Positions 1-64,000 of a stretch of DNA of 64,000 nucleotides are shown in pieces. Under the pieces are notes generated by a model. It ran no database searches. It was not told the origin of the DNA and was given only the letters and a program-made list of their open reading frames with translations. How positions within the stretch are numbered: the stretch's first letter is position 1; each line of letters opens with the position of its first letter. The stretch spans positions 1,698,001 to 1,762,000 of the forward strand of contig NZ_CP095376.1 in the NCBI RefSeq assembly GCF_023008405.1, read 5' to 3'. The position numbers and the translations under genes are program-made. This DNA comes from Amycolatopsis sp. FBCC-B4732 (GTDB lineage: Bacteria > Actinomycetota > Actinomycetes > Mycobacteriales > Pseudonocardiaceae).

Positions 1-41
1 GAAGGAACAGCACCAGCCCGCCCGAAATGAAGGAGAACATG

Positions 42-617
42 ATGAATGCCTCGATGACCGAACGCGATGAAGCCACCGGCGCTACGGCCACCAGTTACCA
101 CCACACTCGCGTCGTCGAGTTCGTCGGACGCACGCTCCGAGCGCGCGTCGAGCGCGACTGCTACATCAACCAGAGCTTCGCTGTCGCGGAGGTGCTCAGC
201 GACCAGATGACGTGGACAAGCCTCGCCGCCGATGCTCCCAGCAACTGGTGGCACGGCACCCCGCGACCGAGCGCAGACGTCCACGCTGCCAGCGCTCTCG
301 GCCCGCTGACCGAGCGTCTTCTCAGCAGGGCCGCCGAAGTCCTCGCCGCCCCACCGACCACACAGACCATTTCACCCCATGTCCACGGCGCGATCAGCGC
401 GCTGCTGGCTACAACTTACGGCTTCGATGGCGAGAAGTGCATCGACCCGGACGACATCATGTGGGCGTACCGCCATGGCGGCGCATTGCGCATACTCGAG
501 CACCCTGACGGCAGCGTCACCTCCACAAGGCCCACCGAGACGACTGTCCGTTCATCGGCACCACTGGCGAGCACGACTGCGACGGCAAGTGCGGTTTTCC
601 GCATCCGGCCGATGTGA
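42..617 (+). CDS. Hypothetical protein, probably frameshifted near its 3' end
   Basis: I do not recognise this family. The start is set by AGGAG at 31-35, six bases before the ATG at 42; ATGs at 27 and 39 are also in frame. The protein is soluble, about 190 residues, with no signal peptide. The last 30 residues of this frame are low-complexity Ser/Thr/Ala. From about 521 a different forward frame, ending at 637, reads HKAHRDDCPFIGTTGEHDCD and then a further Cys-rich stretch, which looks far more like real protein. A one-base frameshift around 510-525 would join the two. The gene lies just downstream of, and convergent with, the conjugation operon, as accessory genes of such elements often do. 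Function unknown. Confidence 0.55.
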   Translation: MNASMTERDEATGATATSYHHTRVVEFVGRTLRARVERDCYINQSFAVAEVLSDQMTWTSLAADAPSNWWHGTPRPSADVHAASALGPLTERLLSRAAEVLAAPPTTQTISPHVHGAISALLATTYGFDGEKCIDPDDIMWAYRHGGALRILEHPDGSVTSTRPTETTVRSSAPLASTTATASAVFRIRPM

Positions 618-666
618 GCCAGCAGGCGACAGGGTGATCTCGTTGCCCGGTCTCCAGAATCCAGCG

Positions 667-697
667 GGGGCGGATCGCCGCGATGGCGATCCGCCCC
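667..697. terminator. Perfect hairpin, likely bidirectional terminator
   Basis: A 13-bp perfect inverted repeat (GGGGCGGATCGCC at 667-679 and its complement at 685-697) encloses a 5-base loop. It sits in the short gap between the rightward gene ending at 617/637 and the leftward regulator ending at 715, exactly where a shared terminator for convergent genes is expected. A strong T-run is absent, as is common in high-GC actinobacteria. Confidence 0.65.
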
Positions 698-714
698 TGT
701 TGAGTGTGTCGCGG

Positions 715-1359
715 TCAGATGGAAGTGAAGCGCTTCGGCGCTTCGCACGTTTTCGTTGCCATGCCGTTGGCGACGAGCTTCTCCAGGGCGTTGTTCACTG
801 CGCCGCTTGACCGGACGAGCTCCGCGCCGATCTTGGCGGGTCCGAATTCCTCGCCGGGATGCGCCTGCAGGAATGCCAGCACCATGTCGTACAGCGCGCC
901 TTTGGGCAGTCGTTCCTTCTTCGGTGCGTCCGCCGTTGCGGCTTCTGACGTTGCCGGGGCGCAGGGGGTGCCGACGTCGGAGTCGGGCACGGGCACGGGC
1001 ACGGGCGAAGGATCGCCTTCTCGCGCGTCGGTTTCAGCGGTCGGTTCCTCCGTGCGCTGATCTGCCATGTCGGCCGCCGGTTCTTCGGTCGTGGCAACTT
1101 CGGCGGCCTTGTCGTTCTGGTCGTCGTCGCGCAGCGTCCAGGTGACGGGGACCGACTGGTCTTTGCCTGCGGTCCGGGTCACCATTCCCTCGGCAGCCCA
1201 GCGGGAGAGGAGCTTCGACGCCGTGGAGCGTCCGACTCCGGCCGCGCTGGCCAGGGCCGCGGTTGTCGCGCCGGGATTGGCTTCCAGTGCGCGTCGTACC
1301 TTCGGTTCCGCGGTTTCCGGCTGGGCGTCGGTCGCTGAGGTGTTCTTGGTTTCGGGCAT
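715..1359 (-). CDS. Two-domain winged-helix DNA-binding regulator of the conjugative element
   Basis: The 214-residue protein has two helix-turn-helix segments joined by a long acidic, Pro-rich linker. The first, at about residues 20-65, contains GVGRSTASKLLSRWAAEGMV, a typical recognition helix followed by a wing. The second, near residues 155-205, has an alternating pattern (AKIGAELVRSSGAVNNALEK) ending in a wing. GGAG lies six bases before the ATG. It is the last gene of the leftward transfer operon, separated by about 180 bp from the NlpC/P60 gene, so it may have its own promoter. A role in controlling transfer or maintenance is inferred from position; no target is visible. Confidence 0.7.
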   Translation of the reverse strand: MPETKNTSATDAQPETAEPKVRRALEANPGATTAALASAAGVGRSTASKLLSRWAAEGMVTRTAGKDQSVPVTWTLRDDDQNDKAAEVATTEEPAADMADQRTEEPTAETDAREGDPSPVPVPVPDSDVGTPCAPATSEAATADAPKKERLPKGALYDMVLAFLQAHPGEEFGPAKIGAELVRSSGAVNNALEKLVANGMATKTCEAPKRFTSI

Positions 1360-1538
1360 GACAAGCTCCGTTTCGGAAGAAGCGGTGGATGGTCATGCCC
1401 CGGCCGGGGCGTTCGCCCGCCGGTGCGCGTCCGGTGGTTCGGGCTACACATCTATGGACGCTCCGTGCACCGCTTCATGTCAAGCGTTTGTCCAAACAAG
1501 ACACGTGTATCGCCCGGAAGTGCTTGATTGTGTCAGTT

Positions 1539-2501
1539 TCAGTGCTGCGTGGTCGGTCTGGTTGCGCCGATGTAGTCGTCACCAGGATGGCGATACGGCT
1601 CCACCTTCACGGCTTGTCCGAAATCGGGGGCGTCGATCATGTTGCCGCCGCCGATGTACAGCCCGACGTGGTGGACGCGTCCGGCTGTCGCGTAGAAGAC
1701 GAGGTCGCCGGGCAGAAGCGGCGCGCCGGCGGGCACGCGCGGCCCGGCAGCGTACTGCTCGCGTGACGTCCGCGGCAACGCGATGCCGGCCGCGCCGTAG
1801 GCGGCTCGGGTGAGACCGCTGCAGTCGAAGCCTGTGTCGCCGGCAAGTGGCCCGTTGCCGCCCCAGACGTAGGGCAGCCCGCGTTGCCCGCAGGCGTAGT
1901 TGATGGCGGTGAGTGCGGCGGACGTCGGCGCGGTGATGGTTCCGCAGTCCCCGCCGCCGGTGTGCTCGCAGGTCACTCCCGCGACCGCGGCCACGATGGC
2001 TTCGGCGTCCGTCTGGTGCTGGCCGTAGGCGTCTGGTGTCCCGGAGTGCTGGACGGCTTGGGCGGCGTGGTTGATGCTCATCTGCTGCCATCCGGGGACG
2101 GCCTGCAGATGCCGGTAGAACTGTGTCGCCGCGTAGGTGGGGTTCATGATCTGCTGGGGCGTGCCCCAGTCTTGGGACGGGCGTTGCTGGAAGAGGCCGA
2201 GGCTGTCCCGGTCGCCGTGGTCGAGGTTGCGCAGCGTGGATTCCTGGATGGCGACGGCGATCGCGATGACCCACCCGGGCTCGGGGACCTGCAGCTGCTT
2301 GCCGACCGAGGTGATGATCGCCGCGTTGGCGAGCTGGTCGGTCCCGTAGCCGGGCACTCCGTCGGAGTTTGTGCCGCTGGGTGTGCAGGTTGTGCTTTCG
2401 GTGCCGGTGAGCGAGGTGACGACGGCTGGCGGCACGGCGCCGAGCAGCACCGGGAGCATCGCGAGCACGGCGGCGACGCCGACCGCGATCTTCGATCCCA
2501 T
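1539..2501 (-). CDS. Secreted NlpC/P60 cell-wall hydrolase with N-terminal transglycosylase-like domain
   Basis: This 320-residue protein probably cuts peptidoglycan locally so that the transfer apparatus can cross the wall. It begins with a hydrophobic export segment (residues 5-30). A lysozyme/transglycosylase-like region follows, with a candidate catalytic Glu in IAVAIQES and the LGLFQQR motif (about residues 80-110). The C-terminal NlpC/P60 domain carries the nucleophile in FDCSGLT (about residue 225), the His in VHHVGLYIG (about 273) and the following MIDAP. GGAGG lies five bases before the ATG. Its place directly behind the coupling-protein and replication-relaxation genes supports a VirB1/TcpG-like role. 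Family assignment is secure; the substrate bond is inferred. Confidence 0.88.
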   Translation of the reverse strand: MGSKIAVGVAAVLAMLPVLLGAVPPAVVTSLTGTESTTCTPSGTNSDGVPGYGTDQLANAAIITSVGKQLQVPEPGWVIAIAVAIQESTLRNLDHGDRDSLGLFQQRPSQDWGTPQQIMNPTYAATQFYRHLQAVPGWQQMSINHAAQAVQHSGTPDAYGQHQTDAEAIVAAVAGVTCEHTGGGDCGTITAPTSAALTAINYACGQRGLPYVWGGNGPLAGDTGFDCSGLTRAAYGAAGIALPRTSREQYAAGPRVPAGAPLLPGDLVFYATAGRVHHVGLYIGGGNMIDAPDFGQAVKVEPYRHPGDDYIGATRPTTQH

Positions 2502-2519
2502 GACGCCCTCCTCGCGTGA

Positions 2520-3599
2520 TCAGGCCCCGGGCCGGCGAGTGCGGCTGGGTGTGGCGTCCGGCGGCACTGGGGACGGCGGCGGTAGCCGGTAGGCGACGGC
2601 TTGGCCGGACGTCGGGCCGGTCGCGTCGTCGGGGCCGGAGGACGTCGTCGGCGCGAGGGCCGGCCAGGCATGTGTCAGCTCGCTGAGCGCGTGCCGCGGC
2701 GAGGTAGCGCGGTTCGATGACCTCGCGTTGAGCGGGAGCCAGACCTCGTCGGCCGGGCTCGGGCACGCCGTGCTCGAGTCGAGGAGGTCGGCGGCCGCGG
2801 TGGCGACGGGGACGTCGGCGCTGTGGTCGAGGTCGGCGTGGACACGGGCGAGTGCGGTGCGGGCGCCGGCTTCGCGGCGGCTGGTCGGCAGCCAGAAGAG
2901 GACCGGGGTGGCGATGCCGGTGGAGTCGGCGAGCCGGGCGTAGGCGAGCAGCTTGCGGGCGAGCTTGGTCAGCGACTCGCTGCCGGTGTCGTACTCGAGG
3001 AAGAACTCCAGCTCGCCGCCGATGCCGGCCCAGCGGCCGTAAGCGTCGGGGATGACGAGGTCGCCGAAATGGCGGGCGCAGCGGGTCTCCGACCACCAGG
3101 CCGTGACCCCCTCACCAGTTCGAACAGGGTCACGACGTCGGCTGCGTGCGATCAGGGAAGTGAAGAAGTCACCGACGCCGACGGTGTGGGCGAGGCGCTG
3201 GTTGTGGGCGATCGCCATCGCACGGTCGTGGCGGTAGCCGAGGTCTTTGACGTCGAGGCCGTGTTCGGCGGCCAGCACGGCGGCGCCGGCGGGCCCGAGG
3301 ACGTAGTGCATCGGCGCGGAGCCGAGCTGGCGGAAGGGCTGGAATCGGCTGACGGCGCGCCAGAGGTACAGCTCGCGCAGTCGCTGGCGGGTCGAGCGGC
3401 TGGAGGGGAATGCGGCGTCCTGGATCTGGGCCGAGGTCAGGACGCGGTGTTCGAAGAGCAGGGCCAGCAGCCATTTGTCCCGCGCGGTGAGGCGGGCCGC
3501 GAGCGCAGCCTGGTGCTCGACGGAGCCGGCCGCGCGGGCGGCCACTCGGCCGGGGAGATGCTGCCGAAGCTGGTGCTGGCGTGTCGTCGTGGTAATCAA
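2520..3599 (-). CDS. Replication-relaxation family protein
   Basis: About 359 residues. The TTG start at 3599 is chosen because GGAGG (complement of 3605-3609) lies five bases upstream. The open frame extends much further upstream, but only inside the coupling-protein gene. After a charged N-terminus comes a winged-helix-like region (RLTARDKWLLALLFEHRVLT... through LYLWRAVSRFQPF). A central part follows with conserved-looking GELEFFLEYDTGSES. This is the pattern of the replication-relaxation family found on actinobacterial integrative elements, where it is thought to aid DNA processing at transfer or replication. The C-terminal 60 residues are Pro/Ser-rich and disordered. No classical relaxase is visible in the window, so this may be the nearest DNA-processing component. 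Confidence 0.8.
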   Translation of the reverse strand: MITTTTRQHQLRQHLPGRVAARAAGSVEHQAALAARLTARDKWLLALLFEHRVLTSAQIQDAAFPSSRSTRQRLRELYLWRAVSRFQPFRQLGSAPMHYVLGPAGAAVLAAEHGLDVKDLGYRHDRAMAIAHNQRLAHTVGVGDFFTSLIARSRRRDPVRTGEGVTAWWSETRCARHFGDLVIPDAYGRWAGIGGELEFFLEYDTGSESLTKLARKLLAYARLADSTGIATPVLFWLPTSRREAGARTALARVHADLDHSADVPVATAAADLLDSSTACPSPADEVWLPLNARSSNRATSPRHALSELTHAWPALAPTTSSGPDDATGPTSGQAVAYRLPPPSPVPPDATPSRTRRPGA

Positions 3600-3619
3600 G
3601 GGGACCTCCGAAGGGGGCG

Positions 3620-6115
3620 TCAGAGCGGGGCGCGGCGCGGGTCGGTCTTGCGGTCTCGCGTCGGCCGGCTCGGCGGAGCCGGGGCGCCGGCGGGCCTCGA
3701 CGGCGAAGGCCTGCTCTTGTGGAGGGCAGCGCGAATTTCTTTGGCGCGGCCGGGGACGGCGGGGCGCATCGGGGTGGTGGTCATGGTGAACGGCTCGGTC
3801 CCGGCGCCGTGGGCCACGAGCCGGGCGGCGACGTGGTAGACGCCGAGGTGGGCGAGGTCGTGTTCGGACAGCCGTGGCGTGGTGTGGCGGGCGAGTTCGC
3901 GGGCGTCCTCGGGGGAGGCGTTGAAGAAGATCTTCGACCTGGCGTTGGTGGAGATGCCTTCCTTGAGCTCGCGGGGAAGCTGGCCGAGGTGCTGGTGGGC
4001 GAGCGTCATCGAGAGCCGGAAGCCGCGGGCTTCGGCGAGCATGTCCTCGATCGGGTAGGGCAGGTTGAGGAAGTTGTGGCACTCATCGATGACCAGCGAG
4101 GCGTCCGGGCGTTCGCGCTGGGGGACGCGGGCGCGGCCGGTGGTGGCCTGCCAGGTCCGGGCCACGACCAACGAGCCGACAAGCCGGGTCGTCTCATCCC
4201 CGAGTGAACCTTTCGGTATCCGAACCAAGCAGATGCCGCCCTCGTTCAGGATCTGGTTCATGTCGACGGTGGAGCGGCCGCCGGCGATGGCGTCCTTGAC
4301 GAACGGCCGCAGCAGAAAGGCGCGCAGCTTGTTCATCAGCGGGGAGATGACCTGGCTGCGGCTGGAGTCGGTCAGCTCGTCGTACCACTCCCAGAACCCG
4401 GCCAACACTGGGTCGGTGAGCCCGCCGGTGATCCGGGCGCGGAAGGCTTCGCTGGTCAGCAGCTTGGGCAGGTCGGCGAGGGTCGGCACGCCGTCCTGGG
4501 CGCGCAGGGTGAGGCAGGCAGCGCGCATGAGGTCGTCGGTGCGCGGACCCCAGAACGCGGAGTAGACGCGGCGGAACACCGAAACAAGGTTGTCGACCTC
4601 ACGGTCGGTCTCGCCGCCTTCAAGGGGATTAAGGCAGGGCGGGCGTTGCCTGGAGTCGGCGTCGAACAGCACGACCCGGTCCGCAGCCTCGCGGGGGAGC
4701 CGGGAGAGGACGTCGGTGACCAGGTCGCCCTTGGGGTCGATGAGCACGACGCCGCGGCCGGCATCCGCGTCGTCGAGAATCAGGTTCCCGAGCAGGGTCG
4801 ACTTCCCGGAGCCGGTAGCGCCGAGGACGTGCAGGTGGTGGCGGGCGTCGGGTACGCGTAACCCGATGGGGCGGGCGTGGCCGGTGTCGGCGATGCCGAG
4901 CGGCTTGACCTCGGGGCCGGGTACCGCGATGCCCGGCGGTGGCGCGACGGCTTTGGCTCCGGCGCGCTCGATGCCCGGGATTTCGGCGTCGACAGGTAGG
5001 TGCGCGATCGCGGCCAGCTCGGGGACGGACAGCAGGTCGCCGCGGTCGAGACGGCGAATGCCGAGCGTGCGAGATGGGTGGTGAAGGCGGGCTCGGTGGA
5101 AGTGGTTGTGCTCGGTGTAGGCGGCGAAGCTCGCGGCGAGTGCGTGGGCGCGGCCGCGGGCGGTGTCCCGGGTCCGCCGGACGTCGGCCTCGGTGGCGTC
5201 GGCCGGGAGGTGGGTGGTGACGGCGTAGCGGACGACGACCTCGTACTGGGAGCCGCGCTGCTTGCCGACGATTGCCCGGTTCTGCGCGGAGTACTCCAGC
5301 GACAGCTGCGGGTCCTGGCTGATCCGCCGCGCGTCACGAGTCCGCCCGGGACGAGTTGCCGCCGCGCCCGGTGTGACGAGGTCGAGCACGCGGCCGCCGA
5401 GCCGACCCGACGCGCCGGCATGCACCCGCCGGGCGGCGCGACGCGCTCGGCTGACCCGTCGGCCGGTGACCGGTCGTGCAAGGACCTGCACACTTGCGTA
5501 CTCGCCGCGTCCGAGGCCGACGGGCGCGCCGAGCAAGCCGCGGATCGGGTCGGCGTCGAACCCGGTCCGGATCGGCAACGCCTCCGGCCGCGCGAGCCGC
5601 AGCTGACCGCCGACGATGATCGCCCGCAGACCAGCCTTCGGCTCGGGCAACGGTGGGTCGGCCACGACCGCGCGGGTGTGGGCGCCGGGCCAGGCGGCTT
5701 CGACCGCCCGCTCGACCAGCCCCGGCGGGATGACACCGGGAACCCACAACCGCAGGCTGACGCCGTGCTCGGAAAACCGGTACTCCCACGTGAGGTGCGG
5801 CTGGCCGGTGAACCACCGCCGCCAGCGCGGCCGCAGCAGGCCGACGAGGTTGGACCACAGCAGGACGCCGCCGGCAGGATCGACAGTCGGCGGGGCGAGC
5901 ACGGTGACGCACCGCGCGTCAGCCAGCAGCGCGGCATGGCACCTGCCTCGCCACCAGCGCCGACCCACCACCTGGCCCGCTACGGCGATCATCAGCACCG
6001 GAAGCGCAACCGGCGTCCACCGCAATGCCTCGTCGAGGGCGCCGGCGAGCAGCTGGTGCGTCGCGCTCCACGGATCGGTCAGGTAGTCGCCGATCCACCC
6101 CTCCTGCCAGATCAT
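3620..6115 (-). CDS. VirD4/TraG-type type IV secretion coupling ATPase
   Basis: This 831-residue ATPase is predicted to bring the DNA substrate to the mating channel. The ATG at 6115 overlaps the VirB4 stop as ATGA, and GGAGG lies upstream. A hydrophobic segment at about residues 30-50 (ALPVLMIAVAGQVVG) would anchor it in the membrane. A long N-terminal region precedes the ATPase core. That core has Walker A in GATGSGKSTLLG (about residue 435), then VVLIDPKGDLV, and Walker B in SLVIDECHNFL (about 670). LAEARGFRLSMTLAHQHLGQ and NARSKIFFNASPEDA are typical of TraM/VirD4-like proteins of Gram-positive elements. The tail is a basic Pro-rich stretch. Confidence 0.9.
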   Translation of the reverse strand: MIWQEGWIGDYLTDPWSATHQLLAGALDEALRWTPVALPVLMIAVAGQVVGRRWWRGRCHAALLADARCVTVLAPPTVDPAGGVLLWSNLVGLLRPRWRRWFTGQPHLTWEYRFSEHGVSLRLWVPGVIPPGLVERAVEAAWPGAHTRAVVADPPLPEPKAGLRAIIVGGQLRLARPEALPIRTGFDADPIRGLLGAPVGLGRGEYASVQVLARPVTGRRVSRARRAARRVHAGASGRLGGRVLDLVTPGAAATRPGRTRDARRISQDPQLSLEYSAQNRAIVGKQRGSQYEVVVRYAVTTHLPADATEADVRRTRDTARGRAHALAASFAAYTEHNHFHRARLHHPSRTLGIRRLDRGDLLSVPELAAIAHLPVDAEIPGIERAGAKAVAPPPGIAVPGPEVKPLGIADTGHARPIGLRVPDARHHLHVLGATGSGKSTLLGNLILDDADAGRGVVLIDPKGDLVTDVLSRLPREAADRVVLFDADSRQRPPCLNPLEGGETDREVDNLVSVFRRVYSAFWGPRTDDLMRAACLTLRAQDGVPTLADLPKLLTSEAFRARITGGLTDPVLAGFWEWYDELTDSSRSQVISPLMNKLRAFLLRPFVKDAIAGGRSTVDMNQILNEGGICLVRIPKGSLGDETTRLVGSLVVARTWQATTGRARVPQRERPDASLVIDECHNFLNLPYPIEDMLAEARGFRLSMTLAHQHLGQLPRELKEGISTNARSKIFFNASPEDARELARHTTPRLSEHDLAHLGVYHVAARLVAHGAGTEPFTMTTTPMRPAVPGRAKEIRAALHKSRPSPSRPAGAPAPPSRPTRDRKTDPRRAPL

Positions 6116-7938
6116 GGTGCGACCTCCGACCCGGCTGGGCCGAGGTCGATGACATCCCCGACTGTGGGGTCCCCGAAGTCGTAGGCGATCTCGGCGAGTT
6201 CGGTGGGATCGGTCGTGACCAGGACGTTCTCTGTCGGTGACGCGAGCGCTTGGAAGGCGACCCATTCGGTGCCGGAGCCGAGCAGGCCTTGGCCGCGGTC
6301 GGCGGTGAGTAGGAACTGGCGCTGTCCTTCGGAGAGGTTGAAGGTGGCTGCGATCTGGTCGATCGCCTGCGGGGATTGGCGCAGCAGCACGCTGGTGGCG
6401 GCGTTAGTCACGATCGCGCGGCCGAGCTCGCTGCGCAGGAAGTCCTCGATGTCCTGGCTGGCGACGGTGAGTCCGGCCCAGTGCTTGCGGAACGTCTTTG
6501 CCATCCGGTGCAGGAACTTCGCACCCTCCGGTGACTGCATCAGCAGCCACGCCTCGTCGACGACCACCAGCCGCCGGCGCCGGTCGGCCGGGTTGGAGAC
6601 CCGTCGCCAGACCGCGTCGAGGGTAAGCAGGGTGCCGATTGCCTTGAGCTCGTCGGGTAGGTCCCGCAGGGAGAACACGACGAGGTGGCCGTCGGGGGTG
6701 GTGGTCGTGGGGCTCGAGAACAGGTCGGCGAAGGCGCCGTCGACGAACGGGTGCAGCCGAGCGGCGAGGTCCGCGGCGACGGCATCGCCGGCAGCGGCGA
6801 GGACGTCGCGCAGGTCGCGCATCATCGGTGCTGGTCGGGTCCAGGTGCGCGGGTCGGTGGTGATGCCGGTGTTGGCGTAGGTGGTGATGAGGGCGGTGTC
6901 GAGGACGGCGCGTTCGCCGGCGGTCAGCTCGGCGCCGAGGCACACGGCGAGCACGGTCTGCAGGAACAACGCCCGCCGGGTCAGCGCGTCCTGCGGCGCG
7001 GTCCGGCGTCCGGTGGCGGTGGTGTGGATGGGCAGGTCGAAGGGGTTGAGCCGGACGCCGCCGGCGCCGAGGTGGACGTAGGCGCCGCCGACCTGGTCGG
7101 CGAGTCGGGCGTATTCGTCTTCGGGGTCGATGACGAATGCCTGGATGTCGCGGTACAGGCTGCGCAGGGTTTCGAGTTTGACCAGGTAGGACTTGCCGGA
7201 GCCGGATCGGCCGAGGACGACGGAGTTGTGGTTGTCGCAGGTGAAGCGGTCCCAGTGGACCAGGCCTTGGGAGCCGACGTTGTAGCCGTAGAGCACGCCG
7301 CTGGGCGAGCTCGACGTCGGATCCGTCGCGGGCAGGTCCGGTGATGTGAAAGGAAACGCGGCGGACGCGGCGGCAGTGTCGAACGTCCTTTTCAGACCGA
7401 GGGAGTCCAGCCCGAGCGGAAGCGTGGTGACCCAGCCCTGCAGCGACCGGTAGGTGGCGGGTTTGGCGTCCAGCAGCAGCGACGCGCACAGCGACCGCAG
7501 CGCCGACACCTCCTCGGCCAGCGCCTGCTCGTCGGGGGCGTGGATGGTCAGGTAGAGGCCGAACTTGAACAGCCGGCCTTCGCCGCGGGCGATGCGGCGG
7601 GACAGGTCGGCGGCGTCGTCGGCTGCCGCGTCGAGGTCCGGGTCGTCGAGCTGGTCGTGGCGGGCGTGGTGACGGCGGGAGGACTCCAGCCGCGCCCGTT
7701 GCTTCTTCAGGCCGCTGGCGGCGGTGACCGGGTCGACGGGCTGGACGTGGACGGAGACGTCGAGGCGGGCGGGGTAGGTCAGCAGCGGGGCGAGCCAGCC
7801 GGGGTAGACCTCCTGCGGGTAGCCGGTGACGCCGAAGGAGGCGACCCATTCGTTGCCGACCTCAAGATGCCGTGCGCCGATCGACAGCGAGTCCGGCGTG
7901 AACGCCGCCGCCGAGCGGGGTGGCTGGGTGCGGGACAT
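6112..7938 (-). CDS. VirB4-like conjugation ATPase
   Basis: This is a 608-residue cytoplasmic ATPase of the type IV secretion machinery (VirB4/SCO6880-like). The ATG at 7938 follows AGGTGAG by a few bases; a GTG at 7947 overlapping the upstream stop is an alternative. The N-terminal region (about 1-200) is the VirB4-type domain with a coiled-coil-like KKQRARLESSRRHHARHDQL. Walker A is VLGRSGSGKSYLVK (about residue 244), IDPEDEYARLADQVGG follows, and Walker B is RLVVVDEAWLLMQ (about 457). HWAGLTVASQDIEDFL and LLRQSPQAIDQIA complete the VirB4 signature. It lies between PrgI and the coupling ATPase with tight spacing at both ends, consistent with a single transcript. Confidence 0.9.
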   Translation of the reverse strand: MSRTQPPRSAAAFTPDSLSIGARHLEVGNEWVASFGVTGYPQEVYPGWLAPLLTYPARLDVSVHVQPVDPVTAASGLKKQRARLESSRRHHARHDQLDDPDLDAAADDAADLSRRIARGEGRLFKFGLYLTIHAPDEQALAEEVSALRSLCASLLLDAKPATYRSLQGWVTTLPLGLDSLGLKRTFDTAAASAAFPFTSPDLPATDPTSSSPSGVLYGYNVGSQGLVHWDRFTCDNHNSVVLGRSGSGKSYLVKLETLRSLYRDIQAFVIDPEDEYARLADQVGGAYVHLGAGGVRLNPFDLPIHTTATGRRTAPQDALTRRALFLQTVLAVCLGAELTAGERAVLDTALITTYANTGITTDPRTWTRPAPMMRDLRDVLAAAGDAVAADLAARLHPFVDGAFADLFSSPTTTTPDGHLVVFSLRDLPDELKAIGTLLTLDAVWRRVSNPADRRRRLVVVDEAWLLMQSPEGAKFLHRMAKTFRKHWAGLTVASQDIEDFLRSELGRAIVTNAATSVLLRQSPQAIDQIAATFNLSEGQRQFLLTADRGQGLLGSGTEWVAFQALASPTENVLVTTDPTELAEIAYDFGDPTVGDVIDLGPAGSEVAP

Positions 7939-7943
7939 GCTGC

Positions 7944-8981
7944 TCACCTGTCTTCGAAGTCGTCGTAGAAGTCGGCGGCGGTGACGACGTCGCCGGCGCC
8001 GGCCAGTGCGGCCGAGGGCGGGAGGAAGGTGTCGGGGTTGCACGCCGCGGCCAGCACGCCGGTCGCGGTCGCCGCGTCCAGCGCGGTGACGACGATCCCG
8101 GCCGCGGTGAGCAGCTCGACCGCCTCGTTGAGCCGCCGGGCGAGACGCTGTTCGCCGGCCTGGCGCGTCGCGTGATCGACCGTGGGTGCTGCGGGCCGTC
8201 GCCGGAGGCGGCCGAGGGTCGAGCTGACGCTGTCGACGACGGCGGAGCGGGTGGGCTCGCGGAGAACGAGCAGCACTTGGCGGCGCAGTAAGTCGGCGTG
8301 CTGGCCGAGCTGGGCGAGGTAGTCCGCGTGATCGAGCGCGGCGGCTTCGAGGGCGGGGTGGGGGAGTCCGCCGGCGCGGTCGCGCAGCTGGTCGATCTGC
8401 GGGGCGAGGTCGAGCCGTTCGGCGCGCACGAGGAACTGTACGGGTGCGGTCAGCGAGTGCAGGTAGCGGGCGAACGAGCTGACGAGCGCTTCCTGTTCGG
8501 CGGCCGTGCGCAGCGAGAAGTTGACCGTCGAGCACGCGGCGATCACCGCGAGCCCGTCATCGCCGAGGTCGACGACCCCGGCGGTCGTCCCGTCGTCGAC
8601 CCCGCGGGCGGGCAGCTCCAGCGGCGTCGGCGCCACGTCGTCCTCCTCCGACTCGGCAGCCAGCCAGGCCGGCACCGGCCCGACACCTTCCGGCGCGGAG
8701 ACCTGGCGGCGCGGGGTGAACCGCTGTCGGACCGCGGCCAGCAATAGACGGTCGAGCGGGACGCCGTCGCGGCGGCCGAGCGCGACGACGGCGACGGCGA
8801 GTCCGATCGGGATCGCGACGAGCAGAAACAGCGGCAGCGGCAGGAAGCTACGGGTGGCGCCGTAGAGGGCGTAGAGCAGCAGTCCGGTGACGCCGAGGAT
8901 CGTCAGCTGCCGCGCGGTGAGCGGGCCGAGCACGCGGTCGGGGCGGTCGACGTCGGCGGGAATGCGCACGGGACGGGACAT
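7944..8981 (-). CDS. PrgI family membrane protein
   Basis: A 345-residue membrane-associated component of the mating channel. The first 35 residues (RIPADVDRPDRVLGPLTARQ) match the PrgI signature and are followed by two transmembrane helices at about 27-45 and 49-68. The rest is a soluble domain, rich in Ala and Arg, extending into the cytoplasm. GAGG lies eight bases before the ATG. In Gram-positive transfer systems PrgI-type proteins are encoded immediately before VirB4, as here, and the two are thought to interact at the inner face of the membrane. The large C-terminal extension is typical of actinobacterial forms (SCO6881-like). Confidence 0.85.
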   Translation of the reverse strand: MSRPVRIPADVDRPDRVLGPLTARQLTILGVTGLLLYALYGATRSFLPLPLFLLVAIPIGLAVAVVALGRRDGVPLDRLLLAAVRQRFTPRRQVSAPEGVGPVPAWLAAESEEDDVAPTPLELPARGVDDGTTAGVVDLGDDGLAVIAACSTVNFSLRTAAEQEALVSSFARYLHSLTAPVQFLVRAERLDLAPQIDQLRDRAGGLPHPALEAAALDHADYLAQLGQHADLLRRQVLLVLREPTRSAVVDSVSSTLGRLRRRPAAPTVDHATRQAGEQRLARRLNEAVELLTAAGIVVTALDAATATGVLAAACNPDTFLPPSAALAGAGDVVTAADFYDDFEDR

Positions 8982-8991
8982 GAGCGCTACC

Positions 8992-11187
8992 TCACTTCGA
9001 CTTGGGGCGGCGTCGCCGCGGCGGCAGATTCAGCGGCAGAGGCAGCTGGTTCCCGGTGCGCTTGCGCACTGGTGCCGGTGCTGCTGGCAATTCGGGTTTC
9101 GGCTGGCGGCGGAGACCGAGGGGGAGTGGGTACTGCCCGGACGCGAGTGACCGGTTCCCGCTGAAGGCATCGGGCGCAGGACGACGGTGGGCGCGTGCCG
9201 CACGGTTGATCTGACCGGAGGGTGTGATCAGGCCGGGCCCGGTCTGCGGTACGCGGTTGGTTCGGCCTGGGTTGCCGAGTTCGTCGGCGAGGCTGCGTCG
9301 TGCGGGCCGCGGTGTTTGCGGCGGGAGGTGGATCGGCAGCATGCCCGCGCTCGGCGCGATCAGCGCGTTCGGCAGCTTCGCCGGCGGGCGCGCGTTGCGG
9401 CTGATCCGCCCGTCCGGCGTCAGCAGTCCCGGCTGACGCGCTGGCCGAGCGGTGGGAGTGGGCGCGGCGAGGTCGTCGGCGAGCGTGCGCCGCGGGGTTC
9501 GGTCGGGATCGCGGCGCACGGTGATCGGCAACCCGAGCTGGTCGGCGGGCAGCGCGTTCGGCAGGTCCTTCAGCGGCAGCGCGCGCGGGTTGGCCCGGAC
9601 CGTCGAGTCGCCGGTGCGCGTCGTGAACAACGACAGCTGACCCGGCCCCGGCGTTCCGTCGAGCGCACCGGCGCGGGGGAGCTCGTCCCACCCGCGGCGC
9701 GGGTTCAGGCGCGAGCGGGTGGCGCGTCGCAATTTCATCGGCAGCATGAACTGTCCGGACCGAGTCGCCGGCGGATCCGGCGGCGCGCTCGGCCCGGCGA
9801 CGCGAGCTCGCGAGGTGGCGCGGCTGGCTGCTGCGCCGGAGAGCAGGCCCATCGTCTTGTAGGCGATGACGCCGCGCGCGATCCGGCCGAGCAGGGAAGG
9901 GCGGCCGGAGCGGAGCGGGGCGAGGAACCAGAACGGGATTTTGATGAGCACGTACATCAGCGCGATGCACAGCAGCAGGTTCATCAGCGACGAGAGCGAC
10001 GGCCCGAAGAGGGTGAACCCGCCGGGTGCGAAGAACACCCGCACGGTGACCACGAGCGTCAACGACTGTCCGACCTGGATGGCCAGCACGCCGCCGGAGC
10101 CTTTCCACCAGAGGTAGGCGATGCCTTCGGTGTGGGGGAGGGCGTGGAACATCAGCGCGATCGGCGCGGCGGCGACCAGCAGGATCGTCACCATCACCCG
10201 CACGACGAAGACCACCAGCAGGACCAGCAGCATCGCCACCAGGACGAGCCCGAGAATGCCGAGGAAGATGCCGCCGCCGTGCAGGGAGCCCTGAACCATC
10301 GTGATCAAGCTACGCGTCATCTGCGCTGGGTCGACGCCCTCGCCGAGCACCGTGGCCGAGAGCGCGTTGGCGACCTGGACGCCTTTGGTCATCAGGAACA
10401 GCGACAGCGTCCCGGCGAGAAAACCCACGACGAGCCGCGGGGCGAGTTCTTTGACGGTGTAGCGGGCGTGCAGTGTCTGGTAGCCCATGATGATCAGCCC
10501 GGCCAGCAGCACGAGGATCACGTAGGCGGTGAGCAGGATGTGCCACGAGCCGACCCAAATTGCGCCGAGCCCGGGCAGCTGATCCGGCTCCGGCGTGGTG
10601 AGCAGCGTCTTGCCGAGCAGGTCCAGCAGAGGGTTCATCCCGGCGGCGACGACCGCGGCGAGCAATGCGCTCGCGGCGACGACCATGCAGCTGGTGAGGT
10701 CGGTCAGCCCGCACTCCGCAGCGTCGCCGCCGGGGCCATCTGGCACCTGGGCCGACGGTAGCGTGCTCGGCACGAGCGTGGACGGCTGCGGGATGCAGTT
10801 CGGTCCCTGACACGGCGAGCTGGTGGCTGGCGCGCAGCCGGGATCCAACGAGCCGGGGAAGCATGATGGCGGCGCGGGCAGCGCGGTGATCGGCGGCAGG
10901 GGAGTCGCCGGAATCGACGGGACCGAACTCGCGCTCGGAAGGTGGCATGCCGGTTCCGCGGAACCCGGCTCGCACGCCGGGTTGGGTGGCAGCGGCAACG
11001 GCGGCTGTGCCGGAGCGAGCTGGGCGGCGCCGGTGTGTCGTGGGCCGGCGGTGGCTGCGCTGGACGCGCCGCCGCCGAGCACGGTCGTGAGCAATGCCGC
11101 CAGGGCGATGAGCCAGAACGAGCGGCGTCGACGAGACCGGACGGGGTGCCCCGGTGCGAGCATGCAACGTGAGGCGTGGGCGGACAT
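8992..11187 (-). CDS. TrbL/VirB6-like polytopic channel protein
   Basis: This 731-residue protein probably forms part of the membrane channel. It has an N-terminal export signal (WLIALAALLTTVLGGGASSA). A Pro/Cys-rich extracellular stretch follows to about residue 150. A block of six or more transmembrane helices runs from about 165 to 430, including ILLTAYVILVLLAGLIIMGY and LLVLLVVFVVRVMVTILLV. The last 300 residues are basic, Pro/Arg-rich and predicted disordered; a repeated theme (PGLLTPDGRISR / PGLITPSGQINR) recurs twice. Such topology is standard for TrbL-like proteins of Gram-positive conjugative elements. It starts three bases after the pilin-like gene ends. The duplicated tail motif could bind a cytoplasmic partner, but that is a guess. 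Confidence 0.85.
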   Translation of the reverse strand: MSAHASRCMLAPGHPVRSRRRRSFWLIALAALLTTVLGGGASSAATAGPRHTGAAQLAPAQPPLPLPPNPACEPGSAEPACHLPSASSVPSIPATPLPPITALPAPPSCFPGSLDPGCAPATSSPCQGPNCIPQPSTLVPSTLPSAQVPDGPGGDAAECGLTDLTSCMVVAASALLAAVVAAGMNPLLDLLGKTLLTTPEPDQLPGLGAIWVGSWHILLTAYVILVLLAGLIIMGYQTLHARYTVKELAPRLVVGFLAGTLSLFLMTKGVQVANALSATVLGEGVDPAQMTRSLITMVQGSLHGGGIFLGILGLVLVAMLLVLLVVFVVRVMVTILLVAAAPIALMFHALPHTEGIAYLWWKGSGGVLAIQVGQSLTLVVTVRVFFAPGGFTLFGPSLSSLMNLLLCIALMYVLIKIPFWFLAPLRSGRPSLLGRIARGVIAYKTMGLLSGAAASRATSRARVAGPSAPPDPPATRSGQFMLPMKLRRATRSRLNPRRGWDELPRAGALDGTPGPGQLSLFTTRTGDSTVRANPRALPLKDLPNALPADQLGLPITVRRDPDRTPRRTLADDLAAPTPTARPARQPGLLTPDGRISRNARPPAKLPNALIAPSAGMLPIHLPPQTPRPARRSLADELGNPGRTNRVPQTGPGLITPSGQINRAARAHRRPAPDAFSGNRSLASGQYPLPLGLRRQPKPELPAAPAPVRKRTGNQLPLPLNLPPRRRRPKSK

Positions 11188-11190
11188 CGT

Positions 11191-11685
11191 CTACACCCCG
11201 CCGACGATGGTCTTGAGAATTTCGACGACGAGCGGCGCGAGGGCGGCGAGACCGAACCCGATGCCGGCGGCCTTGAACGCGCCTTTGGCCTTCTCGATTT
11301 CGCCGGGGTCGTTGGACGCCATCAGGTAGCGGAGCCCGCCGATGGTCAGGAAGACGAGCGCGACGCCGGCGAGGATGCCCATGATCCACGAGCGGATGTT
11401 GGACAGGACCTGATCGACGGACTGGGCGAGCGCGACGTACTGCACAGTCTCCGCGTGCGCGGCGGAACTACCGAGGAGCAGCGCCGCGGCGGCCAGCGTG
11501 CAGCCGAGCTCGACGACCGGGCGACGACGCGATCGTGTTGGAGAGATCGGAGCTTTCGGCACAGAACCGGGCCGGCGGCAGTGCATTGCGCGAGCGGGAA
11601 CTCGAGCTGTTGTGCGGTGGCTGTGCCGGTTCGGTGGTCGGCGGGTGGGTGTGCGGTGACCGGGGTGGTGGGTGATCAGTCGCAT
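11191..11685 (-). CDS. Pilin-like (TrbC/VirB2-type) membrane subunit
   Basis: A 164-residue protein with a perfect AGGAGG seven bases before the ATG. An unusually long basic leader (about 58 residues) precedes a signal-peptide-like segment ending SSAAHA, after which the mature part begins ETVQYVALAQSVDQVLSNIR. Two hydrophobic helices follow (IMGILAGVALVFLTIGGLRYLM and IGFGLAALAPLVVEILKTIV) joined by a short loop, SNDPGEIEKAKG. This two-helix hairpin with a short charged loop is the VirB2/TrbC pilin layout. It overlaps the end of the sigma-like gene by ten bases and directly precedes the TrbL-like gene. Confidence 0.78.
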   Translation of the reverse strand: MRLITHHPGHRTPTRRPPNRHSHRTTARVPARAMHCRRPGSVPKAPISPTRSRRRPVVELGCTLAAAALLLGSSAAHAETVQYVALAQSVDQVLSNIRSWIMGILAGVALVFLTIGGLRYLMASNDPGEIEKAKGAFKAAGIGFGLAALAPLVVEILKTIVGGV

Positions 11686-12617
11686 GAGGACGCCTCCTGA
11701 ACGGCGCCCGGTTCCGACGTGGACCGGGATGGGCGAGGGCGGGCGGGCACTCGCGTCCCGCGGTCACCAACTCCGGATTTCGGTGATCGGGGAGACACCG
11801 GACGCCGCGTCTTCTCCGGTTCGCGGGCGACGCCGCGCTGTGACTTCGGGCGCGTTGCCGTGTCGCTCTCGCTGAGGTATTCGGCGAGCTTGCGTTCGGC
11901 GCGGTGCCGGGCCTGTTGCGTTGCCTTGTACGTCTGGCCGCGGGCCTGCGCCGCCTCGGCGAGTGACAGCTCGCCGAACCTGGTGTCGCCGATGAGCGCG
12001 GCTTCGGCGGCGGTGAGGACACCGGCATAGACGGCGGCGAGCAGAACGAAATCGGGGTGTCCGCCGGCGTGCTCGGGCCCGGGTGCGCGTGCGCCGAGGT
12101 CGGCGACCGGGGCTGCTGCGTCGAGCGCCTCGCGCAGGGCGCGGTGGCCGGCGCGGTAGGCGGCCCAGCGCAGCCGGACGAGGATCGCGGGCCGGGTGAG
12201 GTCGACGTCGACCAGGGCTTCGAGGAAGCCGGTGAGCACCGCGGCGTGGATGTCGTGGACTTCGCCGCGGAACCGGTTGGTCAGCTTGGCCGCGATCGGC
12301 AGCAGCACCGGCAGTGCCAGCCCGACGCACGCGACCGTCCACGTGCCGCCCTCGGCACGGGACCGCGTCACGAGTGCCGTCCACACCGCGTCCCGGGTCT
12401 GCTGTGGACATCCTTTCGCGACGGTCAGCCGACCGACTTCGTCCAGCGGCACCAGCCGCGGCGGCAGCCCGCCGACTTGGCGGCCGTCGAGGGCGACCGG
12501 ATGTGGTCCGGTGACCAGCCAGGCGAAGGCGGTGCGGGCGGTATCGAACACACCAGGCTCGCCACGCGGACGCGTCGTCGGACTGGCGGGGTGTTTCGGT
12601 GACGAGGGCTGGTCCAT
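11676..12617 (-). CDS. Sigma-factor-like / helix-turn-helix protein heading the transfer operon
   Basis: About 313 residues, starting at the ATG at 12617 with AGGAG a few bases upstream; 20 further codons are open upstream. The central region is helical and Ala/Leu/Arg-rich. The segment AALIGDTRFGELSLAEAAQARGQ continuing to QQARHRAERKLAEYL resembles sigma region 4: an acidic helix, then a helix-turn-helix in which the recognition helix ends in an Arg-rich stretch. The C-terminal 75 residues are basic, Pro/Ser-rich and disordered. As first gene of the leftward operon and neighbour of the phased repeat array at 12666-12731, a role in switching transfer genes is a reasonable inference. It is not a complete sigma-70: no region 2 is recognisable. 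Confidence 0.55.
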   Translation of the reverse strand: MDQPSSPKHPASPTTRPRGEPGVFDTARTAFAWLVTGPHPVALDGRQVGGLPPRLVPLDEVGRLTVAKGCPQQTRDAVWTALVTRSRAEGGTWTVACVGLALPVLLPIAAKLTNRFRGEVHDIHAAVLTGFLEALVDVDLTRPAILVRLRWAAYRAGHRALREALDAAAPVADLGARAPGPEHAGGHPDFVLLAAVYAGVLTAAEAALIGDTRFGELSLAEAAQARGQTYKATQQARHRAERKLAEYLSESDTATRPKSQRGVAREPEKTRRPVSPRSPKSGVGDRGTRVPARPRPSRSTSEPGAVQEASSCD

Positions 12618-12665
12618 GGCGGCACTCCTGAACGAGCGGAAAGTAACGTCGCCAGGAAGCCCGCC

Positions 12666-12731
12666 GGAGCGCCTCAAAACCGCTTCAAGACCAGGTCAGA
12701 GGCGTGATAAAGCCGCTTCAAAGCCGTTTCA
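12666..12731. repeat. Array of six 11-bp iteron-like repeats
   Basis: Three good copies of AARCCGYTTCA lie at 12677-12687, 12710-12720 and 12721-12731. The three 11-bp slots at 12666-12676, 12688-12698 and 12699-12709 carry weaker matches (6-7 of 11 positions). All units are in the same phase, so each recurs once per helical turn on one DNA face. The array lies in the 315-bp gap between the divergent sigma-like and methyltransferase-partner genes. It could be an operator for cooperative repressor binding, or part of an origin of transfer or replication. Confidence 0.6.
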
Positions 12732-12932
12732 CACGCGTACCCCGACCTCGAAATCAGGGGCCGATCCGGCAGCTGACCAGCTCGGAATCCGCCACAGAGG
12801 TTCGGCCGCCGGACAAAAAATGGGGGTCCGACGTGATGGTGTCTCTTGGCGGCCTCGTTGCCGGAGTTAGCCGGCGACCGCGCAGAAGCCACCGACTCGA
12901 TCGGTCGGTGGCCCGCCCCGGAGGTTCCGCTC

Positions 12933-13811
12933 GTGACTCGACGCCCGCCGTCCTCGACCAATCGGCCGTCCAATCGAGACGACTCGACCCGCCCGCAACG
13001 CACCCGGCCCGTCAACGGCATCCCGTACCCGGGCGCTCCGGATCCAGTCGCCTCGAGCGCGCGCACTCGCCGCTCCCCGAACCGAGCGGCCACCAGCCGC
13101 GAACTCGCGCCGATTCCGCCGACGGCGTGGACAGCCGGGCCCGACCCGATCGACCCGGCAGCCGCCTGGCCGGTGCCGATCATCGAGACCATTACGTCTA
13201 GCTTTTCGGCACCCGGCGCTCGGGTTCTGCTCGCGCCATGGCCGGCCGTTGAGGAGGTCGCGAGCCGCGCAGCCAGCGTCGGCGAACTGGATGCTGCGCT
13301 CGACGCCGTGGACGCGCTCGGTCGCCATGCCGCGATCACGAAGCTCGAACTGCTGACCGCGATCGAGGTGTCCGTCAGCGGCGAGGCGGCGTTGGCTTGG
13401 TTATCGGCCGACGAGCGAGTGGACTTGGTCATCACGTCGCTGCCGCCGGACCACGGAGCCGACGGCTCTGCGGAGACACTGGCGATCACGGCCAGCCGGG
13501 CGCTCGCCTTCGGCGGAATTCTCGCGGTCTACACCCACAGCGACTGGTCGAGTGGCCGGCTGATCGACCCGTCAGGACTGATGATCGCCGCCGCGCAAAA
13601 CGCCGACCTGCTCTACCTCCAGCACATCGTCACCCTCCACACCCCCATCCGGAACTGCCGACTGCAGCCACCCGCTGCGACAGCCCCAACCGACCTCGTA
13701 CCCGGCGGCCGAGAGCTCGCCGCACCGATGACGCACGCGCGGGCGCACGGCGACGTCCTCGTCTTCGCCCAAGCCCACGCCGACGCCGCGCAGCCGGAAG
13801 ACCTCCGATGA
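12933..13811 (+). CDS. Degenerate methyltransferase-like partner protein
   Basis: A 292-residue product from the GTG at 12933, chosen because GGAGG lies eight bases upstream; a TTG at 12846 is also in frame. The first 100 residues are Pro/Arg-rich and probably disordered. The rest has a Rossmann-like strand pattern: RVDLVITSLPPDHG is placed like the catalytic TSPPY motif of the next gene but lacks the aromatic residue, and ALAFGGILAVYTHSDW matches the strand that follows it. The stop overlaps the methyltransferase start as ATGA, so the two are almost certainly co-translated. Likely an inactive companion subunit or regulator; catalytic activity is doubtful. Confidence 0.55.
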   Translation: MTRRPPSSTNRPSNRDDSTRPQRTRPVNGIPYPGAPDPVASSARTRRSPNRAATSRELAPIPPTAWTAGPDPIDPAAAWPVPIIETITSSFSAPGARVLLAPWPAVEEVASRAASVGELDAALDAVDALGRHAAITKLELLTAIEVSVSGEAALAWLSADERVDLVITSLPPDHGADGSAETLAITASRALAFGGILAVYTHSDWSSGRLIDPSGLMIAAAQNADLLYLQHIVTLHTPIRNCRLQPPAATAPTDLVPGGRELAAPMTHARAHGDVLVFAQAHADAAQPEDLR

Positions 13812-14932
13812 CCAGCCAACCGAAAGGCACGGGCACCGCCATGACCACCACCCAGCCGAACACCACGCCGTCAACGGCCGACGAGCCGACCATGCCGCTG
13901 TCCCGCGCGTTCATCGACGCCCTCGACACCACCCCGCCCGCCGACGCCCCGACGAACTTCGGCCAGCTGCCGGTGTCGGTGTGGGCGACTGCGCAGACGT
14001 CGCCGGCCGCGCAACGCAAGGGCCGGTACGTGCCGGAGTCGACCGCGCACCCGGCCAAGATGCTGCCCGCCGTCGCCGCGCACGCTATCGAGCACTACAC
14101 GAAGCCGGGCGAGGTGGTGCTGGATCCGATGTGCGGAATCGGCACCACGCTGGTCGAGGCGATCGACCGCGGCCGCCGCGCGGTCGGCGTCGAGTACGAG
14201 CAACACTGGGCCGACATCGCCCGCGCGAACCTCCGCTTCGCCCGCAAGCGCGGCCACGACCACGACGGTCAGGTCATCCGCGGCGACGCCCGCCAGCTCG
14301 AAGCCCTCCTGCCCGTCGAGTACGTCGGCCAGGTTGCGCTGGTGGTGACGTCGCCGCCGTACGGGCCGTCGGTGCACGGCCTGGTCAGCACGAACCGGGA
14401 GGCAGGTGTCGACAAGGTCAGCAAGCGCCACTACCGCTACGGCAGTGCGCTCGACCGCGGCAACCTCGCCAACATTGGCCACCACCGCCTGCTGGCCGGC
14501 TTCACCCGCATCCTCACCGCATGCTCCCGTGTCCTGCGCCCTGGTGGCCACGTGGCGATCACGGTCCGGCCGTGGCGCGAGCACGCCGAGCTGATCGACC
14601 TGCCCTCGCAGGTCATCGCCTGCGGCGTCGCGGCCGGACTGGTCCAGGTCGAGCGGTGCGTCGCCCTTCTCGCCCGCGTCGCCGACACCGAGCTGGTCGC
14701 ACGCGGCAGCTTCTTCCAACGCGACTTCATCCGCAAGCAACGCGAGGCCGGACTGCCACTGCACCTGATCGCGCACGAGGACGTCGTCGTGCTCCGCAGG
14801 CCAGTCGAGCGATCTGCTGCCGATGCGACTCGTAAGGGCGATGTCATCGCGGCAAACGGTGGCTGCGATCCTGGTCCCTCACAGCTGGGCGCTGCTGTGC
14901 AGCCGCGTGTCGGCTCTGGAGGACCGAACTGA
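13808..14932 (+). CDS. DNA methyltransferase (TSPPY type, N4-cytosine or N6-adenine)
   Basis: The 374-residue enzyme is predicted to transfer a methyl group from SAM to an exocyclic amino group of DNA. SAM-binding motif I is DPMCGIGTT (residues 106-114) with the acidic motif II GVEYEQHW near 127. GDARQL marks motif III and the catalytic motif IV is VTSPPYG at about 180-186. TSPPY favours N4-cytosine but does not prove it. Upstream HPAKMLP corresponds to motif X. No restriction endonuclease is beside it, so it is an orphan, perhaps protecting the element in new hosts. The start is either 13808 (ATGA overlap) or 13841. Its last 54 bases overlap the 3' end of the convergent recombinase gene. Confidence 0.82.
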   Translation: MTSQPKGTGTAMTTTQPNTTPSTADEPTMPLSRAFIDALDTTPPADAPTNFGQLPVSVWATAQTSPAAQRKGRYVPESTAHPAKMLPAVAAHAIEHYTKPGEVVLDPMCGIGTTLVEAIDRGRRAVGVEYEQHWADIARANLRFARKRGHDHDGQVIRGDARQLEALLPVEYVGQVALVVTSPPYGPSVHGLVSTNREAGVDKVSKRHYRYGSALDRGNLANIGHHRLLAGFTRILTACSRVLRPGGHVAITVRPWREHAELIDLPSQVIACGVAAGLVQVERCVALLARVADTELVARGSFFQRDFIRKQREAGLPLHLIAHEDVVVLRRPVERSAADATRKGDVIAANGGCDPGPSQLGAAVQPRVGSGGPN

Positions 14933-16408
14933 TATGTCAAGAATCGCGGTGCGATAGTCGTAGATAACAATCAAGTCAAGATCGCGGTATGGCTTGGTCA
15001 TGTCGCCGCAGTCGCGAGTCGCCACCGTAGTGACGCGGGGGCACTCTGTACTACTAGCTGTCGCGATGAAGATGCCGAGTTCCGCCAGCCATGTGTTCAC
15101 GGCTCTGAGCACGCTGTCTTCTCTGACTGAGATCGAGTGGAGATGGGTAGCCGGCTTGGTCGGCGAGCGGGGAACACAGCGGTAGTAGTGGTGCGGGCCA
15201 GTTGTTGAGCTCGCCATCTTGCGGTCACAGACGGCGCATCGGATCAGGCCCTGCAATGAGTAGGCGTGGCGGGTGCGGCGTCCGTGACGTTCGGTCTTGC
15301 TTCGTCCCGCAAGGGTCTTCGCGCGCCGGAGCAGCTGTACCTGGGTGAACTCCTGGACAGTGATGATCGGGGGGTGTCCTGGCAGCCGGGAGCGGACCAC
15401 TCGGTCGGGCGGCGCTCGCCGGAATCGCACGGTGTGGCCAGCGGAGACGTCATCTGGGTCGAGGAGAACTTCGGTCTTGGTCCAGCGGCCGAAGACGGCG
15501 TAGCGGGTATATCGAGGGTTCTCAAGAATCGACCGGATGGTGCTTCCGAGCCAGCCGTCGCCGCGGCGGTGTGGGTTCTGTTCTGGGTGGCGGGCAGAGG
15601 GGCATGGGATGTGGTCGCGGTTGAGTCCGGTGGCAATGGCTTGGTCACCAAGTCCGCGGAGGTAGTCGGCGAAGATACGCCGGACTATCGTAGCTGCTTC
15701 CTCGTCGATGTGGAGGATGCGTAGTTGAAGGCCGTCGGCGGCTTTGCGGGGGTGGGGGTGGGGTCCGCCGTCGACGACGATGTAGCCGTATGGTGCGCGT
15801 CCACCTTCGTGGCGGCCTTCGCTGATGACTTGAGCGTCCATGGATGCGCGGACGCGGGCTTGTACGTGTTGGCGTTCGGATTCGCTGATGCCGCCGAGAA
15901 GGCTCATCAGCATGGTGTGGGAAGGGTTGCGAGGCTGGTAGGGGCCGCCAAGTTCGGGGACCCAGAGTTCGACATTGTAGGCGGCCATACGGGGTGCGGT
16001 GAGAGAGAACTGGTTGCCGAACCAGCAGCGGGTGCCTTCGCCGACGACTACCGCCGTCCATCGACGGGAAGTGGCCTTGAGTGTGTCGAGCAGGCTACCC
16101 GCCTCGGGGCGGCGATGCCACGGGACAGATCGGGACTGGCCGATGTCGAAGTACTCCTCGACGACTTGGCCTCCGAGCGGTTCGACGAACCGGCATGCGT
16201 TGCGCAACTGCCAGCTGCGGGAGGTTGCTGGGTCTTGTTGGTCCTCGGTGGAGCATCTGCCGTAAAACGCGAACGATTGGATGCTCGGTTCCGTGGTCGA
16301 GGCTTGCGTGTTCCCCCAGAGGGCGTCGAGCTCTGCCCAGGGATCAGCAGGACGCCTATGGCGCTGCGCTCGATCCTCAGCAGCTATGCCTTTGCCAGCC
16401 ATAGTCAC
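14879..16408 (-). CDS. Large serine recombinase (integrase) of the conjugative element
   Basis: This 509-residue recombinase presumably integrates and excises the element. The catalytic domain has FAFYGRCSTEDQQDP with the nucleophile Ser at about residue 53, followed by EYFDIGQSRSVPWHRRP and VVVGEGTRCWFGNQF. The recombinase domain follows, with EGGRAPYGYIVVDGG and ILENPRYTRYAVFGRW. A zinc-ribbon domain has a CAVCDRKM knuckle and a second Cys in YYRC. A GTG at 16408 or ATG at 16402 is the start; no strong Shine-Dalgarno is seen. It converges on and overlaps the methyltransferase, an end position typical for an element's integrase, so the element boundary is probably near 16.4-16.5 kb. Confidence 0.9.
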   Translation of the reverse strand: MTMAGKGIAAEDRAQRHRRPADPWAELDALWGNTQASTTEPSIQSFAFYGRCSTEDQQDPATSRSWQLRNACRFVEPLGGQVVEEYFDIGQSRSVPWHRRPEAGSLLDTLKATSRRWTAVVVGEGTRCWFGNQFSLTAPRMAAYNVELWVPELGGPYQPRNPSHTMLMSLLGGISESERQHVQARVRASMDAQVISEGRHEGGRAPYGYIVVDGGPHPHPRKAADGLQLRILHIDEEAATIVRRIFADYLRGLGDQAIATGLNRDHIPCPSARHPEQNPHRRGDGWLGSTIRSILENPRYTRYAVFGRWTKTEVLLDPDDVSAGHTVRFRRAPPDRVVRSRLPGHPPIITVQEFTQVQLLRRAKTLAGRSKTERHGRRTRHAYSLQGLIRCAVCDRKMASSTTGPHHYYRCVPRSPTKPATHLHSISVREDSVLRAVNTWLAELGIFIATASSTECPRVTTVATRDCGDMTKPYRDLDLIVIYDYRTAILDISVRSSRADTRLHSSAQL

Positions 16409-16539
16409 CAGGATCTGTGACGCGGAATCCCGTGGCTAGAGAGGTACCTCTTTCGAGGCGGTAGGCGGCTAGAGGTCAAGCCTTTGGCAATGTCAGCGCT
16501 TATTTCACGTCCCCCCGATCGATCACCGTCAGCGCTGTG

Positions 16540-17220
16540 AGGTATCTGGTTGTAGTGGACCGCGGACGGGACCTGGACCGAATCCTGGAGCACGTGATCG
16601 TAAAAGACGACTCCCTGGATACGCTGGAGGACAACGTCGAGTTCGTGATCAGCGTCGATTCCACTAGCGTCCGGGCGCATCAGCACGCGGCCGGCGCCCG
16701 GAAAAAAGGGCTGCGCGGACTGGATCGAAGACCTCGCCATCGACGGGGAATGCGTCGGACGTTCCGGGGAGGGCTGACCACCAAGCTTCACCTGGCCGTC
16801 GATGCGGCGGGCTGCCTTTGGCGGTGATCCTCACCCCGGGCAGGCGGGGGACAACCCGCAGCTGCTGCCACTGCTGGACGAAATCCGGGATCTCGAGGTG
16901 GATGGGCAGCGGTGAGGGTCGGACCGGTGCTGGCCGACAAGGCCTACACCCATCCGAGCACCCGGCAGGCGTTACGGTCGCGCAGGATCAAGGCCACCCT
17001 TCCCGAACGCGCCGACCAGATCGCCCGCCGCAAGGCCAAGAGCTCAGCTGGTGGCCGGCCGCCGGCTTTCGACTCCGGGCTTTACAAGCTCCGCAACGTT
17101 GTCGAGCGTTGCTTCAACCGGCTCAAGCAGTTCCGCGGTTTGGCAACCCGATACGCCAAACGAGCTGCCTATCACCGGGCCGAAATCGTCCTTGCCTGCA
17201 TCATCCTTCATCTCCGATGA
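16540..17220 (+). pseudogene. IS5-family (IS427-like) transposase remnant
   Basis: Pieces of one transposase can be read in different forward frames. EFVISVDSTSVRAHQHAAGAR (16640-16700) is the first catalytic-Asp strand. GGLTTKLHLAVDAAG continues it near 16770-16810, then ILTPGQAGDNPQL lies one frame over. GPVLADKAYTHPSTRQAL (from 16920) is the second Asp region, and KLRNVVERCFNRLKQFRGLATRY (about 17085-17155) carries the final Glu. The N-terminal third is absent and at least two frameshifts are needed, so it cannot be active. It abuts the recombinase promoter side, consistent with insertion at the edge of the conjugative element. Confidence 0.82.
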
Positions 17221-17333
17221 AGATCCCCAGGACACGCCCTAGAGCGCCAGCTACCCTCCGGCGGCCTCGTCTGTAGCGGGAAGTACATGCAGTGAGCTGG
17301 AGGGTTGGACTTCTCGGGTGGGACTGACACCCG

Positions 17334-18725
17334 TTACGAACTTTCCGGGTCGGGCTTTAGCGGCTCTAGGAACTTGGCGACCGGTTCCTCGATGCGCTGT
17401 CGTCGCACCTGTGTTGAGAGCAGCGCCTCGTCGAAAACGACATCCGGGTTCAGGTGTGGTCCGAGGATGATGGTCCTCACGAGGGCGCGGCGGACGATGG
17501 GCCGTAGGTGGTTGACGGCAGGATGGAGCTGGCTCTCCTTCACTTCGCTGCCGTGAGCCACCGCACTGCGTACCTTGTAAGCCGCGTCGACGTGGTTGTA
17601 AATCTCTAGACGCTCTGTGTCATGTCGGCCGACCAGTACAGCAGTCCGCTGGGCTGTTCGTCGTTTCAAGTCGTTGCGGTCCTCGCTCGCCGATACCAGG
17701 CGCTCTAGCGCAACGACATAGTCGAATATCACCTCACTGGCGTCAACCCCGATGTTGACCTCGGTGTCGTAGGCGATCTTGTCGCACGTCTCGAGAAATC
17801 TGGTGGCGATTGGCGGTAGGCGCTTACTCGCCTTGACGGTCGCCATTGCGGCGATCCATTCGTCCAGCTTGCAAGACAGCCCAGAGAGGAAACGGGGTAG
17901 CCATCCTGCCTCGTCCTCATCCACAGCCAGGGGGCCGAGTAGAGGGACTTCGTAGTCGCCTTCAGGACCGAGATAATTAACGGGGATCGACTCTTGATAG
18001 GTGACTACAGATCGACCAGGCTCGACTAGGTAATCGGCAACCGGCACAACGGGGGTGTCGTGCGCGAGGTTGAGGCATAGCAACGACGCCCACGCAGGCG
18101 ACTGTTGGCCGCGAGGTTGAAACAGGCGCCAGAAGATCCTGTTATCGGCCGGCTGGGCATCTGGATCTTCGGCTGAGAGCACTAAGTGCTCTCCGAAATC
18201 CAATATAGGATCGAATGCTGGCTTCGCGGCGAAGCCAGCGGCGAGTGGTACCGGTCTCAGCTCGTTCCAGTCCGCCTGGTTTGGTCGCCACAACCGCCAT
18301 CCCACGAGATTGAGCGGGGCGGCGAGGTTCCAGTCAACGTTGAGGACCAGATGCCGTTGTAGCGTGATAACCGGTCCTGCTAAATACGCTGCCGTCTGAG
18401 CGGCGAGTACAGGCATGTCGACGGGTTCGTCGGAGCGCAGCAAGCCAGCGAGCCCGAGACGGTGTAGCGCGGGTCCGGAGAGCTCACGTCCAGCCGCGGC
18501 GATCGGGTCGCTGCCGCCTGCTCGTCGGCCATCCTCGTCGGTCAAGTAGCGGTTGGCGATAGCGGTGGTCAGGGCGATCTCGCGCACGCGGCCGGCACCG
18601 GGTAGCGCCCACATCGCCTCGGCGGCGTCGCGGTCGGCCAAGCTGACGAAGTCCCCGGACCGCTGACGGACCTCTTCGAAGAACGATATCAAGGCCGTCT
18701 CAAGTTCGCTGGGCGGTTCTGTCAT
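17334..18725 (-). CDS. ApeA-like HEPN-domain protein, candidate anti-phage gene
   Basis: About 463 residues from the ATG at 18725; 49 more codons are open upstream but look non-coding. The C-terminal part contains AYKVRSAVAHGSEV near residue 388, an RX4H HEPN motif within a helical region that starts EVIFDYVVALERLVSASEDR. This resembles the ApeA-type HEPN domain, whose known members act as RNases in phage defence. The N-terminal 250 residues are a mixed domain I do not recognise (WNLAAPLNLVGWRLWRP, LSAEDPDAQPADNRIFW). It is an isolated gene, convergent with the IS5 remnant, with G+C lower than the flanking genes. Family relation is inferred from the motif and its helical context. Confidence 0.6.
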   Translation of the reverse strand: MTEPPSELETALISFFEEVRQRSGDFVSLADRDAAEAMWALPGAGRVREIALTTAIANRYLTDEDGRRAGGSDPIAAAGRELSGPALHRLGLAGLLRSDEPVDMPVLAAQTAAYLAGPVITLQRHLVLNVDWNLAAPLNLVGWRLWRPNQADWNELRPVPLAAGFAAKPAFDPILDFGEHLVLSAEDPDAQPADNRIFWRLFQPRGQQSPAWASLLCLNLAHDTPVVPVADYLVEPGRSVVTYQESIPVNYLGPEGDYEVPLLGPLAVDEDEAGWLPRFLSGLSCKLDEWIAAMATVKASKRLPPIATRFLETCDKIAYDTEVNIGVDASEVIFDYVVALERLVSASEDRNDLKRRTAQRTAVLVGRHDTERLEIYNHVDAAYKVRSAVAHGSEVKESQLHPAVNHLRPIVRRALVRTIILGPHLNPDVVFDEALLSTQVRRQRIEEPVAKFLEPLKPDPESS

Positions 18726-19287
18726 CTGCACACGATATCGCCACCGCGGGCGGTTCCGTCGCAAATACCAGGTGCCTGTCCGGTGGGACGAGAGCACCGC
18801 ACCTCTTTCGTTCAGCTGGCATCCCAGTCTTGCGGCACAGCGATCTCGCTGGAGACCGACGTCGGCCAGCACAGTATTGTACCGGTTGCCATTGCGCGAG
18901 TTACCGGTTAGCGGCCGGCCGGGCCGTGCTTGTCATAGCCGAGATGGTCAGTGACTACGCTCAGTCGCGACCGATCGTTGCGTGGCTGACGCTGGAAGTC
19001 GTATAACGACCTATGCGGTAGGACTGGCGAATTGCAAGGCACTCACGATCTAAGCAGCTGTGGCGAACGGGGGCGGACTTAGCTGGTAACGGACAGAAAC
19101 TGGACATGTCGGGCCTCACCTTGTACGGCCGACACCGGCCACACGATCATCGAAGCGGAGAAGGCCCACTGCAGTCTTGGCAGGCAACCACCGAAGCGCA
19201 CGCCGACGCGGTTGCTGACCGAGGAAGACAGTTGGCTGGTCCACGGACTCGCCAGAGAAAATTGGCTTGAGGGAAGAGAAGGGCCCT
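18726..19287. other. Intergenic stretch, no gene seen
   Basis: About 560 bases between the divergent HEPN gene and pepM. Short open frames here have atypical composition and no recognisable motifs. It must hold promoters for both flanking genes, but no convincing -35/-10 pair could be picked out by eye. Confidence 0.5.
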
Positions 19288-20178
19288 ATGACAAGTGCTC
19301 CGCATGACGCCCGACGCACAGCTAGGGGGGCCTCCGCGCTTCGGGAGGCATTCGTCACCGGCAAGCTGGTACGGACTGCCGGTGCGCACGACGGCCTGTC
19401 GGCCCGTCTCGCCCAGGAGGCGGGCTTCGATGCCGTGTGGGCCTCCGGGCTGGAGATCTCCGCGGCGCACGGCCTGCCGGATGTCAGCCTGCTCGGTTTG
19501 GCCGAATACGTCGCCGCAGCGCTCATCATCCGCCGATCGGTCGACATCCCGGTGGTCGCCGACTGCGACACCGGGTTCGGCGGCAACCTTAACGCGGCCT
19601 ACACGATGACGCGCTACGAGGAGGCCGGCGCCGCGGGCATCTGCATCGAGGACAAGCTGTTTCCCAAGCGGAACAGCTTTGTCAACTCGGGGCAGAAGCT
19701 CCTGGAAACGGACGAATTCTGCCGGAAGCTGGAAGTGGCCAAGCGGGCCCAGGCGCATCTCGACACGGTGCTGGTCGCCCGGACCGAGGCGTTCATCTGC
19801 GGTATGGGCTTGCAGGAGGCATTGACCAGGTGTCACCGATACGTGGATGCCGGCGCAGATGCCGTTCTGGTGCACTCCAAGGATTCCACGTGCAAGCAGA
19901 TCGTCTCGTTCATGCGGTCGTGGGGCAGGCGCGCGCCGGTCGTCATCGTCCCCACCACCTACACCGCCTTCTCCATGGACGAAGCGCGGGAGGCGGGTGT
20001 TTCTATGATCATCTACGCGAACCAGGGGATGCGCACCGCGATAGCCGCGATGCGGCGTGCTTGGGCCACGGTCCTCGCCGAGGGGTCCACGGAGAGCCTG
20101 GAAATGCAGATCGCATCGATCGACGACTTATTCGCCATTTCCGGCATGCACGAGTGGCTGGAGAGGGCCGGTGAGTGA
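19288..20178 (+). CDS. pepM: Phosphoenolpyruvate mutase
   Basis: The 296-residue enzyme rearranges PEP to phosphonopyruvate, the first C-P bond-forming step of nearly all phosphonate biosynthesis. It has the diagnostic motif EDKLFPKRNS at residues 121-130, which separates PEP mutases (EDK...NS) from isocitrate lyases and carboxyphosphonoenolpyruvate synthases. ADCDTGFGG near 91-99 supplies the Mg-binding Asp residues, and LVARTEAFICG and VDAGADAVLVHSK belong to the TIM barrel. AGAAGGG lies just before the ATG at 19288; a TTG at 19267 is less likely. The downstream decarboxylase/reductase gene starts at a GTG eight bases before this stop, so translation is coupled. Confidence 0.93.
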   Translation: MTSAPHDARRTARGASALREAFVTGKLVRTAGAHDGLSARLAQEAGFDAVWASGLEISAAHGLPDVSLLGLAEYVAAALIIRRSVDIPVVADCDTGFGGNLNAAYTMTRYEEAGAAGICIEDKLFPKRNSFVNSGQKLLETDEFCRKLEVAKRAQAHLDTVLVARTEAFICGMGLQEALTRCHRYVDAGADAVLVHSKDSTCKQIVSFMRSWGRRAPVVIVPTTYTAFSMDEAREAGVSMIIYANQGMRTAIAAMRRAWATVLAEGSTESLEMQIASIDDLFAISGMHEWLERAGE

Positions 20179-22423
20179 GCTCATTCCCGCCGTCGACTTC
20201 GTCGCGGGGCTGCACCGCTACGGCGTCCGGAAGCTGACCGGCGTTCCCTGCGGTCACCTCGGCGGTCCGTGGATGCTCTTCGAAGAGGCGGGCGAGCTGA
20301 TGCCGGCGGCGTCGGAGGGGGCGGCGCTCGCGATCGCCGCCGGCTGGGAACTGGCCGGACGCAAAGCCGCGGTGCTCTGCCAAAACTCCGGCTTCGGCAA
20401 CCTGATCAATCCGCTGACGTCACTGCTGCTGCCCTACGGCATCCCCACTCTGGTTGTCATGACCTTGCGTGGCTGGCCCGACGCGGATGACGACGAACCG
20501 CAGCACTCGGTCATGGGTGGCACGACCGTCGACCTGCTGCGCACCCTCGACGTGCCGCACCAGGTCCTGGAACGGGGGAACCTGGACGAGTCGCTGGCCC
20601 GCGCCGAGGCGGCGCGGGCGCAGCGGCGGCCGTTCTTCCTGCTGGTGCCCCGCGGCTCGATCGGCAAGGCCCCCGAGGCGGCACAGCAGGCAGTGCCGCC
20701 CGGGGAAACCGTGCTCACCCGGGGGCTAGTGGTGTCCGCTCTGATGTCCGAGCTCACCACCGAGTTCCTAGTGAGCACCACCGGATACCTGTCCCGGCAG
20801 GTCCACCACGAGCACGACCGGCCACGCAACTTCTACATGCAGGGCTCCATGGGACATGCCGCGGCCATCGGCATCGGCCTCGCGACGGCGGACCCGCTGC
20901 GCCGAGTCGTCGTCCTCGACGGCGACGGCGCCTTCTTGATGCACCTGGGTATCGGGTCCACCATCGGAACTAGCGGCGCGCGCAACCTCGTGCACGTGGT
21001 CGTGGACAACGGCTGCTACGAGTCGACCGGCTGCCAGCGGACCACATCCGGACAGATAGACTGGCAGGCGGTGGGCCGAGGGCTCGGCTACGGCCGTGTG
21101 TTGGCGTGCGACTCCCGAGCGGACCTGGTCCCGGCCCTGCGTGAGGCGCTCTCTGTCGACGGGCCAGTGCTGCTCGCGTTGACCGTGCGGCCGACGCCGG
21201 ACGAGGTGCACCCGCGCGCGACCTCGGCCATCAGCCCGCTAGAGAATGCCGAGCGATTCCGCGCCGCGTTGGCGGGTGGCGGCAGCCGGGCCAGCGGCGA
21301 TGCTACGTTCGTGTCGGGCCGGGGCAGTGCCGCCGAGGTCGCGGGGCTGTGCGCCGGACGGCGCGTCTTCGCGGTTGCCAGCGTCGGCGCCCTGCGCCGG
21401 ACCGCCGTGACGGACTGGCTGCCCAACACCGCCGAGGTGTTCAGCGACTTTCACTCCAACCCAACCGTCGAGCATGCCATGGCGGCCGCCAAGAGGTGCC
21501 AGGCTTTCGGCGCTGACCTGATCATCGGGCTCGGAGGGGGCTCGGCGCTGGATGTCGCAAAAGCCGCGTGTGTGTTGCCCGCCGAGGTCAACACCGCCGA
21601 GGATGTAATCACCGACCGCATCGCGCCGCGCGCCAAGCAGGCTCAGCTCTTACTAATTCCGACGACCGCTGGTACAGGTAGCGAGGTCACGCAGTTCGCA
21701 ACCCTTTACCGCGGCAGCATGAAAGTGTCGCTAGATACCCCGGCGGCGCGCGCTGACATGGCCGTGGTTGACCCAGCTTTGACTGACACCTGTTCGGCTG
21801 AGCTGACCTGGGCATGCGCATTCGACGCCTTCAGCCACGCGGTCGAGTCCCTGTGGTCGACCCGGTCTACTTGGCCGAGCCGCAGACTGGCTACCAAGGC
21901 ACTTCAGTTGGTCGTGCCGGTGATCGCTGAGGCCAGATCCGTACCCCTACCCAGCGAGCGGGATGTTCTGAGTCAGGCGGCGACACTGGCTGGCCGGGCG
22001 ATCGACATCACCCGAACCACCGCCGCGCACGCACTCGCCTACCCGATGACAGCACATCTCGGCGTGCCCCACGGCACGGCTTGCGCAATGAACCTAACGT
22101 GGCTGGTGCAACTTGTGGCGAATGCAAGCCCAGAACAGATTGTAGATAGTCGTGGTCCGGTCGTTGTGCGTGACGCCATCGCAACGGTGTGCGACGTCTT
22201 GAACGCACCGTGGAACAGCCTCGGCGAGGCTATATGGTCAATGCTGCTGCGGCGTTTCTCTCGGCCGCTACTCGACCAGGTGCCGGCCGACGACATCATC
22301 GGCAAGCTGGTAGCCGACGGCATGTCCTCCGAACGGATCGCCGGCACACCGATTCAACTGCGTCAGCGCGATGTCCGTGCGAAGATGCAAGAACTCCTAC
22401 GCGACGCGGTCTTGCTCGGTTGA
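20171..22423 (+). CDS. Fused phosphonopyruvate decarboxylase and phosphonoacetaldehyde reductase
   Basis: A 750-residue protein that joins two steps usually made by separate genes. The N-terminal half (about 1-370) is a thiamine-diphosphate decarboxylase: GVPCGHLGG at the start, PRGSIGK in the linker, and GDGAFLMHLG with DNGCYEST near 250-280. It would turn phosphonopyruvate into phosphonoacetaldehyde. The C-terminal half (about 385-750) is an iron-type alcohol dehydrogenase with LGGGSALDVAK (about 454), PTTAGTGSEV, the metal ligands Asp/His in FDAFSHAVES, and His in AAHALAYP and GVPHGTA. It would reduce the aldehyde to 2-hydroxyethylphosphonate. The GTG start at 20171 overlaps pepM. Both halves keep their key residues. 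Confidence 0.9.
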   Translation: MSELIPAVDFVAGLHRYGVRKLTGVPCGHLGGPWMLFEEAGELMPAASEGAALAIAAGWELAGRKAAVLCQNSGFGNLINPLTSLLLPYGIPTLVVMTLRGWPDADDDEPQHSVMGGTTVDLLRTLDVPHQVLERGNLDESLARAEAARAQRRPFFLLVPRGSIGKAPEAAQQAVPPGETVLTRGLVVSALMSELTTEFLVSTTGYLSRQVHHEHDRPRNFYMQGSMGHAAAIGIGLATADPLRRVVVLDGDGAFLMHLGIGSTIGTSGARNLVHVVVDNGCYESTGCQRTTSGQIDWQAVGRGLGYGRVLACDSRADLVPALREALSVDGPVLLALTVRPTPDEVHPRATSAISPLENAERFRAALAGGGSRASGDATFVSGRGSAAEVAGLCAGRRVFAVASVGALRRTAVTDWLPNTAEVFSDFHSNPTVEHAMAAAKRCQAFGADLIIGLGGGSALDVAKAACVLPAEVNTAEDVITDRIAPRAKQAQLLLIPTTAGTGSEVTQFATLYRGSMKVSLDTPAARADMAVVDPALTDTCSAELTWACAFDAFSHAVESLWSTRSTWPSRRLATKALQLVVPVIAEARSVPLPSERDVLSQAATLAGRAIDITRTTAAHALAYPMTAHLGVPHGTACAMNLTWLVQLVANASPEQIVDSRGPVVVRDAIATVCDVLNAPWNSLGEAIWSMLLRRFSRPLLDQVPADDIIGKLVADGMSSERIAGTPIQLRQRDVRAKMQELLRDAVLLG

Positions 22424-22424
22424 C

Positions 22425-22455
22425 AGGACACCGTGTCCTTCATCAATTTTTCAAC
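22425..22455 (+). terminator. Candidate terminator after the phosphonate genes
   Basis: Two bases past the stop, AGGACA-CCG-TGTCCT forms a 6-bp perfect stem with a three-base loop, followed by TTCATCAATTTTTC. The stem is short but the trailing T-run and the position support an intrinsic terminator. Confidence 0.45.
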
Positions 22456-22817
22456 AGAGTTGGCAGAGCATGGCAAGTAGGTCATAGAAAGCTTTGGTTC
22501 CCAGAAGCAGGCCTCGCAGCTATCTTTTCCGGCTTGTGAGGCATCATCATGACTAACCACAGGAATCCTTGACTTTCGCTGAACGTCCACGGTCCCTGGC
22601 TGGCTCCGGGAGCGTGGCAGGTTTGCAGTCTGGTCGCCCGGTGGCCGCGCCTGCCGGTCCACGGCGCCGTTGGTGTAGTCTCTGTCACACTATGAAGACA
22701 CGCAACGTAGGCACGATCGCTTTGTCGACAAGTTTCGGAAGTGGTCAAGTGGAAGTTGAGAGCGAAAGGTGACATGATCACAGCAACGTTACGCCGGAGA
22801 CTAGCGAAAGGTGTTTG
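22456..22817. other. Intergenic transition to low-GC DNA
   Basis: About 360 bases without a convincing gene. The first half is still G/C-rich; from about 22,700 onward A/T content rises sharply, and this continues through the Nudix/TIR/SLATT block. A boundary of an acquired segment probably lies here. GAAAGG just before 22818 serves the Nudix gene; a second copy (gcgaaaggtg) lies at about 22,760. Confidence 0.5.
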
Positions 22818-23384
22818 ATGATGAGTGTCCCAGACGATTTTGTTGAGCAGATTATCGAAGAGGAAGTGACGTATCGAGGCGATACAATAAGCGTTCGGCG
22901 GCTTGATGTCGAAACCGCTCCGGGGGTGCTCAACAAATTTGAAGTCGTCGAGAAAGGAGGTGATAGCGTAGCAATTTTGCCAATCAATACGCAAGATGAC
23001 AATATTTACCTAATCAAAGAGTATTACCCTGCTGCCGACGCGAGGCTTTACAGCTTACCAAAAGGAACAATAGAGCGCGGTGAAACGTCGGAGGCGGCTG
23101 CGCAGCGAGAAATGCAAGAGGAAGTCGGCTTATCTGGCCGCTTGGTGCCATTGGCAACCTTTCATGTGAGTCCGGGTTACCTTCGTCAGCGAACATTCGT
23201 CTTTTTGGCGTTCGATCTCAAAGAGGCCGAAGCGGTAGGGGATGAACGAACTTTCATTGCGCCCATACGACTGAAGTTTGATGACGCCCTGGAAATGGTT
23301 AAGAGTGGTGAAATAACCGAGGCGCGTTTGGTCGCCGCCTTGTTGATGGCGAAATCGCATGTGGCGGAAAAGAATAGAACATAA
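22818..23384 (+). CDS. Nudix hydrolase (ADP-ribose pyrophosphatase-like)
   Basis: This 188-residue enzyme should hydrolyse a nucleoside diphosphate linked to another moiety. The Nudix box is complete at residues 83-105: G-TIERG-E-TSEAAAQ-REMQEEVG, with the metal-binding Glu residues intact. The region before it (FEVVEKGGDSVAILPIN, YLIKEYYPA) resembles ADP-ribose pyrophosphatases of the NudF group; the SPGYLRQRTFVFLAFDL segment after it also fits. GAAAGG is seven bases before the ATG at 22818. Codon use is far more A/T-rich than in pepM. It precedes the TIR gene by 28 bases on the same strand. Since TIR domains make or cleave NAD-derived products such as ADP-ribose, the pairing may be functional. 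Confidence 0.85.
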   Translation: MMSVPDDFVEQIIEEEVTYRGDTISVRRLDVETAPGVLNKFEVVEKGGDSVAILPINTQDDNIYLIKEYYPAADARLYSLPKGTIERGETSEAAAQREMQEEVGLSGRLVPLATFHVSPGYLRQRTFVFLAFDLKEAEAVGDERTFIAPIRLKFDDALEMVKSGEITEARLVAALLMAKSHVAEKNRT

Positions 23385-23412
23385 TTAACAATCTCACTTT
23401 GACGGGAAGACG

Positions 23413-24396
23413 ATGTCGCACCAGAATGACCAAGAAGTATCCAGTTGGCTTCAACCGTTATCTTCGGATGCGCGACAGGTGTTTATTTCACATGCTGCTG
23501 AAGATGTTGAAATCGCATTCAAGGTTGCAGCGTTGCTGAAACGCTACTTGGATATCAACGCATATGTCGATCAATCTTTCCTTCGCGTTGGAAGCAAATG
23601 GCGCCCCGACATCGAGGGTAAAATAAAATCATCGGAAGTGGTTATCGTACTCCGGTCAAGAGTGGTGGCTGCAGAAGCCTCGCCCGGCGTAATTAATGAG
23701 GTTGAATACGCCCGTCAGATGAATATACCTGTAGTTTTTGGCGCGATCAGAGGTGCTAAGCTTTCGGATGTTCATCACGAGATTGACTTTGGAGAAGATG
23801 GTTCTAGGGTTGGAGCCGTCTGGGATTTGGCAAAGTTCTTGTTGTCAGAGTCCCATCCGTACCGGGCCTTAGGGCTGGGGTCCGTCTGTGTGGGCACTGC
23901 GTCGGTGTCAGCGACGCTAGGGGACCCCGAGATCATTGCTTCGCGCGAAGGGATGATTACTGTTCTAGGTCATACAATGAAGCAATGGCTGGGAAATTAC
24001 GGAAATGCTATCCGCCACGCACGGTCAAAAATACGCATGTACTTCCCTGCGACAGATGCTATCGGTATGGACCTACTGATTGCTTCGCATCGTAATGAGC
24101 ATCTAGTTTTGAGCGAAATCGAAAAGTCGAAGGCAGCTGCGCTGGAACTCCAGGTAGAAATTGACGATCCTGAGAAGTTTGCGGCGTACTTAGTCCCAGT
24201 TAAGCCGATGTTTAGCGCAACCATCGTTGAGCCTAGTGGTGCAGAGGCCGTTATTGTCGTAGATCCGTACTCGTTTAAGGTTGGCGCCGAGCTTCGACCT
24301 AAGTTTATTGTGCGAGGTAAACATACTGACCTGTTTTCTTATTATCATAAGGTCGTATCAAACATAATTGCGAAAAGTGAACCACTTAGACTGTAG
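23413..24396 (+). CDS. TIR-domain protein with unrecognised C-terminal domain
   Basis: A 327-residue protein. The N-terminal 20-150 is a TIR domain: RQVFISHAAEDVEIAFKVAALL, VGSKWRPDIEGKIKSSEVVIVL and PGVINEVEYARQMNIPVVFG, where Glu96 or Glu98 is the likely catalytic residue of an NAD-cleaving enzyme. The C-terminal 140 residues (KIRMYFPATDAIGMDLLIAS onward) form an alpha/beta domain I cannot name; it may sense a ligand or infection signal. It is probably co-transcribed with the Nudix gene. Bacterial TIR proteins commonly act in phage defence by depleting NAD or producing cyclic ADP-ribose signals; that role here is inference. Confidence 0.8.
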   Translation: MSHQNDQEVSSWLQPLSSDARQVFISHAAEDVEIAFKVAALLKRYLDINAYVDQSFLRVGSKWRPDIEGKIKSSEVVIVLRSRVVAAEASPGVINEVEYARQMNIPVVFGAIRGAKLSDVHHEIDFGEDGSRVGAVWDLAKFLLSESHPYRALGLGSVCVGTASVSATLGDPEIIASREGMITVLGHTMKQWLGNYGNAIRHARSKIRMYFPATDAIGMDLLIASHRNEHLVLSEIEKSKAAALELQVEIDDPEKFAAYLVPVKPMFSATIVEPSGAEAVIVVDPYSFKVGAELRPKFIVRGKHTDLFSYYHKVVSNIIAKSEPLRL

Positions 24397-24540
24397 GTGA
24401 TCACTTGTGTATGCGGTGGGCTGCAGCTGATGTGCCCTCTATCAGGAGTCCGGCAGCGTGCGGTTCGCCGACAGGCGGGGACGCGCCCGAATATATACAT
24501 GGTCACGGTTAGTTGGGTTCTAAATGTGCGGTAAAACAAA

Positions 24541-25662
24541 TCAAAAAAGGTTCTTGATCAGTCTCAGCGTTCCTCGATTAAGTGCTTCATGCAGGGCTGG
24601 CCCAGAGATCATTTTGGAGTTATCTGAACGCTCGGAACCTAGGGGATAGTAGTCTATCAATGAGCTGGGGTGTGTGTAGTCTATATTTACGGCGAGTACA
24701 GCTGTCCGTTTACCTGTTCTGGCTCGCTCGGCGGCGATCGTCCCGGGCAGTTTCCCATGCCATGTGGAGCGGTCTACTCGCCCTTCGCCTGTAATTGTTA
24801 GGTCGGCGGTCAGTACTTTGTTTTCAGGGTCGGCCAACCTTATCAATTCGTTGGCGCCTGACATAGCGGTGGTACGTGCGATGGATGCCAGGCCAAAACC
24901 AATTCCGCCACCTGCGCCGAACCACGCCTCATTGAACAATTTCTCATGCCCGCTGCCGGCTTTGTTTGCTCCAAGCAACTGCGAAAGGTGACGTAAAGCT
25001 TGCAACGCCACTGCTTGTTCTCTGACTAGCAGTCCTTTCTGTTGGCCGAACATCTCTACTGCTTGTGAAAGTGGAGTGTTGACATCGGATAGGAGTTGCA
25101 GCTCGGTCTGTTGTAGGAAGCGGCGAGCAGGGGTTAAGTCGACTTGCGTGACAGAACACAGGGTCGCAAGCGATGGCTCGACGCACGTACCTGTCGCGGT
25201 GTAGAAGCGTACGCCAAGTGCGTGAAGAGCGCCGGCGCCACCGTCCGCTACGGACGTACCTCCAAGGCCGACGATCAGGGTCTTGGCCCCTTTGCGAACT
25301 GCTGCAGCTATGACCTCGCCGACTCCTTTCGAACTGGCAAGCAGAGGGTTCACTTCCTTTGAGTTTCGATCACGGAAGCCGCATATATCGGCAGTCTCGA
25401 TGACTGCGGTACTTTGATCGAAAGTTAGCCATTCGGTCTTCCTGCGTACACCGGATGGAGTGCTTGCGAATGTCGTCTTGTTGCGTCCACCTCGGGTGGA
25501 TTTTATGACGGACAGAGTTCCGTCGCCACCGTCTGCTAAAGGAATGTTAATAATTTCGCTTTCCGGTAAAGCAGTTGAAACGACGGTTGAAATTGAACTC
25601 GCCAGTTCGGCGGCTGTGGCGGATCCTCGAAAACAGTTGGGCGCGATGACAATTGTTTTCAT
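24541..25662 (-). CDS. Glycerate kinase (GlxK/GarK family)
   Basis: The 373-residue protein matches bacterial glycerate 2-kinases in length and motifs. MKTIVIAPNCFRGSATAAEL opens it, ADGGDGT is at residues 43-49, GLGGTSVADGGAGALHALG near 133-150, and TGEGRVDRSTWHGK at about 290-305 forms the nucleotide-binding region. It would phosphorylate glycerate or a similar hydroxy acid with ATP. It follows the dioxygenase gene by 25 bases on the same strand, so the two are likely one transcript. Being embedded between TIR and SLATT genes in low-GC DNA is unusual for a metabolic kinase; it may make or modify a small molecule for the neighbours, or be cargo. Confidence 0.85.
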   Translation of the reverse strand: MKTIVIAPNCFRGSATAAELASSISTVVSTALPESEIINIPLADGGDGTLSVIKSTRGGRNKTTFASTPSGVRRKTEWLTFDQSTAVIETADICGFRDRNSKEVNPLLASSKGVGEVIAAAVRKGAKTLIVGLGGTSVADGGAGALHALGVRFYTATGTCVEPSLATLCSVTQVDLTPARRFLQQTELQLLSDVNTPLSQAVEMFGQQKGLLVREQAVALQALRHLSQLLGANKAGSGHEKLFNEAWFGAGGGIGFGLASIARTTAMSGANELIRLADPENKVLTADLTITGEGRVDRSTWHGKLPGTIAAERARTGKRTAVLAVNIDYTHPSSLIDYYPLGSERSDNSKMISGPALHEALNRGTLRLIKNLF

Positions 25663-25687
25663 CTATATTCCTGTCGCATTAGACCAT

Positions 25688-26674
25688 CTACCTTCGGCGA
25701 ATCCATGTCCGTAGTAGCAGTCGAGTTCTTCTGGGGTTGTCGACGAAGGTCGTTCGTGCGTGCAAGCAGGTCAAGTTGTTGAAGATCGCTAGTTCGCCTT
25801 CATTGAGTTTCCCGACGTTAACAAGCTGTGTATTCGATGTGGCATTGTCGAGCGCGTCTAGTGCTTCAATCTGGAAGCGCGTCAGGGGGGGTGAAGAGGG
25901 AAACTGGTGCCCGCGCTCGATATACTTGCGCAAGTATGTAATTGCCGCGTGACCATTGTGCCTATATAGAACAGGTTTTCGGATCGTCGGCGCGTCATAA
26001 GAATTGCCAATTCTTCGATCAAAGTAAAAATAACCCTGTAATGTTGCTAGTAGTCCGCGCGTGCGCGGCAAATTCGCGATGACGTCATTTAAACGTGCAT
26101 ATTGGAGTTCGCCTCCGATTCTTGACTGACGGACGCATAGTAGAGTGAAAAAATCTGGCGCTGGAAGTGGTAATTCGGCGCCGTCTGTGTGGAAGTTGCC
26201 ACCGAACCTCGACTCGGAGTACTTTGCTTCGGCGCCTTCGCCGATTAGCGTTCCTCGGTCTCGTACTTCTTTAATAATTGTGCCATTTCGATCTTGCGTT
26301 AAGACCTGACCCAGAAGTCCTGTGAATTTAAGTATCATATCTCTTGTTGTGCTCGGGTCGTCGATGGGCACACCCGTCAGAACTAAAACTCCCGGGGGAT
26401 TGTCTAGAAAAGTATGGACGAGAGATAACAGCTGTTTTTTTGCATGGGCTTCAAGACGAGAGTCTTGCCGCTCGTATTGTAGAAAATCCCTCAAACTCTT
26501 CGGCGGGAGTACACGTGATTGATCTAGTGCGTCATATGGGTGCAATGGATCCACGGCCCTCGCCTCCGGGTCTTCGTCGCCTAGGAATGATGGTACTGGT
26601 CCCGCAAACTGAGATTGTGACTGCAAGTGTGGACTGAATTCGCCAAGCTTAATTTGGGCCTTAATTATTGTCAA
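25688..26674 (-). CDS. Fe(II)/2-oxoglutarate-dependent dioxygenase (TauD / clavaminate synthase-like)
   Basis: A 328-residue oxygenase with all catalytic elements: HTD at residues 162-164 (FHTDGAELPL), the distal His305 in TCLHARTTF and the 2-oxoglutarate-binding Arg in RRTRLLLRTW. The GVLVLTGVPIDDP strand near 95-106 is typical of asparagine oxygenase and clavaminate synthase relatives, which hydroxylate amino acids or small metabolites. The TTG at 26674 is the only start before an upstream TAG; it lacks a clear Shine-Dalgarno. Its partner downstream is the glycerate kinase gene. Substrate unknown. Proximity to pepM invites a phosphonate-tailoring role, but the sharp composition change argues that they arrived separately. 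Confidence 0.82.
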   Translation of the reverse strand: MTIIKAQIKLGEFSPHLQSQSQFAGPVPSFLGDEDPEARAVDPLHPYDALDQSRVLPPKSLRDFLQYERQDSRLEAHAKKQLLSLVHTFLDNPPGVLVLTGVPIDDPSTTRDMILKFTGLLGQVLTQDRNGTIIKEVRDRGTLIGEGAEAKYSESRFGGNFHTDGAELPLPAPDFFTLLCVRQSRIGGELQYARLNDVIANLPRTRGLLATLQGYFYFDRRIGNSYDAPTIRKPVLYRHNGHAAITYLRKYIERGHQFPSSPPLTRFQIEALDALDNATSNTQLVNVGKLNEGELAIFNNLTCLHARTTFVDNPRRTRLLLRTWIRRR

Positions 26675-26903
26675 GCGAACTCGTTTGCGCGCGGGCGGCT
26701 AGCCCCTTTGGTGCAAGGTGCGTGAGGCGAATGGTCTATTCGCGCTTCGGGATTTAGCCTGTTTTCCCTCTGGATCTCTCCAGTCGCGTCTAGGTTGTCC
26801 CAGGTATGTGACGGCTTCAATGAGATTAGTCTGCTCGTCAGCTTTGACGGGTATGCTGAGTTTTGCGTAATAGAATTCGGGTGTTCGGGAAGGTGGGAGC
26901 TGA

Positions 26904-27371
26904 GTGACGGTGTCAGTCGATGGAGAAGGTGACGACGGGTACGCATCGCGTATTGCGAACGAGTCCTATGAGTGGTATCGAAATCGTGCAATTCTTACAC
27001 GTCGGGCATATAGGCTCTCGGAGATGATGCTTCTAGTAATCTCGGCTAGTATTCCGGTTGTTGCTGTTTTTTTCCCGCACAGCTCAACCATTTCGGCGGT
27101 TTTAGGTGGCGTGATCGTAATTACCTCTGGATCGCAATCGCTATTTCATTGGCACGAGAACTATTTGAGGTTTAGCCAAGCGCGCGAAGCGGTTGAGTCA
27201 GAGAGGAGACTGTATAATACTTGGACAGCTCCGTACAATTTGGAGGAGTCTAGGTCTCAGGTTCTCGTATCGGCGATCTCGCGTATCGAACAGCAGGAGA
27301 TGCAGAGATGGATCACTGTCGTATCACGCTCGAAAGAAACAAGAGTTACTCAGTCGTCGTCGAAACAGTGA
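26904..27371 (+). CDS. SLATT-like (DUF4231-type) two-helix membrane protein
   Basis: A 155-residue protein starting at a GTG with AGGTGGGAG five bases upstream. A charged N-terminal helix (YEWYRNRAILTRRAYRLSE) is followed by two transmembrane helices, about 41-58 and 63-80 (MMLLVISASIPVVAVFF and ISAVLGGVIVITSGSQSL). After these come FHWHENYLRFSQAREAVES and a long cytoplasmic coiled segment. This is the arrangement of SLATT-domain proteins, predicted pore-forming effectors that accompany nucleotide-signal or TIR systems in bacteria. It is divergent from the dioxygenase across 230 bases. Family assignment rests on topology and spacing of aromatic/charged residues. Confidence 0.7.
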   Translation: MTVSVDGEGDDGYASRIANESYEWYRNRAILTRRAYRLSEMMLLVISASIPVVAVFFPHSSTISAVLGGVIVITSGSQSLFHWHENYLRFSQAREAVESERRLYNTWTAPYNLEESRSQVLVSAISRIEQQEMQRWITVVSRSKETRVTQSSSKQ

Positions 27372-27916
27372 GTTTGAGGAACCTCGGGCCGCTCTGGTCA
27401 TTGGCAAGTGACTTCCTTGATGGTTAGGAAACTGGACTGGGGGTATGCCGAACATTGGAGGTCGAGTCTTGGAGGTCGAGTCTTGGAAGTCGATGCGCAC
27501 GCCGCCTCGATAGTCCGGATTGTGATTTTACGGCGACGGCCGTAAGCACTGGTTGTTGTTGGCTGCGGGTGCGGGTATAGGGCGGCGACTCATTCCCGGT
27601 TGGCTGCTCCCACGGCTGGCTGGTCGGTCATAACCGTCCTCGCGCATACGAAGACTTCGAAAAACCTCGGCAGACTCAGCTTGTGCAGTGGTTCCTTTAC
27701 TGGTTCTCGACGCAGTTGTAGCTGTCGACGTTACTGTCTTCGCTGTGCCTTATCACCTCGTCGAAGAACCGCGTTGTGCTGGCGATCAAGCCGGCCGAAA
27801 ACTTGGCAGCGAAGATCACCAGGACGTGCAGGGGAACGACGGACCTGACGCACTCCCTTCGCGGTAGCGGTCGCACAGCCGAACGGCGCCGGCTGCGACG
27901 GCGACGCCGGGTTCAG
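27372..27916. other. Gene-poor stretch with decayed coding sequence
   Basis: About 545 bases. It contains a three-copy 14-bp tandem repeat (listed separately). Beyond it, from about 27,640 to 27,850, a forward frame reads LCLITSSKNRVVLAIKPAEN before stop codons, a likely gene remnant I cannot identify. No intact gene is supported. Confidence 0.4.
27455..27494. repeat. 14-bp tandem repeat, about 2.9 copies
   Basis: TTGGAGGTCGAGTC occurs perfectly at 27455-27468 and 27469-27482, then as TTGGAAGTCGAT at 27483-27494. It lies just past the SLATT-like gene. Its function is unknown; slipped replication is the simplest origin. Confidence 0.85.
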
Positions 27917-28395
27917 TCATTCGAGCCTTGGTGGTCCAGTCGGGAGGCGGTGCAGTCGGAAAGCCGGCTGCTCGCGTGCCGCGTGGGCTGCGCACAGCCT
28001 CGCGGTCACGCCGTCCTGGTCGGTCACGACCGCGGTGACCGGCTCGGCACAGGGTGTGGAGCCGGGTCGTAGTCCCACGCGCCGGCGCAGCCGGGTCGGT
28101 GCACCAGGCGCGTCCTCCGCTCGAGTGCAGCGTGACGCCGTGGTCGGGGCAGACGCCCCACGGGATGTCGCACAGGCCGGGGTCGCGGGCCACCCGGACC
28201 CGGGCCAGGTCTTCGGCCGTCCGGGAGACCTCGTCGGTGTAGTCGCTCAGGTCGTGGGTTGCCTTCGCGATGGGCTGGGCGAGGCGCTGCAGGTGATCGT
28301 CGGGCGCGGCCTGCAGCCGGGCGGCCACCTCGGCGGTGCGCGCCGCGAGCGCTTCGGCGTCGGCGGCCGGCGCCCGCAGCTCGGCCGGCCAGACC
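27917..28395 (-). pseudogene. Decayed Cys-rich actinobacterial mobile-element gene
   Basis: The upstream part is open and reads as a helical region (AELRAPAADAEALAARTAEV, SDYTDEVSRTAEDLARVRV). Then comes a Cys/His-rich segment, CDIPWGVCPDHGVTLHSSGG followed by RAWC. After that the frame breaks. GCAGAWDYD is one frame over, and the natural end (EPVTAVVTDQDGVTARLCAA onward, stop at 27917) is in a third. At least two or three frameshifts are therefore present. The pattern resembles a small zinc-binding protein often carried by pseudonocardial elements. The 5' end meets unrelated sequence near 28,390, close to the second recombinase. Confidence 0.6.
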
Positions 28396-28474
28396 CCGTA
28401 TGAGAGGCTCCTACAGAAGACCCAAACCTCATCCCAGGGTGTCAACGACCAGAAGCAGCAGCACAGGGTCATTC

Positions 28475-28560
28475 AAGCTGCAGGTCGGTGGCGAATCTCA
28501 GCGTGGGGTTATAGATCAACTCGGTCTCGGACACAGTATTACCCCACAGATCGCGAACCG
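28475..28560. other. Att-like repeat copy 1, beside the second recombinase
   Basis: Positions 28475-28497 (TCAAGCTGCAGGTCGGTGGC plus three bases) are identical to 50405-50427. The wider 75-bp block, including GGGGTTATAGATCAACTCGG and TCTCGGACAC, closely matches 53538-53610. On the reverse strand both wide copies read GTG TCC GAG ACC and encode VSETELIYNPTL then K or R, then ATDLQL before a stop. Position just past a serine integrase gene suggests a recombination-site relic. Confidence 0.6.
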
Positions 28561-28587
28561 CGATCTTGAAGCTGGGTCGATCGTAGC

Positions 28588-30039
28588 TCAGCTCGAATCG
28601 ATGTTCTGTAGTCGCCATTCTGCGCTGCCGCAGACGATGAACTGTCCCGAGCCTCGTAGCGCTGTCGCGACGCGGCTGCTTCGTGTCCAAGCGGACTCCA
28701 GCGTGGCGTGGCCGTCATCGTCTTGAACGCCGAGCCGGACATGGATCTCGTCCACGAGGTGGTCTTCACGGATGTAGAGCGTCTTCGGCCGCGGCTGGCC
28801 CGCGCGCTGGGTGCTGGTGTGGCCGTGGCGGCAGCGGTACGTCGGTCGCCCGTGGTTCCAGTGCGAGTCCAGCCGCCGGTTGCAAACGCCGCAGTGAATT
28901 AGCCCGGCGAGGGCGAATCGGCGAGTCTGACCGTCGCCAGCGGGGCGCGCCGCCCGGACTTGCTGCGCGGCGACGAAGTCCTGCTCCGAGATCAGCGCCG
29001 GATGGGCAGCCTTCGCCGACAGTGCGGGCGTTGAGGCTGGGCCTTCGGTGCCGGTGGCGCGGCGGTTCCAGGTCTGGCGACCGGTGTAGCGCGGGTTCGC
29101 CAGGATGACGGCGACGGTGCGTAGGATCCAGGAGCCGCGGGTTCGGTGGCGGTTGCGGTCGGGGTCGGCGCTGGACGGGCAGGGGATGCCGCGTTCGTTG
29201 AGGTGTCGGGCGATGCTGGCGACGCTGTGCCCGGCGAGACGCTGGCGGAACATCCAGGCGACGTGGGGTGCGGTTCCTGGATCGGGTGCGAGGCGCTGGA
29301 GGCGTCGGCCCCAGCGGGCGTCGGCGGGGTTGGGGTGGGGGCCGGCGTCGACGAGCTGGTAGCCGTAGGGTGGTCGTCCGCCGAGGTAGCGGCCTTGCTG
29401 GGTGGCCTGGTTGTGCATCGCCGCCAGGACGCGGTGGCGAGCGCGGAGTACTTCGCGTTGTGACTGGGTGGCCAGCAAGGCCAGCAGTGCCCGGTGGTCG
29501 CGGTTTCCCAGATCGACCGGGCCTCCTGTCTCGGGTAACCACAGCTGGATGCCGTGGCGGTTGCACCAGGTGTAGAGGGTGGTGAACTGGGTGCCGGTGA
29601 AGGCGCGCTCGTACTCGCCGACCACGATCGCATCGATCACGGATCCTGGACCCGAGACTGCGGCCATGAGCTGGGCACCCTGCGGTCGCTGTCGCCACGG
29701 GATGCGGCGTGAGGTGCCGGCGTCGAAGTAGGCGGCGACGACCCGGCCGTGGCCCGCGACCAGCTCATCGGCCATGTCGCGTTGCCAGCCCTGCGACGAC
29801 ACGCGATCTTGATGTCGGACGGTCGAGGTGCGGCCGTAGAAGGCGAACCGCAAGCCACTGCCATGGTCGGGGCGGGTAGAGGTGGTGGTTGCCGGCTTCT
29901 TGCCGTTCATCCACTGCGCCAGCAGGTCGGCCGTGCCGGCAAGTGGTGCGGCCACCTGAGGCGAGGGCGGGTGCGGTGGGATCTCGCTGGACGGATGTCG
30001 CGGCCGTCGGGTTATGACGGCGCGCTCCGAGCGGTTCAT
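28588..30039 (-). CDS. Large serine recombinase (second integrase)
   Basis: A 483-residue recombinase related to, but clearly different from, the one at 14.9-16.4 kb. The catalytic domain has LRFAFYGRTSTVRHQDR with the nucleophile Ser at about residue 72 and AYFDAGTSRRIPWRQRP and VVGEYERAFTGTQFTTL further on. The recombinase domain has YLGGRPPYGYQLVDAG and ILANPRYTGRQTWNRR. The zinc ribbon is CGVCNRRLDSHW with YRCRHGH. A disordered Pro-rich 60-residue leader precedes the catalytic domain. It is complete. Directly downstream is one copy of the att-like sequence shared with 50.4 and 53.5 kb. Confidence 0.9.
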   Translation of the reverse strand: MNRSERAVITRRPRHPSSEIPPHPPSPQVAAPLAGTADLLAQWMNGKKPATTTSTRPDHGSGLRFAFYGRTSTVRHQDRVSSQGWQRDMADELVAGHGRVVAAYFDAGTSRRIPWRQRPQGAQLMAAVSGPGSVIDAIVVGEYERAFTGTQFTTLYTWCNRHGIQLWLPETGGPVDLGNRDHRALLALLATQSQREVLRARHRVLAAMHNQATQQGRYLGGRPPYGYQLVDAGPHPNPADARWGRRLQRLAPDPGTAPHVAWMFRQRLAGHSVASIARHLNERGIPCPSSADPDRNRHRTRGSWILRTVAVILANPRYTGRQTWNRRATGTEGPASTPALSAKAAHPALISEQDFVAAQQVRAARPAGDGQTRRFALAGLIHCGVCNRRLDSHWNHGRPTYRCRHGHTSTQRAGQPRPKTLYIREDHLVDEIHVRLGVQDDDGHATLESAWTRSSRVATALRGSGQFIVCGSAEWRLQNIDSS

Positions 30040-30253
30040 CCGATCAGCGCAGTCAACGCGTCATCTAGGCGCCTCAAGCGTCGTCTCCGCCTGCGATCGG
30101 GCCGAATCGCTCTGCGAGCGGCGCAGCGAGGCACATCTTCGTCTCACCCGCCGTCCACTGGCCGACGCGCTTAGCCCGCATGGCGACGGAGGTCGAAGGG
30201 GTAGTCAGAGGGTTTTACGTCAACAAACGACGGCAGCTGCAAGACTGGGTCGA

Positions 30254-30940
30254 TTACTTGACGAACTGCATCTTGGGGCAGCCTTGAAATGTGACGCTGC
30301 CGTCGCCTCTTCCGACAGTGACGATCAAGGTGGTCGCATGGGTCACGAACTTATTGTCGATGATGTCGCCTGCCGCGCTGGTGCGTTCCCAGTAGCAGTC
30401 GCTGGCGGCCCGGGCTGCCTTCCACTTGCCAGGTGCGATCTTTCCGGGGCCTCGCCCGACTTCGTAGGTGCCGTTCGACTTCGTCGCGAGGCCCGTGAGG
30501 GCCGCGTCGATGTCCTTGGCGAACGTGGGGCAGAGGATGGGAATCCCGACCTGGTAGACGCGTGCGCCGTTGGCGTCACTGGTCGCGTTTCCGTCGAGCC
30601 ATTCACTCGGATCCACGCCGCCATCCGTCGCCTTGCTCAGAGAGGGAAAGGTATCGCAGGCAGCCTTTACGAACAGGTGCGCGTACGGATATTCACTGAC
30701 GGCCAACCCTGCGGCCTTGACCTTTGCGTCGACTTCCCGCTCTTGGGGCGTCGCCTCGTCACTTTGCGCAGTAGGCTCGGTGCTGGGGGATGGCGTGTAA
30801 GCGGGGGCGTAGATAGCCGAGGTTGTCGGTAGCGCTGCCGTGACGCTCGAGGTCAACTTCTGCGGTGCAGTGCTTGCCGCACACGAAGTGAGTACGACAG
30901 CAGCAACCGCGATTGGTACCGTCACTGCTGCCTTCTTCAT
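30254..30940 (-). CDS. Secreted lipoprotein, function unknown
   Basis: A 228-residue protein with a lipoprotein signal: MKKAAVTVPIAVAAVVLTSC, lipobox LTSC with Cys20 as the lipidation site. AAGGA precedes the ATG at 30940 by about six bases. A Thr/Ser/Pro-rich linker (residues 25-65) leads to a globular part with two Cys pairs (AACDTFPSL, ILCPTFAKD, SDCYWERTS, FQGCPKMQF). The C-terminal half, GKIAPGKWKAARAASDCYWE and then DNKFVTHATTLIVTVG, resembles small actinobacterial surface proteins of unknown role. It lies behind the second recombinase and may be cargo or a flanking host gene. Confidence 0.75.
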   Translation of the reverse strand: MKKAAVTVPIAVAAVVLTSCAASTAPQKLTSSVTAALPTTSAIYAPAYTPSPSTEPTAQSDEATPQEREVDAKVKAAGLAVSEYPYAHLFVKAACDTFPSLSKATDGGVDPSEWLDGNATSDANGARVYQVGIPILCPTFAKDIDAALTGLATKSNGTYEVGRGPGKIAPGKWKAARAASDCYWERTSAAGDIIDNKFVTHATTLIVTVGRGDGSVTFQGCPKMQFVK

Positions 30941-31494
<554 letters not shown>

Positions 31495-32169
31495 GTGTCT
31501 TACGCCCCCATGCCGCCGTCGGCGCCGATGCCGGTGCCGAACCAGTGCAGAAACGGCCTCGGCACCGCCGGGTTCGTCCTCGGCCTGGTCGGGCTGATCT
31601 TCGCGTTCATCCCGATCATCGGTGTCATCGCGTGGCCGCTGACGATCCTCGGGCTGATCTTCGGCATCGTCGGGACGCTGCGCGCCAACCGGGGCCAGGC
31701 GAGCAACAAGGGGCTGGCCATCACCGCCGTCGTGCTGTCGGCGATCGGGCTGGTCATCTGCGTCCTCTGGACGGCGGCCTTCGGCAAGGCCGTCAACGAC
31801 GCCGCGAACAACCTGCCGACGGCAGCCGCGCCGGCTGCCGTCGCGGACGCCGGATCTCAGCCCGCCGCGGCAGCCCCGACCGCGGCCGCGTCGGCCAAGC
31901 ACACCGTCGTCCTCGAGGTCACGACGGCGGCGAAGTCCAATCTGCAGTGGAGCAGCGGGTTCAGCGCGAACTCCCAGGAGGTCCTGGAGAAGGGCAAGAC
32001 GTGGAGCCAGACCCTGACGATGGACGATCTCGTGTTCACTTCGGTCAGCGCCACCCCGGTCGAGTTCAAGATGGGCAGCAAGGACAACACCTGCAAGATC
32101 ACTGTCGACGGCAAGGTCGTCGTCGAACAGCACAACAGCATCGGCGCCATCTGCACCTACCAGCCCTGA
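31495..32169 (+). CDS. DUF4190-like membrane protein with MmpS-type extracytoplasmic domain
   Basis: A 224-residue protein from the GTG at 31495 (AGAGG eight bases upstream). A short Pro-rich cytoplasmic N-terminus (APMPPSAPMPVPNQ) precedes two transmembrane helices, GTAGFVLGLVGLIFAFIPI and ITAVVLSAIGLVICVLWTAA, with LGLIFGIVGTLRANRGQ between, the pattern of DUF4190. An Ala/Pro linker then leads to a beta-rich domain with VVLEVTTAAKSNLQWSSGF, KTWSQTLTMDDLVFTSVSAT and a Cys pair (NTCKITVDG, GAICTYQ), as in MmpS-like accessory proteins. Likely surface exposed. Probably an ordinary actinobacterial gene, not part of the defence cluster. Confidence 0.75.
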   Translation: MSYAPMPPSAPMPVPNQCRNGLGTAGFVLGLVGLIFAFIPIIGVIAWPLTILGLIFGIVGTLRANRGQASNKGLAITAVVLSAIGLVICVLWTAAFGKAVNDAANNLPTAAAPAAVADAGSQPAAAAPTAAASAKHTVVLEVTTAAKSNLQWSSGFSANSQEVLEKGKTWSQTLTMDDLVFTSVSATPVEFKMGSKDNTCKITVDGKVVVEQHNSIGAICTYQP

Positions 32170-32337
32170 ATCTCGAGTTGCACACCGCTGTGCGGCCGAC
32201 CAGCGCTCGGCACAAGACTTCACCGAGTAGATGATGACCGACATGCATCACGGCGGGGAGCTAGCTCGGCTCCTTCCGCTGGTCGGATACAGCTTCATGC
32301 CGGGCAATCGGTCACCAGCATGGACTAAAGGATGGGC

Positions 32338-35300
32338 ATGGCCGGAGACCTCGAATTCGCCGAACCCGTACGCCGTTGGCTGCGTGTCCGCAGCGGAGAG
32401 GACCAGGACGACCCGCCGTTCGAGCTGGACGACGAAGGGTTCCTGCCGGATCCCACTGCCGATGAGCCGCTCCGGATGGGGGCGGGAATGGTGCGCCCCG
32501 AGGACGCCGTTGTCGAACGAGGCGCCCTGGTCCTGCTCGGGGAACCCGGAGCCGGCAAGACGACCACCTTCGCCCGGTTGACCGACGCCGACCGCAGCGC
32601 CGGGGAGCCCGAACCGGGATATCCCGGCACGGTATGGATCAACGGTTCGGAACTCGGTGATAGCACCTCTTTCAACGAGGTCTTGGGCGAACACCTCGCG
32701 GCGCTGCCGCCGGCCGGAGCCGCGGAACCGCTGACTGCGACGCTGACCATTGTCCTCGATCAACTCGATGAAGCGGCGAACTTATTCCGGTTGCCGGCGC
32801 GATTGAAACGCGCACTCAATGACAAGGACACCCGTGCACTGCGGTTCCTCATCGCTTGCCGGACCGCGGACTATCCCGAAGGCCTGACTCGAGTGCTGGA
32901 GCAAGCACTCGGCGCGTGCGTCGTCGCTGATCTGGCGCCGCTCACTCGCGACGACGTCGCCACGCTTGCCGCCAGCACTGACGTGGACGCAACAGCGTTT
33001 GTCGACGCCGTCGTCCGGGCTGGCGTCGGAACGCTTGCCAACACGCCCCTGACTCTGAAGGTCTTGCTCGCGGCGTTCCGGCAGGAGGCGGACGCTCTGA
33101 GCAGGACACCCCGAGAGCTGTTCGAAACGGGGGTCACGCAGCTGGTCGACGAGCACGACCGCGGACGGGCCATCAAACCGTTCGCTACCACCACAGTCGA
33201 AGAGCGGCTGGTGATCGCAGGACGGATCGCCACCCGCATGCTGCTGTGTGGCCAGCGCACAATCTGGTGTGGCGAAGCCGCTCAAGCCGGCCCGGAGGAC
33301 ATCACCGAAGGGATGCTGGCGCGCGGCCGCGAGACAGCGGCTGGCTCCTTCGAGGTGTCACCGCCAGCGGTAGGGGAGACCCTCAGAACGGCGCTGTTCT
33401 CCCGCAGCGGCAAGAATCGCGTCGCGTTCGCCCACTCGTCGTTCGCTGCGTTCCTAGCCGCTCGGTACCTGACCGCCCGCTCCGGCGCCGACCTCGACGC
33501 ACAGCGGGGAATAACTGGCGTGTTCCTCGTCGCAGCACCCGATGAGGAAACCGCCAGCATCCCGATACACCTGCGGGAGACTGCGGCGTGGATGCTCGCT
33601 CACGCCCCCGGGGAACATCTCTGGCTGGCTACAGCCGATCCCGAAGGCCTGATCGCGCACGGCGCGTATATCACCGATCTCGCGACACGTGCTGCGATGG
33701 TGGGCGGGCTTCTCCGCCGCGCGGGGGAGGTCGAGCTCAGTGAGGGGTCATGGCACCGGACCTGGTGGAGACTGGCGCACCCAGGATTAGCAGGGCAGCT
33801 GACCGCCGTGCTGTCTAGCGTACTGACCACGGGTTCCGAGGAGTGGCAGGACTTCGCTGCGGCAAGCCTGGCGATCCGCTTTGCTCTCGACGGCGAGGTT
33901 GGGGAGGTCGCCGAACTACTTTTGGAGGTTGCCGAGGCCTCGAAACTCGCTCCAGCACTCCGTAATCGCGCGATTAAGGCGTCGATGGCGACCAATCCGA
34001 GGATGGCTGCTCCTCGGCTGCGGAGCCTGCTGGCCTCGCTCACTCCTGAAACTGACGCCGACGATGACAGCGAAGAACTTGTCGGGACAATCCTCTCCGA
34101 ACTGTGGCCCGACCATCTTGACCTTGCCGATGTGCTACCGCATCTTCGCCCTGTGCGCGCGGATTCGGTGATCGGCATGTACCGATGGCATCTGTGGCGT
34201 CTCCCCGGAGACGTCGCTGAATCCGATCTTTCGGCCTTGCTGACCCATGGCACCCGCCTCGTCGATCAACTTCTGGCACCCCCTGCTGGTTCCGACACGT
34301 CCGAGCTGACCAACTTCAGCCCAGACCTCGCGCGCAGCCCGACATTGGACGATGTGCTCGCGCCGATCTTTGATCGCATCACGGTGTCACCGAACGTCGA
34401 GGAATACCTGCCGGTACTCGCGCGGCAGGTGTCTCGGCTGCTTCTGGCGTCGGCCAGGGTGCCGGTACCGCTGGGAGCCGATCTTGTCGATGAGAGCGGG
34501 AAAGTCACGACATCCAGCATCGATGTCAGGCGTTCATTCGCTGAGGCGGTGATCCTGGCGCTCACTGCCGAGGTCGCCGAATTCGATCTATACCACGCGC
34601 ACCTGGTCCTATGGGAATGGAAGTCCGCCCGCCACGGACCGGCTGCTCCGCAAGGACTTCGACGCGGCGACCGGACGCACTTGCTCGACGACAGTGACTT
34701 CGCCTGGTTGCTCGCGCGAGTCGACAACCTGCGCAGCAGCGGCGAGCACAAGCAGGCAGATGCCGTGGGGCTGGTCGCTGCCAGCGTCGCTGACCTCTAC
34801 AACCCGTCGACTTTTGAGCTTGCCTACGCTCGGTGTGGCACGCCGGAAGGTGAACACTTTGCGTGGGCGTTCGACGGCGTCCCGCTCGACAGCAAACTCG
34901 CGGAAGCGATGCGTCGCAACGGTTCGAAGGAGAAACCGTGGGAGCACGCGGACGCGTTCGCCAGCCGGCAGCGCGACCGACTGCAGTCGGCCATGGCCGG
35001 AGACGCCAATGCCTTCTGGCGCCTCACGCGTGATCTGCGAGCCGATGTCGCGACCGGACAGTTCGATGCCCTCGACTCCGATGATCCACGAGTCCTGCCC
35101 GGTGCTTCCCTGTGGGCACCCGAAGAATTCATCGCCGCGTTCAGCGTCGCCGCGCGTCAGTTCTTGGATGCCGAGAACGACCACCGAGACGAGTGGCTGG
35201 GTACGCAGACCAGGGACTACCGTGCCGAGGCTGGCTACGCTGCGCTCGTCGTTCTCCGCGACAATGGCAACCTAGACGACATATCGGACAGGTGGGCAGG

Positions 35301-36843
35301 GTGGGTCGGCGCAGTACTGGACAAAGCGCATCGCGCCGCGACGACCAGAGACTCTTCGCTTATCCGCGATCTGATGTCCCGAGTCGGGACCCATGCGGCA
35401 ACGGAGCTTGTCGCCGCGATCCGCACACTGGTTCGTGGTTCGCTTGCGCGCGGGGAAGCGCCCTGGGCGCTGGCTGAGATCATGTCATCGGTGCCGGCCA
35501 CCGTGCATCCCGCCCTCGTCGAACTCGCCCGCGACCTGCGCGCCGCGCTGGACGGCTCCGATGACTCCGGCAGTCCGTTCACAGTTCCTGACACACTCGA
35601 AGCCAGACGCAGTGCAACCAACACGTGGGCCACCTTGCTGCACGAGCCCCTTCTCGCCGGCAACGATGCCGCCCTGAAACAGGCGGAAAACGCACTTGAT
35701 CACGAAGTGATCGAGGACCACGCCCTGTGGACGGCCGCAGCAGGGCGTCTTCTCCTGCTCTCCGACCCGGAACGTTTCTGGTCTCGGATACATCAGGCCT
35801 TGACCGCCTCGCCGGCGTTCTCGAAGGACCTCGCATTCGCGAGCGCTCAGACATACCGCCTCAATGAGGTCGCCGAGTCACTGCCCGACCGCGAACTTGT
35901 GGAAGCGTGGCGATGGTTGGCCGACGTGTGCCCACCGGAGACCGACGTCTTCCGCGAAGGCTGGGTTCCTCCCGAAAGGTCAGTCCACGATTGGCGCAAC
36001 GCGATGCTCAACGTACTGTCGAGGCGTGGCACCCAGGAATCAGTCCTGGGCATACGAAGTCTCGTGAACAGCTTCCCGAACGACCTCCGGCTTCAAGCCG
36101 CACTGGTCTCAGCCCGGCGCCAAGCGCAGGCGCGAGCGACCGTCCTGCTGAAGCCGCAACAGGTGGTCGAGTTGCTGGCCGATCCGGGACGACGGGTGGT
36201 CCGGACCCCGCTGCAACTGGCGGAACTGCTCATCGAAGTGCTGATCGAGATCGAACGTGACCTGCCGACTCACTCGAACCTTTTGTGGGACTGCGAACGT
36301 GAGCCGAAGCCTGTCGATGCTCCGAGTTGGGCGCGCCGTCCGCTGGTGTGGCGCCCCAAGCTCGAGGGAACTCTCGCCGCTTACCTTGCTCATGAGTTGA
36401 CGATCCGGCTCGCTCGCCGAGCTGTGGTGATCAATCGCGAGGTCGTCGTCAAGCCCACCGATGCGGGCGACTCAGGTGAACGACCGGACCTCCTTGTGCA
36501 CGCGATCGCATTTGAGGGCGAACTCGACGCTGCCGAAGTAGTGAGCGTCCCGGTGGAGATCAAGGGTTCCTGGCATGCTGCGGTGTCAACGGCTCAACGC
36601 GATCAGCTCGCCAATCGATATCTGCCAGCCGAAAAGACTGACGCGGGCGTGTACGTCGTCGGCTGGTATCCCATCGACTTGTGGAGCGCGAAGGACCGCA
36701 ACCCGAAGGCCAACGCAAGAAAGCTCGTCGGCCCCGAGCCCTTGTTGGAGATCCTGCTCAGTCAGGCAGACGAGATCTTCGAAGAGTCTGGGCGACGAAC
36801 CCTGCCGTATGTCCTGACGATCACGAGGGCGGCCCCAAGCTGA
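32338..36843 (+). CDS. STAND/NACHT-type ATPase with C-terminal PD-(D/E)XK nuclease, candidate defence protein
   Basis: A 1,501-residue protein; AAAGG lies six bases before the ATG at 32338, with an alternative ATG at 32332. Walker A GEPGAGKTTT starts at residue 68 and Walker B TIVLDQLDEA is near 137-146, followed by FLIACRTADYPEG, as in NACHT-like STAND ATPases. FAHSSFAAFLAARYLTAR (near 365) matches the winged-helix end of that module. About 900 residues of helical repeat-like sequence follow, probably the sensor. The last 150 residues contain ERPDLLVHA (about 1382) and VVSVPVEIKGSW (about 1404-1412), spaced as the D and ExK of a PD-(D/E)XK nuclease. Most described Avs proteins carry the nuclease at the N-terminus; here it is C-terminal. 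It converges on the PLD operon 50 bases away. Confidence 0.75.
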   Translation: MAGDLEFAEPVRRWLRVRSGEDQDDPPFELDDEGFLPDPTADEPLRMGAGMVRPEDAVVERGALVLLGEPGAGKTTTFARLTDADRSAGEPEPGYPGTVWINGSELGDSTSFNEVLGEHLAALPPAGAAEPLTATLTIVLDQLDEAANLFRLPARLKRALNDKDTRALRFLIACRTADYPEGLTRVLEQALGACVVADLAPLTRDDVATLAASTDVDATAFVDAVVRAGVGTLANTPLTLKVLLAAFRQEADALSRTPRELFETGVTQLVDEHDRGRAIKPFATTTVEERLVIAGRIATRMLLCGQRTIWCGEAAQAGPEDITEGMLARGRETAAGSFEVSPPAVGETLRTALFSRSGKNRVAFAHSSFAAFLAARYLTARSGADLDAQRGITGVFLVAAPDEETASIPIHLRETAAWMLAHAPGEHLWLATADPEGLIAHGAYITDLATRAAMVGGLLRRAGEVELSEGSWHRTWWRLAHPGLAGQLTAVLSSVLTTGSEEWQDFAAASLAIRFALDGEVGEVAELLLEVAEASKLAPALRNRAIKASMATNPRMAAPRLRSLLASLTPETDADDDSEELVGTILSELWPDHLDLADVLPHLRPVRADSVIGMYRWHLWRLPGDVAESDLSALLTHGTRLVDQLLAPPAGSDTSELTNFSPDLARSPTLDDVLAPIFDRITVSPNVEEYLPVLARQVSRLLLASARVPVPLGADLVDESGKVTTSSIDVRRSFAEAVILALTAEVAEFDLYHAHLVLWEWKSARHGPAAPQGLRRGDRTHLLDDSDFAWLLARVDNLRSSGEHKQADAVGLVAASVADLYNPSTFELAYARCGTPEGEHFAWAFDGVPLDSKLAEAMRRNGSKEKPWEHADAFASRQRDRLQSAMAGDANAFWRLTRDLRADVATGQFDALDSDDPRVLPGASLWAPEEFIAAFSVAARQFLDAENDHRDEWLGTQTRDYRAEAGYAALVVLRDNGNLDDISDRWAGWVGAVLDKAHRAATTRDSSLIRDLMSRVGTHAATELVAAIRTLVRGSLARGEAPWALAEIMSSVPATVHPALVELARDLRAALDGSDDSGSPFTVPDTLEARRSATNTWATLLHEPLLAGNDAALKQAENALDHEVIEDHALWTAAAGRLLLLSDPERFWSRIHQALTASPAFSKDLAFASAQTYRLNEVAESLPDRELVEAWRWLADVCPPETDVFREGWVPPERSVHDWRNAMLNVLSRRGTQESVLGIRSLVNSFPNDLRLQAALVSARRQAQARATVLLKPQQVVELLADPGRRVVRTPLQLAELLIEVLIEIERDLPTHSNLLWDCEREPKPVDAPSWARRPLVWRPKLEGTLAAYLAHELTIRLARRAVVINREVVVKPTDAGDSGERPDLLVHAIAFEGELDAAEVVSVPVEIKGSWHAAVSTAQRDQLANRYLPAEKTDAGVYVVGWYPIDLWSAKDRNPKANARKLVGPEPLLEILLSQADEIFEESGRRTLPYVLTITRAAPS

Positions 36844-36892
36844 CGTGGAGCGACATGGACAGGTAACGCCCGGCATCGCGTCGAGGGGCAGG

Positions 36893-39508
36893 TTACGTGA
36901 GAAGTGCGGCTTGGAGCAGCTGCTCGTTGATTCGGACTGTCTCGGTAAGTGTGCGGACCGCCACCGGGAAGGGGCGGAGTGGATATGTCTTGCCACCGGC
37001 GGGCAGCCCTTCATCGCCGGTCAGTAGAGAGAAGGGTGTGCTCATCGGAGACAGCCTGTAGACACGCCAGCGGGGGGCGGTCGACTCAGCAATCGCGAGC
37101 GTCCGACCGTCGCTCAGGACGATGGTCGTCTTTGCTGCGTTCCGGGCGACTACCGCGGACGGAGACGCGACGAGAGTCGCCACGCGGGCAGCCACGCGGC
37201 GCGGGTTGCGAAATTCTCCGTCGATGACCCACACACCGTCCATCATGCGGGCCGGCAGGCCCTCGCTCTCGAGTGTGGCGCGGTCTACGGCGTGGGGGTC
37301 GTCGGCTGCGGCGGCGGCGAGGTCGATGATCGTTTCGACCTCGCTCCAGGCGGGCACGCGCGCGTACGGCTTGTCGGGAACATAGAGGTACTCCTCGGCG
37401 AGTTTCGGGTCGGCGCAGGCGGCGAGTTCGGCGGCGCTGGTCCAGGCTGCTTTGGCGATGATGTCGTGCTCTCCACCGCCGTGGAGGCTGGCGTCCTGCA
37501 GGAGCAGGGCGAGACAGACGGCGACCAGCGAGCTGACGAAGTCGAGCGCTTGACCGGGCACGTCCTCCTCATCGGCGGCATCCGGCACCAGCGAGCGCGT
37601 CAGGTCGCTGAGGTCGGAGCGCCACGCCTCGTCGGTGCCCCATACCGCGGCGGCAAGCAGCACCAGGTAGGTGCGGGTGACGAGCATCCGTAGTTCGAGA
37701 GGTGGGCGCGGTGTGGCGGTCGCGGCGCGTGTCCACCGGCGGGCCCAGGACCGATACTGAGCCCGCTGTGACGAGGGAATGTCGGGTGCGAGCCGCGCAG
37801 ACTGGGCTGAGGCGGCTTCGGTCAAGTCTTCGACCGCGTCGTCGCTCTCGCCGTCCGCGAGCTCTGTTTCGTCGACGTCGGTATCGACGGACCAGCCGGT
37901 GGTTGCCAGGCCCGGGGCGGCGAGAACTCCGGGAAACAGCAGTCCGGTGAGGTGCGGGCCGAGGCTGCGTTCCACGGACTCCAGCCATACGCTCCAGCGG
38001 TCGTCGGGAGGGACGGCGGCTGCGGTGGCACCGGTGCCTGCGCGCAAGGCCGAGGCCCCGGTGGCCGGCTTGTGCTCCTGGACGTGACTGAGCAGCCGGA
38101 GCAGGTCGGCGTTGAACCGGCGCGCGAGAACCTTGTCGGTCAAGACGGTGTCGTCCTCGGCGATGAACGTCATCCGCGGCTGGTTGGTGGTGTCGTCGCG
38201 GGGCCGGCATCGGGCTGTGTCGGTGAGGAAGACGACGGGGGAGACGAGACGCTCGCCTGGTTGTTCGGCTCGGGCGCGGACCGCTCCGCCGAGCGCTCCC
38301 GGTGCGGCGAAGCTGAGGACTTGGGTGGCTGTGCTGGTGGCGGTGAAGACGTGCAGGGGTGTCCAGGTGCCGGGGGTGCCGTCGGGTGAGGATTCGATGG
38401 TGATCGGCACGCTTGTGGTGGTGACGAGCTCGACGAGGATCGTGTGCTGTATTCGTCGCGCGCCGAGCACGACGAGCGTGTGCTTCTGCGCGCGTGAGTC
38501 AACGGGGATCGTGTTGTTTCGGACAATGGTCGCGCGGTCGACGGCTGTGCCTTCTGGCAGCAGGGATGCGGGCACCGGCATGGTAGTGACGAGTTCGCAG
38601 TTGCCGCCGTCTGCGGTGGTGGCGAGAAGGGCGGCGGCGCTGAGGTTGGCGCTGCCGATCATGGCGATCGTCGTGCCGTCGATGGTCCATTCGACGAGCT
38701 TGCCGTGCCGGGTATGTCCCTCATCCAGGTAGCGGAACCGGGTTAGACCGACGGATGCGGTGGCCGCGACGAGGGCTTCCCCCGAGTACTGGGAGTCTCG
38801 TTCCTGGAGTGCCAGGTCGACCTCGCGCGGCTGCAGTCTGTTGATCAGGGCCTGAATGCCGCGGCCTTGTGCGTCGAAGAAGGGCGCTGTCATGCGCAGC
38901 GAGCGCACCGGCCCGGCCGGCAGCTGCCCGACCAGGGAATGTCGCAGGTTCCCGAAGATCCGCAGGTCAGGTCGGGAGCCGTCGGCCTCGTCCGGGGTGA
39001 TCCAGTGTCCGACGTGCGTCAGGGTGTCCGCGATCCAGGACGGCACCTTGACCACCCGGGGCAACTCGGTAAGCCATGCACCGAGGTCATGTAAAGCCGC
39101 AGGCCCTCGGTGCCGGGAAGCCCGCAGGACGAGCCACAACTCGTGGTTGTGACCCCAGCCGGACATGGTCGGGTTCCCGGAGCCGATCGCCGCCCAGACG
39201 TCGTCGTCACCGGCCAAGATCACGACCTTCGGATGAAACGCCCCGCCGCAGCTGACCTGGGCGTGCTGATAGGCCCGGCCCGCCTGCCGGACGTCGACCG
39301 CCTCGTGCACGGCGTTGCCCGCATCGCCCAGAACGGTGACACGAGCACCCAGCGCGCGAGCGGTCGGCACGCAGTGCCGCTCGAAGAAGACCAGGTCGAG
39401 GGTGTAGCCGGTGACGAGGCATTCGCGCAGTGGTGCGCCGTCGGCTCGACCGTCCCACTCCTGCAGCAACGACAGCGGGGAATGGAACTGGTAGGCGACC
39501 TGAGTCAT
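36893..39508 (-). CDS. Phospholipase D-superfamily protein, putative nuclease
   Basis: An 871-residue protein whose ATG overlaps the preceding stop as ATGA. Two HKD motifs are visible: FHPK at 91-94 with GSGNPT at 109-114, and RHGK at 267-270 with GSANLS at 285-290. The N-terminal 300 residues therefore form a complete PLD catalytic unit, seen in nucleases as well as lipases. Residues 330-430 are beta-rich (TILVELVTTTSVPITIES); the remainder is helical and Ala-rich. PLD proteins of this size occur in defence systems (DrmC is a smaller example), but this architecture is not one I can assign. Cotranscription with the 500-residue gene is near certain. Confidence 0.75.
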   Translation of the reverse strand: MTQVAYQFHSPLSLLQEWDGRADGAPLRECLVTGYTLDLVFFERHCVPTARALGARVTVLGDAGNAVHEAVDVRQAGRAYQHAQVSCGGAFHPKVVILAGDDDVWAAIGSGNPTMSGWGHNHELWLVLRASRHRGPAALHDLGAWLTELPRVVKVPSWIADTLTHVGHWITPDEADGSRPDLRIFGNLRHSLVGQLPAGPVRSLRMTAPFFDAQGRGIQALINRLQPREVDLALQERDSQYSGEALVAATASVGLTRFRYLDEGHTRHGKLVEWTIDGTTIAMIGSANLSAAALLATTADGGNCELVTTMPVPASLLPEGTAVDRATIVRNNTIPVDSRAQKHTLVVLGARRIQHTILVELVTTTSVPITIESSPDGTPGTWTPLHVFTATSTATQVLSFAAPGALGGAVRARAEQPGERLVSPVVFLTDTARCRPRDDTTNQPRMTFIAEDDTVLTDKVLARRFNADLLRLLSHVQEHKPATGASALRAGTGATAAAVPPDDRWSVWLESVERSLGPHLTGLLFPGVLAAPGLATTGWSVDTDVDETELADGESDDAVEDLTEAASAQSARLAPDIPSSQRAQYRSWARRWTRAATATPRPPLELRMLVTRTYLVLLAAAVWGTDEAWRSDLSDLTRSLVPDAADEEDVPGQALDFVSSLVAVCLALLLQDASLHGGGEHDIIAKAAWTSAAELAACADPKLAEEYLYVPDKPYARVPAWSEVETIIDLAAAAADDPHAVDRATLESEGLPARMMDGVWVIDGEFRNPRRVAARVATLVASPSAVVARNAAKTTIVLSDGRTLAIAESTAPRWRVYRLSPMSTPFSLLTGDEGLPAGGKTYPLRPFPVAVRTLTETVRINEQLLQAALLT

Positions 39509-41007
39509 GCCGCCAGCTCCAGTATCTGCACTGCCAGTGGTGTGATCACGAGACCGGTGTCGCTGCGCTCGGCAAGACCGAGCTGGCGGGTGATGAACTC
39601 GAACTGATCGACGCGCAACCCGACGTTGCCGGCACCTTCCGTGCCGGCCGCGTAGTACTGGCCGTTGCGTTCGTGCAGCTTGGTGAACAGCTTCATCCGC
39701 CCCTGAGCGTCGAGCCGGAGTTTGCGTAGCGCGACTCGCTGGGACTGCGCGAGCATGTCGTCGACGAAGGCCCGCGCAAGCTCGGCCATCGGCTGACCTT
39801 CGTGCTCACGGTGCCGGTAGGCCACCCAGTGCGGATCGAGGAACTGCTTCCGTTCGGGGTAACGGCCGAGGAAGGTGGCTTGGCTACGGCCGGTGAGCTG
39901 GTTCTTGCGCTGACCCCCGAAGAGCAGCGCGGCCAGGTCGGCCGTGACGGCGGTGTGGCCGTCGCGCACTTGCCGTTCGGCCGGGTTCGGCTCTCCTTCT
40001 GCGTCGACGAGGCTCGGGCACCCTGCCAGGAAGGCTCGCACTGTCATGGCCGGCACTTCGGCGGATATCCACTGGTAGAGGTCGTCCTTGGTCGCCGAGC
40101 CGTGCGTGGTGACCTGCTCGACCAGTGCTGCCCATAACCGCCGCCAGGCTCCGACGGACAGTCGCCGCAAGAGTGTGCCGCGCCACGCTTGCGCTCGGTC
40201 TTCGGCCGACAGGACAGGGTCGGTTCGGATCCGGTTATCGTAGGCGACGCAGTCGTGAAGGGCCTCCGACCAGCTGGAAGCGCCTGGTTGGAGCATGGCT
40301 GAGCGAGCCAGGATCCGTAGCGTGGATCGTCGGGTTCGGTCGTTGCCCGTCCATTCCTGCGGGTCGTGCCGGCCGTCGTGGGAGGCGGTGATGAGGTCAC
40401 GGAGCGGCTCGAGGTCCGCGGCTTCGTTCGCGTCCATGGCCAGTCCAGAGAGGTGAGCGACGTCGTCGGGGTGGACTGGACGGTCGTGTGCCAGCTCCAG
40501 CAGGGGCCGGAACATCTCCCTGACGGCGGGGGGACACTCGCGGGTGCCGGGCCGCAGGGCGCCGCTGTCCACGGTGACCGTGCCCAAGACGGCGCTGGGC
40601 CCGTTGTATTGCGACCAGAAACCCCACGGACGGGGTGAGTAGGAGGCGCGGCCGATTTCGGCGAGTTCGTCGATCTGTCCTCGGACGAGCGTGGCTTCCA
40701 CCCGGTCGGCTCCATGCGCGGGGATCGTCTTGCCGCGGGAAACCAGCGCAAGAGCAACTTCCGACCGTCGGAGAACCGTCTGGCACGTGCTGGCATCCCA
40801 CTCCCGGCGCCCTGCGACGTCGGCGAGTGCCCAGTAGAGGGAGTAGTACCGAGCCAGTGTGGTCAGCGTCGACACGCCCGGTACCAGCGTGTCCACCATG
40901 CCCATGACCGACGACTCGACCGAGAGCGGGTACCGCCCCGCCTTCAGGTCCAGCCCTGGCTCGCACCAGACCGGGCCGACAACCTCGGCCGACATCATCG
41001 GAGCCAC
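39505..41007 (-). CDS. Unrecognised 500-residue protein encoded with the PLD gene
   Basis: First gene of a two-gene leftward operon. The start is a GTG at 41007 or ATG at 40998; neither has a strong Shine-Dalgarno. The N-terminal segment LSVESSVMGMVDTLVPGVST and then LARYYSLYWALADVAG recalls, in outline only, proteins of the DUF6361 kind that sit beside helicase or PLD genes in defence loci. The middle is helical; the C-terminus has LGLAERSDTGLVITPLAVQI, which looks like a winged helix. No catalytic motif is evident, so it may be a DNA-binding or sensing partner of the PLD protein. Its stop overlaps the PLD start by four bases. Confidence 0.65.
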   Translation of the reverse strand: MAPMMSAEVVGPVWCEPGLDLKAGRYPLSVESSVMGMVDTLVPGVSTLTTLARYYSLYWALADVAGRREWDASTCQTVLRRSEVALALVSRGKTIPAHGADRVEATLVRGQIDELAEIGRASYSPRPWGFWSQYNGPSAVLGTVTVDSGALRPGTRECPPAVREMFRPLLELAHDRPVHPDDVAHLSGLAMDANEAADLEPLRDLITASHDGRHDPQEWTGNDRTRRSTLRILARSAMLQPGASSWSEALHDCVAYDNRIRTDPVLSAEDRAQAWRGTLLRRLSVGAWRRLWAALVEQVTTHGSATKDDLYQWISAEVPAMTVRAFLAGCPSLVDAEGEPNPAERQVRDGHTAVTADLAALLFGGQRKNQLTGRSQATFLGRYPERKQFLDPHWVAYRHREHEGQPMAELARAFVDDMLAQSQRVALRKLRLDAQGRMKLFTKLHERNGQYYAAGTEGAGNVGLRVDQFEFITRQLGLAERSDTGLVITPLAVQILELAA

Positions 41008-41351
41008 GGCATCAGCTCGGATCGACGTTTCCTGAACATGATCCTCCTGTCGCCGTTCGTCGCCGTTGTGTTTCAGCGAGGGGTCTTTGTCGTGATCACG
41101 AGAAGGACCCTGGGCAGCTCCTGGGGCACCGTGCTGCAGCGGGCGTAGGTAGCAGATCCGGACTGCGCACCCGTCGCCGACGGTGGATTCGTGGCGATCG
41201 GCGGGCCGGGCTTCAACGTCGGGCCTGCGCCGCGGTCGCCTCGCGGCCGGAAGAGCTGGCTGACCGAATCACTGCGACGGTTGGGTGACAGGAGAACGGC
41301 GCGCTGGCAGGGCGCGCGGCCAACGGCAGATCAGTGGGACGATGTCAGGCC
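41008..41351. other. Intergenic stretch, nothing recognised
   Basis: About 340 bases between divergent genes. Presumably it contains promoters for both; no repeat, hairpin or motif stood out. Confidence 0.4.
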
Positions 41352-41990
41352 ATGACCAACGGAATGTCTCGTCGCGTCGAGCTTCAGATCGGCACGCACC
41401 AGTTCCCGCGCATGGTGGAAGTCCAGGCGCAGTGGTCACGGACCGACGACGTCCGATGGTTGATCGACACCGAGGCCATGCAGTGGCTGTTCGACCGGGT
41501 CGCCGCCGGCGAGATCGACTCCGCCCAAGCTCAGGAGTGGATGCGTTCGGTCACCGGCTGGGAGTCGGGGTGCTGCACCTACTGCGATTCGGCCGCACCG
41601 AGCCACGCCGAGGCTGTGCGGCGCATGGACGAGCTGATCGCGCGGTGGAACCGCGAACAGGAAACCGTCACGCCGGAGTCGCACCCCTACCTACTGAACA
41701 AGAGCCGGATCCACGCGTGGAACTGCTCGATCGTAAACCCAATCAAACCGGACAACCGGCTCACGACGCTGCACGAGTACGCGATTGAGCTCGACGACTG
41801 GGGAAGCATCGACGCGATGCTGAAACGATACTGGGAGAACTGGATGACGACCCGCCGGATAACCGCTGCCAACCTCGCGGCCAGGCTCGAGCGCCGCAAT
41901 CCGAACGCCCGGGACCCACGCTGCAAGCGGTGCTCACCACCTTTGCCGGGCGCGTACCTATCGGAAGCGTCCGACGTCCAGAGCCGGTGA
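41352..41990 (+). CDS. Hypothetical protein with two Cys pairs
   Basis: About 212 residues; in-frame starts exist at 41334 (GTG), 41352 and 41364 (ATG) with no decisive ribosome-binding site. The protein is soluble, Trp-rich (VQAQWSRTDDVRWLIDTEAM, AQEWMRSVTGWESGCCTYCD) and carries CCTYC near residue 73 and RCKRC-like PRCKRCSPP near the C-terminus, which could bind a metal. LTTLHEYAIELDDWGSIDAM suggests a helical middle. I do not recognise the family. Codon usage is typical of the host's high-GC genes, so it is probably real. Confidence 0.6.
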   Translation: MTNGMSRRVELQIGTHQFPRMVEVQAQWSRTDDVRWLIDTEAMQWLFDRVAAGEIDSAQAQEWMRSVTGWESGCCTYCDSAAPSHAEAVRRMDELIARWNREQETVTPESHPYLLNKSRIHAWNCSIVNPIKPDNRLTTLHEYAIELDDWGSIDAMLKRYWENWMTTRRITAANLAARLERRNPNARDPRCKRCSPPLPGAYLSEASDVQSR

Positions 41991-42425
41991 CAACCCGACT
42001 TCAAGCCTCGCCCGTCGCCACGATTTGAGCTCCACGACCCGCCGGCTGGTCGTGGAGCTGCTCGACCGCCGGATTTGACGCCCTGACCGAGCGGACTGTC
42101 GAGATCCGCCGCGCTGAGTCCGCCCACCCCGGGTAGGGCCCGACGGCCGAACAGGTCGCCGGACAGGTCTAGGGGCTGCACCAGTGAGCGCCTGGCGGCC
42201 TCCGCGCCGTCGCATAGCCCCGGCCCCAGCCGGAGGGTCATCCACCAGCTCATCTCCACCGCCGGCAGGCCGAGGCCCGACTCCGCGGCGAACCAGCGAC
42301 ACCACGCCGTCGAAGAAACCGGGAGCCGCGGACACCGCGAACCGGCCGAAGTCGGGCGCAGTCAGATGCCAGAGCAAGCGCGCGAAGTTGTGGGGCACCT
42401 CGCTGGCCCGCGGCTGATCCGACAT
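41991..42425 (-). pseudogene. Possible frameshifted hypothetical gene
   Basis: From the ATG at 42425 the reverse strand reads MSDQPRASEVPHNFARLLWH then LTAPDFGRFAVSAAPGFFDG, a protein-like sequence. After about 42,300 that frame turns into Arg/Gly-rich text. A neighbouring frame carries a plausible continuation (VEMSWWMTLRLGPGLCDGAE, LDLSGDLFGRRALPGVGGLS). A frameshift near 42,300 would unite them. No family is recognised and support is weak. Confidence 0.3.
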
Positions 42426-42607
42426 GACCGGAGTCGGTGCGTAACGGCTGCATACGTCGCCGCGACTCCCCTGTGCGCGGAAGGTCATTCGAGCGGAGAA
42501 TCTCGGTCGCTGACGACGACCGCGGCTGGTGCATGCACACACAAACGTGGTCGACGAGCGGCCAGCGCAGTGTGAGGAAAAGCGCATTGGCGGGAAGGGG
42601 GAGGTTC

Positions 42608-44032
42608 GTGATCATGCCCAGACGCCCGGTCCTGACAACCGGCGCCTTGTTCGCGGCGTCTCTGGCAGCCCCGTGGCTCGCCGAAGGCCGGGCGTCGGCA
42701 GCAGTGCCGATGGCCGTCGCGGTCGGCAAGATCGACATCACCCCGGAAGCGGGTATCCCGCTTGCGGGCTATGCGACAGACACCCCACGGCTCGCCGCCG
42801 GTGTGCGTCGTCCGCTCCACGCGCGATGCACCGTGTTCTGGGACAACGGGACTCCCAACGTGATCGTCACCGCGGACGTCTTGGCGTTTCCCCGCATCAT
42901 CCACCAGGCAATCAGGTCCCGGATCGTCACCCTCGGGGTGGCGTCCCCGGATTTCGTGCTCACCGCAACCCACACCCACAACGGGCCCGTCCTCAACCCC
43001 GATATCACCGCCTACATCCTCTACAACATCGTCGACCCCTCCTCCCACTTGGACACGGTCCGCGGCTACGCCGCCTGGGTGCAGGACCAGATCGTCGACC
43101 TCGTCCAGGCGACGCTCGCGGCCAACGCGGTTCCCTGCACGTTGGACTATCAGGTCGCTGATGAGGCGTTCTCCTACAACCGGGAGGGAATGGCGGTCGT
43201 CGAGCGGGATGTGCCGATTCTGGCAGCCCGCGCTCTCGACGGGGCGCCGCTCGCGGTGTTGTTCGGTTACGGATGTCACCCCGTCGTCGGTCCGGGGGAC
43301 ACGCTCATCGACCCGGACTACCCGGGGCTCGCGGTGGAGGTGGTCGAGCAGCAGACCGGGGGCTTTGCACAGTTCCTCACCGGCGCGGCCGGGGATCAAG
43401 ATCCGGTGGCTCCCGGCGGCTGGCAGGCCCTCGAGGACCGCGGCCGCGACCTCGGCCAGACGGTCATCAGCGCGATCGCCGTTGCCGGCCGGCCGGTCAC
43501 CGGGCCGATCCTGACTGCCTACCGTGATGTCGAGGTTCGGCTCGACATCACCGACACCCCCGGCAACCTCGCGGCGGCTCGCGCGAACTTCGCCGTTCGG
43601 CAGGCCACCGCGGCGGGGTGGATCAGCCGCCACGCCGAAGTCATGATCGACCAGATCGACGCGCACAGCTTTGCGTTCACGACCCCGGTCCCGGTGCAAG
43701 CCTGGCGCTTCGACGGCGGCACCCCGCTGCGGCTGGCCTTCCTCGGCGGGGAACCGGTGTCCGGCTACGCCGCCTACTGCCGCAGCCACTATGGCGGGAC
43801 TAACGGGATCTGGTTCTCCGGATATGCCGGTGAGGTACCCGCCTACTTGCCGACCGACGAGCTGCTGATCACCGGCGGTGCCTGGCGCTACGCCTGCGGG
43901 TGGTCCAATGACTTCCCAGGCATGGGCGGCGGCGCGATGTGTGCGTACGGCATCATCGCGCACTACCTGCGCAACGCCCAAGGTAACGGAGTAGAAGACA
44001 CCCTGATCGCGGCGTTGAACGCTGTTCTTTGA
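42608..44032 (+). CDS. Exported neutral/alkaline ceramidase-like hydrolase
   Basis: About 474 residues. GGGAGG precedes the GTG at 42608; an ATG follows two codons later. MPRRPVLTTGALFAASLAAP with a cleavage-like RASA is a Tat- or Sec-type export signal. The mature protein starts VGKIDITPEAGIPLAGY, typical of the neutral ceramidase superfamily. It has the zinc-site motif TATHTHNGP (about residue 120) and FGYGCHPVVGPGD (about 220), with FLTGAAGDQDPV later. It lacks the C-terminal beta-sandwich of full ceramidases, so it belongs to the shorter relatives whose substrates are unknown. No link to its neighbours is apparent. Confidence 0.82.
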   Translation: MIMPRRPVLTTGALFAASLAAPWLAEGRASAAVPMAVAVGKIDITPEAGIPLAGYATDTPRLAAGVRRPLHARCTVFWDNGTPNVIVTADVLAFPRIIHQAIRSRIVTLGVASPDFVLTATHTHNGPVLNPDITAYILYNIVDPSSHLDTVRGYAAWVQDQIVDLVQATLAANAVPCTLDYQVADEAFSYNREGMAVVERDVPILAARALDGAPLAVLFGYGCHPVVGPGDTLIDPDYPGLAVEVVEQQTGGFAQFLTGAAGDQDPVAPGGWQALEDRGRDLGQTVISAIAVAGRPVTGPILTAYRDVEVRLDITDTPGNLAAARANFAVRQATAAGWISRHAEVMIDQIDAHSFAFTTPVPVQAWRFDGGTPLRLAFLGGEPVSGYAAYCRSHYGGTNGIWFSGYAGEVPAYLPTDELLITGGAWRYACGWSNDFPGMGGGAMCAYGIIAHYLRNAQGNGVEDTLIAALNAVL

Positions 44033-44278
44033 GCTGTCTGCTCCGCTGCGTCCTTATGTCCTGACGCGGACTTCCGGATGGGCATTCGTGCAGCCTAGTG
44101 ACCTCGATGGCCGTCAGGCCGCACGCACGTGGCTGCGAGCAGGTGTACGCCACGAATGCTCGGACAACCACAGAAGCGATACTGGTCCGATCGACTGAAT
44201 CGGCGCTCGCAGTGTGCGTTGGCCACACCCCAGGGCGACCGGGGTTGCGTCGGGCTTCGTGGCAAGGTGGAGGGTGTC

Positions 44279-44510
44279 GTGGGGCGAGTACGGCTACTGT
44301 TTGCGCTGGTGATCGCCGTTCTCCTGGGCGTGGGGGCCGCTCCGGCGGCATCGGCCTGGACGGTCGACTACGCTTCGCGATGGCGTACCCGCCGCCCAGC
44401 GTTCAACGCCGGATTCGTGGGGCTACTACAACCGGGAGTGCACGAGTTTCGTGGCGTGGCGCCTGCACGCCCGCAACGGGTTCGAGATGCCAAGGGCGAT
44501 CGGCGAACCC
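44279..44510 (+). pseudogene. Truncated secreted CHAP-domain hydrolase
   Basis: GTG at 44279 with GGAGGG upstream opens an export signal (VRLLFALVIAVLLGVGAAPA, then ASA). After about 44,375 the CHAP-like sequence is in another frame: WGYYNRECTSFVAWRLHARN and then GFEMPRAIG, where the Cys of RECTSF would be the nucleophile. The remaining two-thirds of the domain are missing; the text runs into the invertase remnant on the other strand. So the gene is frameshifted and 3'-truncated. Confidence 0.65.
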
Positions 44511-44514
44511 CGTG

Positions 44515-45055
44515 CGCGACGGGGATCAGCTGGTCGCGAGCCAGCCGCTCGGACAGTTGCTTTTCGGGCACCACCGTTTCGAAGCGTTTGAGAAAGGCGG
44601 GCGTGAGCGGTGACGTCCATGCCGGCGTCGACGGCGGCCTTGGCCGTACGCAGCGCGTCGTCGGGGAGTTTGCGTGGCCGGCCAGGTGAGCCGCCGCGGG
44701 CTTCGAGAGCGGCACGGGCATCGGCGGCGCGTTCGAGCATGAACGTGCGTTCCATCTGGGCGAACAGCGCGAGCATCGCGACGGTGATCTGCGCCATCGG
44801 TTGAGGCACGCGCGATGTTGCGCCGGGCCGGGCAGGTTCGAGGCGGTGATGGTGTCGCCGGGCGGGCGTAGGCCAGCAGCCGCTGCAGGCCGTCGCGGTC
44901 GGCGTTCGCGCCGGTGCGCTTGTCCACGTAGATCCGCTCGTCGGGGACGCCGGCGGCTAGGGCGTCGAGCTGGCGGGGCAGGTCCTGCTTCTTGGTGGAG
45001 ACGCGGGCGTAGCCGAGCTCGAGCCCGGCAGGGCGTGGCGGTCCTGGGTCGGACG
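44515..45055 (-). pseudogene. Broken resolvase/invertase (small serine recombinase)
   Basis: Reading the reverse strand, ELGYARVSTKKQDLPRQLDA (about 45,020-44,960) is the catalytic N-terminus with the Ser in RVST. RIYVDKRTGANADRDGLQRL follows, still in frame. The sequence ARPGDTITASNL is one frame over. AMLALFAQMERTFMLERAAD (about 44,785-44,725) is the long helix, and GRPRKLPDDALRTAKAAVDA starts the C-terminal helix-turn-helix. At least two frameshifts are needed. It is a DNA invertase/resolvase of the Hin type, now inactive. It abuts the CHAP fragment, so this area is a graveyard of broken genes. Confidence 0.75.
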
Positions 45056-45115
45056 TCGTGGGTGGCCGGCGGAGGGGTGGTCTTCTTGTCGCGGGTGGTC
45101 AACGGGAACCTCCGG

Positions 45116-45620
45116 TCACGACTTCGGGAGCAAGGTGACGCTGAGCTGGCCGTCGACGCCCCCGGTGACGGCCAGCGGCCCGGGGCCGCGGACAGTGGCG
45201 CTCTTCCCGTCGTCCGCGATGTCCAGGTGCCACCCGGCGCGGGGGTCATGGGGTGGCTGAGGCCGGTCTCGCAGCAGCTTGACTTTCTTCACTGGGTCGT
45301 CGCTGGGCTGCCAGCTGAACCGGCGGTCGCCGATGACGTGCTGCCATTCCGGAGCGGGGGTCAGCTCGAAACACGATGGTGTCGCCGGCGCTCCGGTCCA
45401 GGCTCCACGTTTTGACGTCGAACACCCCCTTGATGACGCCGTCGGCCACCGCCACCACGACCTTGCCGAACTTCTCCATCACGGCATCTACACCCCGCTG
45501 CCGGATCTTCCAGCCTTTCGCGGTGACAGCGCGGACATCGTCCCGCTCGCTGTAGCGGGAGCTGATGTTGATCGCGAGCACGTTCACGAAGTCCGGCTGT
45601 GACTGGTCGTCGGTGGTCAT
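45116..45620 (-). pseudogene. Hypothetical gene with single-base insertion
   Basis: From the ATG at 45620 (GAGGAGGG upstream) the reverse frame reads DFVNVLAINISSRYSERDDV, then WKIRQRGVDAVMEKFGKVVV and VFDVKTWSLDRSAGDTIVF. The natural continuation, FELTPAPEWQHVIGDRRFSW and on to a stop at 45116, is one base out of register. Removing one A from the AAA at 45369-45371 restores a 167-residue protein. Family unknown. The clean single break suggests a recent mutation or a sequencing error. Confidence 0.7.
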
Positions 45621-45644
45621 CGCGGGTTCCCTCCTCGAGGAGCC

Positions 45645-45870
45645 GTGTCGGTGCGCTGGTCGTGCAGTTCGTCGGACAGAATCGGCGGTAGTGGTCACGG
45701 TAGACGCCACCGCGACGCGGCGGCGCAGGTCTTCGCAGACGTCGTAGAGGTAGATGTTGACGGCCGGGGCGTTGCGCCGCGCCTCCCCATCCTTGGCGGC
45801 GCGTCGAAGGCGACCTCGACCTCGCCGCGGTGCAGCGCTGCCGACTCCAACTACCTCGGCCCCGTCTGCT
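45645..45870 (-). pseudogene. Pvc16/DUF4255-like remnant
   Basis: A reverse-strand fragment reads EVEVAFDAPPRMG in one frame and then RRNAPAVNIYLYDVCEDLRR in the next. This resembles the N-terminus of DUF4255/Pvc16 proteins of contractile injection systems, which have a FDAP...NVYLYDIREDL pattern. Only about 60 residues remain and one frameshift interrupts them. No other injection-system gene is nearby. The flanking 45,870-45,953 holds nothing recognised. Confidence 0.4.
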
Positions 45871-45953
45871 CTGCCCCTGATTGAACACGCGGAGGGATAG
45901 CTGCGGGTGCTTGTCGGCACCCGGACTTCCTGTTTAAGTGCTAGAAGCCGCGA

Positions 45954-48900
45954 TTATCCAAGATTATCGTTGATTTCCGGTATACCTTCGACAAAGCCAC
46001 CAACTTCAGTGAGATACGAATTGACTATCGCCTCGATTGGCCAAATATGCGCCCTCCAGAGCTGTTCGACTTCCCGGAGATTGATCGGCTCGTCAACCAC
46101 TACGCCTCGATATTGAGTCACGCTATCCAATAGTGCGTCAATATTCTTGTTTCTCGTACCTGCGACAGGGAGAAATAGTCTCAGTATCAGATTGACGCCG
46201 TCCTCGAGGAACCACTTCGGATCTGTTAAGCTTGGAATTTCTTCCAAAATGTCAGGATGGGCAATAACGGTTGCCGCGAGTGCGAATCCGCATGGCTTAT
46301 GGACGTCATTGTGGCTCAAAAGAAACTCAACGAGACTCTTTGCTTGGTCAATTGTTGTGGCTGCAACTCTGAGCTTGAGTAGCATTTCAATATGGATAAG
46401 TGCGGATTCAAGCTCCTTCGGCTCGACACTCGATGTATCCTTGATGAGGAGGACGTTTAATCCATCGTTGCGTCCGTTTGCTGCACCGTGCGCTAGCCAC
46501 GGCCTAATCACGTCTGACCAATTGTCATGGGGGCCCGCCCAAAAGGAGCTATTGACGAACGCTTCGCCGAATCGGTGAATCAGCTCCAGGTTGCGGTCAT
46601 TTGATAGCCTCGCTTGTTGAGTCGAGGGATCGAGCCCGTAAGAGGGATAAGCGCCGAGCTTGACGCAGTCACCGATACGGTCCAGGAACGAGATTGTGGC
46701 GTGCCAAGCACTGACGGATAAGCCAGCCTGCCATAGTGCCAGCAATGACCGCCACGGTCCAAAGGGGTCGTTATTGGGGCCGACGACGATCCGGATTATC
46801 GAGTTCTGCTGGTTCGGGCTGAGCGCCAGTCGAAGGAAGACAAGGTTGGCGGAGTACGCCGCTAGTCGCGCAATCTGGTCGTCGTCGTCGGAAAGGTAGG
46901 CGCGGTAGCGCTCAGATTGGGGCCGGACGCGGTGGCGGTCGATAAGCAGGTCCAACACCTCCAACATCTGCTCAACCTCGATTTGCGAAAGTTGCCTCCC
47001 GAGCTGCGTGACGAAGGTCAGCGCAGGACGCAATTGCGCCAAGGGCTGATGTGAAAGCAGCGCAAAGAACAGATCGTCGTTGGGTGTCCGCATCTCACCT
47101 CGGTGTGAACTAAAAGCTGCTCTTGTTACCTCATGGAGCTCATCGATCACCCGGCTTGCAACGAGGTAATCCCCAAAAGTTGAATGCAGGAACTCGTAGC
47201 GCTGATCGCGTTCTCCTGAGACACGGGACTCACTCGCGTAGACAAAAAAGAATTCTCCGAGTGCTCTTTCATTGATATCAATCGCTTTGCGTCCACCAGT
47301 GAGTGCCTTCAGGTCGTCCTCGAGTTGGCGCGCCGTGATGTCCTGAGTACCCCTGTTGAACATGCCTAGCGACGCTGTCGACAGTCTCGCGAGGTGTTTG
47401 TCGACGCGCCTTCGCATCTCTTGAGGCGGGAGTGTTCCAGAAGACTTCTCTGCCTCTCGCTCGGCGAAATGTTCCAGCAGGCGGCGGTATAGCTCAGCGG
47501 AAGAGATTCGCTCATCTATCGTTGTTACCTCGGGATTGGAGACGTAAATAGCCATCATTAGAAGGAGCAGTGGTTGGGCAATGAGCTTCCGCTGACTTAG
47601 GGCGACTTCCGGTGGAAACTGCCGAACGGTGCCTGCAACGATACCCGCAGCGTTGGCGCGGTGCCACGACGTAAGCCAGGACTGGATTCGGTCGTCGGTG
47701 AAGTCCTCCAGCTTGATCATTGTGGTGCCGGGAGCGATGTCTACACGATCGCACGCGAGAGTGCGGCTGGTCACGATGACAGAAACGGGGTGGCCTTGAT
47801 CAGCTTCCCGTCGTTGGAAGTCGGCCACCGCCTCAAGGTAGCCGTACAGCCTGGTGTGGGTCTGCTGCAGCAGCTCGTCCAGGCCGTCGAGGATGACTAC
47901 TTTCACAGTGTCCACGCTCTGATCCACCAATTGCGTCCATATGACGCGCTCGCCCGTGATGTAATCGAGCGCTTGTTGAATCTGTGCTAGAACCGAGCTG
48001 TGCCCATCGGTCCTCCGCAACGGCACTCTGACGACTGTGTAACCGCTTGCGGGTAGTCTGCTAGCCAGTACTTTGCTCAGCATGCTCTTGCCCGCCCCTG
48101 GATGACCAAGCAGTAACAGCGGCCTACTGGTTGATTCTGTGGAGGCCAGATGTGCCATCAGTCGGATGTGAAGGTCGTTGTGCAATGGCTGCTCGGACCA
48201 CCAAGTGTCGTCTGCGGGGCGCGAAGCGTCATCGACGACAGCAAAACGGTAGTCAGGGGTAAGAAAAGCTTGCTTGACGCTCGGAAACATGAGGTGCTTG
48301 CCGTATCGGGCTCCGGTCGACTTACGCAGTATCGGATCGTCGAGAACCGATCGGTTGGCCCTGGCGACTCGGTCTGGTTGGTCAGCCAATCTTCGCTCGC
48401 CTGGGTCAACGAAGGTTGATAAGGCTCGCTCGAGCCGGGAGAGTGCAGAGTCATTGCCGTAGAGCAGGTCGTCGCGAAGTGCGCGAACCTCTGAACGTGT
48501 GGCAGCATGCTCAGTGACAACTGCCCACGCCTGGAACTCTGGGATCTCCGCCATTAGCGCTACGTAATGCGACTCGTATCGTCGGGAAGCGTTCTCGGGT
48601 ATTTGGGATGAGTGAGTGAAGCTAGATTTATTTGTTGTAGTGAGTAGGTGGCCAAATGAACGCACCACCTCGCGGTGCAGTAATCTCTGCCATTTATTTA
48701 CGTCTTCTATGTTTTCGGAGAAACCGTGATGCACGCTGGGTGTGGGGACGTTACTCATGTAGAGCTGACTGATGCTAACTTGGGCAATATTCGCTTTATC
48801 GACTTCGGATAGTTTCAAGAGATCGTAATCATCGCCCAGGGCTTCGCGTAGCGCCTCGAAATAGGCCGACACCACCAACACAGTGTGAGCGGCGGTCATC

Positions 48901-49181
48901 TGCTCGACCCGTTCCGGGAAGGGGATATTTTTCCGCCTGCTAGGTAACCCTGCCAGAGCTTGAGAAACCAGTCGGACAGCCTCGTTCTTCTGGTCGACCC
49001 AGCCCCACAGCGCTGTGAAAAAGACCACGGGGGCAGTCGCCGGGTTGCTCAGTAACGCCCCGATGCCTGCGCCTAAGACGACGCCGCCAAGGAGAAGGTC
49101 GATTCTCTTGATCCACTTATGGTCATGCTTTCCAAGCAGCCGTAGGGCGCCCTCGTAGGTCAAAGCCTGATCCGAAGCCAT
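45954..49181 (-). CDS. Membrane-anchored NACHT-domain ATPase, candidate defence protein
   Basis: A 1,075-residue protein from the ATG at 49181. Residues about 22-57 contain two hydrophobic stretches (LLLGGVVLGAGIGALL and ATAPVVFFTALWGWV), predicting membrane attachment. The NACHT module has Walker A LLLGHPGAGKSMLSKVL (about 360) and Walker B KVVILDGLDELLQQ (about 428), then VIVTSRTLACDRVD. YEFLHSTFGDYLVASRVIDE marks the winged-helix end near 680. The C-terminal 350 residues are helical, probably the sensor. No nuclease or TIR effector is seen, so the N-terminal membrane segment may be the effector. G+C is markedly lower than in the flanks. It is a single-gene unit. Confidence 0.8.
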   Translation of the reverse strand: MASDQALTYEGALRLLGKHDHKWIKRIDLLLGGVVLGAGIGALLSNPATAPVVFFTALWGWVDQKNEAVRLVSQALAGLPSRRKNIPFPERVEQMTAAHTVLVVSAYFEALREALGDDYDLLKLSEVDKANIAQVSISQLYMSNVPTPSVHHGFSENIEDVNKWQRLLHREVVRSFGHLLTTTNKSSFTHSSQIPENASRRYESHYVALMAEIPEFQAWAVVTEHAATRSEVRALRDDLLYGNDSALSRLERALSTFVDPGERRLADQPDRVARANRSVLDDPILRKSTGARYGKHLMFPSVKQAFLTPDYRFAVVDDASRPADDTWWSEQPLHNDLHIRLMAHLASTESTSRPLLLLGHPGAGKSMLSKVLASRLPASGYTVVRVPLRRTDGHSSVLAQIQQALDYITGERVIWTQLVDQSVDTVKVVILDGLDELLQQTHTRLYGYLEAVADFQRREADQGHPVSVIVTSRTLACDRVDIAPGTTMIKLEDFTDDRIQSWLTSWHRANAAGIVAGTVRQFPPEVALSQRKLIAQPLLLLMMAIYVSNPEVTTIDERISSAELYRRLLEHFAEREAEKSSGTLPPQEMRRRVDKHLARLSTASLGMFNRGTQDITARQLEDDLKALTGGRKAIDINERALGEFFFVYASESRVSGERDQRYEFLHSTFGDYLVASRVIDELHEVTRAAFSSHRGEMRTPNDDLFFALLSHQPLAQLRPALTFVTQLGRQLSQIEVEQMLEVLDLLIDRHRVRPQSERYRAYLSDDDDQIARLAAYSANLVFLRLALSPNQQNSIIRIVVGPNNDPFGPWRSLLALWQAGLSVSAWHATISFLDRIGDCVKLGAYPSYGLDPSTQQARLSNDRNLELIHRFGEAFVNSSFWAGPHDNWSDVIRPWLAHGAANGRNDGLNVLLIKDTSSVEPKELESALIHIEMLLKLRVAATTIDQAKSLVEFLLSHNDVHKPCGFALAATVIAHPDILEEIPSLTDPKWFLEDGVNLILRLFLPVAGTRNKNIDALLDSVTQYRGVVVDEPINLREVEQLWRAHIWPIEAIVNSYLTEVGGFVEGIPEINDNLG

Positions 49182-49403
49182 ACGCCATTTTACCGCATTA
49201 CATCCAAGTGGCACGACGCTCGTCGCAACGATGACGCGAACCGCAGCATAACGTGTCACTTCGTTGAACGGCACATAACAGCCCGCTCAGCAGCATGGCG
49301 GGACCCGGCGGAGCCTCCTGTACGGCGAGGCGAGCCTTACCCCATGCCGGACGGAGCCTTGGTACTGCAACGGCAGTTGGTGGTGCTGTGGTAGATCTCC
49401 GTT

Positions 49404-50275
49404 GTGGTGGTCGATGTCGTGATGGATCAACTGGACCGGGTGCATGAGCGGATTGCGGGTCGGTTCGCGCGGTCGGAACCGCAGGATCGGGCGCGGAGTA
49501 TGTGTCCGGCCTGGTGGCAGGACTGGAGCGAAAGAACGGCTGGACGCTGGCCGAGCAGGTCGGTGAGGTGTCCCCGGACGGGATGCAACGGTTGCTGCGC
49601 TGGGCGGACTGGGACATCGACGGCGTCCGCGACGACCTGCGGAACTACGTATCGAGCACCTCGGCGGACCCGGTGGAGTGCTTATCATCGACGACACCGG
49701 GTTCTTGAAGAAAGGCACCCGTTCGGCCGGGGTGCAGCGGCAGTACTCCGGCACCGCCGGACGGATCGAGAACTGCCAGATCGGCACCTTCCTGGCCTAT
49801 GCCGGTGTTCGCGGGCATGCGCTGATCGACCGCGAGCTCTATCTGCCCGAGCCGTGGATCGCCGACCCGGATCGGTGCCGGCGGGCAGGGATCCCGGAGG
49901 GCACCGAGTTCGAGACCAAGCCGCGGCAGGCCATGGCGATGCTGGCCGGGCGTTCGCCGCGAAGGTGCCGTTCTCGGGGGTCACCGCTGATGAGGACTAC
50001 GGGCAGGTCAGGTACCTGCGCTTGTGGCTGGAAGCCCAGGACGCCGCGCACGTGCTGGCCACCAGGGTCAACGATATTCTGGTCACCATCGACGGCCGCG
50101 AAACCCGAACCGACGAGCTGATCACGGACGTGCCCGCCCGACCGTGGCGACGGCTATCGGTCGGCGCCGGAGCGCACGGGCCGCGGGAGTATGACTGGGC
50201 GCGGGTGCCGATCCGGATCGGCTGGCAGCCTGGGCGCGGGCTGCCGGTAGGTCCGCCTCAGCGCGGGGCATGTGT
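49404..50275 (+). pseudogene. IS701-family transposase remnant
   Basis: Fragments of one DDE transposase occur in three forward frames. VMDQLDRVHERIAGRFARSE starts it, then VSGLVAGLERKNGWTLAEQV and [40 protein letters not shown] carries a catalytic Asp, followed by [20 protein letters not shown] and later [20 protein letters not shown]. This is the IS701 order. Frame changes near 49,500, 49,675 and 49,950 and loss of the C-terminal third make it inactive. The 3' end runs into the tRNA-like fragment. Confidence 0.85.
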
Positions 50276-50341
50276 GGTCGCGGTGACTTTGCGCTATCAT
50301 GAGCGCATGATTTCCCCGAACCTGGGAGATCTCCCCCGTGT

Positions 50342-50366
50342 GGGGGTTCAAGTCCCCCTTTGAGCA
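50342..50366 (+). tRNA. 3' fragment of a tRNA-like sequence
   Basis: GGGGG-TTCAAGT-CCCCC is a perfect T-arm, followed by TTTGAGC A, the right length for an acceptor 3' strand plus discriminator. No matching GCTCAAA lies 50-70 bases upstream; the IS701 remnant is there instead. So only the 3' part survives, as happens when integrated elements are lost or rearranged at a tRNA target. A chance palindrome cannot be excluded. Confidence 0.4.
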
Positions 50367-50404
50367 CGCAAAGGTGGGAAATCTCCCGCGCAGTCGCGGG
50401 TTAC

Positions 50405-50427
50405 TCAAGCTGCAGGTCGGTGGCGAA
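50405..50427. other. Att-like repeat copy 2, beside the tRNA remnant
   Basis: These 23 bases are identical to 28475-28497 and share AGCTGCAGGTCGGTGGCG with 53538-53555. Here the sequence lies between the tRNA-like fragment and a gene fragment whose reading frame it extends, consistent with a recombination junction. Confidence 0.5.
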
Positions 50428-50610
50428 CTGAACATGTTGCACTCGGGGCGTGGTCAGCTGGCCTTGGCGGAAGTCGAAGTGCTGGGTTGGGCACCGGTGC
50501 ACGTCGGCCAAGGTGATGCAGTTCTGGAAGAACGGGTCCCACCGGGTGGGGTAGTGCATGCCGCGGGCGAGTTCAATTTCGCTCTCGCCGTCTTGGGTTC
50601 CGCGCCGCGG
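50428..50610 (-). pseudogene. C-terminal fragment of a DinB-like protein
   Basis: The reverse strand reads EIELARGMHYPTRWDPFFQN and then CITLADVHRCPTQHFDFRQGQ, resembling the conserved C-terminus of actinobacterial DinB-superfamily proteins (YPTRWDPFF...TLADVY...HFDFH...QLTL). The expected stop after QLT is missing and the frame runs on into the att-like sequence. Upstream is cut off by the MOSC gene boundary. So a host gene was truncated here, probably by integration. Confidence 0.55.
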
Positions 50611-50621
50611 TGGGGGCTGCG

Positions 50622-51176
50622 TCAGGCCGCGGGGGAGCGCATCACGGTGAGGGTCGCGGGACCGATCCGCAGGGTTCCGTCGTCGAGCGGGGCGCAGCGT
50701 ACGCCGCCGCGCCCGCGCAGGCCGCGGAACGCGCCGGGTGCCAGCACCACGTCCATCCAGGCGCAGGGGTGGGCCGGGCGGTAGGCCTGGAACCGGACTG
50801 GGCCCGTGCCGGAGTCGAGGTCGAAGACGGCGCCGGTTCCGCCTCGCGGCGCGGCCAGCTCGTCGGCGGGAAAGCCGCGGACGACGATGTTGCGCCGCGG
50901 CAGGTGCGGGTCCGGCACGGCGGCCAGATCGAGGTCCCGCGCGAGGACGTCGAGTGACTCGGCGGCGAAGAGGGTGACGGCGGCCCGGCGGTGGGCGGGC
51001 TGGTTGAAGTACCGGTCACCGACGAGCCCGTGCCCGGCGCGCACGGTCACCTCGTCGCGTTCGACGGGTTCGGGGTCGGGCCGCGGGCCGTCCGCCGGAC
51101 GGCTTTCGAAGGCGTGCGCGGGGGAGACCAGGAGCGCGACGATCTCCACCGGGATCGTCCGGTGCGGTTCCGGCAT
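50622..51176 (-). CDS. MOSC-domain protein
   Basis: A 184-residue protein of the MOSC family, a beta-barrel that binds sulfur or molybdenum-cofactor-type groups. VTVRAGHGLVGDRYFNQPAH starts the domain, LPRRNIVVRGFPADELA follows, and the conserved Cys occurs in YRPAHPCAWMD. The N-terminal VSPAHAFESRPADGPRPD is typical of stand-alone MOSC proteins. The start at the ATG at 51176 follows a GAGGAG-type site. It precedes nothing on its strand except the DinB fragment. Probably a chromosomal housekeeping gene. Substrate unknown. Confidence 0.85.
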   Translation of the reverse strand: MPEPHRTIPVEIVALLVSPAHAFESRPADGPRPDPEPVERDEVTVRAGHGLVGDRYFNQPAHRRAAVTLFAAESLDVLARDLDLAAVPDPHLPRRNIVVRGFPADELAAPRGGTGAVFDLDSGTGPVRFQAYRPAHPCAWMDVVLAPGAFRGLRGRGGVRCAPLDDGTLRIGPATLTVMRSPAA

Positions 51177-51228
51177 GGCTCTCCTCGAACGCGCCGGCGC
51201 GCGAACCGGAGTTCGCGCGCTGGGGGCC

Positions 51229-51687
51229 TCACTGGCCGCTGGTGAACAGGGTGCGGTAGTCGCCGTAGCCGGCGTCTTCCAGGTCGTCGAGGTGGATGAA
51301 CCGCAACGACGCGGAGTTGATGCAGTAGCGCATGCCGCCCTTGTCGAGCGGGCCGTCGTTGAAGACGTGGCCGAGGTGGCTGTCCGCGTGCAGTGAGCGG
51401 ACCTCGGCCCGGATCATCCCGTGGCTGAAGTCTTCGCGCTCGACGACGTTCGCCTTGTCGATCGGCTTGGTGAAGCTCGGCCACCCGGACCGGCTGTCGT
51501 ACTTGTCGACCGAAGCGAACAGCGGCTCGCCGGAGACGACGTCGACGTAGATGCCCGGCTCGTGGTTGTCCCAGTACGCGTTCGCGAAGGGACGCTCCGT
51601 GCCGTCCTGCTGGGTCACGCGGTACTGCTCCGGATCCAGCTGGGACACGGCTTCCGGATTCTTGTGGAACTTGGCCTGCTGAGGCAC
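51229..51687 (-). CDS. msrB: Peptide-methionine (R)-S-oxide reductase
   Basis: This 152-residue enzyme reduces methionine-R-sulfoxide in proteins. The GTG at 51687 follows GGGAG by about five bases. The MsrB core is complete: [12 protein letters not shown] near residue 75, [11 protein letters not shown] with the active-site His near 112, and [12 protein letters not shown] with the catalytic Cys near 129. The zinc-binding CxxC pairs of many MsrBs are absent ([11 protein letters not shown] in place of the first), so it is the zinc-free type. It lies 50 bases upstream of the MOSC gene on the same strand. Confidence 0.93.
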
Positions 51688-51980
51688 AGCTCTCCCTTCC
51701 CCGCCTTGCGGCGCGAAGCTGGGGCACCAGGTGAAACGCACCTGGACGTGCAGGGGTACAGACGTGCGGCGCACCCGCGCTATTCCGTCGGAGGTCCGGT
51801 CGGCCCGGGCGCGTTCTTCTTTCGTAAGGACTGGGTGGACGCGGCCGACAGAGTGACTGTGCCGTCCCTGAAACGGACGCCACTTGAATGGAAACCACGG
51901 CCAGCACTGTGAAGGTGAAGGACAAAACGACACTCCGGCCCAGCAAGGTGCGCCGGTCGGACCTGGTCGACAGGCGACGA

Positions 51981-52640
51981 TCAGACGTCGACCCGGAAGT
52001 AGAGACCGTAGCGGGTCTCGAACTCGAGGAGGCTCAGTTCGGGGTGCAGGCGCAGCCGATCGTCTGCGTGCTCGCGACGCAGACGATCGACGACGCCTTC
52101 GACGAGGTCACCGATCTTCCGGAGGTTGACCAGCGTCTCGTGGCCTCGGACAACGCTGTAGTCGTTGGCCCATGGCTCCTCCGGGAACGCCACCAACGGG
52201 GTGTGCTCGTCGTGGGCGAGTCTGAAGAGGTGCGTCCGCTCCGGACGTTTGGACGGGCTCGCCAGCGAGTAATCGTGCGCCAGCGAGCATCGCAGCGCGT
52301 AGAGCGCTTCGATCGACGCCGAATCAAGGTCGGTGAAGCAGGCGAGTGCCTGATTGATAGCAGGACGGGGCTGGGCGATGGAAAAGTCGGCGAGCGTGAA
52401 GGTCTTGCCGATCTGGTCGAGCAGCACGAGGTAGGCGGTCGCTCCCAGCCACAACGTCGCGCTCTGCCTCACCAGGGTTCCCGTGGTGTCACGTCCGGCC
52501 GCGTGCCGGGCGTCTCCGAGAAGAGCGTTGAAACTCGAGCGGTACTGCCGGCCGTCCACTGCGGGTACGTCGACCAGATGCCTGGTGATGGCTGCTCGGG
52601 TTTTGTCGGTCTGGGACTGCGTGGTGGAGCCTGTACTCAT
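51981..52640 (-). CDS. Small HEPN-like protein
   Basis: A 219-residue, mostly helical protein from the ATG at 52640 (GGAAGGA upstream). The segment [20 protein letters not shown] near residue 118-135 has an RX4H pattern (RCSLAH) set in a helical context with an upstream Asp-rich helix, as in HEPN RNases. No antitoxin (MNT or other) is next to it. [20 protein letters not shown] near the C-terminus is helical too. A role in RNA cleavage is inferred from the motif alone; it could equally be a non-catalytic HEPN relative. Confidence 0.5.
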
Positions 52641-52852
52641 GAGGATTCCTTCCTGCTTCAGCCTGAGCGGAGCCGAACAGGTCAGGATACGAGTACGCCG
52701 CAAGTCGGTTTCCGCAACGGCGTAACACGGCCCGGGTGCCCCGGTCTGTTGGCTGCGATCGGCCCACTCGGCTGAGCCCCACGGGGAACGCTCATCGGGA
52801 CTCGGAGCCGGTGATTCCCTCGTCCGGGTGGGTCGCCGCGGCGGCCGACGAG

Positions 52853-53300
52853 CTAAGATTTTCGTTCGAAACGCTCCAGGAACTGACCTGCGAGTTCCTG
52901 CCAGCCGATCAGGGGCACGTCGCTGCTGATCATCTGCAGCGCGTAGTCGAGGTCGTCGGTGCTCTCCGGTGTCCAGTCGTGCTGTCGCGGACGAATGTGC
53001 AAGATGGTTCCTTCTTGGGTCCAGTACAGGGCAAATACCTGCTTGTCGACGTCAGCCCGTGTCATGACGTGCACGCTGGCCAGGCCCTTGGCCAAGTCGG
53101 TGTTGACTTGCGGGAACTGAGTTCGGTACGACCACGACCGCCACGCGCCAGCGAATACCAGGTCGATCCTGACTTTGTCGTATGGCAGCGCGCACATCCA
53201 GTTCTTACCCTTGGCGAAGAAGCCCTCGACGTCGAGGCCGAACGGCCGAAGTGCATCGGGGAGCCGAGGCCGTCAAAGGGACTCCAATCGTCCGGGTACT
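52853..53300 (-). pseudogene. Hypothetical protein, probably frameshifted at the N-terminus
   Basis: From the ATG at 53197 the reverse frame encodes 114 residues (DKVRIDLVFAGAWRSWSYRT, TDDLDYALQMISSDVPLIGW). Upstream in the same frame, RPFGLDVEGFFAKGKNW is plainly coding but ends at a TGA near 53,280 with no start. The next frame over continues upstream as LLKYPDDWSPFDGLGS. So the true gene begins further up and was shifted near 53,275. It resembles small immunity-type or unknown proteins; no family is claimed. Confidence 0.5.
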
Positions 53301-53537
53301 TGAGCAATCTCTGCCGCCGCGCTGGACCGACCTCAGGTCGTGGCGTCAGCGGTACCGAACGAGCCCCTTGCAGCTGTCCGTCATCTGTCGGTTTGGGACG
53401 TACACCTGGACCCACGTCATCGATCTTGAGCTGCCCGCGACAGTCGCAGACAGACCGGAGATCTGACACCAACGGCACCGTCAACAGACGATCGCCGAGA
53501 CGACCGCCCACAGTTTCACTCAGTCGTGAATCACGGC

Positions 53538-53612
53538 AGCTGCAGGTCGGTGGCGTACTTGAGGGTGGGGTTATAGATCAACTCGGTCTCGGACACTCAA
53601 TTACCCCATAGA
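53538..53612. other. Att-like repeat copy 3, beside the split recombinase
   Basis: Closely matches 28480-28555 over about 75 bp, including GGGGTTATAGATCAACTCGG and TCTCGGACAC, with scattered differences. It begins about 20 bases past the stop of the truncated recombinase, the same relation as copy 1 to the second recombinase, so these two integrases and their flanking sites are homologous units. Confidence 0.6.
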
Positions 53613-53631
53613 ACCGCGCGTCGCGGCCAGG

Positions 53632-54894
53632 TCAGAGTAACAGCAGCTGGTCGCCGACGGTCTCGTCCATCGTGGCAATTGCGCGTGATGGACCGCATGC
53701 CTTGACTTTACGAGTCGGGCCGCCGCACGTGATCGTGAGGTCGTTCGATCTCAGGTAGTCGGCGATCGCCGACCTGTCATCGCCTACGGTCTCGGCGAAT
53801 CGCGCGCGGAATTCGTTGAGTAGGTGGTCTTCGCGGACGTAGACGTTTTTGGTGAGTTCTGGTGGGCGGGTGTGGGCGCTGGTGTGGCCGTGGCGGCAGC
53901 GGTAGCCGGGGCGGCCCTTCACCCAGTGTGAGTCCAGTCGGCGGCCGCACAGCTGACATTGCACAAGTCCCGCCAGCAGATACGCCCTGGTATGGCCGTG
54001 CTGTGTGGGTCGGGCCGCGCGCATGCCCTGGACCGTCAGGAATGTCGCCTCGTCCACGAGCGCCGGATGTGTCACCTTGTCCGACTCGGCCCAGCCTCGT
54101 GCCGCTGACGGTCGGGTGGGAGCACCGTCGTGCGGCGGGCCGGTTGTTCTGGCGCCGTGTCGGTTCCACACCTGCCGCCCGGTGTAGCGAGGGTTCTCGA
54201 GGATCCCGACGACGGTCCGGACGATCCACTCGTGCTTCGTCCGGTGTCGGTTGCGAACCCGGCCGGCGCTCGACGGGCACGGGATGCCCCGGTCGTTCAG
54301 CTCCCGCGCGATCCCGGCCACACTGCGTCCGGTGGCTCGTTGCTGGAAGATCCACCGCACCCACGGTGCGGTGGCCGAGTCGGGTTCCAGGCGGTGCAGT
54401 CGGCGGCCCCAGCTCGCGTGGCCCCGGTTCGGGTGCGGGCCGGCGTCGGCGAGACGGTAGCCGTAGGGTGGCCGGCCGCCGAGGAACCTGCCCTGCACGC
54501 GGGCCTGAATGTGCATTGCGGCCAGCACTCGGTGCCGGGCCCGCAGCACCTCGCGGCGTGACTGGGATCCGAGGAGCAGCATTAGCGCCTGGTGCACGGG
54601 GTCGTCGAGGTTCACCGGACCGTCCGCTTCGGGGAGCCACAGGTGGATGCCTTGCTGCTGAAGCATGGTTAGCACGGTGTTGAATTGGTCTCCGTAGAAC
54701 GCGCGCTCGTACTCTCCGATGACGACGGCATCAAACGGACGGTTCGGTTGTGCTGCGGCTGCCATTAGTTGTGCCGCGGCCGGCCGTTTACGCCAGGGAA
54801 GCCGACGTGAACATCCTTCGTCGAAGTACTCCGCCACGATCACACCGTGTCCGCGGATCGTCTCCTCGGCAACCTCGCGCTGCCACGCGATGTA
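53632..54894 (-). pseudogene. Large serine recombinase, C-terminal part of a split gene
   Basis: About 420 residues in frame from YIAWQREVAEETIRGHGVIV to the stop at 53632. It holds EYFDEGCSRRLPWRKRP, VVIGEYERAFYGDQFNTV, FLGGRPPYGYRLADAG, ILENPRYTGRQVWNRHG and the zinc ribbon CQLCGRRLDSHW. The catalytic N-terminus with the nucleophile Ser is absent: just upstream of the YIAW segment the sequence changes to an unrelated Crp-type gene on the other strand. The missing start is found at 61525-61644 in the same orientation. It is closely related to the recombinase at 28.6-30.0 kb. Confidence 0.88.
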
Positions 54895-55411
54895 CCCGCC
54901 AGCGGCCGCCGCGCATCTGATCGGCATGACACCGGAGGAGGCCGCGAGGGTGATACAGGATCTGCCGCCCGACAAGAGCCGGGCCATCATCCGCGAGATC
55001 GACAAGCTGGTCGGCAAGGCCACCGTGGACGCCGAGGGTGCCACCACCAGGGCCGAGGCCGACCGGCTCAAGAACGCCGTGGGCGGCGACGGGACCGTGG
55101 TGGCGATGAACGCGGAACGGCGACGACCGCCGGGCCCGGCCGGTCCGGTGGACTCGGCCGCCTTCGACGTCAGCCGCCGCGTGGCCGTGCAGTTGGTCCG
55201 GCTGGCTGAGGAACACGGCCGGCGCGTGCCGGAGGGTGTGGTCATCGAGGCCGCGTTGTCGCAGGAGGACATCGCCGGGCAGGTCGGCGCCGCCCGACGC
55301 ACGGTCGCGCGAGCCCTGCGCGTCCTGCGGGAGCGGGGGATCATCGAGACTGGCCGCCGCCGGATCCTCATCCGTGAGCCGCGCGTCCTGCGCGCCTTCG
55401 CCCACGATTAG
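54895..55411 (+). pseudogene. Crp/Fnr-type regulator fragment, 5' truncated
   Basis: The C-terminal 85 residues form a Crp-type winged helix: AAFDVSRRVAVQLVRLAEEH, LSQEDIAGQVGAARRTVARA and then LRVLRERGIIETGRRRI. The cyclic-nucleotide-binding domain is missing. The preceding 90 residues (MTPEEAARVIQDLPPDKSRA and following) are unlike it. The coding frame begins exactly at the junction with the split recombinase. An ATG at 54926 could still permit a 161-residue protein. Regulation by a ligand is lost if the usual domain was present. Confidence 0.6.
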
Positions 55412-55502
55412 TCAGGCACGGAAGCAGCAATACGACTCCCGGACCAACGTAGTCGGCGGCGTCGCCCGGTCCGACGGCGACGTCTAGCTGTTGCGGGTCA
55501 TT

Positions 55503-56585
55503 ACGTTGGTGACGTGGGCGAAGGCCTAAGACGAGGGACGGGTCTTTCGACGGCAGGATGAGAAGTGCGACCAACACATCCGCCGAGGAGAAAGACCCGT
55601 CCGTGCACCACCGTAATGCCCCACTGTCCCTCGAGGGCCGCCGCCGGCTCGTCGCGCGTTGCCAGACCCGCCCGATCGCCCACGTCGCCGCCGAAATGGG
55701 CATCTCCCGGCAATGCGCCTCCAAATGGGTCAACCGCTGGCGCCGCTATGGCGAGACCGGCCTGCTCGACCAGCCCAGCGTCCCGCACCACCAGCCCACC
55801 GCCACCCCCGCCGAGGTCGTGGCCCGGATCGAGCAGCTGCGCAGGCAACGCAAGTACTCCGCCCGCCGCATCGCCACCGAACTCACCACCGAAGGCATCA
55901 CCCTCTCCGTCCGCACCGTCGGCCGGCACCTGCTGCACCTCGGGCTCAACCGGCGCCGCTTTATCGACCCCACCGGCGCCACCAACCGGGAACCCCGCAA
56001 GATCATCGCCCGCTGGCCCGGGCACATGGTCCACCTGGACGTGAAGAAGACCGGCCGGATCCCCGACGGCGGCGGCTGGCGCATCCACGGCAAAGGCAGC
56101 GACCAGGACAAACGCGCCCGCCGCGGCAAGACCCGAGGCCAGCGGGCCCGCTACACCTACCTGCACTCCGCCGTCGACGGCTACTCACGCCTGGCCTACA
56201 CCGAAGCCCTGCCCGACGAAACCGCCCGGACCGCGATCGGGTTCGTCCACCGCGCCCGAGCCTTCTTCGCCCGCCACGGCATCACCCACATCCACCGCCT
56301 GGTCACCGACAACGGCGCCTGCTACCGCGCGAACGACTTCGCCACCGTCCTGCGCGGAGCCCGGCATCAGCGGATCACGCCCTACACCCCACGCCACAAC
56401 GGGAAAGTCGAGCGCTACAACCGGATCCTGGCCGAAGAGTTCCTCTACGCCCATGTCTGGCTCAGTGAAGAACACCGCACCGCAGCCCTGGCCGTCTGGA
56501 ACATCCACTACAACTACCATCGACCACACACTGCCGCTGGGAACCAGCCACCGGTCACCCGGCTCCACACCGGCGTCACCAACGT
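55503..56585. mobile_element. IS481-family insertion sequence, apparently intact
   Basis: An inverted pair ACGTTGGTGACG at 55503-55514 and its complement at 56574-56585, inside the last codons of the transposase, is consistent with IS termini. The ends of the element may extend a few bases further; no target duplication was identified. It lies inside the segment that separates the two recombinase halves. Confidence 0.6.
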
Positions 56586-56604
56586 CATGGCCTCATACAT
56601 CTAG
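55603..56604 (+). CDS. IS481-family transposase
   Basis: A 333-residue DDE transposase from the GTG at 55603 (GAGGAG upstream). An N-terminal helix-turn-helix (PIAHVAAEMGISRQCASKWV, RWRRYGETGLLDQPS) and a second HTH (KYSARRIATELTTEGITLSV) precede the catalytic core. The triad is visible: Asp in MVHLDVKKTGRI, Asp in HRLVTDNGACYRA, and Glu in HNGKVERYNRILAEEF. YNYHRPHTAAGNQPPVTRL is the usual C-terminus. No frameshift is present, so it should be functional. Length matches the family. Confidence 0.95.
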   Translation: MHHRNAPLSLEGRRRLVARCQTRPIAHVAAEMGISRQCASKWVNRWRRYGETGLLDQPSVPHHQPTATPAEVVARIEQLRRQRKYSARRIATELTTEGITLSVRTVGRHLLHLGLNRRRFIDPTGATNREPRKIIARWPGHMVHLDVKKTGRIPDGGGWRIHGKGSDQDKRARRGKTRGQRARYTYLHSAVDGYSRLAYTEALPDETARTAIGFVHRARAFFARHGITHIHRLVTDNGACYRANDFATVLRGARHQRITPYTPRHNGKVERYNRILAEEFLYAHVWLSEEHRTAALAVWNIHYNYHRPHTAAGNQPPVTRLHTGVTNVMASYI

Positions 56605-56643
56605 CGCCAAGGCGATGTCGATCTCGTAACAAGCGACCGGGTC

Positions 56644-57708
56644 GTGCCGACCCTCTGGAGCGTGAAAGGGAAGTCAAGGCTTCGATGCTTGCTGGCCGCT
56701 GCGCTGCTGACTGCCGGTTGCGGGCCGTTCGACGGAACTCCGACGACCCTCTCGGGTGCCGAGCAATCGGCGTGTGCGCGGCCGTCCGTGCCTGCGGGTA
56801 CCGAAACGCCCGTCGTGACGCCAGGTTTCGTCCAGTACGCCGCCGTTGCCGGCCGGGCTGTGTGGGTAGCGCTGCGGGAGGGGCTGATCGCCAAGCTGGA
56901 TCCGTTCTGCGGCACCGCCACAGAAACCGTGAAAGTCGCGACGGAGCTGTGGCCGACGCTCCCGAACGGCTCGAGGCCGAGTTTCGCGGCGCTGGTTTCC
57001 GATGGTCACGACACTCTCTGGGCGATCGCCGAAGTCGTCGATCAGGCCGGTGACGTGACGCGCTCGACTGTGGTCCGCATTGACACCGTCAGCGCGGCAA
57101 TGACCGCGCGCCTCGCACTGGCCCCGATCAGCTACGGCCGCACGTCGGGAGCGCTCGCGGCAAGCGGCGACCGCGTCTGGCTCGCCGACGCGATGACCGA
57201 AGGCACGGCGGCCCGGCTCGACCCCAGAACGGCGGTCGTCATCGCCACGGTGTCCACCCCTGAGGGAGGGCAGAGCACTAATCAGCAGGTAGGCGTGGCG
57301 CCCGACGGGGCCGTGTGGGTTCCGGGAGGGCCCCACTCGGTACGGGTGCTGAACTCGGATGGGGGTACACGGACGGACGTCGTGCTGCCCGGGACCGACA
57401 TCAGCAACGCGAGCATTCTGCCGCTGGGCACCACGGCGTGGATCGGCGGCAGCCCAGCGCACCGCGTCTCTACAACGGACTACACCGTCACTGCGGTCGG
57501 CGCGGCCCGTCTCGATTCGCTCACGCCAGCCTCCCGAGGAGTCTGGGGTGCGGTGAATTCTCCGGAACACGCGATTGTCCACGTCGGGGAGGACGCCAAG
57601 GTTGTCGCGACGTATCCGGTAGCCAACCAGACGATTTCGCTCGCCTCCACTGGTGATGACGTCTGGCGAGTCGATTTCGGTGGGGTGCTGTACCACGTCG
57701 CGGGCTAG
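56644..57708 (+). CDS. Secreted lipoprotein, probable beta-propeller
   Basis: A 354-residue protein with a signal peptide ending in the lipobox TAGC (LLAAALLTAGCGPF); the Cys near residue 26 would be lipidated. The start is the GTG at 56644; a GTG at 56662 is possible. The mature protein has repeated blades (AVAGRAVWVALREGLIAKLD, SDGHDTLWAIAEVVDQAGD, ALAASGDRVWLADAMTEGTA, GVAPDGAVWVPGGPHSVRVL), the spacing of a six- or seven-bladed propeller such as a Virginiamycin B lyase-like or YncE-like fold. Function unknown. It lies directly after the IS481 element. Confidence 0.75.
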   Translation: MPTLWSVKGKSRLRCLLAAALLTAGCGPFDGTPTTLSGAEQSACARPSVPAGTETPVVTPGFVQYAAVAGRAVWVALREGLIAKLDPFCGTATETVKVATELWPTLPNGSRPSFAALVSDGHDTLWAIAEVVDQAGDVTRSTVVRIDTVSAAMTARLALAPISYGRTSGALAASGDRVWLADAMTEGTAARLDPRTAVVIATVSTPEGGQSTNQQVGVAPDGAVWVPGGPHSVRVLNSDGGTRTDVVLPGTDISNASILPLGTTAWIGGSPAHRVSTTDYTVTAVGAARLDSLTPASRGVWGAVNSPEHAIVHVGEDAKVVATYPVANQTISLASTGDDVWRVDFGGVLYHVAG

Positions 57709-57955
57709 GCTGGTTCGAGCCGGACGGTCGTCGTGGCCGCCGTCTCGGCGACTATCGGCTCCAGTGCGCTGGCCTGGCTGCGGCACTTCTCGGTGTAGGC
57801 GGCATCGACGGCCGCGTTGGTGTCCGCGTCCGTGGCGGGCTGCAGCTCGCGGTGCTCCGGCTTGTCGCCACCTGACGTGTAGCCGCGGGTGAAGATTAAG
57901 TAGATCACCGCGAGGACGACAGAGAGCCGCTCGGGCGAGAGTCGGTCGGCGTGGA
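57705..57955 (-). other. Possible fragment of a small membrane protein
   Basis: The reverse strand carries an open stretch reading HADRLSPERLSVVLAVIYLI then FTRGYTSGGDKPEHRELQPA and TYEKC-like AYTEKCRSQASALEP to a stop at 57705. One transmembrane helix is plausible. No start with a ribosome-binding site is seen in frame and the upstream sequence looks non-coding, so a truncated gene is more likely than an intact one. The rest of 57,956-58,128 holds only the leader of the HEPN gene. Confidence 0.3.
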
Positions 57956-58128
57956 CTGCGACGTTGATTCCGCGTCGCGGATTTTGCGGCGAGCCGCGCT
58001 GGCCAGCAGGGTCACTCGAACGTGTGAACCAAAGCCGGGTGCGATGGCACGCAGCATGTGGCATCCTGTTCTGTTCGCCACCGGCGGCCATCAGCTTGAT
58101 GCCACATCTCGCAACACGGAGACACGCC

Positions 58129-61107
58129 ATGCTTTGCCGCCGACCAGAGCTGTACGACGCGCTCAAGGCCTTGACGGGCGCCGCCCTCAACGATCTCCTC
58201 CAACATGACGATGCTCCTGTGATCGGGCCACTCCCGGACTTGCGTCACTGGCGGCGGTTTTCACAGTCGTCGTTCGTGGCCCTGCGAGCCACCGCTTGGC
58301 ACATGCCAGAACGGGCCTCGACGGTTGCTTGGCTCGACACCTTCCCCGAGATGACCGCGGTTCGGGAGATCATCAACGCCGATCCGGTCATCCGTTCCCG
58401 CGTCGACACCGTGGTCGGAACCGAGTTCGCCAAACAATTCCGGCGCCTCAGCTGGCTACTCGTCGAGCATCTGCTGGAACCGATCGTCCTGGCCACGGGC
58501 ACCTACCAGGTGGACGAGGACGCATTCGAAGCGTCCTACGCGCGCCTGGAAAGAGGCCTTCTCGCCGCGGAAATCAGGATGGTCGAGTATGTGCCGCTCA
58601 ACGCGTTCATCACTCCGGGACTCGACAGCATCGCACTGGCCGACGGTCTCGAGCTGCAGCCGATGACGGACCAGCAGCTCAGCACAGCCATCCGAGTCCA
58701 CGCCGTACCCGGAGAGTTCGGTGGCGGCCCAACATCGTTCGAGGTCTCCTGGCTCAACCAGTGGGCGCTGGTCGTGGAGCGGTCCTTCCCGGTGCGTTCC
58801 GGCGCAGATGAGCTGTCCGGTATCCCGGTCGCGGGGCCGTTCCCATCCTTGTCCGGGCCAGCCGAGCAGCTCGTCAGGGCTCTGCGGATCGTGTGCGGCG
58901 GCTCGGTAAGCGCGACGCGCCCGATCCACATCCAGCACGACGAGGACTTTCCCTTCGACCTCGGATCGAGCGCGATACTCTCGCCGGTCGGGCTCGCCGA
59001 CCTGGACCGACCGACCCGAATGGACAGCGATCAGCTAGGCGATCTTCGTGAAGTCTTCCGCCTCCTCGCAGACCCTGATGTCCAGAGCAACCGCGCGCTG
59101 CAGACCGCACTGCGTCGTCTGGTCGCCTCCGGCTCACGAAGCGTGACCGAGGATCGCTTGGTCGACCTCATGACCAGCGCGGAGGCGTTGTTCATCAAGC
59201 TCGACGGTGTCAAGAGCAAGACAAAGGGAGCCGTGATCGCTGGAGGCGCCGCGGCATTACTGGCTGAGGACGTCGTGCTGGCGACCAGCCCGGACAAGAT
59301 CAGAGCCTTCATGTCCCTGGCCTACCAGCTACGTAACGACGAGATCCATGGTGATGACCCGGCGCGGCGGCCGGCGCATCTCCTGGACGGGACACCGACG
59401 ACCAGCCTAGAGGCAATCGTGGACGACGTTGAACGGGTCATGCGGCGTGCGGCACACCTCATCTTGCGAGGAGTTGTTTACCCTCGAGTGACGGGACAGG
59501 GAATGGGTGTCTCCGATCAGGAGACGATCGAGCGGTTCGTGCTCCGAGCGCGACGGGTTGCCGCACATTCCCTGATGCAAGACCGTGAGTCGTTCACGAA
59601 GCTGATGCAGGACAACTTCACGCTGCGAATGGCGTTGGACGGCACGGCCACCCTCAGCCGCTCGCTGCCTGCCGACCAGGAGATCTTCGAATCGCTGGCA
59701 GCGAGGGTTCGGCCGTTGACGCTCGAATCAGAATCGATCTTCTATAAGAAGGTGCTCGCCGCCTTGAAACGCATGATCAAGGCTGCGTCAACACCGGGGA
59801 GCCGTGAACTCGAGCAGCTGACCGAGCTGACCTCAGAGTGGACAGCCATGTCGCTCGGACGAGACGTCCAGGTCTACGAGATGTGGCTGAGCAACGCCGA
59901 CGACACGGAGACCACGGGGCGGGCGACGGACAATCAGCTGGCCGCCGGCTGGATCTACGCCGACCTGGTCCATGCCGACGCGACAGGCTGGAAGCAGGAC
60001 GCCCTGGCCTTCTCATTGGAGGAGCGGTACGCCGCCGCGGTCAGCGTGATCTCCCGGCTCGCGTCGCTGAGCTCCCGCACGCTCGAGTTCGTCCGGCAAC
60101 TGCACGACTCAAACACGATCGAGCTTGAACGGACGGTTTGGGACACGGCCGTCGTTGTGGCTTCGACAGAGCTCGTGTTGGCGTCCGCGACCGCGTATGT
60201 GGGACCGGTGGGCACCGTGCCTGACTGGAATCAACCTCTGACGGAACTCGGTGAGCAGTGGCAGCAGGTCACACTCACCAGCCAACTGCGTCGCGACCGG
60301 ACCAGCCACGTGCAGGTCGACCTGACCGACACTGCCGGCGGCATCGTTGCGTCGTACGACGCCGCCGTCCTGGACCGTCACCAAGAAGACGACATTTTGC
60401 ACTGGCGGGTGCTGCTGGCAGACAGCGTGATCTCGCACGTCCAACTTCGCGTCGAGGACGAAGGCGCGCGGCCGATCGCCATCGACCATTCCATCGTTGG
60501 CGACTCGAATCGAGTCCGTCTGGCAGCGCACCGCGCGCTACAGAACATGCAGCGAGCTCACACGATGACCTACCTCGTCCAGGGGACGACAGTGGTGTCC
60601 TGCCAGACGGCACCGAGCCGGCCGGAAGCAGTCGATCAGCTGCAGCAGCTCATCGAGACGCTTGAGGATGTTGTCGCGATCGAGGAGCTCAGCGGTCGCA
60701 ACATCGAACCGGCAACGGAGCCGATAACGTTCTTCCAACGAGTCCGACTGCGACAGATGCGATTGCTGTGGCAAGGGAAAATCGTGCAGTGGGATCGAGT
60801 CCTGCCCGACGCAGTCTTGCCAGAGGGAAAGGTGCCGAGCTGGATCCGCGTCGAAGCAGATTTGATCCCCATTGGCGGCGCCCAGGTCCCAACTCCAGAG
60901 GTCCTGATCGGACATCCTGACGCGACTTGGATCGACCAAGGACCGGTGGCGGAGTCAGAGCCAGCCCGCCGGTTCTCCGCATCACCGCCCGAAGGGCAGC
61001 GCTTCTTAGCATGGGCCCCTTCTCGGAAAGGTGAGCCGGATCAGGAGCAGTGGGAAAGCGTACGGTGGAACCTCGCGGGAATCACCGAGGACACGTGCCC
61101 CTTCTGA
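58129..61107 (+). CDS. Large HEPN-domain protein, candidate defence gene
   Basis: A 992-residue protein; GGAG seven bases before the ATG at 58129 decides the start (an ATG at 58099 is also in frame). The N-terminal 330 residues are an alpha/beta region I do not recognise (FPEMTAVREIINADPVIRSR, VEYVPLNAFITPGLDSIALA). Near residue 402-407, in SLAYQLRNDEIHGDDPARRP, is an RX4H HEPN motif preceded by DLMTSAEALFIKLDGVKSKT, as in ApeA-type HEPN domains. The C-terminal 550 residues are mostly helical then beta-rich, with no named fold. It may be an RNase effector fused to a sensor. It sits between the two recombinase halves. Confidence 0.6.
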   Translation: MLCRRPELYDALKALTGAALNDLLQHDDAPVIGPLPDLRHWRRFSQSSFVALRATAWHMPERASTVAWLDTFPEMTAVREIINADPVIRSRVDTVVGTEFAKQFRRLSWLLVEHLLEPIVLATGTYQVDEDAFEASYARLERGLLAAEIRMVEYVPLNAFITPGLDSIALADGLELQPMTDQQLSTAIRVHAVPGEFGGGPTSFEVSWLNQWALVVERSFPVRSGADELSGIPVAGPFPSLSGPAEQLVRALRIVCGGSVSATRPIHIQHDEDFPFDLGSSAILSPVGLADLDRPTRMDSDQLGDLREVFRLLADPDVQSNRALQTALRRLVASGSRSVTEDRLVDLMTSAEALFIKLDGVKSKTKGAVIAGGAAALLAEDVVLATSPDKIRAFMSLAYQLRNDEIHGDDPARRPAHLLDGTPTTSLEAIVDDVERVMRRAAHLILRGVVYPRVTGQGMGVSDQETIERFVLRARRVAAHSLMQDRESFTKLMQDNFTLRMALDGTATLSRSLPADQEIFESLAARVRPLTLESESIFYKKVLAALKRMIKAASTPGSRELEQLTELTSEWTAMSLGRDVQVYEMWLSNADDTETTGRATDNQLAAGWIYADLVHADATGWKQDALAFSLEERYAAAVSVISRLASLSSRTLEFVRQLHDSNTIELERTVWDTAVVVASTELVLASATAYVGPVGTVPDWNQPLTELGEQWQQVTLTSQLRRDRTSHVQVDLTDTAGGIVASYDAAVLDRHQEDDILHWRVLLADSVISHVQLRVEDEGARPIAIDHSIVGDSNRVRLAAHRALQNMQRAHTMTYLVQGTTVVSCQTAPSRPEAVDQLQQLIETLEDVVAIEELSGRNIEPATEPITFFQRVRLRQMRLLWQGKIVQWDRVLPDAVLPEGKVPSWIRVEADLIPIGGAQVPTPEVLIGHPDATWIDQGPVAESEPARRFSASPPEGQRFLAWAPSRKGEPDQEQWESVRWNLAGITEDTCPF

Positions 61108-61372
61108 CTTTCATGTGCTTCGGAGAATTGTCAATCCATCTGCGGTCGGCGCCTCTGAGGCGGTACTGATTTGCGATAATGACTCTTATCGCAACTCGGC
61201 ATCTCCGCATGTCCGTGCTCAAAGGTGTCGTGCTCACCGAGGGTGGCTACACCTTTGGACCCGACGCTGACTCTGGGTGACAGGAGAAGAAGGCGGGCTC
61301 CGGGTGCCACCTCGGTCGACCAGGGGGAGGGCCCGTGGACAGCGATCCGGAGGCCAGGCTGAGAATGGAGCT
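61108..61372. other. Short intergenic region
   Basis: About 265 bases between the HEPN gene and the HNH-like fragment. Nothing recognisable beyond GGAG at the downstream start. Confidence 0.4.
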
Positions 61373-61524
61373 ATGCCAGCCCGGAAACGGCCGCCGATCG
61401 TGCACCCCAAGCCGGGCGAGTCGACGATCAAGGAGCTCTACGTAACAGCGTGGCGGTGCGGTCACCCTGATTGCCTCAAGCCGCTGTATCGGGTGAGCGA
61501 CACCGGTGAGACGATCTTGAACAT
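61373..61524 (+). pseudogene. 5' fragment of an HNH-type / Cys-rich gene
   Basis: The ATG at 61373 opens MPARKRPPIVHPKPGESTIK, then AWRCGHPDCLKPLYRVSDTG and ETILN. This resembles the N-terminal zinc-knuckle part of actinobacterial HNH-endonuclease-like proteins that begin MPARKRPPI...PLYR. At 61525 the sequence switches to the serine recombinase start on the other strand, so the rest of the gene is lost. About 50 residues remain. Confidence 0.6.
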
Positions 61525-61644
61525 CGTCTCCCGGTCCTGGAACTCGACCGTGGACATTCGCCCGTAGAACGCGAATCGCAGCCCGGAGTCGCCAGCAGCG
61601 CGCTGGCCGACGTCGGGTGCCGGCGCGACGTGGGGACGCACCAT
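61525..61644 (-). pseudogene. Large serine recombinase, N-terminal part of the split gene
   Basis: From the ATG at 61644 the reverse strand reads DSGLRFAFYGRMSTVEFQDR and then ET before the sequence changes. It contains the nucleophile Ser in GRMST. QDR-ET here plus YIA-WQR at 54894 gives five residues between QDR and WQR, the spacing in the intact homologue (QDR-VSSQG-WQR). The two fragments together therefore rebuild one gene, separated by about 6.6 kb. Upstream (61645-61810) no gene is seen. Confidence 0.8.
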
Positions 61645-61810
61645 GCGTCATGGTGGCTCGGCGGGCGGTATTGCTCATCGTGTACCTCGGTGCTTGCGGC
61701 GAATTCAGGCCGAGGGCGGAACGCAGTCGGTCGGCGTCGATGACGTGCCGAGGGCTGATCTGCACTCGAATGGCCGCATTGCCGCCCGCATCCGGGTGGT
61801 GGGTTCGTGC

Positions 61811-63862
61811 TCAGACAAACCGTAAGTCGTTCGAGCAGTATGCGGTATACGCAAGCCCGAGCAGGTTACCCTTGGCAAGCAGGCGCGAACGCATCTGATG
61901 AAGGGCCTGGCCGACCGGAAGCCGCCGACTGATGAGACCCTCGAGCAACAACTCTACGGCTTCGCCGGCTAGGCGCTGTGACACCGTAATCTCCGTCCCG
62001 ACTATGCCGGCTGCACCCGCGCTGGACAGACCGTCGACGAAGTTAACGGGCGAATTTGGGGTGAGCTCGGCCGTGTGGCAGCCGTTAAGGATCACCAGCG
62101 GCCGCGTGGTGGACCAGTGCTCGTCACGCGGCACCCAGTCGGCGACGGCCCACGTCGCGATGTCCTGTGGGTAGATGGCCTCGTTGCGCCCCACCTCGAT
62201 CCAAGCGTCGTCGGGTGTCCCCCGGCCATGGCAATAGAAGTACGCCAGGCCGAGGGCGTGCTCGCCGAGCGCCTCGCAGACCTCGTCGGCTGAGCTGGCC
62301 TCCCGGACACTGAACCCGGGCAACGAGGAAACCACCGCGGCAAGATGGGTGTCCGCCATCTCCCGGTCGAGCGCGAGGCTCTGTGCGATGGTGGCCGCCG
62401 GTGCGGACGGGAGGAGGATCTGCAACGGCAGCGACCTACCGCGTGTCGAGGCCGGCTGTTCTATCGCGAAGCGAAACCCCCAGAAGCCGAAGGGGCACAG
62501 CATGTTCTTCCGGGCGTGCTCGGCTTCACGCGGGCATCGCGTCGGAGAGCCGTCGATCAACGGTGCTCGATCGTCCCACTCCTCGACGAGGGGGCACAGG
62601 TCGTAGTGGCCGGACCGCCTGCGCTCGAGCGGAAGGTCGTAGATCCCTGCCCACGGGAAGACGAACCGGCTGCTCTCGACGCGAGCGATCTGCATCCCGT
62701 CGCCCTGTGCTTCGGCGAACGCGGGCAGTGCCTCAGGGGCATGCGGATACAACGCCGCCCAGTGTTTGGCTCCCACGCGCGCGAGCCGGGCGAGGTCCTT
62801 CACCAGCCCCAGCCGTGACTTTTCGTTGGCAGGACCGAGGAGGCTGCGGCGCTGGGTGCCGTCCTGCTTAAGGTGAGCCCTCAGCAGCGCCGCACGGAAG
62901 GCGTCCATCGCCGTCAGCAGCGTCCCCTCGCTGAAATCGACGGTGATAATGCCGTCGTCCGCGCCATTGAGGACCAGCGTGTGGCTGCCGCCGCGCTCGT
63001 TGACCAGGACGCCGGCCGCTCGCGCTCGAAGGGATTCGACGTCGCTGAGATTTTGGGTGAGCGTGAAGTCGACGTGCGCATGTTGACGTCCCGGGTCCCG
63101 CTCCAGTGCCACCACGTCGACTTCAACCAGCACGGACTGGACGACGTTGCGGCTGTGCCACAGCGCGACGCGGAGGCGGCCGAGGCCTGGTTCCAGGGGA
63201 GCCGTCACCGTGAGGAACGCGTAGTCATCACGGTCGCGAACATTGCAGGTGTGTGTGCCTCCGGGATGGCACGGACACGTGAAGCTGGCGCCCTGTCTGG
63301 GGAGGTAAAGGTGGGTCGGCTCCGTCGGCACGCGGAAGCCTTCGCTGGTGACGGTCAGCTCCAGCCAGTGTCCCTGCTGTGTTGGAGGCAGCCACTTCTC
63401 CGACACGGGCGGACTGTTGCGGTCCATGATCGACTCTGGTGAGAACTCGCCGACGTCGACCCGCAGCTGGTAGCCGCCTCCGGCGCGCAGGCCCTGGGTC
63501 GCCGGGACGCGGGTGAAGTCCTCTTGACGGACGAACGCGAGGTTCATGTAGCGAGGCGGCCGCCGAGGTTCGACCTTCGGCGGGCCGTCGCCCTTACGGC
63601 GCACGTCCTTCGGCGCCGGGGGCTCGGTGTCTGGGCTCTCGGGCTCCGCCGTGCCCGTGACCAAGCCGTAGACCTGCGGGTAGCCCGCCACGGCGACGCG
63701 GATGCGCGTTGCGGCGACCAGCGGCGCCAGGCGACCGAACTCGCCCTCTTCTATGAGCCGCGTGAGCTGCCGCTCCAGCTCTGGCCAGCCCGGCCCGGCG
63801 AGCGCGGGCAACCTGACCCAGTTGCGTCGCAAGTTGGCGACAAGGTCGTCGAAGTCTGCCAT
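61811..63862 (-). CDS. CHAT-domain protein, putative caspase-like protease
   Basis: A 683-residue protein. The C-terminal 250 residues form a CHAT (caspase-like) domain, with the catalytic His in ALGLAYFYCHGRG (about residue 541) and the catalytic Cys in PLVILNGCHTAELTP (about 595). SSAGAAGIVGTEITVSQRLA and GQALHQMRSRLLAKGNLLGL are typical of the family. The N-terminal 400 residues contain a Cys-rich segment (ASFTCPCHPGGTHTCN), beta-rich and probably sensing or binding. The ATG overlaps the upstream stop (TGATG), so it is co-translated with the membrane protein before it. CHAT proteases act as effectors in several bacterial defence systems; involvement here is inferred. Confidence 0.8.
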   Translation of the reverse strand: MADFDDLVANLRRNWVRLPALAGPGWPELERQLTRLIEEGEFGRLAPLVAATRIRVAVAGYPQVYGLVTGTAEPESPDTEPPAPKDVRRKGDGPPKVEPRRPPRYMNLAFVRQEDFTRVPATQGLRAGGGYQLRVDVGEFSPESIMDRNSPPVSEKWLPPTQQGHWLELTVTSEGFRVPTEPTHLYLPRQGASFTCPCHPGGTHTCNVRDRDDYAFLTVTAPLEPGLGRLRVALWHSRNVVQSVLVEVDVVALERDPGRQHAHVDFTLTQNLSDVESLRARAAGVLVNERGGSHTLVLNGADDGIITVDFSEGTLLTAMDAFRAALLRAHLKQDGTQRRSLLGPANEKSRLGLVKDLARLARVGAKHWAALYPHAPEALPAFAEAQGDGMQIARVESSRFVFPWAGIYDLPLERRRSGHYDLCPLVEEWDDRAPLIDGSPTRCPREAEHARKNMLCPFGFWGFRFAIEQPASTRGRSLPLQILLPSAPAATIAQSLALDREMADTHLAAVVSSLPGFSVREASSADEVCEALGEHALGLAYFYCHGRGTPDDAWIEVGRNEAIYPQDIATWAVADWVPRDEHWSTTRPLVILNGCHTAELTPNSPVNFVDGLSSAGAAGIVGTEITVSQRLAGEAVELLLEGLISRRLPVGQALHQMRSRLLAKGNLLGLAYTAYCSNDLRFV

Positions 63863-64000
63863 CAGTCGTCCATGAACTCGTCGCGCTTGCGGGGCTCACC
63901 GAGCCATTCGTCGACCTTCTTCCTGTCCTTCACCAGGAGCGCTGCAGTGAAGAGGTAGCCGAAGAATCCGACCGCGAGCCCGATGGAGTAGGCGGCGAAG
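63862..64000 (-). CDS. Membrane protein, 3' end only
   Basis: The window ends inside this gene; the last 45 residues read FAAYSIGLAVGFFGYLFTAA (a transmembrane helix) then LLVKDRKKVDEWLGEPRKRD and EFMDD. The stop shares a base with the CHAT start, so both proteins are likely made together and the CHAT protein may work at the membrane. Confidence 0.7.
   Translation of the reverse strand, partial: FAAYSIGLAVGFFGYLFTAALLVKDRKKVDEWLGEPRKRDEFMDD

Follow-up and report, generated by a model that had tools for sequence, protein, structure and literature searches.

Gene layout and genomic setting

We analyzed a 64-kb window, i.e., the whole stretch of DNA given above, which lies on a contig of 10.19 Mb; going by the names of the nearest proteins, the genus is Amycolatopsis-like. 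Open reading frame (ORF) calling in this window recovered, at their places, the three frames that an earlier sequence-only reading had picked out. An EruA-like NACHT/STAND ATPase of 1503 residues is encoded on the forward strand (32332..36843) and apparently forms a single-gene system, referred to as System 1 in the following. The sequence-only reading had located this gene correctly and had given it a start at 32338 and 1501 residues, which corresponds to the in-frame second ATG; the ORF itself starts at 32332. System 2 is a gene pair on the reverse strand that codes for a ZacA-like protein of 500 residues (39505..41007, GTG start) and a ZacB-like PLD nuclease of 871 residues (36893..39508). 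The gene of the 500-residue protein comes first and shares 4 nt with the PLD gene in an ATGA stop/start overlap (39505..39508, reverse strand). The ATPase and PLD genes are convergent, and 49 nt separate their facing stop codons.

The defence setting of the window also includes a second NACHT protein, a TIR-domain protein, and serine recombinases. The second NACHT protein (45954-49274, reverse strand, 1106 residues) has a strong NNH7 N-terminal helical domain (Pfam, E 2e-55), and its gene, some 5 kb away from the pair, is a further predicted defence gene. The TIR-domain protein has 327 residues (23413-24396, forward strand). Three related large serine recombinases are encoded on the reverse strand (14879-16408, 28588-30039, and 53632-55371), two of them assigned by Pfam and the one at 14879-16408 by similarity to the other two. 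A 683-residue protein (61811-63862, reverse strand) had no match in Pfam; judged by its motifs, its C-terminus presumably resembles a CHAT protease. At 42437-44032 (forward strand) lies a gene for a neutral/alkaline ceramidase-like protein, the Pfam match of which (E 7.6e-8) falls just under the cut-off. Flanking genes did not place the edges of the island within the genus: relatives of the glycerate-kinase gene were found in 80/80 genus genomes, mostly at less than 40% identity, and the ceramidase-like gene has a patchy distribution.

The ATPase is EruA-like and carries a C-terminal nuclease domain

The ATPase consists of an NTPase region (residues ~60-380), a long middle region, and a PD-(D/E)XK nuclease region (~1340-1503). 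It contains a Walker A motif, GEPGAGKT, at residue 70 and a Walker B motif, IVLDQLDE. In Pfam, AAA_22 (E 1.6e-5) and NACHT (E 4.7e-4) were matched, both below the Pfam cut-offs. The NCBIfam model NF058535 (EruA) was matched with E 8e-54 and 183.2 bits, best over residues 133-646, and its equivalog cut-off of 1000 bits for the whole protein was not reached. Judged by its sequence, the ATPase is a divergent relative of EruA, i.e., EruA-like rather than an EruA proper. The name of NF058535 is 'NACHT domain-containing antiphage protein EruA'; an antiphage role of the window's ATPase is a prediction. Our literature searches returned no paper that joins EruA with antiphage, none that joins Eru, NACHT, and phage or anti-phage, and none that joins HyoA and phage. 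In the available text of PMC12839154, the name EruA belongs to an E. coli regulator.

We modelled the C-terminal piece of the ATPase (residues 1308-1503; 36253..36840, forward strand) as a separate nuclease domain. Pfam gave no match for this tail, and Foldseek alone found no significant match for the model. In a second structural look (VIA), ranks 1-15 were all restriction-type nucleases. Residues E1345, D1386, E1409-x-K1411, and Q1425 were invariant in 43/43 sequences (alignment A3), and the signature residues were 98-100% conserved when 50 homologues were aligned with the window's protein and gaps were left out. An E...D...ExK site thus sits on a restriction-type fold, which supports the C-terminal PD-(D/E)XK nuclease that the sequence-only reading had seen on this STAND ATPase.

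A profile of the tail matched 45 of the 50 homologues, among them the near-EruA proteins P0260 and P0259, which are not members of the profile; 19 of its 20 members are pieces of those same homologues. Four of the five proteins missed by the profile were short (871-1170 residues). The fifth, P0257, an EruA-like protein from a myxobacterial assembly, has a PNP_UDP_1 domain at residues 1473-1673, where the others have the nuclease.

P0260 scored 957.5 bits against the EruA model (positions 9-1318), and its tail matched the tail profile of the ATPase family with E 1e-10. EruA and the window's ATPase, which is about 150 residues longer than P0260, have in common a NACHT NTPase towards the N-terminus and, at the C-terminus, PD-(D/E)XK domains that are homologous. 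Because the near-EruA protein P0260 has the same tail domain, the layout that the sequence-only reading had put forward as new is, on sequence grounds, that of the EruA group. In addition, STAND proteins with C-terminal predicted effector domains are already described in the text available for PMC8195603. Distant relatives of the ATPase occurred on three IMG/VR viral contigs (L103, L104, and L105; 25-29% identity). Phage records contained no relative of the ATPase or of the PLD protein at E 1e-5, and the scan of viral contigs gave no relative of the PLD protein.

The PLD protein has two conserved half-sites

The PLD protein matched PF13091 (PLDc_2) in Pfam with E 1.2e-7, and a RE_NgoFVII match on its second lobe (E 0.0024) stayed below the cut-off. 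Both lobes read HxK...GSxN...E, with the two half-sites contained in residues 1-310. In an alignment of 56 sequences (51 of 90 search matches, four loci, and the window's protein), H92, K94, S110, E123, H268, S286, and E305 were present in 56/56 and K270, N112, and N288 in 54/56. The two complete HKD motifs described in the sequence-only reading are therefore two complete PLD half-sites and do not follow the strict HxK(x4)D pattern: HxK occurs twice, an Asp at the canonical spacing is absent, and the nearby Asp is unconserved. Among PADLOC models, ZacB was the best match (E 2.2e-9), and it matched 54/56 of the aligned PLD sequences at 0.01.

PLD enzymes of the BfiI/NgoFVII type are metal-independent restriction nucleases. 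These enzymes, represented in Pfam by RE_NgoFVII, have the same HxK...GSxN...E half-sites as the PLD protein, which differs from this type in that it carries both half-sites in one chain, a long C-terminal region, and a ZacA-like partner. The C-terminal region belongs to no known family. In several genera of the family, this region (residues ~550-869) was matched, mostly at 45-50% identity, without matches to the nuclease lobes. Such lobe-less frames of about 325-530 residues are putative genes (L056:8194-9129, L057:8190-9035, and L059:7001-8191); by eye, the L059 frame seems to begin near residue 460 of the PLD protein. Pfam had no family for them.

The 500-residue protein matches ZacA weakly

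The 500-residue protein matched a single PADLOC family, ZacA, with E 3.3e-4. An alignment of 81 sequences was compiled from 75 of the best 120 of 204 matches, five loci, and the window's protein; ZacA, the only PADLOC family to appear, matched 39 of them at 0.01. Its structural model was of high confidence (pLDDT 91.7) and had no clear structural match. The last 90 residues show a helix-strand-strand pattern, and the model is suggestive, though no more than that, of a winged-helix-like end. Relatives, where named among the matches listed, were mostly annotated as 'hypothetical protein'.

The pair is a conserved unit in variable surroundings

In a scan of named species genomes, we found 38 loci of the 500-residue protein in 12 actinobacterial genera, with flanks of up to 10 kb, some of which end at contig ends. 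A PLD gene lies directly downstream in 37/38 loci; the remaining locus, from Streptomyces poonensis, is a partial match. The sequence-only reading of the two genes as a tightly coupled pair is borne out. The 500-residue protein was also matched in 16/200 family genomes, 14 of them with a PLD match beside it; the other two (G022 and G098) hold fragments. With the window's own genome excluded, both genes co-occurred in 13/15 family genomes (hypergeometric P 3e-8). We conclude that the 500-residue and PLD genes belong together.

Neighbours of the pair were counted with baits, which reach fairly close relatives only; with some loci at contig ends, the counts are lower bounds. At least six of the 38 loci had a helicase, seven a Ser/Thr kinase, and five an HsdM-like methylase. 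In the sequence around each locus, 32/38 loci were without a match to the six helicase baits and 28/38 without a match to any of nine baits. The pair has kinase and helicase genes in its vicinity in L071, L072, L078, L090, and L093, and HsdR together with a kinase in L097. In L074, clustering brought out an HsdR-like gene to which the baits had been blind. The helicases scanned were DrmD-like, DpdE-like, or DruE-like with a fused kinase; the L078 helicase also matched ZacC (E 7e-16), far behind DrmD (3e-79). Two loci from family genomes serve as examples only, and L042-L053 stand outside the 38-locus counts: in L044 the pair lies beside HsdR and HsdS, and in L042 beside BrxC/D and a Schlafen-type helicase. 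Type I genes near the pair among its relatives comprise HsdR, HsdS, and HsdM. The neighbours hence mark a defence setting without a fixed third partner. L078, L090, and L093 also have relatives of the window's recombinases in the neighbourhood of the pair.

Comparison with Azaca

ZacA and ZacB are the other proteins of Azaca besides ZacC. In the portions of the papers available, a PLD-like domain is tabulated for Azaca (PMC10952713), an SF1/SF2 helicase domain is assigned to ZacC of Azaca (PMC12278908), and Azaca is listed among the systems enriched in Actinobacteria, with its mechanism described as unknown (PMC10482375). The window's pair appears to resemble Azaca in combining a ZacA-like with a ZacB-like protein that has a PLD domain, the weak profile matches falling in one overlapping pair. 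Lengths and sequences, in contrast, are far from the models: the proteins are longer (500 and 871 residues versus 396 and 586 model positions), and the matches cover short stretches only. Moreover, unlike Azaca, the pair has no ZacC match in its genome: the whole-genome search gave 0 matches at E 0.001 and was positive in 6/14 control genomes. Nor did Pfam reveal a helicase among 17 ORFs of the window, all of them right of 17 kb. A ZacA family search gave no match in the own genome, nor in the control genomes, and hence carries no weight. ZacA/ZacB-like names in the literature were, among the matches listed, unrelated, and a paper on phosphorothioate systems mentions neither PLD nor Azaca. Most likely, the pair is a helicase-less ZacA-ZacB relative, and we consider it the less-explained of the two systems and the part worth pursuing.

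The ATPase and the pair are unlinked outside close relatives

The ATPase was found in 0/38 flanks (up to 10 kb) of the 500-residue gene. It was matched in 12/200 family genomes, several times weakly or in part, and nearly end to end in the own genome, G078, and G136 only; in the phylum sample, 7/296 gave a match. Both the ATPase and the 500-residue gene occurred in the own genome alone among the 200, with 0.96 expected by chance. The 80 genus genomes contained the PLD protein in four (two full, two fragments) and the ATPase in six (two full, four partial or weak), and the window's genome was again the only one with both. With the own genome excluded, five of 11 ATPase-bearing family genomes matched part of the PLD protein (2.4 expected, P 0.06); these matches lie on other contigs, and none of the five genomes has the 500-residue gene.

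With the length of the longest contig as a proxy (56,671 and 447,882), two of the 50 ATPase homologues (P0211 and P0215) appear to lie on the same contig as a PLD homologue. Their hosts are close Amycolatopsis strains, in which both systems are apparently kept at 88-92% identity. Locus tags are neighbouring in one strain, and the ATPase of the other has 977 residues and extends over 62% of the query. That both systems are kept there is explained by the recent common ancestry of a single island. The ATPase is thus unlinked to the pair outside close relatives, which bears out the caution of the sequence-only reading that the locus may hold two systems. The single module of three genes that it had put forward as a candidate is not supported, as the conserved co-occurrence on which it had made the module depend is absent in the 38 loci, the 200 family genomes, and the 80 genus genomes.

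Discussion

From this lack of co-occurrence we conclude that the ATPase and the pair are probably two independent predicted anti-phage systems that adjoin in a recombinase-rich and defence-rich region, System 1 being an EruA-like STAND protein and System 2 an Azaca-related pair without ZacC. Both are divergent, and each is related to a kind of system already described. From STAND biology and the conserved sites we infer a scheme for System 1 in which the middle region would sense an infection signal and the NACHT module would oligomerize on ATP. The C-terminal PD-(D/E)XK domains would thereby be brought together and cut DNA, and the infection may be ended by destruction of the phage and probably the host DNA. 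In System 2, the two-lobed PLD nuclease would be metal-independent, by analogy with the BfiI/NgoFVII type. The 500-residue protein may hold this nuclease in check and direct it, acting as a DNA- or signal-recognizing subunit.

A single three-gene module, in which the STAND ATPase senses infection and the PLD pair provides joint effectors, could be read from the short convergent spacing and from the arrangement seemingly kept in two other Amycolatopsis strains. Convergent genes do not make an operon, however, and the ATPase carries a nuclease of its own; together with the empty flanks and co-occurrence not above chance in family and genus genomes, this makes such a module very improbable. Also very improbable is an assignment of the ATPase to the ordinary Avs/bNACHT proteins. 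Like these, it unites a STAND ATPase, here with a NACHT-like NTPase, and a PD-(D/E)XK nuclease in one chain. In the available text of PMC12169576, however, the usual order of bNACHT proteins is an N-terminal effector followed by a C-terminal sensor, and an N-terminal PD-(D/E)XK gives an order opposite to that of the window's ATPase, in which Walker A at residue 70 precedes a C-terminal nuclease. The reversal against Avs that the sequence-only reading had pointed out is thus a fair contrast. Moreover, PADLOC gave no Avs match for the ATPase; its match is to EruA.

For the pair, one has to consider that it is a stranded accessory of larger systems, i.e., of type I restriction-modification or of DISARM/Dpd/Druantia-like sets of helicase and kinase. 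The helicase, kinase, methylase, and HsdR genes counted near its relatives, including the L078 helicase with its secondary ZacC match, speak for this. In contrast, most loci lacked any bait match, even if such counts are lower bounds on partners, and the partners vary by locus while the pair is constant; we hence regard an accessory role as unlikely, though not negligible. A toxin-antitoxin pair, with the PLD protein as toxic nuclease and the 500-residue protein as its neutralizer, would agree with the 4-nt overlap, the 500-residue gene in first place, and an active site in one partner opposite no recognized enzyme family in the other. But a large, highly conserved partner is unlike most antitoxins, and both genes match parts of a defence system, so that we find this reading improbable. 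A bolder proposal, for which we see somewhat less than an even chance, is that the two genes make up a nuclease defence of Actinomycetota that suffices by itself, without a helicase, and is distinct from Azaca. Here, a new-fold partner would sense invading DNA directly and license the two-lobed PLD nuclease, and in several genera the PLD C-terminal region would have been taken up as a separate gene of the chromosome.

Without the separation made here, the two systems would be tested as a single one. With the ATPase, the STAND proteins that have a C-terminal effector gain a further branch, and the nucleoside-phosphorylase-type domain of P0257 points to the tail as a slot in which effectors can be exchanged. 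A helicase-less Azaca relative would be a minimal version from which the roles of ZacA and ZacB could be learned. With relatives of its 500-residue protein in 12 genera, the pair is found in many soil actinobacteria and is little described.
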